Shown here: positions 1-41,507 of the stretch, piece after piece
How the letters are laid out: each line of letters starts with the position of its first letter
Numbering within the stretch: position 1 is the first letter of the stretch
From: a virus
Strand: one strand, 5' to 3'
IMG/VR virus record: IMGVR_UViG_3300015024_000014
Location: 1-41,507 of that record
DNA length: 41,507 nucleotides
Program-made: the position numbers and the translations under genes
The notes under the pieces: generated by a model
Databases searched by the model: none
Told to the model about the DNA's origin: nothing
What the model saw: only the letters and a program-made list of their open reading frames with translations

Positions 1-109
1 TTGCCCTGACGCCGTCGTACAGAATCTGATCCTCTGGACGCCCTACGTGGCCGTCCTTTCTTGGGTGGACGAGGGTCTCGTCCTTGTCGAAAACATATAA
101 ATTAGGCAT
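1..109 (-). CDS. HAD-type phosphatase, 5' part only
   Basis: This is the first 36 codons of a minus-strand gene that runs off the left edge of the window. It starts at ATG 109-107 and its start overlaps the stop codon of the helix-turn-helix gene by 8 bp, so it belongs to the same leftward operon. The N-terminus MPNLYVFDKDETLVHPR contains DKDET, which matches HAD motif I (DxDxT), where the first Asp is the nucleophile and the second the general acid. Phages use this fold in polynucleotide 3'-phosphatases and nucleotidases. The substrate cannot be told from this fragment. Sure of the frame, moderately sure of the family. Confidence 0.6.
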   Translation of the reverse strand, partial: MPNLYVFDKDETLVHPRKDGHVGRPEDQILYDGVRA

Positions 110-422
110 TGTTCTTGTCCTCCCTTTTAATTCTTCTCAATCTGTTTCCAACCTGAGTCGGACTCAACCCCACACGATCGGAAATCTTGGCATAAGTCAA
201 CCCGTCCGATCGTAAACGTATCAAAACCTCGTCCGAAATCTTAACAGGTGCCCCAAGCCCTCTAAAAACTCGATCGGGATGCGATAGGTTCAGCGCCTTA
301 GCAATCCTCAGCGACAGCGAGTGCGATGGGTTCGCCGCCAGCTCTATCAACTGCTCGATTACGATCGTGTAGTTGGCTTGCGACCTTAACCATCGGCTAG
401 CGCGATCGCTCAGACTCTTCAT
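102..422 (-). CDS. small helix-turn-helix DNA-binding protein
   Basis: This 106-residue basic protein has a C-terminal helix-turn-helix of the resolvase/HTH_23 kind: about 35 residues from SDEVLIRLRSDGLTYAKI to QVGNRLRRIK, with the turn near VGLS. Start 422 is chosen because the ATG forms an ATGA overlap with the stop of the upstream gene; in-frame ATGs at 428 and 446 are alternatives. It sits between a small unknown gene and the HAD phosphatase in a leftward operon. The promoter of that operon, about 220 bp upstream, is covered by a 25-bp inverted repeat. A role as repressor or regulator of its own operon is inference. No catalytic residues typical of a recombinase are visible, so an intact resolvase is unlikely. 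Confidence 0.55.
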   Translation of the reverse strand: MKSLSDRASRWLRSQANYTIVIEQLIELAANPSHSLSLRIAKALNLSHPDRVFRGLGAPVKISDEVLIRLRSDGLTYAKISDRVGLSPTQVGNRLRRIKREDKNNA

Positions 423-610
423 TTCCATTGCATTCCGTCCGCCCATTCGCGGTTAGAGATTTTAAGCATCGATATTCGGTGATCGTATGTCATTCTGCCA
501 GACTGACTCATGAAGTCGCTGGCGTCCTGGTAAGTTAAGCGATCGAGCCATGTCTTAGCCTGGTAGTTCGCCACCATATAGCCGTTATCCGTGCAGAAAC
601 TTAATCTCAT
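419..610 (-). CDS. small hypothetical protein
   Basis: The product is 63 residues if started at ATG 610 (MRLSFCTDNGYMVANYQAK). The frame stays open to a GTG-like start at 640, but 610 lies a normal distance (about 25-30 nt) downstream of a good sigma70-type promoter. I do not recognise it. It is the first gene of a leftward operon with the helix-turn-helix and HAD genes, joined to the next gene by an ATGA overlap. That overlap supports it being translated. Confidence 0.5.
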   Translation of the reverse strand: MRLSFCTDNGYMVANYQAKTWLDRLTYQDASDFMSQSGRMTYDHRISMLKISNREWADGMQWK

Positions 611-640
611 ATAAATGATTCCTAATACTTCTGTACCCAA

Positions 641-669
641 AGTTTATCAAGACCCCTAGTAATTGTCAA
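641..669 (-). promoter_or_regulatory. sigma70-type promoter of leftward operon
   Basis: On the minus strand TTGACA (664-669) is followed after exactly 17 bp by TAAACT (641-646). The start codon at 610 lies about 30 nt downstream. The -35 box lies inside one arm of the long inverted repeat at 653-708, so protein binding to that repeat would be expected to occlude RNA polymerase. Confidence 0.6.
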
Positions 670-708
670 CTAATCCGCATCCTCGGATTAGTTGACAATT
701 ACTAGGGG
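653..708. repeat. perfect 25-bp inverted repeat, 6-nt spacer
   Basis: Positions 653-677 are the exact reverse complement of 684-708, with CATCCT between. Each arm contains a TTGACA, one on each strand. There is no T-run after either arm, so this is not a simple terminator. It covers the -35 and spacer of the leftward promoter. The likeliest reading is a large operator for a dimeric or tetrameric regulator. A recombination or replication site is the alternative. Confidence 0.8.
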
Positions 709-774
709 AGGGCGTGTAACTATAAGGCATGGGAAAAACCACTTCACATCCCACATTGCTCAGATTAAACATAA

Positions 775-810
775 AAAAGTGGCGATCGCCTTCCTTCGAT
801 CGCCACTTTT
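775..810 (-). terminator. rho-independent terminator
   Basis: A perfect 14-bp stem (775-788 with 797-810) surrounds an 8-nt loop and incorporates a GGCGATCG core. Read leftward, the stem is followed by TTTTTT. It lies just past the stop codon (826) of the coiled-coil protein gene and should end that transcript. Read rightward only four T follow, so it is weaker in that direction. Confidence 0.8.
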
Positions 811-825
811 CAATGAATCCAAATC

Positions 826-1275
826 CTAGACAACCGGAAGGACAACCGGAGGTGCAATAGGATCGGCAGGTGGCACAACCGGTGGTACAACGATAGGAGG
901 CTCTGGAAGCACCACGGTTGGCTCAGCAGGCACAGGTGGAACAACAACGACAGGAACAACCGGGGGAGCAACAGGTACAGGAGGTGCGGAGATTGACCCG
1001 ATCGCCGCTTCAATTTCTGCAATCTTGGCCGACTCAGCATCGAAATTGACCGAATCATCAACGGCCAACTGAAGCGCCGCGACTTTATCCTTCAGCCCCT
1101 TAATCACTTCATCGGCTGAAGCTGAAATTGCCTTAAGCCCTGCAATAACTTCAGCAGATGCGGCCTTTTCTTTTGCAGCTTCAGCTACGGTGCTCTTTTC
1201 TTGTTCCACTTCATCAGCGACCTTAGCCGATAGATCTGTGAGCATTGCTAACATTGTTTCGCGAGTAGTCGCCAT
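826..1275 (-). CDS. coiled-coil protein with Pro/Val-rich tail
   Basis: The protein has 149 residues in two parts. Residues 1-95 are acidic, alanine-rich and helical with heptad character (for example SAKVADEVEQEKSTVAEAAK). From about residue 96 to the end there are repeated PPVxPPVV and PAEP motifs with almost no charged residues. This layout, a helical stem plus an extended proline tail, is common in phage accessory structural proteins, but I cannot name a family. The start is ATG 1275, preceded by TTAGAGG, a modest ribosome site. It is transcribed alone, between an extended -10 promoter near 1305 and the terminator at 775-810. A virion-associated role is a guess. Confidence 0.65.
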   Translation of the reverse strand: MATTRETMLAMLTDLSAKVADEVEQEKSTVAEAAKEKAASAEVIAGLKAISASADEVIKGLKDKVAALQLAVDDSVNFDAESAKIAEIEAAIGSISAPPVPVAPPVVPVVVVPPVPAEPTVVLPEPPIVVPPVVPPADPIAPPVVLPVV

Positions 1276-1304
1276 TATAAAACCTCTAATTTAACAGTTC
1301 TTCT

Positions 1305-1313
1305 ATCATAGCA
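1305..1313 (-). promoter_or_regulatory. extended -10 promoter of coiled-coil gene
   Basis: On the minus strand the sequence reads TGCTATGAT, an extended -10 (TGn plus TATGAT), about 29 nt before the start codon at 1275. The -35 region is poor. Three tandem 11-bp repeats lie immediately upstream at 1337-1369 and could be activator sites compensating for it. Confidence 0.45.
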
Positions 1314-1336
1314 TTAGCTATCATGCACAATAGCCA

Positions 1337-1369
1337 ATTGCTTGTTTAATGCTTGTTCAATGCTTGTAA
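1337..1369. repeat. three tandem 11-bp repeats
   Basis: Three adjacent copies of ATTGCTTGTTT / AATGCTTGTTC / AATGCTTGTAA lie end to end. The 11-bp spacing puts each on the same face of the helix. They are upstream of the promoter of the coiled-coil gene and just downstream of the stop of the gene at 1389. A regulator-binding array is the simplest reading. Confidence 0.6.
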
Positions 1370-1388
1370 ACCGGATGATTCTGGCACA

Positions 1389-1817
1389 TCAACTGCGACG
1401 AAGTGATGTCGAAGTTGAGGTGCTTATTCCATATTTTGCCATCAAAAGTGCGATCGATTCAAGACCTAGTATAGTCCTTATTTTCACTGCTAGTTCATAT
1501 TTAAGGCGGGCGATCGTCGCTTCTTGCGATGTTGATGGATGATCCGACCATGCAAGGACATCAGCTTTGATTAATCGCCCCTTACCTGCAATCGCATACT
1601 GCCGCATTGATTGATCAGCCGATTGCAAGTCTGTGGCTATTTCCGTCAGCATATCAAGGCGAACGGAGGGAAGAGTGCCTAAGATAGTTTGCAGCGTGAT
1701 GATCGTCACAACTAGAGGTGACGCGCCAGTGGATGAGTGATTGCTAGTGAGGACCACATCAATAAACGGCTCGTTTATGGCATCAAGGATAATAAATTGT
1801 TGCCGATCGGTGAGCAT
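1389..1817 (-). CDS. hypothetical protein
   Basis: This 142-residue protein matches no family I recognise. It is mostly helical, with a Ser/Thr-rich end (GISTSTSTSLRRS). It begins MLTDRQQFIILDAINEP at ATG 1817. No Shine-Dalgarno site precedes it. It is the leftward partner of a divergent pair: one arm of the GGGAATAATAGGGAAA palindrome lies 29 nt upstream, so it should be expressed together with the sigma-factor operon on the other side. That shared control is the best clue to a role in late development. Confidence 0.5.
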   Translation of the reverse strand: MLTDRQQFIILDAINEPFIDVVLTSNHSSTGASPLVVTIITLQTILGTLPSVRLDMLTEIATDLQSADQSMRQYAIAGKGRLIKADVLAWSDHPSTSQEATIARLKYELAVKIRTILGLESIALLMAKYGISTSTSTSLRRS

Positions 1818-1840
1818 TGAGGGGACCGCTTCAAACTATG

Positions 1841-1880
1841 TTTCCCTATTATTCCCAAGGCTGCGGGAATAATAGGGAAA
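1841..1880. promoter_or_regulatory. palindromic divergent late promoter pair
   Basis: Positions 1841-1856 and 1865-1880 form a perfect 16-bp inverted repeat of GGGAATAATAGGGAAA with an 8-nt spacer. Each arm carries one copy of the phage-wide GGGAATAATA motif pointing outward: 1847-1856 toward the gene starting at 1817, and 1865-1874 toward the gene starting at 1898 and then the sigma gene. Distances to the start codons are 29 and 23 nt. Divergent transcription under the same factor, with positive autoregulation of the sigma operon, is inferred. Confidence 0.75.
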
Positions 1881-1897
1881 CCATTTCACTAAACATC

Positions 1898-2095
1898 ATG
1901 ACGCAACTCGAACAAGCCCTTGGAATTCTGAATGGATTAATTGCCACCGATCGGCAAGCGGGCATCTCTATGGAAATAGCAAAGGCCGTTGATCTTATAA
2001 ATCTTTTCAGTACTGACACGACTGATGAGGTTGCAGCAACCGAAAGTCTTGTAGAAAGCCTGCCCGAATTAGTTGCTCCTGACAAAAAAGAGTAA
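1898..2095 (+). CDS. small acidic hypothetical protein
   Basis: This 65-residue acidic helical protein begins MTQLEQALGILNGLIATDR. Start 1898 is preferred over the longer frame from 1817, because the longer frame would run straight through the divergent palindrome. It is the first gene of the operon that holds the sigma factor, 23 nt after a GGGAATAATA copy and with no visible Shine-Dalgarno site. The function is unknown. Its position invites a role as a partner or inhibitor of the sigma factor, but nothing in the sequence proves it. Confidence 0.5.
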   Translation: MTQLEQALGILNGLIATDRQAGISMEIAKAVDLINLFSTDTTDEVAATESLVESLPELVAPDKKE

Positions 2096-2124
2096 AATCT
2101 GAGTATCGTACTCAAGTTTTATTA

Positions 2125-2760
2125 ATGCCTCAAATTAGACCGCCTGACAATCCATATCATTCATTGATAGCAAAACATACAAAGCTAGCCTACAAAATAG
2201 CTTATGCATTTTCTGGCGGTCATTTAGGCAGGTATGAGGATTATAGATCGGTCGCTCTTCTGGCACTGGTGGAAGCAACGCAAAGTTATAACGCTGAACT
2301 TGGGGCGTTTTCAACTCACGCGACTAACAAAGTACGGAGCGATTTGCTTCATCATGTTAGGGATTCATCGTCAGTCCCTAGAGCTTGGATTGAAATCTAT
2401 GAACGGGTTAAGCGTGCCCATGTGGCGATGAACAGGGCACTTGCGATTGGTGGATGTCCATTGATATCGATTGAGCAGGTTGCCTCTCGTTTAGGGGTTG
2501 CAGACTGGCTGGAGATTGAAACGGCAATGAGACATCCTAATCCAACTTCATTCGACCTTCAGTCATCGCATTTGACATCTGATGTAGATGACATCGATCG
2601 TCCTCAATTGGTCAGGCGTGCGCTGCTATCAATGCCTATGGAATCACGAACCCGACTAGAGAAATACATGATGTCTTCCGGCACTGAATCTCATGGGTTG
2701 GAAGATTGCCTAGCTGAATTTAAAAACATCTATGAGAGGCTCTATGAAGCTTGCGACTAA
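2125..2760 (+). CDS. phage RNA polymerase sigma factor
   Basis: The protein has 211 residues. Residues 10-82 align with sigma70 region 2: LIAKHTKLAYKIAYAF, then EDYRSVALLALVEATQSYN and FSTHATNKVRSDLL correspond to the core-binding helix and the FSTYAxxWIR helix of other sigmas. The paired tryptophans used in -10 melting are absent. Residues 84-145 match region 3 (KRAHVAMNRALAI, ISIEQVASRLGV, ending PTSFD where housekeeping sigmas have PVSLD). Residues 160-211 resemble region 4.1, but the 4.2 helix-turn-helix is shortened to LEDCLAEFKNIYERL. Loss of 4.2 predicts no -35 recognition. It lies in the operon behind the divergent promoter palindrome and its 3' end overlaps the next gene. I infer it reads the GGGAATAATA promoters. 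Confidence 0.8.
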   Translation: MPQIRPPDNPYHSLIAKHTKLAYKIAYAFSGGHLGRYEDYRSVALLALVEATQSYNAELGAFSTHATNKVRSDLLHHVRDSSSVPRAWIEIYERVKRAHVAMNRALAIGGCPLISIEQVASRLGVADWLEIETAMRHPNPTSFDLQSSHLTSDVDDIDRPQLVRRALLSMPMESRTRLEKYMMSSGTESHGLEDCLAEFKNIYERLYEACD

Positions 2761-3472
2761 TGAGCAAATGATGATTCCGGGGCTAGAGGAATACGAAAAC
2801 AGAATAAACGACCTACGATCGAAAGGTGCAGTTTTGCTGGTTGAGATTGGCAAGCATTTATCAGAGGCCCGGATTCAGTTTGCAAATCATCCTCAGCAAT
2901 ACTGGGAAGACTGGCTAAGGATTAAATTTCAAATGAAGGTGAAAGCAGCAGAATTTGCCATTTCCGCATGGGAGATGATGCACGGGACTAATCAGGTGCT
3001 CACTGAATCGACTTTAAGAACCTTAGTCAGGCTTTCCCCTACAGCTCGGCAAGACATCCGACAAAGGTTATTAAATGGGGAAATAGTCGATCGCAAGGCC
3101 ATCACAAAATCAGTCCAGAAGTCAAAAGAAATCATCGTCGGCTCGATCGTTTCGTCGGATGGCGATTTTGGGAAAGTGACTGCGATCGATGGTGAGGTTG
3201 TGATGGTTTCGATTGAGGATGCAAGGTCAACGCCCTATTTTAAAACTGAGTTAGTTTTAGAAACTGAGGACCAAATCAGTTTACGATTGCTAAAAAAAGC
3301 GAAGATCGATAGCAATTCAAGTGACTATCAAATCAGGATGATGGGGGATGAATTGGACTTACTCAAAGGCACGCTCTACAAACTTTGGGCAAAGCGCGAT
3401 TATAATTCCGGTTGGAATGATTGGGTATTGATTCGGCATCCATCTATTGATGATTGGGGTAGCGATGCCTAG
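2744..3472 (+). CDS. DUF3102-like protein, possible regulator
   Basis: The product has 242 residues from ATG 2744 (2732 is an in-frame alternative), and its start overlaps the sigma gene. Residues about 15-85 follow the DUF3102 pattern: a helix with KGAVLLVEIGKHLSEAR, then QYWEDWLRIKFQMKVKAAEF. In that family this precedes a helix-turn-helix-like segment and occurs on plasmids and phages. Residues 95-125 (TLVRLSPTARQDIRQRLLNG) look like the ParB/KorB helical region. The C-terminal third ends in a tryptophan-rich stretch. Overlap with the sigma gene suggests coordinated dosage. A DNA-binding accessory to late transcription is inference. Confidence 0.55.
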   Translation: MKLATNEQMMIPGLEEYENRINDLRSKGAVLLVEIGKHLSEARIQFANHPQQYWEDWLRIKFQMKVKAAEFAISAWEMMHGTNQVLTESTLRTLVRLSPTARQDIRQRLLNGEIVDRKAITKSVQKSKEIIVGSIVSSDGDFGKVTAIDGEVVMVSIEDARSTPYFKTELVLETEDQISLRLLKKAKIDSNSSDYQIRMMGDELDLLKGTLYKLWAKRDYNSGWNDWVLIRHPSIDDWGSDA

Positions 3473-3866
3473 TCCCTTAGACACGTTTAGCAACGCCACG
3501 ATCGTGTTTACGATGCCAGCTCCGGGCATTTATTATGATCAACTAGGCAACGCACAAGCCGGATATCAAAACTTACCTTTTCGCGCATTTTTGAAAGATG
3601 CCCCGTCTCTATTTTCAACAAAATATCATGATTATCCAGGGGTTGATCAGTCGGCATTAGTTCTATCAGGATACGTCACAAGCCCATCAGCGTTGCCAAT
3701 TAATATTACCGTGAATCGTTGGTACCAATGCCAATATGGGGTCACTTCAGGATGGTTCTATCTGAAACCATTTGATAATTTTGGAAGGGCAGGAATTGAT
3801 TTAATGGTTGAGGCTGAGATAGGAACTGCAATCGCTGGATTCTTCCAGATAGGACGGGTTATTTAA
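3465..3866 (+). CDS. putative head-tail connector protein
   Basis: This 133-residue protein begins MPSPLDTFSNATIVFTMPAPG. ATG 3465 is chosen because it overlaps the upstream stop codon and has a GGGG-rich site 6-9 nt before it. It is beta-rich, with a conserved-looking RWYQCQYGVTSGWFYLKPF segment. It is the first of three tightly overlapping genes (TAATG and ATGA junctions) leading to the tail tube gene. That is the usual position of head-tail joining or neck proteins. I infer that role from position; the sequence alone does not give it. Confidence 0.5.
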   Translation: MPSPLDTFSNATIVFTMPAPGIYYDQLGNAQAGYQNLPFRAFLKDAPSLFSTKYHDYPGVDQSALVLSGYVTSPSALPINITVNRWYQCQYGVTSGWFYLKPFDNFGRAGIDLMVEAEIGTAIAGFFQIGRVI

Positions 3867-4216
3867 TGAAAATAGATTTATCTAGACTAAACAGCGCGAT
3901 CGACAATGCATTTGCTGCCACTGTTCAGGATGTGGCAACTGCTGCTCAGATTGCACTAACAGCGAAGCGCTGGCGGTGGTCAGGCGCGACGGTACGACGA
4001 TCGGGCGAGATTGCGGGTTCACCTCGAAATATCATTGATACGGGCGTCCTATACCGATCACAACAGGTCAAAAACGATCGAAAACTAGCTTCAATTTCAT
4101 ATGATGTCAAGTATGCGGCGATCGTCCATCGGGATAGGCCATGGTTGAGCACAGCATTAGAAGAGACGGACGCGGTGAAAACTTTTGCAAAATATTTAAG
4201 GAAAAATTTATCATGA
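3866..4216 (+). CDS. HK97 gp10-like tail completion protein
   Basis: This 116-residue protein has features of the HK97 gp10 / tail-completion family: an N-terminal helix, then GSPRNIIDTGVLYRSQQVK, where ID(T/S)GxL is the recurring family motif, and a later strand-turn VKYAAIVHRDRPWLSTAL corresponding to the Y(A)xxVxxR(P)FL motif. The family acts at the head-tail joint or in tail completion. Its start forms a TAATG junction with the preceding gene and its end an ATGA junction with the next, so the three are translationally coupled. Confidence 0.75.
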   Translation: MKIDLSRLNSAIDNAFAATVQDVATAAQIALTAKRWRWSGATVRRSGEIAGSPRNIIDTGVLYRSQQVKNDRKLASISYDVKYAAIVHRDRPWLSTALEETDAVKTFAKYLRKNLS

Positions 4217-4605
4217 GTGCAATGGTATTACGCGATCGATTAAAAGAAATCCTAGCCGATAAATTAGGCACTTACACGCTGTCAAATGGCGAGATAGTAC
4301 CTGCTATCTATTGTTCCGAGCGTGCCGACGCATGGAGCAACGATCGCACGGTGAGGGGCTTAGAAGTGATCACGGTTGTGTCCCCAGTAATGAAATATGA
4401 TGTGTATATAAAATATTGGGAAATCGATCGATTAGCTTCTAGTATGGATTTAAAAAATGTTTGCGATTTAATTCAGCAGCATTTCTGTGTTGACTCATTT
4501 GAAAGCCTTAAACTACCGGAGCAGCCAGAACTACGATCGATCATAAAATGCGTGGTGAATGCACAAGGTTTTTTAAACTATGATCATGATTTTCTAGGGA
4601 TTTAA
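4213..4605 (+). CDS. putative tail terminator protein
   Basis: This 130-residue alpha/beta protein begins MSAMVLRDRLKEILADKLG. ATG 4213 overlaps the TGA of the gp10-like gene. Longer in-frame starts back to 4141 are unlikely because they would lie inside that gene. The layout of an N-terminal helix, GEIVPAIYCSER, VITVVSPVMKYDVYIKYW and a long helix resembles lambda gpU / HK97 gp10-neighbour tail terminators. These cap the tail tube and are typically encoded just before the tube gene, as here. Assigned mostly from position and size. Confidence 0.55.
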   Translation: MSAMVLRDRLKEILADKLGTYTLSNGEIVPAIYCSERADAWSNDRTVRGLEVITVVSPVMKYDVYIKYWEIDRLASSMDLKNVCDLIQQHFCVDSFESLKLPEQPELRSIIKCVVNAQGFLNYDHDFLGI

Positions 4606-4612
4606 AACTGTT

Positions 4613-4622
4613 GGGAATAATA
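4613..4622 (+). promoter_or_regulatory. late promoter motif, tail tube gene
   Basis: An exact GGGAATAATA lies 30 nt before the ATG of the major tail protein, in the 47-bp gap after the preceding operon. The 5' leader contains short symmetric stretches around TTCTAGAA and no Shine-Dalgarno site. Confidence 0.7.
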
Positions 4623-4652
4623 CACTATCCCATAGTATAGATTCTAGAAACT

Positions 4653-5429
4653 ATGACTATTTACACTCAAGGTGTGGGAACCCGAGTCTTTTTCGGGCTT
4701 CTCACAAGTCAAATGGTCCTCGCCAATGATGCGACGGGCATCCTGCTACCCCCTCCAGACGTTATGGTTACGTTAAGTGCCGCTGCTTCGGTTGCTGCTG
4801 CTGCTGATGTTCTGGCAGGCTTCCAAACATTATCCGTGACTTCTATCACGGCAGGCATTGGGAAAGGAACTCGGTTACTGTTCAGCAGCGGTACTAGCTA
4901 CTATGCTGTGACGTTGGTCTCCGATGCTTTGGTTGCAGGGGCATCTATTAATGTTCGCCCATTAACTCAGAGCATCCCAACTGGAGCCGTAGCATCCCAC
5001 AAGGGCATGATTCAGCTCGTCGGCGGTAAGTCAGCCAACCTTAAGATCACTTCGGCTGATGATAGTTTCACGACGTTTACTGCGTTGCCTCTCGGCTTTG
5101 TTGGGAATGCGTTGTCTGGGTTCAAAACCGGGACGATCAAATCTTCGGAATGGATGGTTGACTATGACACCGCCGTATCGCCTACCGATATTTCGTTTAG
5201 TCGCATTCGTTATGCGGCAGTGCAAGCGGCGTCCGGTTGCGTTGCCTACGTACGCCACATGAAACAAGTCCCGATCGGTTATTTAACCGGGGATACTTGT
5301 GAGGGTTATGTGCAGCTTGAAGGTTATGACGAAACGGTACAATCTGAAGGTACGGTAACGGTAAAAAGCAGCATGAAAGGTCGCCAAGCGCCATTGCTCG
5401 TTGACGCTGTTCCTATTGCCACCTCTTAA
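4653..5429 (+). CDS. major tail tube protein
   Basis: This 258-residue, strongly beta protein is rich in Ala, Ser, Thr and Val (MTIYTQGVGTRVFFGLL at the start; GFKTGTIKSSEWMVDYDTA and EGYDETVQSEGTVTVKSSMKG near the end). Composition, size, its own promoter and its own strong terminator fit the tail tube subunit, made in hundreds of copies per virion. It follows the completion and terminator genes. It has no signal peptide. The alternative would be a second abundant structural protein, but the order of neighbours favours the tube. Confidence 0.7.
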   Translation: MTIYTQGVGTRVFFGLLTSQMVLANDATGILLPPPDVMVTLSAAASVAAAADVLAGFQTLSVTSITAGIGKGTRLLFSSGTSYYAVTLVSDALVAGASINVRPLTQSIPTGAVASHKGMIQLVGGKSANLKITSADDSFTTFTALPLGFVGNALSGFKTGTIKSSEWMVDYDTAVSPTDISFSRIRYAAVQAASGCVAYVRHMKQVPIGYLTGDTCEGYVQLEGYDETVQSEGTVTVKSSMKGRQAPLLVDAVPIATS

Positions 5430-5443
5430 TCTCTGGCAACTCT

Positions 5444-5468
5444 AAGGCAGTCTTTGTACTGCCTTTTT
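5444..5468 (+). terminator. rho-independent terminator after tail tube gene
   Basis: AAGGCAGT (5444-5451) pairs with ACTGCCTT (5458-5465) around a CTTTGT loop, running into five T. It sits 15 bp after the tail tube stop. This fits separate high-level expression of that gene, with partial read-through to the portal gene 14 nt further on. Confidence 0.85.
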
Positions 5469-5481
5469 ATGATTGGTCCCC

Positions 5482-6894
5482 ATGAATAATAATCCTGATT
5501 TACCTAACTATGTCCACTCATCTTTGCTTGACGTTTTACCTGAATTGACGTTAGTTTCTGATGTCTGGACGGGTTTGCGATCGGGTTTTACTCAATACCT
5601 TATGCAAGAAAAAGAAGAGCCAGGAGACGAGTATAAAAAGCGATTAAGTCGGACAGCCTTTGATAATCTTTACACACCCACAATTAAGGGTTATACGGGC
5701 CTACTTTCTCAGTTTAGGTTGTCTGAGGATACGGCAAGTTCGATCGTTTCTAAAATCGATAATATTGATGGACAGGGTAATAGTTTAGAAGTCTTTCTGT
5801 CGGACGCTGACGATCTAGTGTTGCGTGATGGTTGCGTTGCTTTTTTGGTAGATTTCCCAAAGACGGACGGGCTTGATATTGTTAGCCCACTTGATTTAGA
5901 GCGATCGGGCTTAAGTCCTTATCTTTCTCTAATCGACCGTCAAAATATCATCAATTGGGATTTTGAAATAGAGGCAGGCATAACCTATTTATCTTTCATT
6001 GTTTTAAAAACAAATCGATCGGTAAAAGTTGGGAAATACGGATCCGAATCAGCAACTATCTATCGAGAATTTCGGCGTGGAACTGCTGAAACTAATTACA
6101 AATGCATTTACCTTGAATGGCAGATTGTGACGATCAAAAACATCGATCATGCTGAGCTAATCAATGACCCACGAGCGTATTCAAAACAAAATATCCCGAT
6201 CGCTTTATATAGCACAACCGATCGCAATCCACTTTCAACCTTGCCACCGTTTATTAACGCGGCCAACCTCAACATTCAGCTATTGAGAAAGCAAAGTGAA
6301 TTAGATGAAGTGATGCATAAAATTAATATGCCTGTCCCTGTGCGTCGGGGAATGCAGCCTGTGGTAGATATGTCATCGCCCACAGGGATGCGCTACCCAG
6401 CGGCTGTGATTGGTCCTAATAGTATTCAAGACTTGCCTGTAGATGGTGATTTTAAGTTTGAGGAACCGACCGGAGCCGCGATCGCAGCGACTGAGCAAAA
6501 TATTAAAAGTTTGAGAGGGTCAATCGATCGGGTTTCCTTAGCTTTCCTAAGCGGTGACAAATCAGGAGCCATGACCGCCACTGAAGCGCTTCTAAACACA
6601 GCACAAGTGACCACGACTATCTACGGCATTGCTCGAAGGAAAGAGAGCGTTGTTCAGCTAGTTTTTGACCTATGGATTGGCTATACTGGCGAGCTGACTG
6701 GCGGCACGATTGCGATCGACGATTCAATCATTAAAATGCCAATCTCTGATCAAGGCGCTCAAGTCATTCTTGACGCGATGGGCGTTTCTATTAGTCGAGA
6801 GCTTGGATTTGAAATATTGAAAGACCGCCATTGGTTACCAGAAGGAACGTCGATTGAAGCTGAACTAGACCGCCTAACCCAGGTATTCCCATGA
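5482..6894 (+). CDS. portal protein (DUF4055 type)
   Basis: The product has 470 residues from ATG 5482; an upstream in-frame TTG at 5473 is less likely. It shows the pattern of the DUF4055/SPP1-like portal group: KRLSRTAFDNLYTPTIKGY near residues 55-75, then VSKIDNIDGQGNSLEVFL, then VLRDGCVAFLVDFP, a glycine/aspartate-rich clip region and a long C-terminal helix. Portals form the dodecameric ring at the packaging vertex, through which DNA is pumped and to which the neck attaches. Unusually, it lies far from the large terminase (24.8 kb) and directly after the tail tube gene. It overlaps a small downstream gene by an ATGA junction. Confidence 0.8.
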   Translation: MNNNPDLPNYVHSSLLDVLPELTLVSDVWTGLRSGFTQYLMQEKEEPGDEYKKRLSRTAFDNLYTPTIKGYTGLLSQFRLSEDTASSIVSKIDNIDGQGNSLEVFLSDADDLVLRDGCVAFLVDFPKTDGLDIVSPLDLERSGLSPYLSLIDRQNIINWDFEIEAGITYLSFIVLKTNRSVKVGKYGSESATIYREFRRGTAETNYKCIYLEWQIVTIKNIDHAELINDPRAYSKQNIPIALYSTTDRNPLSTLPPFINAANLNIQLLRKQSELDEVMHKINMPVPVRRGMQPVVDMSSPTGMRYPAAVIGPNSIQDLPVDGDFKFEEPTGAAIAATEQNIKSLRGSIDRVSLAFLSGDKSGAMTATEALLNTAQVTTTIYGIARRKESVVQLVFDLWIGYTGELTGGTIAIDDSIIKMPISDQGAQVILDAMGVSISRELGFEILKDRHWLPEGTSIEAELDRLTQVFP

Positions 6895-7058
6895 TTAAGG
6901 GACACGCGATCGTCATTGCTAAGATCAAAAAAATCACTGACGTAGATATCAGACGGGCGATCGCTAGGAGTGGGAGTTTAGCTGCGTATCTAAACGCAAA
7001 GTTTGACGGGAATAATAGAACAGTACTCAAGAGAATCCCATCCCATGTCAGAAGTTAA
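6891..7058 (+). CDS. small basic protein coupled to portal
   Basis: This is a 55-codon frame beginning MIKGHAIVIAKIKKITDVDI. The ATG overlaps the portal stop as ATGA, typical of translational coupling. The protein is basic (many Lys and Arg), with a mixed strand-helix pattern and no family I recognise. Its 3' third contains the next GGGAATAATA promoter and overlaps the start of the following gene by 14 bp. The overlap junction is the main support for it being real. Confidence 0.45.
   Translation: MIKGHAIVIAKIKKITDVDIRRAIARSGSLAAYLNAKFDGNNRTVLKRIPSHVRS
7008..7017 (+). promoter_or_regulatory. late promoter motif, tail chaperone gene
   Basis: An exact GGGAATAATA lies 27 nt before ATG 7045. Downstream, AGTACTCAA (7022-7030) also follows the copy at 10798 at nearly the same distance, suggesting a second shared element. 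The motif lies inside the 3' end of the small gene at 6891-7058. Confidence 0.7.
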
Positions 7059-7821
7059 ATCTTATATTATTCCGTTTGTAACCGAGCCTCAAAAACGCAT
7101 CGCTATTGTTGGCAAGCCCGAAATGGGCATTCTCAACATCCCTCAATACAAGATGCTGTTGACGATCGAAAAGGTTGAGGTTGAGGCCGCAGAATTATGG
7201 ACAGTTGAAACTCAAGATCGATATGTTGCAACATTGGCAAAAGAGATCTATGACAACGCACCTAAAAAAGATCGCGCATTTGAGGTTTCGCAGTCTTTAA
7301 TCCCATCGGGTTCTAAGGTCATTGTGTCCCCACAAAATGACGATGCCCCAGCCCTTAGCCTGCATGAATACGATCGCGTCATTCGTGAACTGATGGCAGG
7401 TTATATTGGCGCCGAAGTTCCAAAAGATTGTGCAGACGAAGAAGCATTTTTAGCCGCTGATTTCAGTGAATACGAAAAGCGGAAAGCTAACAATCAAAAT
7501 TTAGTTTTTGCCTATCTTGTTAAAATCAATGAGCTTTCAGCTCAGATTGCACGCGAGGAAGATCGGCGCTATGAAGTGTATGCCACGGTCATCGCTAGAC
7601 ATCGGATCGCAGGGTTAGAAGGCATTGAGTATTCCGATCTAAATGATGCAATGAAAAGCCCTAGCCTGTTGGTTCGCCTTGGTTTGTTTGGCATCTATGA
7701 AGACCGTGGGCAATTGTACGAAGAGTCAGCGATTGGAGCCACTGAAGATAAGGATGCAACCCCAGCAGTCCCAACGCCAGCACCCGCGCCTAAAACTCAG
7801 GATGAAGTGGTAAAGCCTTAA
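7045..7821 (+). CDS. putative tail assembly chaperone, first part
   Basis: The product has 258 residues from ATG 7045 (MSEVKSYIIPFVTEPQKRIA). A TTG at 7003 would place the start before the promoter motif and is rejected. The N-terminal half is beta, the middle helical and acidic (ELMAGYIGAEVPKDCADEE, LVFAYLVKINELSAQIA), and the end is a Pro/Ala linker (PTPAPAPKTQ) before the stop. The next open frame begins, in the -1 phase, just before this stop and has no start codon for over 120 bp. That is the arrangement of G and G-T tail chaperones, which scaffold the tape measure. The chaperone role is inferred from this architecture. Confidence 0.5.
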   Translation: MSEVKSYIIPFVTEPQKRIAIVGKPEMGILNIPQYKMLLTIEKVEVEAAELWTVETQDRYVATLAKEIYDNAPKKDRAFEVSQSLIPSGSKVIVSPQNDDAPALSLHEYDRVIRELMAGYIGAEVPKDCADEEAFLAADFSEYEKRKANNQNLVFAYLVKINELSAQIAREEDRRYEVYATVIARHRIAGLEGIEYSDLNDAMKSPSLLVRLGLFGIYEDRGQLYEESAIGATEDKDATPAVPTPAPAPKTQDEVVKP

Positions 7822-8486
7822 GCTATCAACCGCCTAAAACTGATTGGGCAGAGCTTTACTATCGGTGGTGTCACAGACTAAAACAAGATGTTATTACAAG
7901 TGCAAAGGCGTTTGGTCTTAGGCCGATCGGCTTGGTACTGCAAGATCTTCAATGGGCTGAAAAGCTTTTTGAGGAGGATTTGCACCTGCAAGAATTAGGC
8001 ATTGCGGCGCTTAGTTCTTTGACCTTGAATATCAACCGAGATCCAAAGACACCGCCGACAAAATCAAGCGACTTCCATCACTTTATGAGGTCAGGTAGCA
8101 ATACTTTCCCAGCGATTGCCTGCGATACTTTTGCGGCACTTTCAAAAGATGCCCTATTGCCTTCATTGTTTTATGATGTGATTCCGCCTGAATTGCTTCA
8201 AAAACTAATCGATGGCAAAAAAGGCGGACGTGTCACCACCACTAGAGCGCTCATTGCTGACGATATCTTGATCATTGCACCACGAATCCTTAACGGGTTT
8301 GTGACGTCCCCTCTCGGCTGTTTAGGAGCATTAGATAGCGGATGGTACGAGGTGCGTGATGTTGATACAGATGAGCGGTATGAGGTTGAAATACTGCTAG
8401 AGGCTGAAGCGATCGGAATGGCACATACATTTGATGAATGCTCATGGTTGATCCGTCGTGTTGATGATTTGATTTTGTTGAGGTAG
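7806..8486 (+). CDS. -1 frameshift extension (G-T like) or TTG-started gene
   Basis: The frame is open from 7806 to 8486. Its first 42 codons contain no ATG, GTG or TTG, yet look coding (PPKTDWAELYYRWCHRLKQD). The first usable start is TTG 7932. The frame is -1 relative to the preceding gene and the only window for a shift is about 7806-7819, where GTA AAG CCT TAA offers a slip of AAG onto AAA. The WxxLYYRWC opening followed by LVLQDLQWAEKLFEEDL resembles the T domain of tail chaperones. Products would be 258 residues without the shift and roughly 480 with it. Initiation at TTG 7932 or a sequencing frameshift are the alternatives. Confidence 0.55.
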   Translation, partial: SGKALSYQPPKTDWAELYYRWCHRLKQDVITSAKAFGLRPIGLVLQDLQWAEKLFEEDLHLQELGIAALSSLTLNINRDPKTPPTKSSDFHHFMRSGSNTFPAIACDTFAALSKDALLPSLFYDVIPPELLQKLIDGKKGGRVTTTRALIADDILIIAPRILNGFVTSPLGCLGALDSGWYEVRDVDTDERYEVEILLEAEAIGMAHTFDECSWLIRRVDDLILLR

Positions 8487-8488
8487 TC

Positions 8489-10798
8489 ATGACAAATCCA
8501 TCGGACCTGTTATCACTGCGGCAAGCGATCGCTCGATCTGAGTTTGCTCAGCAATCACAAAAAGTCCCTAGCGAAGCCAGTGAAGTTTACACCTTTGCTG
8601 GTTATGCTTCAGGGCTTGATTGCAAGGTAAAAAAAGCTAATGGCGAGGTTTTGAGTGCGCATCTAGAAACTAATGGACTGATCAAAGAAGGTCAGATTGT
8701 CTGCTGTTATCAGAGCGGCGGTCAATTGCTTGTTCGGGGCATGAATAAACCGTACCCCGAAAATCCAAACATCCCAGAAGCGAAGGAAAAAAGCAGAATT
8801 AAAATACTCTACGTCAAAAAAACTACTACAAGTGTAGAACTATATATTGGGGGCGATCGTCAAAAGCCTAAAATGATCGCTAGGTTCCCACTAGGCACGG
8901 TCATAAAGGGTTTATGCCATAACTTAGGGACAGGCGACAAGTATTCGATCGGCGTCACGACTGAGCTAAAAATAGATGCCACAACGACCGATCGATATGT
9001 GAAAACGTGGACAGCGGGAAGTGGGCGAAGTGAAACGACCACGGTCAAAACAGACTGGAAAAATGACCGGATTCAGCCGATCGGCTATGGCTTTTTTGCC
9101 GAAGGTTGGATGCCTAAATTGCTAGAAAAAAAATGGTTGTTCACCACTCTAAACGCAGATAAAACAGAGAAGAGCCTAAACTTTTTCGACAACAAAGAAG
9201 TCTATAAGCTTCGGGCAATGCCGACTGCGGCGGTCATTGAGGCGTACGTGATTAGGAAAGCGTTGGATGATTACAACATCATTATCACGGCGATCGCAGT
9301 GGGCGGCACTAGGCAAGTATCAATCCTGACTAAGACAGCAGTGGAAGCACTGCCAAAAGTGAAGCCTGAGAAGTGGGTCTTCGAGGCGATTGATTATTTA
9401 ATCGATCAAAACGGGTCTACTTTTTTTGACAAGAATTTAACAGGCAGTGCTCAGGTTTTGCCATCGTCAATATCTAAGAAATTGGCCTTAAAGATTTGGC
9501 AAGCAGCGATCGGTACTTTTAAACTTAGCTCTACTGCAACTCTTGAAGAATCCACAATTATTAGAAGCTCAGGAAAAAATGATGAAAAAAAAGTTGCTAT
9601 TGGATCAATAAGCTCTAATTTTTCAGTATTACCGATAAAACTTACTAGGGCCGCTGCGGTTTCATATGGATTTCCTAATGGAGATGTGCCACCTAATCCA
9701 GGGGTGAATCCGCTATATCCTTATAGTGGATGGGTCTATTCGTTTGCATCAGGAGTAATTACATCAGTTAGGCCAGGCGACAATTTTGAATTTGCTTTAG
9801 GCTGGAATCCGTGGATTGTCGCTCCAAACTTTCAAGGGGCTATCTTAGACGGAATTAATTACCCGACTAGTCCCCCAAAATGGACATTGCAGGGGATCTG
9901 TTTAGGGATTCAGTATCGTTATGTCTGGGATTTAAGCAGTCTAGCTCTAGGACCGCCTTCAACTCTTGCTGAGCTAAATGGATTAACACCCAGGAATAGA
10001 AGAGTCACAGAAATCCCTCAGAATGCCTTATATCCTGCGGACCCTAATGCTGTATTAGCAGGTCGCCCAGATTTGTATGATGGGTTTAGCCCTATCCCTG
10101 TCGGTTGGATTGTTGGGCCTATACGTCCAGAGGCAAGGCAATGTATTATCGCAATTGCAGAAAATGGACAAACTTCTGAAATATGGGATGAGCCGTCAAT
10201 AAATTTCTATGATGGAAATGTTTATAATAATAAAAATAAAGACATCGTAAATTGGCCACCTGGAACTCCTAGACTTCCCGCGCCAAGTGTAACGCCAAAA
10301 GGCCCAGATCTAAATGAGCCAACAAAGCCCTCAGAAGCACCATGGACGCTCGAAGATTATCTATGGAATGACCCGATCGTCGTTGGCAAAAGTGGCGAGG
10401 CACTGTGGAAGAATAAAGTATTCATTGACTACACAGGCAACCCACCAAAGAAACCCGCTGCCAAAAAAGATGACAAGTTACTGAAGTTTAAAGCGCCAAA
10501 ACCTCCAAATCCGATCGGCGGTGGACTATCAGAAGATATTCTTGAAATGACGATCGCAGGTAAATTCCCACTTTTATGTGCTGAAGATAATCTAGTTGGG
10601 TCAAAGTTATTTCGAGTCGATCGATCGGTTTTTTATCCAGCGATACCAGGCACACCCAACCCCCGCAGGAGTAGCATAAAGAAGCTCCTTGTGGAAACAT
10701 ATACCTTGTCAGCAACGACCGCTGTTACAGTTAAAAAATACCCGATATTTCCCATTCCTGATGATGTGGAAATATTGTCCGCATCATTCCACTTATAG
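8489..10798 (+). CDS. large tail-region protein, unknown
   Basis: This 769-residue protein starts 2 nt after the preceding stop, with GAGGT ahead of ATG 8489. Residues about 33-85 (VYTFAGYASGLDCKVKKANG through LETNGLIKEG to GGQLLVRGM) look like a small beta-barrel, and a similar arrangement appears in the 88-residue protein at 17440-17706. The middle is mixed, from about 400 it is Pro/Gly/Trp-rich with loops (VWDLSSLALGPPSTL), and residues 590-680 hold long proline-lysine linkers. Size, composition and location between chaperone and scaffold suggest a virion or tail-tip component. No enzymatic motif is visible. Confidence 0.5.
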   Translation: MTNPSDLLSLRQAIARSEFAQQSQKVPSEASEVYTFAGYASGLDCKVKKANGEVLSAHLETNGLIKEGQIVCCYQSGGQLLVRGMNKPYPENPNIPEAKEKSRIKILYVKKTTTSVELYIGGDRQKPKMIARFPLGTVIKGLCHNLGTGDKYSIGVTTELKIDATTTDRYVKTWTAGSGRSETTTVKTDWKNDRIQPIGYGFFAEGWMPKLLEKKWLFTTLNADKTEKSLNFFDNKEVYKLRAMPTAAVIEAYVIRKALDDYNIIITAIAVGGTRQVSILTKTAVEALPKVKPEKWVFEAIDYLIDQNGSTFFDKNLTGSAQVLPSSISKKLALKIWQAAIGTFKLSSTATLEESTIIRSSGKNDEKKVAIGSISSNFSVLPIKLTRAAAVSYGFPNGDVPPNPGVNPLYPYSGWVYSFASGVITSVRPGDNFEFALGWNPWIVAPNFQGAILDGINYPTSPPKWTLQGICLGIQYRYVWDLSSLALGPPSTLAELNGLTPRNRRVTEIPQNALYPADPNAVLAGRPDLYDGFSPIPVGWIVGPIRPEARQCIIAIAENGQTSEIWDEPSINFYDGNVYNNKNKDIVNWPPGTPRLPAPSVTPKGPDLNEPTKPSEAPWTLEDYLWNDPIVVGKSGEALWKNKVFIDYTGNPPKKPAAKKDDKLLKFKAPKPPNPIGGGLSEDILEMTIAGKFPLLCAEDNLVGSKLFRVDRSVFYPAIPGTPNPRRSSIKKLLVETYTLSATTAVTVKKYPIFPIPDDVEILSASFHL

Positions 10799-10807
10799 GG
10801 AATAATA
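10798..10807 (+). promoter_or_regulatory. late promoter motif, scaffold gene
   Basis: An exact GGGAATAATA begins on the last base of the previous gene's stop codon. It is followed by ACGGAGTACTCAATG, so a GGAG ribosome site and a leader start codon come only 12 nt after the motif. The AGTACTCAA element is shared with the copy at 7008. Confidence 0.7.
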
Positions 10808-10819
10808 ACGGAGTACTCA

Positions 10820-10849
10820 ATGTCCCAAGATTCTACAGTTTTAAGATGA
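10820..10849 (+). CDS. nine-residue leader peptide
   Basis: ATG 10820 has GGAG 6 nt before it and encodes MSQDSTVLR, then TGA at 10847-10849. That stop overlaps the scaffold start codon as ATGA. The scaffold ATG itself has no good ribosome site, so translation of the leader would deliver ribosomes to it. This is a coupling arrangement read directly from sequence. Expression is not proven. Confidence 0.4.
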   Translation: MSQDSTVLR

Positions 10850-11673
10850 AAAAACAATTTAGACGTTACGCAAAACAATCTAGACGTTACGCGATGGACA
10901 CCCCCGTAGATGTTGAGGGGACCACAGCAGCACCAGAGCCTAAGCCGATCGAGACGCCTGCTCCCACTCCACCAAGGGAAGATTTGACGGCGCTCAAAGA
11001 AACTTTGGCGAAAGTGCGGATAGAAAATAATGATTCTCAGAAATCTTTAAAATCAAAGGTAGCTGAGCTTCTAGCAATTCAAACAAAATTTAAGAATATC
11101 AACCCTGAAGAATATCAGGTGCTAGTGAAAGAACGTGAATCTTTGCAAGGGCTAGCCGCTGAAAGAGAGACGATCGCCGCCACTTTTGCCGCCGAAAAAA
11201 GCAGTTTGCTTTCCTCTCATTCTGCGGCGATTGAAAGTTATGAATTAGCTATTTCGCAATTAAAAAATGAAATTCAGGATGGCAATCGATCGAGAATGCT
11301 TGAAAAGGAATTCTTTAAAGTTCAAGGTCGGGCCGAAACCGCTGAAGATGGCTTATCCTATTTTGAAGTGTTTAAGCAGTTTGCAGGCCGATCGTTCACC
11401 TTGTCTGAGGATGGCAAGTCAATTGTCGTAGTGGATAGCTCAAAGGCTCCGATGATGTCCATTGCTAATCCTAAGGAAGCGATGTCCCCCACTGAATATA
11501 TGAAAAGTTTGCATAAGCATCCTATTTTAGGGAATTGTTTCAAACTTGAAAACATCCCGAATGGCTCCGGTGTTAATCCTCCATCGGGTCAGTCGAAGGT
11601 AGTCCCAACCCGATCAACATCTGCGATCGATCGATTGAATGCCGCCAAAGCACGCGATCGAGGGGCTGCGTAA
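10846..11673 (+). CDS. capsid scaffolding protein
   Basis: The product has 275 residues. The N-terminus is a short basic duplication (FRRYAKQSRRYA, encoded by a direct DNA repeat at 10859-10893), then a Pro/Glu linker (PEPKPIETPAPTPP). A long coiled coil covers residues about 45-150, including LKETLAKVRIENNDSQ and NINPEEYQVLVKERESL, which resembles GP20-type scaffolds. The C-terminal domain ends in a Ser/Arg-rich basic tail (SAIDRLNAAKARDRGAA), where scaffolds contact the coat. ATG 10894 is an alternative start. Scaffolds guide coat assembly and then leave. Here the coat gene is 27 kb away, which is unusual. Confidence 0.65.
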   Translation: MKKQFRRYAKQSRRYAMDTPVDVEGTTAAPEPKPIETPAPTPPREDLTALKETLAKVRIENNDSQKSLKSKVAELLAIQTKFKNINPEEYQVLVKERESLQGLAAERETIAATFAAEKSSLLSSHSAAIESYELAISQLKNEIQDGNRSRMLEKEFFKVQGRAETAEDGLSYFEVFKQFAGRSFTLSEDGKSIVVVDSSKAPMMSIANPKEAMSPTEYMKSLHKHPILGNCFKLENIPNGSGVNPPSGQSKVVPTRSTSAIDRLNAAKARDRGAA

Positions 11674-14600
11674 ATGCTCTTAGTCCCACGGCCACTTAAA
11701 ATCATCATCGGCACGATTGACTACAGTGATTGCATTTCATCCTATGACGGCGGTGATGAGAAGCTGGGCTACACGTCCGGCCTAGTCGTATTTCGTGGCA
11801 AGATGACCATTGGCCGTGCGCTTGGTTTCGATACCTTGGACGATCGCAAAAACAAGCTGTGGAACCGTGGGACACCCGTCAAAATCTATATCTCTGACGA
11901 CTTTCAAGTTGTAAGACCTTCCCCACGGGGCGGGTCTTTATTTGTGCTGAGTAGCTCATACAGCTTCGATGAACGAACATTGACAGTCGAAGTAGGCGAT
12001 TCATTCGCGCTATTAATGAACCGTGAGGGAAAAGGCGATCGCACTAACATTTGTCTAGGAACAGCCACAGCCAAAACCGATGTTATTAACAGGCTTTTAG
12101 CTGCATCAGGTGCTCCTCCTTTAGTTGATGCAGTACCAGGGATTTTAAGGTCTCCTCATCCTAAATTAGTGACCGGATCTTACATTGAGCAAGCGGGAAT
12201 CATTGCCGCCGGGTCTGGTTATTTCTTGTTTATGGATTCGCTAAACCAGACCCGAGCAAGTTCGATTGAGATTGGTTTAGGCACTCCGATCGTCACCGTT
12301 GACCTTGTGAATAAAGCATCAAATTACAAGCGAATCACAGGTGAGAATCCTGCGGCTTGGTTTGTTGTTAACACTAATTTAGAGTCTACTGATTCATCTC
12401 AATATGGGTTTGAATCAACATCCGAGGGCTACGGCCCACTTGCTATCGCTGGCGTTCCATTATTTGGGACAATTATCATCCGGCGGGAATGGCAAAAAGA
12501 ATCATTATCTGGCAATAAACGGTTTGTACAAACAAAAGTATGGGAGCCTATTGGGGCAATTATCCCGCTGAGAAAGGGGCAAGCAAATCTGATATTGTCC
12601 TACGACAAATTAGAGATCTTCGAGTACGAATCTAGCGCAGCAACATCGGGCACAAGCGCCTCTGACATCTGCCAAAATGGGAATCAAGGCAGACTTAAAA
12701 CGCGGACGTTAACGGTTAGCAGACCGCTTGGAACAGTCCTAGACAAGATTATTCAAACGGCCCCTGTAGAGTTTCAGCCGGGATATCTAGAGAACCTCAT
12801 CCTTGCTCTTAGAGAGGTGGAAGAGTTTGAGTATGGGATAGCTCAAACTATTACGATCGTAAATACCTTGCCATCTGTTGCGGGTGCGGCTGTCAATCCG
12901 AATGCAATACCACCTACTGACCCATCTACAGCTAGGGACCAACTAACAGCAGGATTACGCCACACTTTGTCAAGATTTGAGCCTGCGGGGGCAATAGCGC
13001 CTGAAGACTTTGAATGGGCAAGTACATTCGCATTATGGATTGCGTCAGCTTCAACCCATGCTCAATCTTATGAATTAGTCAAAGAATGGACCGAAGCACG
13101 ATCGGAGGAATGGATCGCCGTTGAACGTGAAAGGGTATCTTTTAACCGAGCAACGCCAGAAGCCGCAGCGGAAAACCGCGCCTTAATACAAGATTCCCAA
13201 GCAACAGCCAACAGCTACCCTAGAGACTTATTTTGCGCCTTAGAAATGGTTCGAAACGATCGTAAAGTATCATCGTCAGGTAACACACATCCGCCAGCGC
13301 CGGATACTATTCCATCAGCTTATTCTTTGAAAAGTACGCCAAAGCTTTACAAGTATAAAATGCCGATTGATACTGATTATCCCTTTAGGCCAAAAACTCA
13401 GGAAGTGACGATCGAATATTTGACAATTAATGGCACGTTGCTAGCTGAAAAGTTAGGGAAAATATCATGGGGACGCTTTAAAGGATTGTCAATTCAAGCT
13501 GAATTTTCACAGGATTGGTGGGCCTATACGCCTATGTGTCGGGTGACTGTTTTAGAGCCGTCTATTGAGCTAACAGGGGACGTTATAAATACATCAGCTT
13601 ACCTTGGGGATAGCTGGGCAATATCAATGTCAGATGGCGAATGCGCGATCGGGATGGATGGGATTTTCTTAGGATTTGTCAAGAACAATATCCTTATCCC
13701 GCCTTATGTTGAAGTATCAATTGTTGATGTCGTCTCTACTTCAGTCGCCACAATCCGATCGGTAGTCGTTATAGACCCTACCCCGATCATTTCTCGCACA
13801 AGCCTAACCTCAGCAATGGTGAGTACCTTGATCGATGTTTTATCGCCGTTATCCTATGTTACAGTTACTCAGCTCTCTAATACTATAAGAGATGACGCAG
13901 CAACGCTTTCCTCCGGCGATGCAATCCTAAATCCAATCACAGGGTACAGGGAAGCTTACAAACTTGAAGCGTCATGGAATAGCCCTCTCAATACAAACCC
14001 CAGTGATCTAGCTCCGTATGAGGTTCAAATAAGAAAAAACGGGGGTCCATGGTCTACCGCTGTATTCGTTCCATCCATTTCTAGAACTTCTTTTGCCGTT
14101 GAAACCTTGACAGCCGAAATACCAGGGGTTGTGTTTCTATCAAGTAGTGCCACGCCTTACGGTTACGTTGGTCCGGGATCTTACGATCTCAAAGTAAAAA
14201 CAACGGCGGCAGCGACCGGGGCTTATTCCTCCACACTTATATCGGTTCGATTCCCAAGCCCTTACTATTCTGTCTCTATTGCAGACCTAAACAATGGTAA
14301 TGCGATCGTCGTTTCTCAAACTTTACCCGTCACAGCAACCATAAGCGCAATTACTTCAGTTCCCCCCGTCATCGCAGTGAAGGCAGGATTCCCCGGTTAT
14401 ACGACGTCAACGGCTATCAACTGGACTCTAGACGGTCCTGGCTCAATCGTTAGCACTGGACCGCTTACGGCATCATTTATAAGTGGCATAGATCCTTATA
14501 TTGATGCAGATTCAGCGTTGTTAAGTCCCTTAAATAAAGAAAGCACAATCACTGCTACGATCGACGGATACTCAGGAATCTTTAGCTCAAAAACAATTAG

Positions 14601-16260
14601 GCCAAATCAAGCCGAGTTAGCCAACACTTCCACTTATGCCGTTACTGGAATTCAACTTTTAGGGCCAAATGGTGAAGCTAATTCGATCACAGTTTCAACC
14701 AATGCAACAGTAACAATCGGTTCAATTATTCAAGGTACGGGTAATTTTCCCACAAGTTTAAATCTTGTATGGACGATCGTTTCTGGGCCTGGTACCATCA
14801 TTCAAGAGCTTTACTTGCCCGGTCAATCAGGGGAACATATTATATTTGCACCTGCTTCTAGTGGCATAACACAGATAAAAGCAACAGCAGCTAATGGAAT
14901 ATCAGCAACATTCTCTGTTATTTATAGAGTCGCTTCAGCCGTTTCTGTAAACCTCAATGTTGTGTCAGGACAGACGTTTGAGGCAGGTTCTATCTTCTCA
15001 GTTACGGCAACCGTGACGAGCACACTGGCAAGTTTTAACTCGGCTGTCAATTGGCAATATACCGTAGCGACTAACTACGCTAATTTAAGCCAATCCGTGA
15101 CTGGAAACGTATTAACAATTAACGTATTAAGTGGTGACTTCATCGGTGAAATTGCGAGTTTTACGGCAACAAGTGTTCAAGATCCAAATGTCGTAGTTCA
15201 GTTTGATATTTTTACTATTTCAAAAGTAACAGGAATTACGATCGTTGCTTCTAAAAGTTCAATCGGCGCCAATGAAACTGTCTCGGCTCAGGGTTATTTC
15301 ACGGGGATTGGACGTTTAACCGGACCTTCAACCGTTGGTACTCAGTCATTCTCATGGGGCATCTCCGGGCCTGCGACGCTAGTAAATGCGATCGAGACAT
15401 TCGTAACCTTGACGGGCACCACAGCAACAGGGACGATCGGCCTATCTGCGTCTGTTCAGGGGCGGGTATTCATCGGCAACGCGTCTATAAGCAACACGGG
15501 CGTCGTAGCAAGTCCTACGGGTATAACGGCTGTCACTACGGGGACCATTACTTATACCGCTGCTAATACTCAAACTGTTTATTTTCCCCTAACTTTTGCG
15601 AACTTATACGACGCTGGGAACACTACAGGCATCGTCATCAGTGTTGGCATTGGAGATGGAAATGTTGTAATAACGATTAACTTGGGAGCAGTGAAACTTA
15701 TTGGACAGATGTTGATGGGTGGCGGGTTTCTTGGTGCCCCGTGGAATAATACAACGTCTGATTATTTGAATTTAGGATTGCTTGAATATTCATTGAATAA
15801 CGTTTCCTGGACTAAATATGCAACCGTTAGCGGTGTGACGGATAATCTAGGACAGCTTAAAACATATCTTCCAGATGTTTATGCAATGTATTGGAGGATA
15901 ACCCGTAATGGATGGGTGGGGATGACTACATGGTCATTCTTCTCTAGGCCCATCCCGCCATCGCCTACGTCCATGGTTGTGGCTGGATTAACTTGGACCC
16001 TAACCTATTGGGACAGTGGCCAGAGTATTCAATACGGATCGCTTGTAGAGGCTGCGATCGTCTATGTTTCAATCGCCTACGCTACTGGCATCACAAGCAC
16101 AAATGTAGGATGTTATGCCCCTATAGAAAGTATTATGAATGACGCCTTAGTTGCTACTCTAGGATCGAATTTAGGATGGGCACATAATTCTAGTTGCTAT
16201 GTCGGCCCGGGCGCTATAAACAATATGGATGGAGTCGTAAGGATATTTACAAAGCGTTGA
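11674..16260 (+). CDS. tail hub/tip protein with Ig-like and F5/8-type domains
   Basis: This modular protein of 1,528 residues starts directly after the scaffold stop. Residues 1-700 (MLLVPRPLKIIIGTIDYS; LWNRGTPVKIYIS; TLTVEVGDSFALLMNR) resemble the beta-rich hub domains of tail-tip or Tal-like proteins. About 760-860 is fibronectin-III-like (YEVQIRKNGGPWS ... GSYDLKVKTT). From 870 to 1275 are four bacterial Ig-like units, each with a WxI/WxL core and a G(E)..ITATA-type strand. About 1290-1430 resembles a discoidin (F5/8 type C) fold: LGLLEYSLNNVSWTKYATVSG and YWRITR. Such domains bind surface glycans, so the C-terminal half probably contacts the host envelope. No lytic motif was noticed. Confidence 0.6.
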   Translation: MLLVPRPLKIIIGTIDYSDCISSYDGGDEKLGYTSGLVVFRGKMTIGRALGFDTLDDRKNKLWNRGTPVKIYISDDFQVVRPSPRGGSLFVLSSSYSFDERTLTVEVGDSFALLMNREGKGDRTNICLGTATAKTDVINRLLAASGAPPLVDAVPGILRSPHPKLVTGSYIEQAGIIAAGSGYFLFMDSLNQTRASSIEIGLGTPIVTVDLVNKASNYKRITGENPAAWFVVNTNLESTDSSQYGFESTSEGYGPLAIAGVPLFGTIIIRREWQKESLSGNKRFVQTKVWEPIGAIIPLRKGQANLILSYDKLEIFEYESSAATSGTSASDICQNGNQGRLKTRTLTVSRPLGTVLDKIIQTAPVEFQPGYLENLILALREVEEFEYGIAQTITIVNTLPSVAGAAVNPNAIPPTDPSTARDQLTAGLRHTLSRFEPAGAIAPEDFEWASTFALWIASASTHAQSYELVKEWTEARSEEWIAVERERVSFNRATPEAAAENRALIQDSQATANSYPRDLFCALEMVRNDRKVSSSGNTHPPAPDTIPSAYSLKSTPKLYKYKMPIDTDYPFRPKTQEVTIEYLTINGTLLAEKLGKISWGRFKGLSIQAEFSQDWWAYTPMCRVTVLEPSIELTGDVINTSAYLGDSWAISMSDGECAIGMDGIFLGFVKNNILIPPYVEVSIVDVVSTSVATIRSVVVIDPTPIISRTSLTSAMVSTLIDVLSPLSYVTVTQLSNTIRDDAATLSSGDAILNPITGYREAYKLEASWNSPLNTNPSDLAPYEVQIRKNGGPWSTAVFVPSISRTSFAVETLTAEIPGVVFLSSSATPYGYVGPGSYDLKVKTTAAATGAYSSTLISVRFPSPYYSVSIADLNNGNAIVVSQTLPVTATISAITSVPPVIAVKAGFPGYTTSTAINWTLDGPGSIVSTGPLTASFISGIDPYIDADSALLSPLNKESTITATIDGYSGIFSSKTIRPNQAELANTSTYAVTGIQLLGPNGEANSITVSTNATVTIGSIIQGTGNFPTSLNLVWTIVSGPGTIIQELYLPGQSGEHIIFAPASSGITQIKATAANGISATFSVIYRVASAVSVNLNVVSGQTFEAGSIFSVTATVTSTLASFNSAVNWQYTVATNYANLSQSVTGNVLTINVLSGDFIGEIASFTATSVQDPNVVVQFDIFTISKVTGITIVASKSSIGANETVSAQGYFTGIGRLTGPSTVGTQSFSWGISGPATLVNAIETFVTLTGTTATGTIGLSASVQGRVFIGNASISNTGVVASPTGITAVTTGTITYTAANTQTVYFPLTFANLYDAGNTTGIVISVGIGDGNVVITINLGAVKLIGQMLMGGGFLGAPWNNTTSDYLNLGLLEYSLNNVSWTKYATVSGVTDNLGQLKTYLPDVYAMYWRITRNGWVGMTTWSFFSRPIPPSPTSMVVAGLTWTLTYWDSGQSIQYGSLVEAAIVYVSIAYATGITSTNVGCYAPIESIMNDALVATLGSNLGWAHNSSCYVGPGAINNMDGVVRIFTKR

Positions 16261-16268
16261 TTTAACTT

Positions 16269-16278
16269 GGGAATAACA
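16269..16278 (+). promoter_or_regulatory. late promoter motif variant, minor head gene
   Basis: GGGAATAACA, one mismatch from the consensus, lies 25 nt before the GTG start at 16304. It is alone in a 43-bp gap. The same variant occurs before the tape measure gene. Confidence 0.6.
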
Positions 16279-16303
16279 TTAGCAGAACGATCGGGGTCTT
16301 ATA

Positions 16304-16912
16304 GTGCCTAATGGGATTGAGTACGATCAAAGAACCGGGCAGTATAGAGGCTCCGATGGACGTTTTGTTGGACGGTCGCGTATTGAATCTTTGGTGCAGG
16401 GTGAGGTTTCCCACAATCAAAATTTAATGCGCGATCTAACAACGAAATTAATAGAGTCCGACCTAACATTACCTGAATGGCAAAATGCAATCTCGCAACA
16501 ATTAAAAGATTCCCATGTAAGGATGGGTCTGTTTGCTTCAGGTGGCAGAAATGCAATGACGCCCAAAGGTTATGATTCAATTGTTGAAAGTGTTAACGAT
16601 CAAATTGATTATTTCAATCAGTTCTCAGCAGCAATCGAAAAAGGCGAATTATCAGACGCTCAAATAATGGCAAGGGTTGGGCAGTATTCACGATCGTCTA
16701 AGACAACCTTCTACAAACTCGAACTAGAGACAAGGTTAGATAATGGCTTTCAACGGGGAAAGCGCCTGTTAGATGCTCAGTCAAACCATTGTGCAGCGTG
16801 TATTGAGCATCAGCGTCCTGAGTGGGTTGACCTATCGGACATCATTGCCCCTGGGATGCAATGTAATTGCCGGATGAATTGTAGGTGTCGTGTGATGTAT
16901 TCTAGGTTTTGA
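16304..16912 (+). CDS. MuF-like minor head protein
   Basis: This 202-residue protein starts at GTG (PNGIEYDQRTGQYRGSDGRF). The C-terminal half carries the phage Mu F / SPP1 gp7 pattern: a helix ending ETRLDNGFQRGKRLLDAQ, then CAACIEHQRPEWVDLSDI and PGMQCNCRMNCRCRV, a cluster of six cysteines likely to bind metal. The family is associated with the portal vertex and head morphogenesis. It is normally next to the portal gene but here is about 10 kb away. It is shorter than many MuF proteins and lacks any toxin extension. Confidence 0.75.
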   Translation: MPNGIEYDQRTGQYRGSDGRFVGRSRIESLVQGEVSHNQNLMRDLTTKLIESDLTLPEWQNAISQQLKDSHVRMGLFASGGRNAMTPKGYDSIVESVNDQIDYFNQFSAAIEKGELSDAQIMARVGQYSRSSKTTFYKLELETRLDNGFQRGKRLLDAQSNHCAACIEHQRPEWVDLSDIIAPGMQCNCRMNCRCRVMYSRF

Positions 16913-16951
16913 TTCCTGCTAAGATAGGGAAGTCCCTACTTTGGCTTTCAA

Positions 16952-17341
16952 GTGATAGAAAATAGCAACAAATTAGGATCTGCACTTTGCAACGCGATTG
17001 GGCTTAATCCTAAATTAGTAAAGTCTATAAGCATAAAAATCAATTGTGAGGTAGACGATATTGCAACATTGGACGTTGTGGCCTGTTGCTTTGCTGATGA
17101 GAGGACTGTTAAGCTGGTTGAGCACATGAGTTCTATGATTAATCCACTCTGTCCTCATTGCAGGGCCTCAACATACAAGCACACAGCTAAAGACGATCGC
17201 TCTCGGTATCTGTGCCGCATCCGAAAAACAAAAGGATGCGGTAAGGTTATTACGACAGGCCCTTCTAAAGTCATAGGACGGCCTAAAAGGACAGACGGGC
17301 TAACCGCTGCGGAAGTCGTCCAGAAACAGCGTGATCAATGA
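16952..17341 (+). CDS. zinc-ribbon protein, unknown role
   Basis: This 129-residue protein starts at GTG 16952. Residues 1-65 form a small helical/strand domain (LNPKLVKSISIKINCEVDDIA). Residues about 67-105 form a zinc ribbon (CPHCRASTYK ... RYLCRIRKTKGCGK) of the kind found at the N-terminus of transposases and in small regulatory proteins. It ends with a basic segment, GRPKRTDGLTAAE, typical of DNA-contacting tails. A 6-bp inverted repeat with a 2-nt gap (16925-16938) lies just upstream. DNA binding is likely; the target is unknown. Confidence 0.55.
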   Translation: MIENSNKLGSALCNAIGLNPKLVKSISIKINCEVDDIATLDVVACCFADERTVKLVEHMSSMINPLCPHCRASTYKHTAKDDRSRYLCRIRKTKGCGKVITTGPSKVIGRPKRTDGLTAAEVVQKQRDQ

Positions 17342-17439
17342 TCTCCCGAACGGAAAGAGATCGAAGTGACTAAAAGACGCGAACGATACTTGCGATCGAA
17401 AGCAATCTGTTGCAACAATTCACCTAAAGACTCACAAGA

Positions 17440-17706
17440 CTAAGCACCCTTAGGCATCCCAGCAAAAAAACCAACCCCGCCACTGATAATCACGGGTAGG
17501 GTAGCGTTAGGAGTGACCCAGCCGTTAGACATCATTTTGACGGGCACTATTTCGGCGTTAACCATCACATTCGCCTGAACTCCGGACGATCGCCCTACAA
17601 ACTGGGCAGGTATCACGGGCTTGTCACATTCGCATTTGTTGCGCTCTGCTAGCTCACTGCGTATTTTTGCCTGTCTCAGGCTAAGATTGCGCAATACATC
17701 ACTCAT
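17440..17706 (-). CDS. small beta-rich phage protein
   Basis: This 88-residue protein has an N-terminal helix (MSDVLRNLSLRQAKIRSELAE), then CECDK, then a beta domain with RSSGVQANVMVNAEIVPVKM, SNGWVTPNATLPVII and GGVGFFAGMPKGA. The layout resembles residues 33-85 of the protein at 8489, suggesting a shared small barrel. Start 17706 is preferred over 17724. It lies opposite in direction to its neighbours, with only 8 bp between its start and that of the small membrane protein. The function is unknown; a virion accessory is plausible. Confidence 0.5.
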   Translation of the reverse strand: MSDVLRNLSLRQAKIRSELAERNKCECDKPVIPAQFVGRSSGVQANVMVNAEIVPVKMMSNGWVTPNATLPVIISGGVGFFAGMPKGA

Positions 17707-17714
17707 GAAACACC

Positions 17715-17852
17715 ATGTCCCCAAACAGAAGAGATCTAGAAACCCTCTATATTCTAATTGCGATCGTCTCTCTTTTCGCTTTCCCCTATATTTTTTCAGG
17801 GGGAGAGATGACGCCCGAATACTTGCTTAAACGCTTATTTGGCGGGGAATAA
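17715..17852 (+). CDS. small single-span membrane protein
   Basis: This is a 45-residue frame: a basic/acidic N-terminus (MSPNRRDLET), then a hydrophobic span LYILIAIVSLFAFPYIF, then a charged C-terminus with LLKRLFGGE. The stop codon lies inside the GGGAATAATA motif. A short protein with one span in a phage could be a holin, spanin-like or superinfection-exclusion protein. No lysis genes were otherwise recognised in this window, which makes it a candidate. It lacks a clear ribosome site and its start is 8 bp from a divergent gene, so confidence is moderate. Confidence 0.45.
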   Translation: MSPNRRDLETLYILIAIVSLFAFPYIFSGGEMTPEYLLKRLFGGE

Positions 17853-17854
17853 TA
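17845..17854 (+). promoter_or_regulatory. late promoter motif in GGCGGGGAATAATA context
   Basis: An exact GGGAATAATA lies within GGCGGGGAATAATA. It is followed by AAGGACTGAGATCGG and, 28 nt on, a 9-bp HIP1-type hairpin. The same context recurs at 24639. The distance to ATG 17936 is 81 nt, longer than for most copies, so this transcript has a structured leader. Confidence 0.65.
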
Positions 17855-17882
17855 AAGGACTGAGATCGGGACATTTCGGTAG

Positions 17883-17918
17883 TGCGATCGCATGTTCTTG
17901 AAGGTTCCCGCGATCGCA
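17883..17918 (+). other. leader hairpin built on HIP1 sequence
   Basis: TGCGATCGC (17883-17891) pairs with GCGATCGCA (17910-17918) around an 18-nt loop, followed by TTTAAAA. It sits between the late promoter motif and the ATG at 17936. The short T-run makes it a weak terminator. An attenuator or an mRNA-stabilising hairpin are both possible. Confidence 0.5.
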
Positions 17919-17935
17919 TTTAAAACCCGATACCA

Positions 17936-18466
17936 ATGCAAAAACTTCCCCTAATCCTTGTCTACAATTCCCTTCAGGTCAGAATCACCAAGTTTAGGGA
18001 TGATGACCAGCAGCGTAAAATGGTCTCATTTGAACCCACGGGAAACGTAAAATACTCCATTAATGGAACCCCGATTGATGCAGGAATTCAGTATGAAGAG
18101 CATCGGATTTGGACGTTTGAAGCGGTCAGTTTGACTCGTGACGAGAAGGAAATGCTTGAATTAATATCGCTCTCACAAGGACGGGCCAGACGTCTATGGG
18201 CCAGTCCTAACAATAACTACGCAATACGATTACATGATTGGATTACGCCATATACTGACATCGGCACCACTCGAACCCGCGCGATCGCTCTTGACGGTGT
18301 GACGGTTGGGACTGTTGATCCGGTCGGTGTGACGGCTGGGTTATCCTATCCGTCACAGTGGGATGTAAGGTTTGAGGGTGTGCCAGAGATTGAGAATGCA
18401 CACACTAATGGAACCTCTTACAACGCGAAAATCAAACTCATTGAATTAAAGCGGGTTTTACCATGA
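17936..18466 (+). CDS. putative tail protein
   Basis: This 176-residue protein begins MQKLPLILVYNSLQVRITKF and is mainly beta (FEPTGNVKYSINGTPIDAG, WASPNNNYAIRLHDWITPY, PSQWDVRFEGVPEIEN). It has its own late promoter with a structured leader and overlaps the next gene by an ATGA junction. Size, composition and company suggest a minor tail or distal tail component. No family is recognised with certainty. Confidence 0.45.
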   Translation: MQKLPLILVYNSLQVRITKFRDDDQQRKMVSFEPTGNVKYSINGTPIDAGIQYEEHRIWTFEAVSLTRDEKEMLELISLSQGRARRLWASPNNNYAIRLHDWITPYTDIGTTRTRAIALDGVTVGTVDPVGVTAGLSYPSQWDVRFEGVPEIENAHTNGTSYNAKIKLIELKRVLP

Positions 18467-18879
18467 TCGATCTACCGATGCCCGTTGATGCATTTTTTCA
18501 GACGATGCCAGTGCTCACTCTCGAAGTGTCCGGCAAAAAACAAGAGTGCGATCGCCTTTACCTTTTGCTTACTACGTCCGTACTAGAGGAGCTAGATCGG
18601 CTAAAAGATCAGACCCTTCCCTATGACCTAAACGCTATTTTCCTGACGGTTTTACCTGCCATTCAAGCGCTGGCGCACATCGAAACATTCAACGGGCGAT
18701 CGTTTTTAGCGCTTGATATGGCCCGGTCATCCGCTAACAATGGCGATGGCAAGGAATGCTTTTATAACATCCTAGAAGCCCGGTATTGGACACAGCTAAG
18801 CATTGGCATTGAGGGCATCCCTATTTCTGCAACACCGAGTATTCCACTTGGTAGGGTTGGCCCGCTAATCGCAGCGTAG
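18463..18879 (+). CDS. hypothetical protein
   Basis: This 138-residue protein begins MIDLPMPVDAFFQTMPVLTLEVSGKK, followed by a helical middle (TSVLEELDRLKDQTLPYDL, FLTVLPAIQALAHIE) and a C-terminal IGIEGIPISATPSIPLGRVG. The ATGA junction with the preceding gene implies coupling. Its last 59 bp overlap the 3' end of the opposite-strand gene at 18821-19246. I do not recognise the family. Location suggests a tail-associated role. Confidence 0.45.
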   Translation: MIDLPMPVDAFFQTMPVLTLEVSGKKQECDRLYLLLTTSVLEELDRLKDQTLPYDLNAIFLTVLPAIQALAHIETFNGRSFLALDMARSSANNGDGKECFYNILEARYWTQLSIGIEGIPISATPSIPLGRVGPLIAA

Positions 18880-19246
18880 TTTGAGGTTCAATGTTAAGCA
18901 TTACGATCGTCCCGACTGCCCCAGTTGCAGCACCATCAGCAATTAAAAATGCGGTTTGAAATTGTAAGCTTCCACCAACGGGCGTCCATGAAATTGTCTG
19001 AGTTGGAATCATCGCAGTCTTTGCAGCATTATCATAAATGCTTGGCCCGGTGAATGTGATGGACTTGCGGGAATAACCATTAGTGCCGATCGGTAACTCA
19101 GCAGTGAAGAAATCAGCAGCGGGAGATGAATCAGTTAACGTTGACGAAGCAGCTAGACAAAAGAAATATTTGGTGGAATCAGGGGCAGTGGCACCTAATA
19201 ACATCACGCTGATTTCTCGCTGAATCCATGTGCTGTGAAATGGCAT
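18821..19246 (-). CDS. probable virion accessory protein
   Basis: This 141-residue protein begins MPFHSTWIQREISVMLLGATA and is rich in small and beta-forming residues (FTAELPIGTNGYSRKSITFTG, ISWTPVGGSLQFQTAFLIAD). That is typical of decoration or fibre-like phage proteins. It has its own minus-strand GGGAATAATA copy 28 nt upstream and no Shine-Dalgarno site, placing it in the late set despite its direction. It converges on and overlaps the preceding gene by 59 bp, so the two transcripts are complementary at their ends. Confidence 0.5.
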   Translation of the reverse strand: MPFHSTWIQREISVMLLGATAPDSTKYFFCLAASSTLTDSSPAADFFTAELPIGTNGYSRKSITFTGPSIYDNAAKTAMIPTQTISWTPVGGSLQFQTAFLIADGAATGAVGTIVMLNIEPQTTLRLAGQPYQVEYSVLQK

Positions 19247-19274
19247 ATTTATATTGAGGGAGGTTTTCTCTTTC

Positions 19275-19284
19275 TATTATTCCC
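19275..19284 (-). promoter_or_regulatory. late promoter motif, minus strand
   Basis: Read on the minus strand this is an exact GGGAATAATA, 28 nt before the ATG at 19246. It shows that the motif follows gene direction rather than a fixed strand. Confidence 0.7.
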
Positions 19285-19335
19285 GATTTCTGGTTATACT
19301 AGGATTTAAATTAATTGCATTTCGCAGAAACTAAG

Positions 19336-19887
19336 ATGGTCAATTCATGGGAATTTAATAAAGATTTAGATACCGCAAAAAGTTTCCAAGGATTTACCTG
19401 TTATAGAGACTTAGGATCAACGCGATCGCTTTTAACAGCCTCTGAAGTTTACTGCGGGCGGAAATCAGGCGGGAAGAAGGCGGCAGGCTTTTTTGAGCGC
19501 TGGTCAAATGCTGGTCATTGGGTCGATCGTGCATTGGCGTTCGACGTCGAAAACGATCGCACTCGCCTTGATGATTTATCGATTGAAGGTCGAATAAAGC
19601 ATGAGCAGCGTTTGGAAGAAGTGCGATCGGTTGCTGAAGCGATCGCATTGGCTAGACTTCAAACATCCCTGCGATCGGCCCTGCTCGTTCGGGATACTAT
19701 CTCGTCACTCCAAGATGAATGTAAAACTGGCAATCGTTTTGTAATGAATGACGCGCAATCGGCTCGGCTGTTGCTGCTAGTGTCTATCCAAAACAAAGAT
19801 GCATCGACTATTGAAGCATCTTTAAAACTTGCTGATGAAGCGTTAGGGATTCAACTATTGCAAGATAAAATGAGCGGGAATGCTTAG
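19336..19887 (+). CDS. terminase small subunit
   Basis: The product has 183 residues from ATG 19336; TTG 19315 is a longer option. Residues about 1-75 carry a pattern common in phage small terminases and their relatives: FTCYRDLGSTRSLLTASEVY, then WSNAGHWVDRALAFD. The rest is helical, as expected for the oligomerisation region. Small terminases recognise viral DNA and recruit the large subunit. The partner gene starts 4.9 kb further on, separated by a methyltransferase module and the early genes. A weak host-type -10 (TATACT, 19295-19300) lies upstream. The stop overlaps the methyltransferase stop by 4 bp. Confidence 0.6.
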   Translation: MVNSWEFNKDLDTAKSFQGFTCYRDLGSTRSLLTASEVYCGRKSGGKKAAGFFERWSNAGHWVDRALAFDVENDRTRLDDLSIEGRIKHEQRLEEVRSVAEAIALARLQTSLRSALLVRDTISSLQDECKTGNRFVMNDAQSARLLLLVSIQNKDASTIEASLKLADEALGIQLLQDKMSGNA

Positions 19888-20876
19888 GATAGCCATTGTT
19901 CAATAACAGCTCTTGCCACGGCTTCAGTCATTTTAGGAGGGACGCTCATCCCGATCATGTATTTGCCTATTTTGTCAGTTTTTGCTTTGTAATCGTCAGG
20001 AAATGATCCGAGTCTTATATACTCTTGGAAAGACCAAGCTCTCTTAAAACTTACACGATCGAGTGAGATAAGATCAAAACTATTGTTAGTTGCTGTCAAT
20101 GTTGGGCTTGGCTGGGAATGAACGGCATGTATTGGGAGGCGGAAGGCCAATACATGCCGTTCATTCCCAGCCGTGACAAGATAAAGATCTTTCAATGATC
20201 CACATAGATCCTCAACTGCTTCCCCAGCACTAATCCAACGATGTTGAGGATTCAACATAAGCTTAGGACGATCGATGTCATCACGAAGCGCACAGAAGAA
20301 CACCCGTTCACGCTTTTGTGGTACTCCGCAATCAGCAGCATTAACTAAGAATAACTGAGGACAATAACCGATCGCTTTATACCTGTCAAAAATCATTTTC
20401 ACATAACCTTTCGCATTCCCTTGAATCATACCTTTGACATTTTCAGCAATCGAGACTTTGGGCCGTAATCGATCGACTAGGTTTAAATAATCAAAAAACA
20501 GATCATCTAGAACCTGCTCAGATTGCCCTTCTCTAAAGTGCTTTTTCTTGCCCCAATCCTTTTCTCTATTGCCTGCCATGCTGAAGCTAGAGCAAGGCGG
20601 CGAACCATCTAAAATGTCTAAATCAAATAATTCAGCAGGTAATTCTTTAGTAATCAAATCCTTAATTGGGCATAGGAAATAATGCTTAGGGTTTAGGTTG
20701 AGTTTGTAGTGATATGCCATTTCATGGTCTATATCATTAGCTGCGACGATCGTACATCCTGCTCGTTTATAGCCTAAAGAAGACCCACCTCCACAAGCAA
20801 ACGTAGACATGACGTTAAGCCCATTCTTTGGCACTGATGCTAAGTCTGACAGGTTCCATGCACAACTATTTGTCAT
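19884..20876 (-). CDS. C5 cytosine DNA methyltransferase
   Basis: The product has 330 residues from ATG 20876, which overlaps the ParB-like gene by 11 bp. Motifs in order: FACGGGSSLGY (residues 26-36, SAM binding, motif I), IVAANDID (motif II), DGSPPCSSFS (about 90-99, motif IV with catalytic Cys 95), ENVKGM (145-150, motif VI), QKRERVFF (187-194, motif VIII) and QPSPTLTATNN after a very short recognition region. It adds a methyl group to carbon 5 of cytosine in an unknown site. No cognate endonuclease is visible, so self-protection or gene control are likelier than restriction-modification. A 26-bp inverted repeat lies in-frame within codons about 236-255. Confidence 0.92.
   Translation of the reverse strand: MTNSCAWNLSDLASVPKNGLNVMSTFACGGGSSLGYKRAGCTIVAANDIDHEMAYHYKLNLNPKHYFLCPIKDLITKELPAELFDLDILDGSPPCSSFSMAGNREKDWGKKKHFREGQSEQVLDDLFFDYLNLVDRLRPKVSIAENVKGMIQGNAKGYVKMIFDRYKAIGYCPQLFLVNAADCGVPQKRERVFFCALRDDIDRPKLMLNPQHRWISAGEAVEDLCGSLKDLYLVTAGNERHVLAFRLPIHAVHSQPSPTLTATNNSFDLISLDRVSFKRAWSFQEYIRLGSFPDDYKAKTDKIGKYMIGMSVPPKMTEAVARAVIEQWLS
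20110..20172. repeat. perfect 26-bp inverted repeat inside methyltransferase gene
   Basis: Positions 20110-20135 are the exact reverse complement of 20147-20172, with an 11-nt spacer. It falls in the methyltransferase coding region just before motif IX and keeps the frame. The arms encode AGNERHVL and PIHAVHSQ. No second copy was seen in this window. It may be an inserted palindromic element or a transcript hairpin. Confidence 0.8.
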
Positions 20877-21426
20877 TGTATCGGAACCCGCACTTAGGAC
20901 AGTTATGCTCAAACTCATAAGCGTCTGGGTCAATCTCTTTCGTAGAAGAATCCATTAAGTCATCGCTTGAACCATCATCATTCCAGTCCATTGCGCTTGA
21001 ATTAATCAGATCTGATAATTCAGATTCCTGATAGGGTAAGCCCACCATTAAATCTTCAATGTCCTGATTCTCGCTTAGTTCTGCCAGCAATGCCGATAAC
21101 TGAATTTTGTCAGCCGTTGCGCGTGTCTCGTCCATCACAATTGTAACTTTCTTCGCTTGGTCATCGGTTAGACCATGCAGGACGATCGCATAAACATCCT
21201 CATCAGGCTTAAAAGTTCGATGCCGCCCTTCCCCATCTAATATCTGATACTCGCCCTCAATGTCAGGATGCGGTCTACAGACAACATCTTGAATCTGGCT
21301 AAACTCTCCTATTGATTCACCGATCGCCTGCTGTAGACGGTCTGGCTTGTTAGCATAGGGGTTCCATGGATTCGGGTGCAGTTGCCGAGCTTTTAGTAAT
21401 ACCGATCGATCTATTTTTCTATTCAC
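20866..21426 (-). CDS. ParB-like nuclease-domain protein with zinc knuckle
   Basis: The product has 186 residues. Residues about 10-100 are a ParB/sulfiredoxin-like domain: LHPNPWNPYANKPDRLQQAI, then IQDVVCRPHP and ILDGEGRHRTF, where DGEGRHR replaces the usual GERRxRA motif. The acidic C-terminal part ends with HNCPKCGFRYN, half of a zinc ribbon. In phages this domain is often encoded with DNA methyltransferases, as here, where the two genes overlap by 11 bp. It may load or regulate the methyltransferase or act as a nuclease; the sequence does not decide. Its start overlaps the preceding gene by 8 bp. Confidence 0.75.
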   Translation of the reverse strand: MNRKIDRSVLLKARQLHPNPWNPYANKPDRLQQAIGESIGEFSQIQDVVCRPHPDIEGEYQILDGEGRHRTFKPDEDVYAIVLHGLTDDQAKKVTIVMDETRATADKIQLSALLAELSENQDIEDLMVGLPYQESELSDLINSSAMDWNDDGSSDDLMDSSTKEIDPDAYEFEHNCPKCGFRYNDK

Positions 21427-21730
21427 TCAAGACTCCAAACATAAACTTAGAATTAGAAATGGACTTACCCTGCGCATCGTTAGCGATGCAACGGACGATC
21501 GACAGCACAGCGTCAAGAGCCGAGTCCACATCGTCCCACACTGCTGCGTACTGTAACGCCTCAACACCGCGATCGATGACGTCATGGCACGAAGCTCCAG
21601 CGATCGCCTTTAGGTCTGTCCTAAGCAATTCACAAGCAGCCCAGACATTATGATTGCAGTCGTCGGCCATTGCCGCCCGCGCATCTCGGCATAGCTCTTT
21701 AATTTGAACATCGATCGATTTATTGCTCAC
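21419..21730 (-). CDS. hypothetical helical protein
   Basis: This 103-residue helical protein begins MSNKSIDVQIKELCRDARAAM and is rich in Ala, Asp and Cys. It is the first gene of the leftward operon with the ParB-like and methyltransferase genes, and overlaps the next start by 8 bp. GAGGTGAT precedes ATG 21730 by about 7 nt, a fair ribosome site. It is not recognised. Possible -10 TAAAAT lies about 25-30 nt upstream with no good -35. Confidence 0.55.
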   Translation of the reverse strand: MSNKSIDVQIKELCRDARAAMADDCNHNVWAACELLRTDLKAIAGASCHDVIDRGVEALQYAAVWDDVDSALDAVLSIVRCIANDAQGKSISNSKFMFGVLSE

Positions 21731-22085
21731 AGATCACCTCTTGATTCTCCCTACTATTTTACAGTCATTACGATCGCCCGCCGCTTTTATTCCGCCGTAC
21801 TTGTACTATCTCAGACCCTCGATCGTCTTTTTTATATTATTAGAGAGCAGATCTTTTTTTGAACAGCTATAAACCACACACAGCAAGGCGATCGGCGTTT
21901 TGAGTGGTTAACTCCAGCTCTACATTTTTTGCCCCTCTCGTCTGTAGTACACTTTCACCTTGTTTCTGCCTTTAAAACGCCTGAAACCATTGCACAGTAT
22001 AGCATACAGCCGATCGCACTTCCATAGTCGGCAAAACAGCACTAAAACACGTCTAAAAATTTGCACTAAAAATTGAACCTTCTTT
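21731..22085. other. AT-rich intergenic region
   Basis: This gap of about 355 bp separates the leftward methyltransferase operon from the rightward early region. It holds several T-runs (for example 21827-21834 and 21854-21861), a weak AACCAC/GTGGTT stem and a degenerate CGGAATAAAA (minus strand, 21785-21794). I see no convincing gene or RNA. Confidence 0.4.
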
Positions 22086-22265
22086 ATGGCTAAAAAAAAG
22101 AGAAACAAAATCAACACTCTTAAAGCATTCTTTTTGGGAAATATTCGATTTTGGTGTTTTCGTTGGATGTCTCCGTGTGTGAATTTAGAGATTGTTGGCC
22201 AGACAGTCTCAAGGCCAGTGCCGATCGTCCCCTTGCTAGTGGATTCTTTCAGCGGTTTTGTTTAA
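22086..22265 (+). CDS. possible small basic protein
   Basis: A 59-codon frame begins MAKKKRNKINTLKAFFLGNI and continues with an aromatic stretch (FWCFRWM) and a hydrophobic end (VPIVPLLVDSFSGFV). There is no clear ribosome site and no overlap with a neighbour. It is the only plausible frame in a 900-bp region otherwise empty before the first early promoter. I cannot assign a function and it could be chance. Confidence 0.3.
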   Translation: MAKKKRNKINTLKAFFLGNIRFWCFRWMSPCVNLEIVGQTVSRPVPIVPLLVDSFSGFV

Positions 22266-22555
22266 TCTTTTCAAAACAGGCATTTCTCCTGAAATTGGTC
22301 TGACAGCGCAGGGGGGATTAGTCCTCGCCTCGGTGTTGCCCCACTGTTGTTGGATACTTTGTAAGTAGTGCCCCGTGGTCCCCGATTTCATTGTCCGTAT
22401 CTTCAAGCTGTTAACCAGGACTGTCATTTAAGAGCATTGTCTGGACACTACGTTTGCTTGGTCACGTTGTGGGTATCTCTCCACTCCCGTATTATCGCAC
22501 AAAGCCGATCGAAATACCAGCGATCGATCGCCTTGAGTTGGTTTTGCCCAGTTAC
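22266..22555. other. non-coding stretch before early region
   Basis: This stretch of about 290 bp has no supported gene. It carries several GC-rich runs and, at about 22509-22530, a segment that recurs almost unchanged at about 23236-23257 ahead of the second early promoter (GAAATACCAGCGATCGATCG). No tRNA or riboswitch fold was recognised. Confidence 0.4.
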
Positions 22556-22584
22556 TTGACACGCTTATTCTTATCACTTATGAT
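22556..22584 (+). promoter_or_regulatory. early sigma70-type promoter, copy 1
   Basis: TTGACA (22556-22561), 17-bp spacer, TATGAT (22579-22584). The spacer CGCTTATTCTTATCACT is identical to copy 3 at 23900. The leader ends CCGGAGAAAACGACCATG, again the same as copy 3. A close match to host consensus suggests transcription by unmodified host polymerase early in infection. Confidence 0.85.
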
Positions 22585-22626
22585 TAGATTGTTGAAACAA
22601 ACGCAACCAATCCGGAGAAAACGACC

Positions 22627-22812
22627 ATGAAAGAAGCACTTAAATTCATCGCTCAAAACTACCCTAAAGTTGAACTTTTTTACTCGACAGGCGGCACGAT
22701 CGAAAGAAAACACTTAATGATTACGCAGGATCCCTACGAAGTTCGAGTCTGGTTTTACCCTGAAGGCAATGGATACCTCAAGCCTGCGAAACTTGAAACT
22801 TTTCAAAAATAA
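22627..22812 (+). CDS. small early protein
   Basis: This 61-residue protein begins MKEALKFIAQNYPKVELFYS. Strong ribosome site GGAGA lies 8-12 nt before the ATG, behind the early promoter. It has a short alpha/beta pattern with basic residues (ERKHLM, YLKPAKLETFQK). No family is recognised. Small, well-translated early proteins in phages often bind and redirect host proteins; here that is only inference from position. Confidence 0.6.
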   Translation: MKEALKFIAQNYPKVELFYSTGGTIERKHLMITQDPYEVRVWFYPEGNGYLKPAKLETFQK

Positions 22813-22876
22813 AGACAATTTCCCGATCGCACCTGGTATCGCGGAGTGGTGCCCGTAACTTTTAAGAGAGCCAATC

Positions 22877-23182
22877 GTGAACTATTTTTATTTAAAATGG
22901 AACGACAGTGTTTTTCACGTTTATTGCTCAAAAATGTGCGTGGCTGATATCGAACTTGCGCTAAGGCTAAAAAATCAACGATCGTTGTTGAGTTATGAAG
23001 AGCCAGCGCATCCCATATACATGATGGGCACTTTGCAGTACATAAATGGGCAGTATCTAGCAAAGAAAAATAAAAGCTTAGGCCAGTTAGAGTCCTGGGG
23101 GATCTATGACTGCGAAAAATTTCTAGAGATTGTCCCAACGATCGAGTCGGTTGTAGATCTTAGCCCAACACGATCGAACTAA
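22877..23182 (+). CDS. hypothetical early protein
   Basis: This 101-residue protein starts at GTG 22877 (NYFYLKWNDSVFHVYCSK), with AGAGAG upstream. It is aromatic-rich at the N-terminus (KWNDSVFHVYCSKMCVADIELAL) and helical later. Two cysteines lie near residues 18-22. It is not recognised. It is followed directly by a terminator hairpin whose stem can also pair with the last codons of this gene. It is part of the first early unit. Confidence 0.5.
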   Translation: MNYFYLKWNDSVFHVYCSKMCVADIELALRLKNQRSLLSYEEPAHPIYMMGTLQYINGQYLAKKNKSLGQLESWGIYDCEKFLEIVPTIESVVDLSPTRSN

Positions 23183-23185
23183 CAG

Positions 23186-23219
23186 GAAAGCCCGATCGTG
23201 TTGGTTCGATCGGGCTTTC
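23186..23219 (+). terminator. terminator-like hairpin ending first early unit
   Basis: A perfect 13-bp stem (23186-23198 with 23207-23219) surrounds an 8-nt loop, followed by a weak T-run. An alternative 12-bp stem (23165-23176 with 23193-23204) uses part of the same sequence and would disrupt it. Confidence 0.6.
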
Positions 23220-23283
23220 ACATGGGACGCCAGATATCGAAATACCAGCGATCGATCGCCCTAAATTAGATTCACCCGATTGC

Positions 23284-23313
23284 TTGACACACTTATCCTT
23301 ATCACGATATATT
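23284..23313 (+). promoter_or_regulatory. early sigma70-type promoter, copy 2
   Basis: TTGACA (23284-23289) and TATATT (23308-23313) are separated by 18 bp. The spacer, CACTTATCCTTATCACGA, is a diverged form of that in copies 1 and 3. The upstream segment GAAATACCAGCGATCGATCG is shared with copy 1, so an approximately 80-bp promoter block has been duplicated. Confidence 0.75.
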
Positions 23314-23339
23314 AAAGGAGTCCTGAACCGGAGACTCTA

Positions 23340-23648
23340 ATGTATCTTTCAACCCTTGCCTCTGTTACTGCTTTCAATATCGAAACTAAAAATTTTGGTG
23401 CTCTCTCTTCTGAATCTTACTCTGTAGGTCATATCTGCTGGATTAATGAATACGAGTACTATTACACAAGTGGTCATGTAATGTATGCCCACAAAACCGA
23501 TGTTATCGATATCAATACAGGTAATCGTATAGGCCGATCGGTCACAACCTCTAAAAGCGTGGCCCAATATCCCGATGTTTATGCATACCTGGGAAAATCT
23601 TTCATTGGCCTTTGCGAGTGGGGAAATGAGGAATATTTAGGCGTATAA
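23340..23648 (+). CDS. hypothetical early protein
   Basis: This 102-residue beta-rich protein begins MYLSTLASVTAFNIETKNFG and continues with GHICWINEYEYYYTSGHVMY. Tyrosine content is high. CCGGAG lies 8 nt before the ATG. It is transcribed from early promoter copy 2. No family is recognised. The strong start signals argue that it is really expressed. Confidence 0.55.
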   Translation: MYLSTLASVTAFNIETKNFGALSSESYSVGHICWINEYEYYYTSGHVMYAHKTDVIDINTGNRIGRSVTTSKSVAQYPDVYAYLGKSFIGLCEWGNEEYLGV

Positions 23649-23678
23649 CTTAGCTTAATAAAATCACGGTGAAAATAC

Positions 23679-23903
23679 ATGATTGAATTCTGCCTACGCT
23701 GCAAGCCCGATCGCAAGCTAAACAAGGCTGGGCGCAACAAGTCAGGTACACAGCGCTACAGATGTCGTGGGTGCAACTTTAGCAGGTCTGAGGGCGATCG
23801 CCTTCAAGGTAGCTTGCCGAAATACGGCGCTGTTGCTCTGACTCCTTACGAATGTTTGAAACGGTACAGGCTTAAGAAAAAACAAGCTAAATTAGATTCT
23901 TGA
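23679..23903 (+). CDS. small IS1-type zinc-finger protein
   Basis: This 74-residue protein has a single zinc ribbon: CLRCKPDRKLNKAGRNKSG followed by YRCRGCNFSRSEGD. This is the layout of the N-terminal finger of IS1/InsA-type transposases (CxxC, K(N)GRxxxGxQRYxCxxC). The rest is a basic tail (YECLKRYRLKKKQAK). It has no transposase domain or terminal repeats, so it is not an insertion sequence. It looks like a stand-alone DNA-binding protein captured for regulation. It lies in the second early unit. Confidence 0.65.
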   Translation: MIEFCLRCKPDRKLNKAGRNKSGTQRYRCRGCNFSRSEGDRLQGSLPKYGAVALTPYECLKRYRLKKKQAKLDS

Positions 23904-23928
23904 CACGCTTATTCTTATCACTTATAAT
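23900..23928 (+). promoter_or_regulatory. early sigma70-type promoter, copy 3
   Basis: TTGACA (23900-23905), 17-bp spacer, TATAAT (23923-23928): perfect consensus for both boxes. The spacer and the CCGGAGAAAACGACCATG leader end are the same as in copy 1. It overlaps the last codons of the zinc-finger gene. Confidence 0.88.
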
Positions 23929-23961
23929 TAGGGTATTGAAACGCAACCGGAGAAAACGACC

Positions 23962-24276
23962 ATGGCAAACTACAACAGCGCATCGCATAAAGCCTCTTAC
24001 ATGAGTGAGGTTGAGAAGAATCAGGGTAAGTTTACGATCGGCGACGTTGTCAGGCTACAATGCGGCGATAAGGTCACATTGCTAGAGATTCACGAGTTTG
24101 GTTTTGAATACACAGCTGTTGATTGTTTAGGATGGGAAGGGCTCGGCCTGCACACCTCGATCGTCCCTGTAAAGCGTAAAGCTGAATGTGTCTTTCTAGA
24201 TCTTGACAATTCTAACTACGATCGGTGGATAACTCATTCAGAGCATGAAACGTTGCGAGCATTCTGGAATGACTAA
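23962..24276 (+). CDS. hypothetical early protein
   Basis: This 104-residue protein begins MANYNSASHKASYMSEVEKN. Residues 22-60 (GKFTIGDVVRLQCGDKVTLL) look like a small SH3-like strand barrel. The end is aromatic and charged (NYDRWITHSEHETLRAFW). GGAGA lies 8-12 nt before the ATG, behind the perfect early promoter copy 3, so this is probably one of the strongest early products. Not recognised. Confidence 0.6.
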   Translation: MANYNSASHKASYMSEVEKNQGKFTIGDVVRLQCGDKVTLLEIHEFGFEYTAVDCLGWEGLGLHTSIVPVKRKAECVFLDLDNSNYDRWITHSEHETLRAFWND

Positions 24277-24333
24277 GCAAAATGATCGATCGCCTATACG
24301 GGATTAGCGCCCGCTTTAATTTAAGAGATAAAA

Positions 24334-24597
24334 ATGCTCGTAAACATAACTTTTCAGAATGGCAAGTATCTAAGTTTCACTTGCAAGAACTTAAGTCCTA
24401 CACAGTTTGAGTCTTTCCTTTCGGACGAGTCGGAAGACTCTACGATGTCGATTAACTTCGGTTTCGCCCCAGACCTTGATGGTAGAGATCTAGGCAAGAT
24501 GCATGGTACAGGTCTTTGCAATGGAGGTCGATCGATAATGATTCACCGATCGGATGTTGAATCCATTGATATTACAGATCTTGACGATGACAGATAA
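24334..24597 (+). CDS. hypothetical acidic early protein
   Basis: This 87-residue acidic protein begins MLVNITFQNGKYLSFTCKNL and ends SDVESIDITDLDDDR. TAAGAGAT precedes the ATG. It shares the transcript of early promoter copy 3. The acidic, compact character is common among phage proteins that mimic DNA or bind host enzymes, but nothing specific is seen. A 20-codon frame (24587-24649) overlaps its end; I do not call it. Confidence 0.55.
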   Translation: MLVNITFQNGKYLSFTCKNLSPTQFESFLSDESEDSTMSINFGFAPDLDGRDLGKMHGTGLCNGGRSIMIHRSDVESIDITDLDDDR

Positions 24598-24641
24598 ACC
24601 AACAGCGCAATTAAGCCGATCGCCCTCCCGATTACCTGGCG

Positions 24642-24651
24642 GGGAATAATA
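24642..24651 (+). promoter_or_regulatory. late promoter motif, terminase region
   Basis: An exact GGGAATAATA lies in the same GGCGGGGAATAATA context as at 17841. It is followed by ACAGGTCTGAGTTCGG, a small 6-bp TCTGAG/CTCAGA stem and then a strong terminator about 30 nt on. Transcripts from here would be about 65 nt unless the terminator is read through into the large terminase gene. Confidence 0.65.
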
Positions 24652-24681
24652 ACAGGTCTGAGTTCGGAAAAACCTCAGAAC

Positions 24682-24724
24682 GGCGATCGTGGAGAAAGTT
24701 GTAAAAAGACGATCGCCATTTTTT
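24682..24724 (+). terminator. rho-independent terminator before terminase
   Basis: GGCGATCGT (24682-24690) pairs with ACGATCGCC (24709-24717) around an 18-nt loop, followed by ATTTTTTC. It ends the early region and also lies downstream of the late motif at 24642, so it may act as an attenuator for the large terminase. Confidence 0.8.
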
Positions 24725-24761
24725 CTATGTCAAGTTCCATACTCGGGAATAGCAGAAGAGA

Positions 24762-26429
24762 ATGGCAACAAAGAAGCGATCGTTTTTAGGGGACATAGCT
24801 AGGTCAAAATACGGAATAGAGGGCGTAACTGTACCTGTTCCAAAAGATTTAACCACTACTATTTCCCTATCTGACTTCGTGCGCGACTCATGGCATGTTC
24901 TAGAATCATCCACTGAGCTTAATTGGAATTGGCATATAGACGCAGTTTGTCTTCATGCAGAGGCCATATTTAAGGACTGGCATGATAAAAAACGCGGGTT
25001 GATTCCTCAGCAAAGAATGCAAAACTTGCTGATCAATATCCCACCCGGATCGATGAAATCGCGGATCATTTCGGTATGTTTTCCCGCGTGGGCATGGTTG
25101 CACGATCCAACATGGAAAGCATATTTTATCGCTGCGAACCCAACCGTGGCGACACGGGATAGCATGTACTGCAAAGAAATTATTACAAGCGACTGGTACC
25201 AAAACACTTTTAAACCGCTGTGGACACTCAGCAAAACTCACAATAATCAGAAAAGTTTTGCCAATACACTCGGCGGGTTTCGTAAGGCTTTTGGATTCTT
25301 CGCCAAAATCACAGGCGATCGATCGGACTGCCTAGTATTTGATGATCCGCACGATGCCAGCGATGTATTAAGCACGGTGAAGCGTTTAGCGGTCCTCAAC
25401 CGCTGGGACACGACTATCTATAACCGTGTAAACGACTTGAGAATATCAGTGCGTTTAGGCATCATGCAGCGCTTGCATGAAGACGATCTAGCAGGTCATG
25501 TTTTCAGTTCTGGAGCATGGAAGAGATTGATTATTGAGCAAGAATTTACAACGCCTCAACAGCCTAGCCCGATCGATTGGGTTGACCCACGGACGATCGC
25601 CGGAGCATTGATGTTTCCCGAGAGGTTCCCTATGTCAGTCCTAGTGGCCGAGAAATCACGACTTGGGAGCTATGGCTATTCGGGGCAGCATCAGCAGCGA
25701 CCATCGCCTGACGGTGGCGGGATGTTCAAGATTGAAAACTGGCGAATCTACATCCCTGGGATCGAGAAATTTGGACGCACTATTTTATCCATGGATGCGG
25801 CATTTAAGGGCGGCGCTAAGAATGATTATGTGGTGATCGCCTGCGTTCGTCAGCAAAATGATTGCGTGCCACCATCGGTCACCTATGACGGGATGTTTCG
25901 TCGTCATCGCTATTACATCCCCCATCAGGTACGACTTAAAGCGGACATTATCCAATCACAGGCCGCGCTTCGGCAAATGGCTGGAAGGTACCCTATGGCA
26001 GATACAAAACTGATTGAGGACAAAGCGAACGGGTCAGCCATCATCCAACAGATGAGCGCAGAGATGCGAGGGCTAGTCGCAATCAATCCAGGGAGTGACA
26101 GCAAGACCGCCAGAGCGCAGGCCATCAGTCCAATTCAAGAGCGCGGCGATATTTGTTTCCCTGTATCCCCATGGGCGATCGCTCAACTCGTGGCGATGGG
26201 TGTGACATCTTGCACATTGGGCGAATATTGGGCACAGCATAAACCGCCGCACTCTTCCACAGCCGAGCACGCCCCTGTTCCAGATTGGGTGAAGGACTTT
26301 ATAGACGAGGCGGCAAGATTTCCCAACAGCGCCCATGATGACCAAGTGGATGCGCTTACCCAGGCAGTGCTATGGATGGAGGCAAGCCCCGCCACGAACG
26401 CCGCACCTGCGTCCGTCTCTTGGGCGTAG
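24762..26429 (+). CDS. terL: terminase large subunit
   Basis: The product has 555 residues. Motifs in order: Walker A INIPPGSMKS (92-101), Walker B LVFDDPH (191-197), an ATPase coupling region, then the RNase H-like nuclease with SMDAAFKGG (Asp 344), LIEDKANG (about 416-423) and HDDQVDALTQ (524-533). It cuts concatemeric DNA and drives ATP-powered packaging through the portal. GAAGAG precedes ATG 24762. A partial motif, GGGAATAGCA, lies only 7 nt upstream and is probably too close to act as a promoter. Expression may depend on read-through of the terminator at 24682. It lies far from both portal and small subunit. Confidence 0.95.
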   Translation: MATKKRSFLGDIARSKYGIEGVTVPVPKDLTTTISLSDFVRDSWHVLESSTELNWNWHIDAVCLHAEAIFKDWHDKKRGLIPQQRMQNLLINIPPGSMKSRIISVCFPAWAWLHDPTWKAYFIAANPTVATRDSMYCKEIITSDWYQNTFKPLWTLSKTHNNQKSFANTLGGFRKAFGFFAKITGDRSDCLVFDDPHDASDVLSTVKRLAVLNRWDTTIYNRVNDLRISVRLGIMQRLHEDDLAGHVFSSGAWKRLIIEQEFTTPQQPSPIDWVDPRTIAGALMFPERFPMSVLVAEKSRLGSYGYSGQHQQRPSPDGGGMFKIENWRIYIPGIEKFGRTILSMDAAFKGGAKNDYVVIACVRQQNDCVPPSVTYDGMFRRHRYYIPHQVRLKADIIQSQAALRQMAGRYPMADTKLIEDKANGSAIIQQMSAEMRGLVAINPGSDSKTARAQAISPIQERGDICFPVSPWAIAQLVAMGVTSCTLGEYWAQHKPPHSSTAEHAPVPDWVKDFIDEAARFPNSAHDDQVDALTQAVLWMEASPATNAAPASVSWA

Positions 26430-26521
26430 AACGCAATCAGGGGTCAAACAGGCGCTCACGTCACGACCTATAACGGGGCTTCGGCGTTGCCCACTAATTA
26501 ATTTTGCCTTAAGTCTTGACG

Positions 26522-26549
26522 GATTAAGGCTACTTAAGTAGCCTTAATC
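26522..26549. repeat. perfect 28-bp palindrome
   Basis: The two 14-bp halves (26522-26535 and 26536-26549) are exact reverse complements with no spacer. A TTGACG at 26516-26521 directly precedes it, with a weak TAGCCT 17 bp on, so the palindrome would cover the spacer and -10 of a candidate promoter for the gene at 26583. With no loop and no T-run it is a better operator than terminator. Confidence 0.75.
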
Positions 26550-26582
26550 AAAACCGCAACCATTACCGCAAGAAAATCCTAA

Positions 26583-26957
26583 ATGTTTAACTATAAAGCA
26601 GCGCTAAAAGTTTACAAAGCAAATGGCCGCACCAAAGTCGGACTCAGGGGTAAATATAATAGACTTCTCGCTGAGTTTGCCAGATTATCCCTTGAGGATT
26701 TAGCACGGGTCGCAAAATCAGACTTGCCCGAAGTCGGGAAGCAGATCCTAGTGCTAGATCCTAAAAACCCAAGGCTGGGAGTGCAATCGGTTTATAACGA
26801 CGGCTCAAACCTCATCTATAACCGCAAGCACCTATTCAGCGCTCATCAAAACCCTGATGGCTCTAGCGAACATCTCTTAGTTCCTAAGACGTTGCCTAAT
26901 GGCTGCGATTGGATTGAGCTAGGCTTGGCGGCTGAAAATCAAAATAGATTTGACTAA
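26583..26957 (+). CDS. hypothetical protein
   Basis: This 124-residue basic protein begins MFNYKAALKVYKANGRTKVG. It is helical to about residue 50, then strands with NPRLGVQSVYNDGSNLIY and a C-terminal DWIELGLAAENQNRF. There is no strong ribosome site. It stands alone downstream of the 28-bp palindrome and upstream of the TTGACTAAA repeats, so it appears individually regulated. No family is recognised. Confidence 0.5.
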   Translation: MFNYKAALKVYKANGRTKVGLRGKYNRLLAEFARLSLEDLARVAKSDLPEVGKQILVLDPKNPRLGVQSVYNDGSNLIYNRKHLFSAHQNPDGSSEHLLVPKTLPNGCDWIELGLAAENQNRFD

Positions 26958-26999
26958 AATCTTGACTAAATATGTCAATGGTTCTAGACTTTTAGTCAA
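26950..26999. promoter_or_regulatory. TTGACTAAA repeat cluster and candidate promoter
   Basis: TTGACTAAAA (26950-26959) and TTGACTAAAT (26962-26971) are direct repeats 12 bp apart. TTTTAGTCAA (26990-26999) is the exact inverse of the first. The second copy gives TTGACT-17 bp-TAGACT, a candidate sigma70-type promoter for the gene at 27017. Repeats placed over the -35 and beyond the -10 look like operator sites. Confidence 0.55.
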
Positions 27000-27016
27000 T
27001 CACAAAGCTCAAAATT

Positions 27017-27361
27017 ATGTACGAAGAATCAATAAAAGTTTCATTTCGCAGGTCTGGCTTGATTGACAATGCCCTAGCGCGATGCCTAGCCGACGATAAA
27101 GCCAAGCAAACCTACGATGGCGTCTGGACGATGACAGACACGATACGACGGCTTATGCGGTTGCCATACGTCCCTCACAAGTTCACAGATCTATCTGTAT
27201 ACATTCCTGGGGTCAATTCTTTCATCCGGCTTACTGTTGCGGAGAGCAAGACCTTAGCTCCTAAGAGAGCAAGCGAACCCGACAACAACTGGGGGCGGCG
27301 GTTGCTCGTCTCAGGTCTGATTAAAGAAGGGTATCTGAAAGCGGATCCACGCAAGAGTTGA
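27017..27361 (+). CDS. hypothetical basic protein
   Basis: This 114-residue basic protein begins MYEESIKVSFRRSGLIDNAL. A later part, RRLMRLPYVPHKFTDLSVY, suggests a compact helical fold, and it ends RLLVSGLIKEGYLKADPRK. It is the first gene behind the TTGACTAAA cluster. No known motif. Might bind nucleic acid, judging only by charge. Confidence 0.5.
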   Translation: MYEESIKVSFRRSGLIDNALARCLADDKAKQTYDGVWTMTDTIRRLMRLPYVPHKFTDLSVYIPGVNSFIRLTVAESKTLAPKRASEPDNNWGRRLLVSGLIKEGYLKADPRKS

Positions 27362-27393
27362 ACTAAAAGCTAAACAAAAACAGGAGAAGAATC

Positions 27394-27624
27394 ATGACTA
27401 GAAATATGGAATTACCGACTAACACCTTACTACATACCTTTGGGGTCTATAACGCGATCGTAGAGTCTTCAGACGGCACGCTTGTCCACTGGAATAATAC
27501 ACTCGGGTTTTTTGAGCGTAACGAGGAAGATGACTCAATCCCATTCGCAAACATCGAAGGGATGAGCAACGTCAGATCCGCCGTTGATGCCTTTGTGAAA
27601 TCGGAGTACTTTCTACGTCAATAG
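27394..27624 (+). CDS. small early-type protein
   Basis: This 76-residue protein begins MTRNMELPTNTLLHTFGVYN. It has an excellent ribosome site, AGGAG, 8 nt before ATG 27394, like the early genes at 22.6-24.3 kb. The protein is acidic with a small strand-rich core (VESSDGTLVHWNNTLGFF). It is followed by a hairpin terminator. Not recognised. Confidence 0.6.
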   Translation: MTRNMELPTNTLLHTFGVYNAIVESSDGTLVHWNNTLGFFERNEEDDSIPFANIEGMSNVRSAVDAFVKSEYFLRQ

Positions 27625-27634
27625 CTCAGCAAAA

Positions 27635-27662
27635 AAGCCCGATCGGTAATTCGATCGGGCTT
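27635..27662. terminator. hairpin terminator, better on minus strand
   Basis: AAGCCCGATCG (27635-27645) pairs with CGATCGGGCTT (27652-27662) around GTAATT. Rightward it is followed by TTCCTTG; leftward by a run of six T. It separates the early-type gene from the tape measure promoter. Its stem sequence is nearly the same as in the hairpin at 23186. Confidence 0.7.
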
Positions 27663-27699
27663 CCTTGTCTTGGCTGTGGCCTCATCTATTCCCCTGACT

Positions 27700-27709
27700 G
27701 GGAATAACA
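27700..27709 (+). promoter_or_regulatory. late promoter motif variant, tape measure gene
   Basis: GGGAATAACA lies 24 nt before ATG 27734, just past the terminator of the preceding unit. No Shine-Dalgarno site follows. Confidence 0.65.
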
Positions 27710-27733
27710 AGGAAGATGATTTAGGCGCTTGCT

Positions 27734-30700
27734 ATGTCCGAAAATGTTGGATCGGTAGAAATTAAATTAGTCCTAAACCGGGATGATTTTGATTTACAAA
27801 TTTCGACCCTAGCAGAGCAACCGCCTGTATCAGTTTTGATGCGTGCTGGGCTAGACACGAAGCAGCTAGAGTCTGATCTAAAGGCGATAGGAAGCCGCAC
27901 GATCAATGTTCGCCTCAACACCGATGCAATCTCTAAACAGTTAGACGATGCGCTCGCAGGGCGTACTGTCTCGGTTCGTCTTAAATTGGATGCAACGGCA
28001 TTCAATGACGAATTAAGGGTACTCACCACTACTAATAGACAAGTTTCGATCGCAGTATCGCTAGACGATCGATTTGACGATCGCGCCCTTGACCTAAGAA
28101 TAAAAAATGCAACCCGCGATCGAACTGTCCGTGTGTTTGGTGTTGCTGAATTCACCAGTTTAAATCAATCTTTAGCCGCGCTAGATAAGCACTTAAGCCG
28201 TAGCTTAACCCCAACCGTAGACGATCGGGCATTAACTCAGCTCAACGAGCATCTATCCCTAAAACAGCAGCATTGGGCTAAGGTTCGTGAGGATCTTAGC
28301 AAGCCGATAAAACCAACTATCGACGAGAGCGATTTAGACGCCTCACTATCAATCAATCGATCGCCTATCGTCATTCCGGCTGTGGTAGTCGTCGATCGAA
28401 GTCAGATTGATGCCTTAGCTGGTCAAACCGTAACGCTTCGACTAGCCGGGAATACCACTGAGCTAAAAAGAGATATTGATGGAATAACTAAGGCACGGGT
28501 GGCGATTGGTGGCACTGGTACAAACAACGCGCTATCTCTAAATCCATTTAAATTCATCGGCAACATCGGCTCAAATATCCTTGGCGGCGCGTTGACAGGC
28601 GTTGGGATGGAGTTGTCTAAATCTTTAGGCGGCGGCATCACCAAGGCGATTGAAGGCGCTATCTCTGGCACGTTTGGATCGACTGACTTGCTCGGTGAAA
28701 TACTGGGCAAAAAGCTGACAGGTGCGATCGGCGGCGGTATTAATAAATCGGCAGTTATTCTAAAGTCGCTTGAAGAATACGTTGACAAGGTTGAACCTGA
28801 AACGCCCGAAGGCTTGAAACGTAAACGCCAAATAAAACAGGTCATTTCACAAGTTCAAGAAGCCCCACAGAATGTTGCTGATTCGCTCACTAGAGAGGTT
28901 GGGGCGCGTGAGATATCGCGTGAACAATTCCTACGTCGGGGTGCTGTTAGCGACCAAAGGAAAGCGCAGGACGCGGTCGTATCAGTTCAGGCAGACACAG
29001 AATATCAAGATCGAGCGCGTGAATTAGCGGTATCGTCAGCCCGAAGAGTGAAGCTAGATGTAAAATCTAATAAACAAATTGAATCAAAATCTGAGCGATT
29101 AGGGACGATCGCCTCTGACATTGAACCGCTGCAAGCTGAAATAAGACAATTTAGTGAAAGCCCTCTAGGACTAGCAGTTTCAGCACAGGAAAAAGCTAAA
29201 AAGCTGTTGTCTGCTTTCACGCCTGCTAAATATTCCGCAGCCGATCAAAAAGCATCATCTTCCGCTTATTCATTACTTCAGACACCAGAAGAGCAAAGCA
29301 CTGATTTCCGCAATAAACAAACGGGACTATCCGCCGATCGGATTAATGCATTCACGCCAAAAGTTTACTCCCCAGAAGCTTACCAGGTAGCAGCCTTTCA
29401 AGGTAAGACTTTGCCAAGTGCAGCGCAGCAAACTGAAGAGAACAAAAGAAAGGTACTTGCGGAAACTAGCCGATCGATCGACTCTTTCAAGCCAGCAGTA
29501 TACAGTGACAAAGACAAAACAAGCGCGGCGGAATTAGTCAAACTACTGCCCAACGAGCAAGATCAAAAACGACTATTAGTTGAACAAGTTGCAAAAACAT
29601 CCAAAGTCGTAGACAGCCAATCGAAGACTAAACAAAGTTCATCCGATAAAGCTTTTGAGCAATTAGATCGGGAAGCTGGAAAAGATGTCCCAGAATTTGT
29701 ACCAGTCGATTTAATTGCAAAACAAAATGAGCGATTAAAAGCTTATAAAAAGCTTACTACAGAAGGAAAGTTATTAGAAAAAGACATTGCACAGCTAAAA
29801 ACAGCAAAACAATCGGCGGTTCAAACTGTTAACAAAGATGAATTTCAAGTAAAACTATCAGACAGTTTTAGAATATCTAAACCGCTAGAAATTCAGCGGG
29901 CAGAGTCGGCGGCAAAATTAGAGAAGCTAGGGAATGTAGATGACGTCAAAAGTCAACTAGGGGTATCTAGGACCGCTGCGGAAACAAGTTTAAAAGAGCA
30001 GTCGGGTAATTCACTAGACATCGCAAAAACCAAGTCTAGTGACGCTTCTGGCGAGGCTAACCGTGCGGAAGCTAGACGATCGAATCTCATTCAGGCAAGG
30101 CGATCGCAATTCACGGAATCAGTCAATAGCAATGCACCTATTAAGGATGTTGAAGCGCTTAAAGACAAGCTGGACAAGACCGAATCACGCGCAGGCCGTG
30201 TGCCATCGCTAAAAGTTAAGGCAACCGAAACTAAAGCTGCTCTTAATGCTCAACTAGGAAAGATTGCAGCATTTAAAGCCGAAATTTCAACGACTGACGA
30301 CGCAATAGCAGAGGTCACAGATTTACACGCCAGAACCGTCGCAGAATTTAACGCTGTCGAAGCCCAAGCAAATAAGATTAAGGGTAAAGCAGCCAAAAAA
30401 GAAAAAGCACCAAAAGTAAAAGAGTCGATCGCTTCTCCCGTTGCGGCAGATGTTGCAGCAATAAAAACAGCTCAACCGATCGAAAAGGTTTCACAACAAT
30501 CGGAACAAATTGAAGCAGTTAAGGCCAAAGCAGCACAGGTCGGCCAATCAATAAAAACAGGTGCGGGGAAGGTTAAGGACGCAGTATTAAAACCCGATCG
30601 TAATATTGATATTGATGTTGATAAAGTAAAAGCGGGTGCGGCTGTTGCTGGGCGAGCAATGTATTCAAGCGGTCTAAATGTTGCAAAAGGTTTAGATGCT

Positions 30701-33700
30701 GCTACAACGGCGGTCAAGACATTTACGCAATCAACGCAGGGCAAGGCTATTGGAGCGGCTATTGGAGGCGCGACTACAGCTATTGGGACAGTGGCAAAAA
30801 CAGGTTACAAAATTGCTTCTGGTGTTGAATCGGTCGCTCTGGATTTAATCCCAATGGGACGATCGGCTAAAGGTCTGCTAAAACAAACCGCTTTACCTGC
30901 GCTCGCTTACAGTGCGGTCACTCATGCAATACCAGGGGGCGGGGCGATCGCCGGGGGCTTAGAGCATCTTGCGTCGGGCGTATTAGGTCCGGTGATGAAC
31001 GGCGGGGCTAACATCATAGGTGGTCAAGCGACGTCAATGATATCGCAGCTAATCCCTAACGTGATGGGATTGCAATCGAATGTAATAAGCGCTGCCACTG
31101 GATTAATAGATAGTGCAATGTCAGGGGCGATCGCTCCTCTAGCTGGGGCTGCAACAGCCATTCTTGGTGGCAAGGTCTTAACCGGATCTGCTGGGAATGT
31201 TGTTAAGGCGTTGCCGTTTGTTGGCGGGGCTAAACCTTCCCCATCTCTGGCGTTGCCGCCATCAACTAAATTAGCGCTTCCCCCTGCAACGAATGAAGCC
31301 AAAATGATCGACGTTGCGCCTGTCAAGGCTCCTAACCTTGAGGCATTGACAAGGGCGCAACTCTATGCAGTAGCAAAACAAGAGAGCGTACAGGGCGTTA
31401 CAGCTAGCACGAAGAAAGCGGATTTAATTGGACGTATTTACTCTAATGTTGCTCCCGAAAAGCTGGGGTCAATCGCATCTAATATTGATAGCAATTTTGA
31501 CAGGCAGGGCAAGCCAGTTAAGGGCTATGACACGGCCAAAGAAAGCGCCGTTATTGCTCAGATAAAACAGCAAGAAAGAGCGATAAACGATCGTATTGCA
31601 CAGGTTAAAAAACTTAGCGGCATCGATCGTATTAATGCTCTTGAATCGCTCAATATCGAATCATCGCAATTCGTCACGCAACTGGAGAAACTGAAGGGGA
31701 CAAGCTCAATCGCTGGGTTCTCCGGTCCCACGATGAAAACGATCGGGAGTACCCAAGGCAGGGTTTCCGCATCAATCAGCAGCAAGCCTGAAATAGCAGA
31801 ATCTAGAGATAACAGACTCAAGGCCACAGCTGAAGCAATGCGCGGTCCTACCTACGGGCGATCGTTTGCTGAATTGGTTAACACATCAGTTGAGGTTCAG
31901 TCTGGACAGGCTCAGGCATCGCAACCGCTTAAACTTGCCAGGGTAGCGCGTGCCGATTTAGAACCTATGCCCGCGCCACGTAGACCGTTCCTAGACTTAT
32001 CAGCAAAGGCCGCTGAATTCTTCGGCGCAACTCCTGGGACATCAATTAAGCAGAATTTAGGTGCTATTACTCGGACTGACAAAGCACGCGGGATGTTCTC
32101 AGAAGCTGCCATCGCCGGGGCTGGGATGCTCGCTAGTTCTGCCGCTTCAGGAAATGGCTCAATAGCAGGCGGTGCGGCTAGTATTGGCGCGACGCTTGTC
32201 ACTCGTTTAGCCATTGAATCAGGCTCACAATATTCTGCGGCAATTGGCCGACTAAAACAGCAAGAATCATTCTTGCGTGCCAGCCTAATCCAAAAAGCGA
32301 AAATGCTGGCGGGTGCGGCAAAAGAAATAAACCTAAACAAAACAGGCGATGCAATAACGGGCGATATTGCAGGATTTACGATCGGGACAGCCGGAGACGC
32401 ACTGAAGAAAGGACTAGCGGCATCGCTCGGAATGCCGATGCTGGCACAGCTACCAATAGATGCAATCGCCGCAACAATCTTGCCAGGTAAAGTGGTTTCG
32501 GCTCGTCAGTCGTTTGCAGTGGCTAAGGCCGAAGAACCAAAGCAAGATAACATTATCGATCGCTTTAAATCAAGGGTCAGTAATTTACGCCCCATCAACA
32601 ATGAGCGACTACAAGCCAATTACTCAGCATTCCAACAAACCTATTCAAAAAACAATGCAGGTAGTGCCATTGGGTCACTAGCACCGCGCCTAGAAGTTGC
32701 TGATAAAGAACTAAAAGCGTCCGGGGCTGAAGCCTTGTATGACGTCGATCGTAATGTTGTGATGGTCTCCAAAGCGCTTGCGAGGGCATTAGATCAACCT
32801 GTTCAAAGCTTGGCTAAGGCTGCGCAAAAACTCGAACCGCTCACACATGAAATTCAGCACTCTAATCAATTTGCAGGTGGTCAGCTAAACGTAGAACAGG
32901 CTTCTATGGGTCTGGGCACTCCGCTAACTTCGACCATTGACCCTAAAAACAAATCAGCAATTGATAAGTCAGTGGCGATCGCTGCTTCTCAAAATCCAGG
33001 GCTGAACAAGGGCCAACTTCATAAGCTCGAAGTGGACGCCTATGCCGCTGAATCTCGGACGCTGGGCACTCTGATTGAAATGCAGGCTAACGCAGGAAAC
33101 AAGACCCCGCCATTGAATGCGATCGGGTTAAAAGTTTCCTCAGTAATGGATAAGGTCCGCAACTCGGTAGGCGATAGCGTTGACAATTTCAGGGAGACCG
33201 TCTTAGGTCAATCAAACATTGCCAACATCTCACGGACGACCCGCGCTTATGGACAGGTCGATCGTTCATTAGGACGCAGGGCTGACCAGTCATCGGCACT
33301 AGCGGACGCGGCCTATGATGAATCTAGAAAGCGATCGATTAACTCTGAAACTGCCGAAACAAGCGCAGCCAATACCGCACAGGCAGGCAGATTCTCCGGT
33401 GTTGCAAGGCGTTTAGGATTGGTACCAGAAGGCGAGGCGCGGGCCGTTTCAATATCTCAACAGCCTCAATCTAGAGTCTCTCGAATTGCCTCTGAATTCC
33501 AAGATGCGAAAGCATTTGTCACAGGTGGAATCGCATCCGTCACGAGCGACTTTACTAAAGGTGATGCGAAAAAACTTGCTGCTACTGCTGTGGACGCCCG
33601 TACTCTATCGGCTGACATTGGGACATCACAGGCGATCGCCACTAGAGACGGCAAAACGGACGAAGCCAAGTCTTTAGGCAAGCTGAAGCGCCGTGTAGAT

Positions 33701-36700
33701 GTCACTGCCGACCGAGCCGAACGGGTATCTAGTCAAGATTCATTCACTGGCAAAGATGCCAAGAAAATCTCTGATCTAAAATCACAGTTCAATGAAATTT
33801 ATCAAACGGCTGGGCGTCCTATTCCTCATCCATTTGAAGAGATGAAGGGCGCAGCAGGTGGCTTAATTGGTAACCTTCGAGGCGTTGGCCTTGGAATGTT
33901 GGCATTGCCCTTTGCCGCCGCTGGAATTGGCATGGCGGCTAATGCGATGAAACAATTCGGCAGTGAAGCAATCCAAGCGGCGATCGCGTCTGATCGCGTG
34001 AAGACCGCACTAACCTTCTCCACTGGGTCAAAGAGTGGCGGCGACCGAGCTTATCAATATGCAGCCGATCAAGCCTCTATATTAGGTGTCGATCGAAACG
34101 CATCTATTGATGGTTACTCAAAGTTAAGAGCGTCATCTAAAGGCAAGATAAGCGAAGGGCAATCTAACACGCTGTTCGAAGGTGTTGGAGCGGCAGCCAC
34201 CACTCTAGGATTAACAGCAGAGGACCAGAGCGGAGTATTTCGGGCACTTGGTCAAGTTATGTCTAAAGGCTCTGTGCAAGCCGAGCAGTTGCGCGGTGAA
34301 ATTGGTGAAAGATTGCCCGGTGCTTTTGCGATCGCCGCTCGGTCGGTCGGGATGTCTGAAGCTCAATTGAGCAAGGCAATGGAAATGGGTTCTATCTCTG
34401 CCGAGAAGTTTATTCCTAAGTTTGGTGCTCAGCTAAAACAAGAATTTGGCCCCGGTGCTAAGGACGCATCACAGAATCTCCAATCCTCCATGTTTAGATT
34501 ATCAGGTGCCACGAGTAAGGCTACTGAGGACGCCGGGGCATCGTTGGCCGTGCCCGTGAAATTCGGCGTTGATGCGGCGGTCGGTGGCCTTGCACTATTA
34601 GAGCAGCATGGCAATACTCTGATGGCTGTGATTGGCCTTGGTTTAGCAAATGCTGCATACACTGGGATGAGTGCGATCATCGCCTCTCTTGGTGGCTTAA
34701 AATCCATGGGGCTAATGGCATTAGAAGCTGCTGGCGGTGTAGCTGGTCTCGGGCGATCGATCGCATCTGCCGCTGCAACCGTTGGGCCAATGGTCGGTCA
34801 ATTCTTATTAATCAATGCCTCAATCGAAATTGGGAAAGCGTTGTTTTCAGCGTTTACGCCTGACGATATGGGCAGTCGATTTGAGGAACAAGCGAATAAG
34901 ATTCAGCAGTCTTTAGACGACATTGAGAAAAAAGGAAGTGATGCCAAAAAATCGTTGTCAGATGTTCAAGGCCCATCTAAAGTTCTTGATATTGAGAAAG
35001 CAACATTCGGGCTTTCTAATGCTGTTGGGATTAAGAAGGGCGATGATGTTGTTAAAAATATTAGTAAGCCTGACGGGTCTGGCATTGCTGACAATGGTTT
35101 TGTTCGTGCATTGTCTATGGGTTCACCGATTGGACTTATCACAGAAATCGGTCGCAGGGTTAACGAATCAAACGGGGGCAAAGGACTTGCGACGATGGCA
35201 GAAGTTCAATTTAATAAATCGAAAATAGATCTAGCTGATCAAGGCGATAAGATTTACGGAGCGACGGGGAAGACCTTTGACAGTTTGCCAGAGCTTAGAA
35301 AAAATGCAATTCAATCACAATCTGAACAGAAGACGATCGATCAGAAACAAGTGGAAAAGGCAAAAGAACTATCCACAGGTGCCCCTGATAAAAATAAAGT
35401 CCTTAAATTAGATGAAGACATCAAAGCAGCGGGAGAGCGTAGGGATAAAAATAACGTCGGCTTCGTTGACCAAAGAAGCTTGATCGGCTCTCAGATAATC
35501 GATCTTAAATCACAACGCGAAGGACTGAAAGACAACAAAGATTACACTCCAGGTCAAAAGACAGAATTAGAAGGTCAAATCAATGCTCAGCTAGGACAGC
35601 TCGAAGGTGCCAAAAAGCAGCTAGACGCGATCGATAAAAAGTTCGGCGGTAGCGTTGACATCATGGGGAAATTTAATGTTTCCTTGTCTGAGATGGCGGC
35701 GAAGATTGAGGCCACCGCAGCGGTCGCTAAGAACGCATTTAATAGCTCTGAGGTGAAACGTTTAGAGGGCCGCAATGCTAATCGTGGCAAAGACGAATTT
35801 GCATCACAGAATAGTGCAGTAAAACAAGCTGAAAACGAAAAGACCCGCGCAAGTAGTGAGTTTACAGGCACTAAAAAGACGATTGACGAAATCAATAAAG
35901 TGATGGAGGATCCAACCGTTAAAACGGAAATCTCTAAAATCGCAATCAATGGTCAATCGGTCACGGGTGAAACGTCCGCATCTGATTTAGAACAGGCTAA
36001 GGCAGGTCGTCCAGACGGTGAGAAGAATCAGATTGAAAAGCTTATCGCTAGACGTAAGGCGATCGATTCGTTGCCGGAACTGAAGAAAAATGAGTTAGAA
36101 AGCGACGAGAAAGTATTCAGCACTAAATCTGCACTAGCACTGGAAAAGAACGATCGCACGTCTAAGGTCCGTGAGTTTGAGAATAGAGGTTTCGAGGGTA
36201 AGGCTAACCTTGAGTTAATCAATGCCCAAAAAGGGAACAAGGTTAACGAAGGGGATGTACCTGTTAGACAAGCTGAGATCGGCAAAATCTCGGCTGACTT
36301 GCAAGTTGCTTCAATTGGGGAAAATATCAAGGGGCTTGATGCCCTATTCGCGGCGGGGACCATTAGTAAAGAAGAATATACCAAACGATCGATGGATTTA
36401 CGATCGTCTTTAGTTGAGGCCACGACGAAAGCAGCGCAAGCTGAATTAGCGGTTGAGCAAGCCAAAAATAAACGCATCATTGATGATTTTGAATTGACCA
36501 TCAAGAAGCGCGAGGTTGGACGAAAGGAGAAGACCGGAGCGGAAACAGTCGGGTTAATCAATGCCCAGAAAGGAAACAAAATCAATGAGTCAGACGTTGC
36601 CATAAAACGCGCTGAGATATCATCCACATCGGCTAAAGGTGAGCTGTCCGAGGCTAGACAAGAGATGACTGAAGTCGATGCGCTTAAGGCCAAGGGTGTC

Positions 36701-38464
36701 ATTACAGAGCAGGAATACACCAAGCGCAAAATTGACCTTCGATCGAGACTCGTTGACGCCACAATCAAAGCGGCAGAAGCTGAATTAGCGATTGAGCAAG
36801 CTAAAAACAAAAAGATCTTAGCTGACTGGGAACGTAATGTTAAGGCTCGTGAACTTGCCACAAAACGGCTAGATGCTGCTGCCAGTATTGACCTTGCTAA
36901 AGGCCAAGCCAAAAATCAAATGACCGACGACGAAGTGGCTGTTAAAAAAGCTGAGAATCAAGGAAACAGCGCCAATGCATCGGCTAACAACATCCAATCA
37001 CAGCTTGGTGAATTAGACGGGTTGAGAGCGCAGGGAGTCATCACTGATGAGGAATACGCACGCCGGAAGATGGACCTTGAATCTCAGCTATTAGATGCCA
37101 AAGTGAAATCGGCTGAAGCTGAGCTAGCGATTGAACAAGCAAAGAACCGTAAGATTGTAGATGACTATGATATTGCTCAAAAGAAAAAGCTCTTCATCCT
37201 TGGCATTAAGGATAAGACCGATAACCTGATGGCCAATTTCAATCAATTAAATGGGACGATCCAAGGTGAAGGCGGCGGGTCTGAAGCGAGGAAACGCGAG
37301 ATTGCTTCCACAAGGAAAAGGATTGATATCGCAGATAAGGCGATCGATAAAGATGTTGATTTGCGGAATGATGGCACGATTAGTCAGAAAGAATTCACCG
37401 ATCGATCTCAGAACAATTCCAACACTCTTCGTAGTGAAGAAGAGAAGCTAGTGAACCTCTTAATTCAAGAACGTCAAAGCTTGTACCAAAAGGAGCACGA
37501 CGCTCTTACCCGCAACACTAACGTCCTTATCAGAGGGCTAGAGTTAAGCAAAACCCGCGCAGGTTTAGCGTCGCAACTTGACGGAGCTAAGCAGGGTTAT
37601 GCTGAGTCGGCTGTTGGGCTAGGCAAAGCTAAGGCTGAGAATGCGATCGCTAAGATTGAAGCCAACGAAGGCCCATCTAAGGCCCGTGATACAATGGTTG
37701 CAAACATTAGATTGCAATCATTAGAGGCTATCCAAAAAGCTGAAATGCTCATCCTTGACCTTAAGGAGAAACAGCAAGCGTCATCGCTAAGACAAGCGGC
37801 GATCGAAGCTCAAATAAGCTTTGGCAAGCAAAAGATCGCTGTATCCGAATCACAGCGCAAACTGAAAGACGCGCTTATCACTGGCGACACTAATCAGATT
37901 GCGAATGCTCAGGATGATGTGGCAGGTCAACAGCAAATCCTTGGATTAGAAGGCGAGAAAATACGATCGATTGAAACACAGAATCAACTATCCACCGCCA
38001 AGATAGGCATTGACAGACAGGCCGCTAAGTTAGGCATGGATACCGAACTAACCAGGGCGCGAGGTGCAGTCAGACAGGCGGGCGGATTCGCCGGGGGTAC
38101 TCAAGTTCAACAAAACCGAGTCATTGGCGGTGGTAGCTTTGGCGGCGGCATTGATTTAAGCGCCTTGAACGCGATCGGCAGCCAGAACAATATTAAGCCT
38201 ATCAACTTGGGTCCGGTGGCTCCGCTGCCTATCTTTGACCCGTTAGCGAAACAGATAGGATCACCGACCGCAGGTATCGATCGCACGGTGGCACAAAACG
38301 CGGTCCCTATGGCATTGGACGATCGTAATATTGTGGCTGCTATCAATAAGCTAGGCGACAGGCTTGATAAGTTAGCTCCGCAAAAAGCTGGGGACAATAG
38401 ACGAATGCCTGGATATTCAGATCAGTTAGAAGCACAGACTGCTAATACTTACGCAAGGACTTGA
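27734..38464 (+). CDS. giant tape measure protein
   Basis: At 3,576 residues this is among the longest kind of tape measure. The N-terminus has short strand repeats (TINVRLNTDAI, TVSVRLKLDAT), then long alanine/lysine helices. Residues about 490-600 contain three FxPxxYS repeats. Residues 1201-1237 (LEALTRAQLYAVAKQES ... KKADLIGRIY) resemble a SAP/Rho-N motif. HEIQH at 1705-1709, with EVDAYAAE at 1766-1773, is a zinc-protease signature. About 2040-2240 (SKGSVQAEQLRGEIGERLPG) is the conserved tape measure domain. Residues 2820-3160 are three 113-residue repeats. Hydrophobic glycine-rich stretches lie near 250-330, 1000-1160 and 2040-2080. It sets tail length and probably enters the host envelope. 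Confidence 0.9.
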   Translation: MSENVGSVEIKLVLNRDDFDLQISTLAEQPPVSVLMRAGLDTKQLESDLKAIGSRTINVRLNTDAISKQLDDALAGRTVSVRLKLDATAFNDELRVLTTTNRQVSIAVSLDDRFDDRALDLRIKNATRDRTVRVFGVAEFTSLNQSLAALDKHLSRSLTPTVDDRALTQLNEHLSLKQQHWAKVREDLSKPIKPTIDESDLDASLSINRSPIVIPAVVVVDRSQIDALAGQTVTLRLAGNTTELKRDIDGITKARVAIGGTGTNNALSLNPFKFIGNIGSNILGGALTGVGMELSKSLGGGITKAIEGAISGTFGSTDLLGEILGKKLTGAIGGGINKSAVILKSLEEYVDKVEPETPEGLKRKRQIKQVISQVQEAPQNVADSLTREVGAREISREQFLRRGAVSDQRKAQDAVVSVQADTEYQDRARELAVSSARRVKLDVKSNKQIESKSERLGTIASDIEPLQAEIRQFSESPLGLAVSAQEKAKKLLSAFTPAKYSAADQKASSSAYSLLQTPEEQSTDFRNKQTGLSADRINAFTPKVYSPEAYQVAAFQGKTLPSAAQQTEENKRKVLAETSRSIDSFKPAVYSDKDKTSAAELVKLLPNEQDQKRLLVEQVAKTSKVVDSQSKTKQSSSDKAFEQLDREAGKDVPEFVPVDLIAKQNERLKAYKKLTTEGKLLEKDIAQLKTAKQSAVQTVNKDEFQVKLSDSFRISKPLEIQRAESAAKLEKLGNVDDVKSQLGVSRTAAETSLKEQSGNSLDIAKTKSSDASGEANRAEARRSNLIQARRSQFTESVNSNAPIKDVEALKDKLDKTESRAGRVPSLKVKATETKAALNAQLGKIAAFKAEISTTDDAIAEVTDLHARTVAEFNAVEAQANKIKGKAAKKEKAPKVKESIASPVAADVAAIKTAQPIEKVSQQSEQIEAVKAKAAQVGQSIKTGAGKVKDAVLKPDRNIDIDVDKVKAGAAVAGRAMYSSGLNVAKGLDAATTAVKTFTQSTQGKAIGAAIGGATTAIGTVAKTGYKIASGVESVALDLIPMGRSAKGLLKQTALPALAYSAVTHAIPGGGAIAGGLEHLASGVLGPVMNGGANIIGGQATSMISQLIPNVMGLQSNVISAATGLIDSAMSGAIAPLAGAATAILGGKVLTGSAGNVVKALPFVGGAKPSPSLALPPSTKLALPPATNEAKMIDVAPVKAPNLEALTRAQLYAVAKQESVQGVTASTKKADLIGRIYSNVAPEKLGSIASNIDSNFDRQGKPVKGYDTAKESAVIAQIKQQERAINDRIAQVKKLSGIDRINALESLNIESSQFVTQLEKLKGTSSIAGFSGPTMKTIGSTQGRVSASISSKPEIAESRDNRLKATAEAMRGPTYGRSFAELVNTSVEVQSGQAQASQPLKLARVARADLEPMPAPRRPFLDLSAKAAEFFGATPGTSIKQNLGAITRTDKARGMFSEAAIAGAGMLASSAASGNGSIAGGAASIGATLVTRLAIESGSQYSAAIGRLKQQESFLRASLIQKAKMLAGAAKEINLNKTGDAITGDIAGFTIGTAGDALKKGLAASLGMPMLAQLPIDAIAATILPGKVVSARQSFAVAKAEEPKQDNIIDRFKSRVSNLRPINNERLQANYSAFQQTYSKNNAGSAIGSLAPRLEVADKELKASGAEALYDVDRNVVMVSKALARALDQPVQSLAKAAQKLEPLTHEIQHSNQFAGGQLNVEQASMGLGTPLTSTIDPKNKSAIDKSVAIAASQNPGLNKGQLHKLEVDAYAAESRTLGTLIEMQANAGNKTPPLNAIGLKVSSVMDKVRNSVGDSVDNFRETVLGQSNIANISRTTRAYGQVDRSLGRRADQSSALADAAYDESRKRSINSETAETSAANTAQAGRFSGVARRLGLVPEGEARAVSISQQPQSRVSRIASEFQDAKAFVTGGIASVTSDFTKGDAKKLAATAVDARTLSADIGTSQAIATRDGKTDEAKSLGKLKRRVDVTADRAERVSSQDSFTGKDAKKISDLKSQFNEIYQTAGRPIPHPFEEMKGAAGGLIGNLRGVGLGMLALPFAAAGIGMAANAMKQFGSEAIQAAIASDRVKTALTFSTGSKSGGDRAYQYAADQASILGVDRNASIDGYSKLRASSKGKISEGQSNTLFEGVGAAATTLGLTAEDQSGVFRALGQVMSKGSVQAEQLRGEIGERLPGAFAIAARSVGMSEAQLSKAMEMGSISAEKFIPKFGAQLKQEFGPGAKDASQNLQSSMFRLSGATSKATEDAGASLAVPVKFGVDAAVGGLALLEQHGNTLMAVIGLGLANAAYTGMSAIIASLGGLKSMGLMALEAAGGVAGLGRSIASAAATVGPMVGQFLLINASIEIGKALFSAFTPDDMGSRFEEQANKIQQSLDDIEKKGSDAKKSLSDVQGPSKVLDIEKATFGLSNAVGIKKGDDVVKNISKPDGSGIADNGFVRALSMGSPIGLITEIGRRVNESNGGKGLATMAEVQFNKSKIDLADQGDKIYGATGKTFDSLPELRKNAIQSQSEQKTIDQKQVEKAKELSTGAPDKNKVLKLDEDIKAAGERRDKNNVGFVDQRSLIGSQIIDLKSQREGLKDNKDYTPGQKTELEGQINAQLGQLEGAKKQLDAIDKKFGGSVDIMGKFNVSLSEMAAKIEATAAVAKNAFNSSEVKRLEGRNANRGKDEFASQNSAVKQAENEKTRASSEFTGTKKTIDEINKVMEDPTVKTEISKIAINGQSVTGETSASDLEQAKAGRPDGEKNQIEKLIARRKAIDSLPELKKNELESDEKVFSTKSALALEKNDRTSKVREFENRGFEGKANLELINAQKGNKVNEGDVPVRQAEIGKISADLQVASIGENIKGLDALFAAGTISKEEYTKRSMDLRSSLVEATTKAAQAELAVEQAKNKRIIDDFELTIKKREVGRKEKTGAETVGLINAQKGNKINESDVAIKRAEISSTSAKGELSEARQEMTEVDALKAKGVITEQEYTKRKIDLRSRLVDATIKAAEAELAIEQAKNKKILADWERNVKARELATKRLDAAASIDLAKGQAKNQMTDDEVAVKKAENQGNSANASANNIQSQLGELDGLRAQGVITDEEYARRKMDLESQLLDAKVKSAEAELAIEQAKNRKIVDDYDIAQKKKLFILGIKDKTDNLMANFNQLNGTIQGEGGGSEARKREIASTRKRIDIADKAIDKDVDLRNDGTISQKEFTDRSQNNSNTLRSEEEKLVNLLIQERQSLYQKEHDALTRNTNVLIRGLELSKTRAGLASQLDGAKQGYAESAVGLGKAKAENAIAKIEANEGPSKARDTMVANIRLQSLEAIQKAEMLILDLKEKQQASSLRQAAIEAQISFGKQKIAVSESQRKLKDALITGDTNQIANAQDDVAGQQQILGLEGEKIRSIETQNQLSTAKIGIDRQAAKLGMDTELTRARGAVRQAGGFAGGTQVQQNRVIGGGSFGGGIDLSALNAIGSQNNIKPINLGPVAPLPIFDPLAKQIGSPTAGIDRTVAQNAVPMALDDRNIVAAINKLGDRLDKLAPQKAGDNRRMPGYSDQLEAQTANTYART
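36200..37200 (+). repeat. three 113-residue tandem repeats in tape measure gene
   Basis: The DNA repeats with a period of about 339 bp: TTAATCAATGCCCA is at 36215 and 36554, and a diverged third unit begins about 36893. Each unit encodes an initial INAQKGNK-type segment, a helix, then a SHOCT-like core (LDALFAAGTISKEEYTKR; VDALKAKGVITEQEYTKR; LDGLRAQGVITDEEYARR) and AELAIEQAKN. Internal duplication is the direct reading and would lengthen the tail in fixed steps. Confidence 0.8.
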
Positions 38465-38466
38465 TA

Positions 38467-38661
38467 ATGTTTCAGGACAACGCCCCACCACGATCGCAAA
38501 TGTTCACAAGCCCTAATCCACGATGTGCTTTTTGTAATGTTCGCCTAAGCATTTCGCCATCGGGTAAAACTTGGCTAACAGGTTCATGGGACGTGATGTC
38601 TAGGATGGTTTGTAGGGTTTGCCCTGGCACTGAAGAAGATAATCTAGAATCGAATATTTGA
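38467..38661 (+). CDS. small four-cysteine zinc protein
   Basis: The product has 64 residues from ATG 38467, overlapping the tape measure stop region. RCAFCNVRLS and RVCP near residues 18-27 and 48-55 form a CxxC...CxxC set spaced for one zinc ribbon. The ends are polar. Its place between the tape measure and capsid genes suggests virion morphogenesis, but no family is recognised. Confidence 0.5.
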   Translation: MFQDNAPPRSQMFTSPNPRCAFCNVRLSISPSGKTWLTGSWDVMSRMVCRVCPGTEEDNLESNI

Positions 38662-38665
38662 CGCT

Positions 38666-38675
38666 GGGAATAATA
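38666..38675 (+). promoter_or_regulatory. late promoter motif, major capsid gene
   Basis: An exact GGGAATAATA lies 68 nt before the capsid ATG at 38744. The leader contains an out-of-frame ATG at 38683 that opens a 45-codon frame overlapping the capsid start. Confidence 0.7.
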
Positions 38676-38743
38676 AGGGAACATGAACGAGACGTTTTTG
38701 TTGCGGCGGGATGCCGAATTGAACCCTACAAAGTTTAAAAATC

Positions 38744-39673
38744 ATGCTCAGTTTCATCGAGGCCGTAGCAGCCGATCCGGATTCCCAGGCGGGAATCATG
38801 ATGGAAGAATTCATTAGAGAAGATCCTATTTTCTCGACTCTAGGTTTTGTTAATGAACCAACCCCTGTTTACACTTACAGCCAAGTCGTAAAAAGTTCCA
38901 CTGCCGGAATGCGTGGATTGAATGAGGAGTTACGTGGTGAGCCATCGCGTGAATCAGACAGTTACGAGACGTTTAAGTTGATGTCTGATTTAATGCAAAC
39001 TGACTGGCAGGTTGCAGCGATCGACCCTAACCGAAAAGCTCGTGAAGAACTCCGTAAGATCCGCGCATTTAAAGATCTGTGGATTCGTCAATTTTTCAAT
39101 GGTTCAACTTCGCTCAATAACCGTGAGTTTGATGGTCTTCGGGCGCGAGTTGAAAAGCTCCCCCGCCAATGGTTGCATAATGACCCAGCAGGCGCTCCAT
39201 TATCTTTGCGGAAGTTACGTCAAGCTATTCTGCGAACGAAAAGCGCAACCGCTATTCTAGTCTCGGCCGACTTGCTTGATTGGATTAGTGAATCGTCACA
39301 ATCTGGCGTCCTTAAAGGTTCTGTTTTTTATAAGCAGGATGAACTAGGTCGATTGGCAATGATGTACAACGGCTTACCAATCTTGGCGATCGCACGGGAT
39401 GAAATGGATCGGGAAATGTTACCCGCAACTGAAATCTCATTTGATGGAACGACGATTAATAACACTTCGATCTATATCGTTAGCTGCCGTGACGGTGGCC
39501 TTCAAGGCATCAATTTTCAAGGGCCAAAGGGATACGGCTTTAATGTCGTTGAACAAGGCTTACGTGGTGTCTACGATCAAACTTTGGTTGAGTATCGTAC
39601 AGGCATTGTGATTGAAGATAAGCGATCGGTTACGCGTCTTGATGGAATCAACCTAGCTCCGGTGACTACCTAA
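38744..39673 (+). CDS. major capsid protein (HK97 fold)
   Basis: The product has 309 residues. The start, MLSFIEAVAADPDSQAG, then IMMEEFIREDPIFSTLGF and VYTYSQVVKSSTAGMRGLNE match the group of small HK97-fold coat proteins lacking a separate delta domain, in which an N-terminal helix is followed by a G(V/L)RGLNE-type E-loop. Later segments FFNGSTSLNNREFDGL and YNGLPILAIARDEM are family-typical A-domain features. It polymerises into the icosahedral shell with the scaffold. An in-frame stop at 38720 leaves ATG 38744 as the only good start. No protease gene is visible nearby. Confidence 0.85.
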   Translation: MLSFIEAVAADPDSQAGIMMEEFIREDPIFSTLGFVNEPTPVYTYSQVVKSSTAGMRGLNEELRGEPSRESDSYETFKLMSDLMQTDWQVAAIDPNRKAREELRKIRAFKDLWIRQFFNGSTSLNNREFDGLRARVEKLPRQWLHNDPAGAPLSLRKLRQAILRTKSATAILVSADLLDWISESSQSGVLKGSVFYKQDELGRLAMMYNGLPILAIARDEMDREMLPATEISFDGTTINNTSIYIVSCRDGGLQGINFQGPKGYGFNVVEQGLRGVYDQTLVEYRTGIVIEDKRSVTRLDGINLAPVTT

Positions 39674-40125
39674 TGACTAACTCTTACTACTACGCGGGTT
39701 TTGCCCCGTCTCGTGAAAAGTTTATCCCAGACGCAAAAAATGAATTGCGTAATCGCTTTAAGGTTGGACCCATTACGGTCACAACTTCTGAGCCTGCAAT
39801 CCCTTTTGAATCTCGCCACTTACACGGCTTGAAAGTTGAACTTGGCGCTGATTCGTACACGCCTTATAACCCAGGCGTTGACTATTGGCAGGTCTCGATC
39901 GATACCTCTACTCAGCCCACGACTGGATTCACTACGATCGCTAGCACGGTCGTTGGCCGAGTTGAGAAAGGTTTAGTTGGAATTGATGGTGAAATTGCAT
40001 TCACTGGTTTGATGATTGAATCAATTACTCCAGTGTCTCAATATGCCAGAGTTACGGCTACAAAGGTAGGCAGTCCAGGCCCACTTAACTACAATGCTCA
40101 CCTCTCACCAACGATGATAATGTAA
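39673..40125 (+). CDS. probable capsid accessory protein
   Basis: This 150-residue protein begins MTNSYYYAGFAPSREKFIPD. It is beta-rich (YNPGVDYWQVSIDTSTQPTT, VGRVEKGLVGIDGEIAFTG). TAATG overlap with the capsid gene implies co-translation. A head decoration or head-tail connector protein is the likely role from position. Family not identified. Confidence 0.5.
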   Translation: MTNSYYYAGFAPSREKFIPDAKNELRNRFKVGPITVTTSEPAIPFESRHLHGLKVELGADSYTPYNPGVDYWQVSIDTSTQPTTGFTTIASTVVGRVEKGLVGIDGEIAFTGLMIESITPVSQYARVTATKVGSPGPLNYNAHLSPTMIM

Positions 40126-40295
40126 TGCATCAAAAACTTTACAAATGGATTGATGAAGCCCTTGAAGACAGAGAAATTGATGTTATTGATGTCTCTGCAT
40201 GGCTTAGTCATGGTTGGTCTTTACTCCCCCCAGCGGCTGCTCCTGAAGCTGTTGAACCAGCACGGAAAAAGGTCGTACCTAGCGAGACGAAATGA
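40125..40295 (+). CDS. small protein between head genes
   Basis: This is a 56-residue frame: MHQKLYKWIDEALEDREIDV, then WLSHGWSLLPP and a Pro/Ala/Lys tail. It is linked on both sides, by TAATG at its start and ATGA at its end. That is strong evidence that it is translated. It resembles the short helical adaptor-like proteins that follow capsid genes. Function unknown. Confidence 0.6.
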   Translation: MHQKLYKWIDEALEDREIDVIDVSAWLSHGWSLLPPAAAPEAVEPARKKVVPSETK

Positions 40296-40753
40296 GCGTA
40301 ATTAATCCACCAATTCAGCATGATTTATTAAACAATACGCAACTATTTCAATTTGGTTGCGTACATCAGATAGATCAGTATGGTGCAATTGTTGGAGGCG
40401 TTCGGGTTGATGCTAACGGTCAAGTCGTTACTCAGTCTGGAACAGCTACGATCGCTCAAAGAACTATCACAGGTGGCTCTTTAACGATTGATAGTGTTAG
40501 TGCTGGCAAGCCTCTAAGCTCTACCGATTACCTGTGTCAATCAGTTCAGATCACGTCAATCAGATCTGACTGGACAGGCAACACGGGGCTAATTGGGGTC
40601 GGTGATACAACAACTTGGTATACGGCCTTTAGGCCAATGGGTGCTCAGATTCTTGACGCTCCGGCAGGTGGCGTTTTGAACTTGAAAAGCGTCATTGTTT
40701 ATGGCTCTGTGATTGGCGATCAAGTCAAATTTCTAGTGTTTAACTCCGTCTAG
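40292..40753 (+). CDS. probable virion surface protein
   Basis: This 153-residue beta-rich protein begins MSVINPPIQHDLLNNTQLFQ. It has jelly-roll-like composition (TGGSLTIDSVSAGKPLSST, GVLNLKSVIVYGSVIGDQ). It is coupled to the preceding gene. Located between capsid and fibre genes, it may be a decoration or fibre-base protein. No family is recognised. Confidence 0.5.
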   Translation: MSVINPPIQHDLLNNTQLFQFGCVHQIDQYGAIVGGVRVDANGQVVTQSGTATIAQRTITGGSLTIDSVSAGKPLSSTDYLCQSVQITSIRSDWTGNTGLIGVGDTTTWYTAFRPMGAQILDAPAGGVLNLKSVIVYGSVIGDQVKFLVFNSV

Positions 40754-40767
40754 GACTGGAGAATCAA

Positions 40768-41013
40768 ATGTCTGTTTTTGGATATTCACCGGGCTATCAA
40801 CCCGTACAAACACCCGCCGCAATAGGCTACACCCACACTCAAGCCTTCTTGTCTACGTCTTGGGTTGTCAACCACAACCTAAACCGATTTACTTCGGTCA
40901 CAACGTACAGACAAGACGGGCTAAAAGTTGAGGGGACCGTTATTGCTAGTAGTCCCAATGTTTCTACAATTACCTTTGCCCTCGCGGTAGCTGGTATCGC
41001 ATATGTCCTCTAG
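40768..41013 (+). CDS. short tail-fibre-like protein
   Basis: This 81-residue protein begins MSVFGYSPGYQPVQTPAAIG. It has the pattern of a C-terminal fibre module common in phages: STSWVVNHNLNRFTSVTTYR, a G..VEG.V strand, and ITFALAVAGIAYVL at the end. GGAG lies 8-9 nt before the ATG. Such modules trimerise or cap fibres. Here it stands alone. Confidence 0.6.
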   Translation: MSVFGYSPGYQPVQTPAAIGYTHTQAFLSTSWVVNHNLNRFTSVTTYRQDGLKVEGTVIASSPNVSTITFALAVAGIAYVL

Positions 41014-41022
41014 GAGTTAGAA

Positions 41023-41507
41023 ATGCCTACTTTTTTAGATCACGTTGATTTTTCCAAAGTTGAAGCCAGAAATCTAGTCGTTCATAAACTAGCAGCAGCC
41101 CCAGCTTCCCCAGTTGCTGGTCAGATCTATTACGACACAACTATAAACAAACAAGGAACCTATAACGGGGTCTCTTGGGACTACGCAGGTAGTGGCGCGG
41201 TAACTTCCATCACCGCAACAGTTCCGCTCGTTTCAACTGGCGGAAATACCCCGACCCTTTCGATTTCGCCTGCAAGTGGAAGCCTTGCCGGGACAATGTC
41301 GCTTAGCGATTTTGTTAAACTGAGTGCATCAACTGCACTTAACACAGCGTCGGCGATCGTACAGCGTGACAGCTCGGGCAATTTCATCGCTTCAACTATC
41401 ACTGCAGCCTTGACCGGGACAGCATCAAATGCGGCCAATCTAGGAACCCAAGCACCTGCATTTTACACAGCCAGGGCGAACCATACAGGGGTCCAAACCA
41501 GCTCTAC
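41023..41507 (+). CDS. tail fibre protein, 5' part
   Basis: This is an open frame of 161 codons from ATG 41023, with GGAG 9 nt ahead, that runs off the window. It begins MPTFLDHVDFSKVEARNLVV, continues with GQIYYDTTINKQGTYNGVSW and repeated Ser/Thr/Ala strands, and reaches NLGTQAPAFYTARANHTGVQ. This matches the L.GQAPAYYLARANHTGTQ repeat typical of tail fibres. It probably forms a trimeric fibre for host contact. Confidence 0.8.
   Translation, partial: MPTFLDHVDFSKVEARNLVVHKLAAAPASPVAGQIYYDTTINKQGTYNGVSWDYAGSGAVTSITATVPLVSTGGNTPTLSISPASGSLAGTMSLSDFVKLSASTALNTASAIVQRDSSGNFIASTITAALTGTASNAANLGTQAPAFYTARANHTGVQTSS

Follow-up and report, generated by a model that had tools for sequence, protein, structure and literature searches.

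How can a sigma factor that seems to have lost the part of the protein reading the -35 box still select the promoters of its phage, and which promoters would these be? The question is raised by a 211-aa open reading frame (ORF) in an IMG/VR virus record of 41,507 bases, which was analysed as a whole and is called the window here. The record is classed as linear and is therefore possibly a fragment. The host of the phage is probably a cyanobacterium, because the window sequence holds 25 copies of the HIP1 octamer GCGATCGC and its portal and capsid proteins find their matches among cyanophages; a comparison of portals placed the siphocyanophages S-CRES1-3, PSS2 and S-CBS2 closest among the isolates. 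Scans of IMG/VR with the portal and the capsid returned nothing, therefore the window phage has no known close relative. Most of the terminase relatives in IMG/VR were unrelated, GC-rich phages, and the sigma could not be found in these; the capsid-related Microcystis phages Mwe-JY08 and Mwe-JY26 had neither a sigma annotation nor a match to the sigma family profile described below. A wider scan of a genome collection found distant sigmas only, in Cohnella, Propionibacteriaceae and Planctomycetaceae contigs.

The sigma ORF was found exactly where the original prediction, made from the sequence alone, had placed it, and Pfam Sigma70_r2 matched its residues 14-82 (E=1.2e-5, over the curated cut-off). 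Longer models extended this match. The NCBIfam SigF model PRK07408 aligned with residues 14-149, covering regions 2-3 (E=4.6e-13), with a score of 49 of 261 bits that is far under the curated cut-off and with its region 4 part unaligned; PHROG 351 aligned with residues 14-144 (E=1.9e-9), and a PDB profile search matched FliA (E=3.8e-13), with no gp55 chain among the matches listed. The protein had been described as having both regions 2 and 3 intact. This held for region 2, which agrees in sequence and fold with the sigma-70 family, group 3 (SigF/B/G-like), while region 3 is plausible and less certain, because the Pfam region-3 model was silent and the fold over residues 91-140 was predicted with moderate confidence (pLDDT 54-73), the SigF model reaching residue 149.

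The predicted erosion of region 4.2, with the loss of its usual turn, was borne out by profile searches and by structure prediction. Pfam found no region 4 in the full-length sigma or, at E<=10, when residues 151-211 were searched by themselves, and PF04545 had no match over the whole window at E<=10. As a positive control, the RpoD-like sigmas of the cyanophages KBS-S-2A and S-CBS3 gave Sigma70_r4 matches with E ~1e-8 to 1e-9, therefore the method is able to see region 4. In the AlphaFold2 model (35-sequence alignment, mean pLDDT 75), two helices at residues 159-169 and 172-183 (pLDDT ~90) stand at the place of region 4.1, and residues 192-210 form one unbroken helix, without the turn and recognition helix expected for region 4.2. 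The domain orientation in this model is unreliable due to a pTM of 0.42. The best Foldseek matches of the model were sigma factors, aligned over most of the length. Sequence and predicted structure show a protein with region 2 and a region-3-like segment in place, in which the half of region 4 that reads DNA is gone. It is likely to be the late sigma of a siphovirus-like cyanobacterial phage, of the kind of T4 gp55 and phiEco32 gp36. The neighbouring ORF at 2744 had been labelled DUF3102-like and, as speculation, proposed as a coactivator; Pfam gave no match for it at E<=1, and the coactivator role was unsupported.

Table 1. The sigma factor and the strict sites of the candidate promoter element in the window.
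Feature	Position	Strand	Basis
Phage sigma factor, 211 aa	2125..2760	+	ORF list, Pfam, PHROG, NCBIfam, AlphaFold2
Sigma parts: region 2; region-3-like helices; region-4.1-like helices	residues 14-82; ~86-136; 159-183		
Sigma C-terminus: helix where the region 4.2 helix-turn-helix would stand	residues 192-210		
GGGAATAATA, putative promoter of operon orf1898 - sigma - 2744 ORF	1865..1874	+	
GGGAATAATA, 5' of divergent ORF 1817-1389	1847..1856	-	
Perfect 17-bp inverted repeat with 8-nt spacer: the two divergent elements + 7 identical downstream bases	1840..1881	.	
GGGAATAATA, 30 nt 5' of ORF 4653 (then portal gene 5473)	4613..4622	+	
GGGAATAATA, 27 nt 5' of start 7045	7008..7017	+	
GGGAATAATA, 38 nt 5' of ORF 10846	10798..10807	+	
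GGGAATAACA, 25 nt 5' of ORF 16304	16269..16278	+	
GGGAATAATA, 81 nt 5' of ORF 17936	17845..17854	+	
GGGAATAATA, 28 nt 5' of ORF 19246-18821 (minus strand)	19275..19284	-	
GGGAATAATA, 110 nt 5' of large terminase gene 24762	24642..24651	+	
GGGAATAACA, 24 nt 5' of 3576-aa ORF 27734 (tape-measure-like by size and place)	27700..27709	+	
GGGAATAATA, 68 nt 5' of major capsid gene 38744	38666..38675	+	

The lone element that had been proposed together with the sigma proved to be real. No other 10-mer is as over-represented in the window as GGGAATAATA, which has 9 sites where a third-order Markov model expects 0.11. When up to one mismatch was allowed, 14 sites were found against 2.9 +/- 1.8, and 0/100 shuffles reached this number. 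With the variant GGGAATAACA, it forms a strict set of 11 sites on both strands, GGGAATAA[TC]A, which can be written as GGGAATAAYA. Each of the 11 is followed after 23-110 nt by the start codon of a gene in the same orientation, yet upstream positions of similar definition make up only ~3% of strand positions. The genes behind them include those of the large terminase, the 3576-aa tape-measure-like ORF and the major capsid, and a 65-aa ORF that is followed by the sigma gene (Table 1). Three 9-mer copies without the leading G (7073 on the minus strand, 15743 and 27491) are located inside ORFs and are probably due to chance.

No -35 signal accompanied the element in the window, as the best matches to TTGACA had a mean of 3.36 against 3.58 +/- 0.21 in shuffled sequence, and three other -35-type words upstream of the element were not above shuffled sequence beyond noise. 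A scan for sigma-70-type promoters around the sigma gene also showed no excess over shuffles. In sequence terms, a single conserved word stands at promoter distance from the late genes, and the -35 position shows no conservation. The copy ahead of the sigma operon suggests positive autoregulation. The repeat at this place consists of two divergent copies of GGGAATAATAGGGAAAC 8 nt apart, and the divergent ORF encodes 142 aa; two holoenzymes bound here would be expected to overlap, and the sigma operon may thus be mutually exclusive with the 142-aa ORF.

Other features of the window were also observed. The 3576-aa ORF (27734-38464) occupies a quarter of the record, and a very long tail would be expected if it encodes a tape measure protein. 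On the minus strand (19884-21426), a C5-cytosine methyltransferase adjoins a ParB-like protein. A long inverted repeat at ~651-707 (CCCCTAGTAATTGTCAACTAATCCG...CGGATTAGTTGACAATTACTAGGGG) has TTGACA within each arm, one of which scores as a sigma-70-like promoter (669-641, minus strand), possibly marking an early or regulatory region.

Among the nearest isolates, PSS2, S-CBS2 and S-CRES1 carry a SigF-like sigma gene immediately behind terL, the gene of the large terminase, and each encodes a second sigma too. Scanning IMG/VR with the S-CBS2 protein gave a family set of 67 loci, S-CBS2 itself being one of them, in which Sigma70_r2 matched 34/34 aligned members and region 4 matched 0/34. A family profile that was built without the window protein found the window sigma with E=3.8e-9 (hmmsearch), and hhalign of the family against it gave a probability of 95.7 over residues 16-188, extending from regions 2-3 into 4.1. 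The identity between the window sigma and the family is about 20-25%, and the direct match of the PSS2 sigma was weak (E=0.02). Two observations were made on individual family phages. The early RpoD-like sigmas of S-CRES1 (L083, 4757-5533) and S-CBS2 (L084, 24805-25590) gave no Pfam region 4, and their C-termini look like helix-turn-helix (HTH) by eye. The S-CBS2 sigma gp077 (L084, 33833-34570) stops early (GSRVPQGRC), which points to a frameshift, either natural or a sequencing error, because an overlapping downstream frame encodes the family C-terminus including VGDGRLQGSLF.

A motif search of the intergenic stretches of PSS2, S-CBS2 and S-CRES1 returned GG.A..CT(A/G) in each, with log-likelihoods of 109-130 versus 34-44 in shuffled controls; the global k-mer excess in these genomes consisted of coding repeats and iterons only, so that the intergenic search was needed. 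In the 67 loci, GGnAnnCTA was found in 276 sense versus 33 antisense positions, the top strand asymmetry of the 4096 gapped hexamers with the same spacing, and it most often ends 19-23 nt before a start codon. Upstream zones contained 12 sites in PSS2, 25 in S-CBS2 and 21 in S-CRES1, compared with 0-1 in KBS-S-2A and S-CBS3, which carry RpoD-like sigmas only, and S-CBS4, none of which has a sigma of this family. When genes of the relatives were chosen by annotation, the element was located 5' of 34/50 late versus 3/28 early or metabolic genes. The -35 position was as empty as in the window, with a best-match mean for TTGACA of 3.49 versus 3.45 +/- 0.04 in shuffled sequence at 197 family sites.

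If GGnAnnCTA is read as an extended -10, its invariant positions would be G-14, G-13, A-11 and T-7, the numbering from -14 to -6 being inferred from sigma biology. The window element GGAATAATA fits this frame in GG, A-11 and T-7, and has A at -8 where the family usually has C. Compared with GGnAnn(C/A)TA, position 7 is always A in the window, 2/11 sites end in ACA, and the strict GGGAATAAYA allows less variation than the consensus of the family. The ATA ending of the window is also found at the major capsid gene of relatives (GGTATTATA in S-CBS2 and GGCATAATA in S-CRES1), and the family capsid genes have the element 125-131 nt from the start; the candidate terS promoter of S-CRES1 is GGCATACTA. 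Because of the low identity between the sigmas, the link between the window element and that of the family is one of positional analogy and weak homology.

The relatives also differ in what replaces the region-4.2 part, as 32/53 distinct full-length members end exactly with Q-x-x-L/V-F (such as QGSLF, QPSLF and QASLF) at this place, and GGnAnnCTA is shown by both tail classes. Such endings occur in 40 of 2864 distinct ORFs in the family loci, which are sigmas, several RusA-like resolvases (QEPLF) and very few others. Among them, a large ORF directly downstream of one sigma gene ends with QQALF. Bacterial proteins that bind the clamp have QL(S/D)LF as a C-terminal motif (PMC9690074); in T4 gp55, a flexible linker precedes a clamp-binding motif at the C-terminus, and gp33 mimics region 4 (PMC2988020, PMC7892883). 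By analogy, the tail suggests replication-coupled late transcription via the sliding clamp in the marine relatives only. The window sigma ends with YERLYEACD, without a QxxLF tail, and a search for clamp-binding peptides in other window proteins gave weak internal matches only, none of them convincing. RusA-like resolvases of the family phages (L089, L093, L095, L098, L114) were seen to end with QEPLF, QETLF and QEDLF.

Region 2 of sigma factors is responsible for core binding, reading of the -10 and melting, and A-11 and T-7 are the bases flipped out of the helix by sigma factors. We infer core binding, element reading and autoregulation for the window sigma and clamp tethering for its relatives. 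The sigma would bind the core RNA polymerase of the host and read GGGAATAAYA as an extended -10, in which GG at -14/-13 could stand in for TG and would be followed by A-11 and T-7. A -35 contact would then be dispensable for late transcription, as it is for T4 gp55 and phiEco32 gp36. Because the sigma operon is preceded by the same element, an early trigger could lead to late expression that amplifies itself. In the marine relatives only, the C-terminal QxxLF could link late transcription to replication by tethering the holoenzyme to the sliding clamp.

Another explanation is that a different sigma reads the element, which could be the host SigA with the element as its extended -10, another host sigma, of group 2 or 3, or a further phage sigma encoded beyond the fragment, with the truncated protein being an anti-sigma-like decoy or a degenerate gene. 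We consider this unlikely. The element does resemble an extended -10 (GG-AATAAT-A), and the second sigma of PSS2, S-CBS2 and S-CRES1 could in principle read it; no replication genes were recognised in the linear window, therefore a second sigma could be missing from the record. However, the element was not enriched upstream of genes in the phages with RpoD-like sigmas only, KBS-S-2A and S-CBS3, or in S-CBS4, and a degenerate gene is disfavoured because core positions of regions 2-3 are conserved across 35 sequences.

A split sigma, in which region 4 would come in trans from a separate small protein that recognises a diffuse element further upstream, as in Bacillus RsoA/SigO, is highly improbable. 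A candidate would be the 114-aa HTH ORF 446-102 on the minus strand, with Sigma70_r4_2 matching at E=7e-5, under the Pfam cut-off, and NCBIfam sigma70-ECF at E=6e-4 over the HTH, but AsnC-type and several generic HTH families match it equally or better. It is also on the opposite strand and unlinked to the sigma operon, and no conserved -35 sequence was found upstream of the element, hence this generic HTH protein was not favoured. Least probable of all is a function of the element at the RNA level, in the leader or in translation, as a processing site or ribosome-binding aid. The often fixed, short distance to start codons in the family would fit such a role; however, the distances of up to 110 nt in the window and beyond this at family capsid genes fit promoters with short or long leaders and not a translation signal, the invariant bases are A-11 and T-7 of the sigma -10 element, and there was no Rfam match.

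With a phage late sigma and its single-element promoter as the preferred reading, we lean, with some reserve, towards the view that non-T4 siphocyanophages independently built a replication-coupled late sigma. This would be a group 3 sigma that lost its -35 domain, is mostly QxxLF-tailed in marine members and uses the previously undescribed promoter GGnAnnCTA, and the window phage would have a divergent, tail-less version with GGGAATAAYA. If true, a second lineage with another sigma and a predicted bacterial-type clamp motif would make the loss of region 4 together with clamp tethering a repeatable solution for the timing of late genes. It would also provide a ready late-promoter word for siphocyanophages, including the isolates PSS2, S-CBS2 and S-CRES1-3, and what replaces the -35 contact becomes a question testable with existing isolates.

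The kind of sigma is already known, because T4 gp55 and phiEco32 gp36 are precedents for a missing region 4 with a one-element promoter. For this family, the loss of region 4, the promoter word and the clamp tail of the relatives were undescribed in the literature searched, mostly non-subscription journals, so an earlier mention is possible; a description of late promoters in PSS2, S-CBS2 and S-CRES1-3 was likewise not found there. The PSS2 paper gives a group 3 sigma with an unspecified regulon, and sigma-70-type promoters were the only ones predicted (PMC2784084). PSS2 ORF003, S-CBS2 gp077 and S-CRES1 gp20 (annotated as 'type III rpoS' or SigF) resemble the window sigma in regions 2-3, in the unmatched region 4 and in the promoter frame, and differ in having GGnAnnCTA rather than GGGAATAAYA, in a gene that adjoins terL, unlike in the window, and, for most of the PSS2-type relatives, in the QxxLF tail. 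The cyanobacterial SigF or group 3 sigma (PRK07408) is the best full-length profile match to the window sigma, and differs in its region 4 part, which has no counterpart in the alignment.

The analogy with T4 gp55 in the original prediction held where it was computable, as region 4.2 is missing, the late element is single and -10-like, and distant relatives pair both. The two share a sigma-2 domain, the missing region 4 and a single -10-like late promoter without -35, and most marine relatives also share the sliding-clamp-binding peptide, as predicted, at the extreme C-terminus. However, gp55 has little recognisable homology beyond region 2, whereas the SigF match of the window sigma runs through regions 2-3 and its region-4.1-like helices are retained. 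Its promoter word is another one, the tail of the relatives is of the bacterial QxxLF type, and the window sigma is tail-less, with no gp33 and gp45 counterparts identified. Besides gp55, the closest described precedent is phiEco32 gp36, from an E. coli phage with another promoter word, tAATGTAtA, which is a single element at middle and late genes, the missing region 4 being given as the reason (PMC8948821). By this description, gp36 and the window sigma are alike in being phage sigmas without region 4 that are paired with one promoter element.
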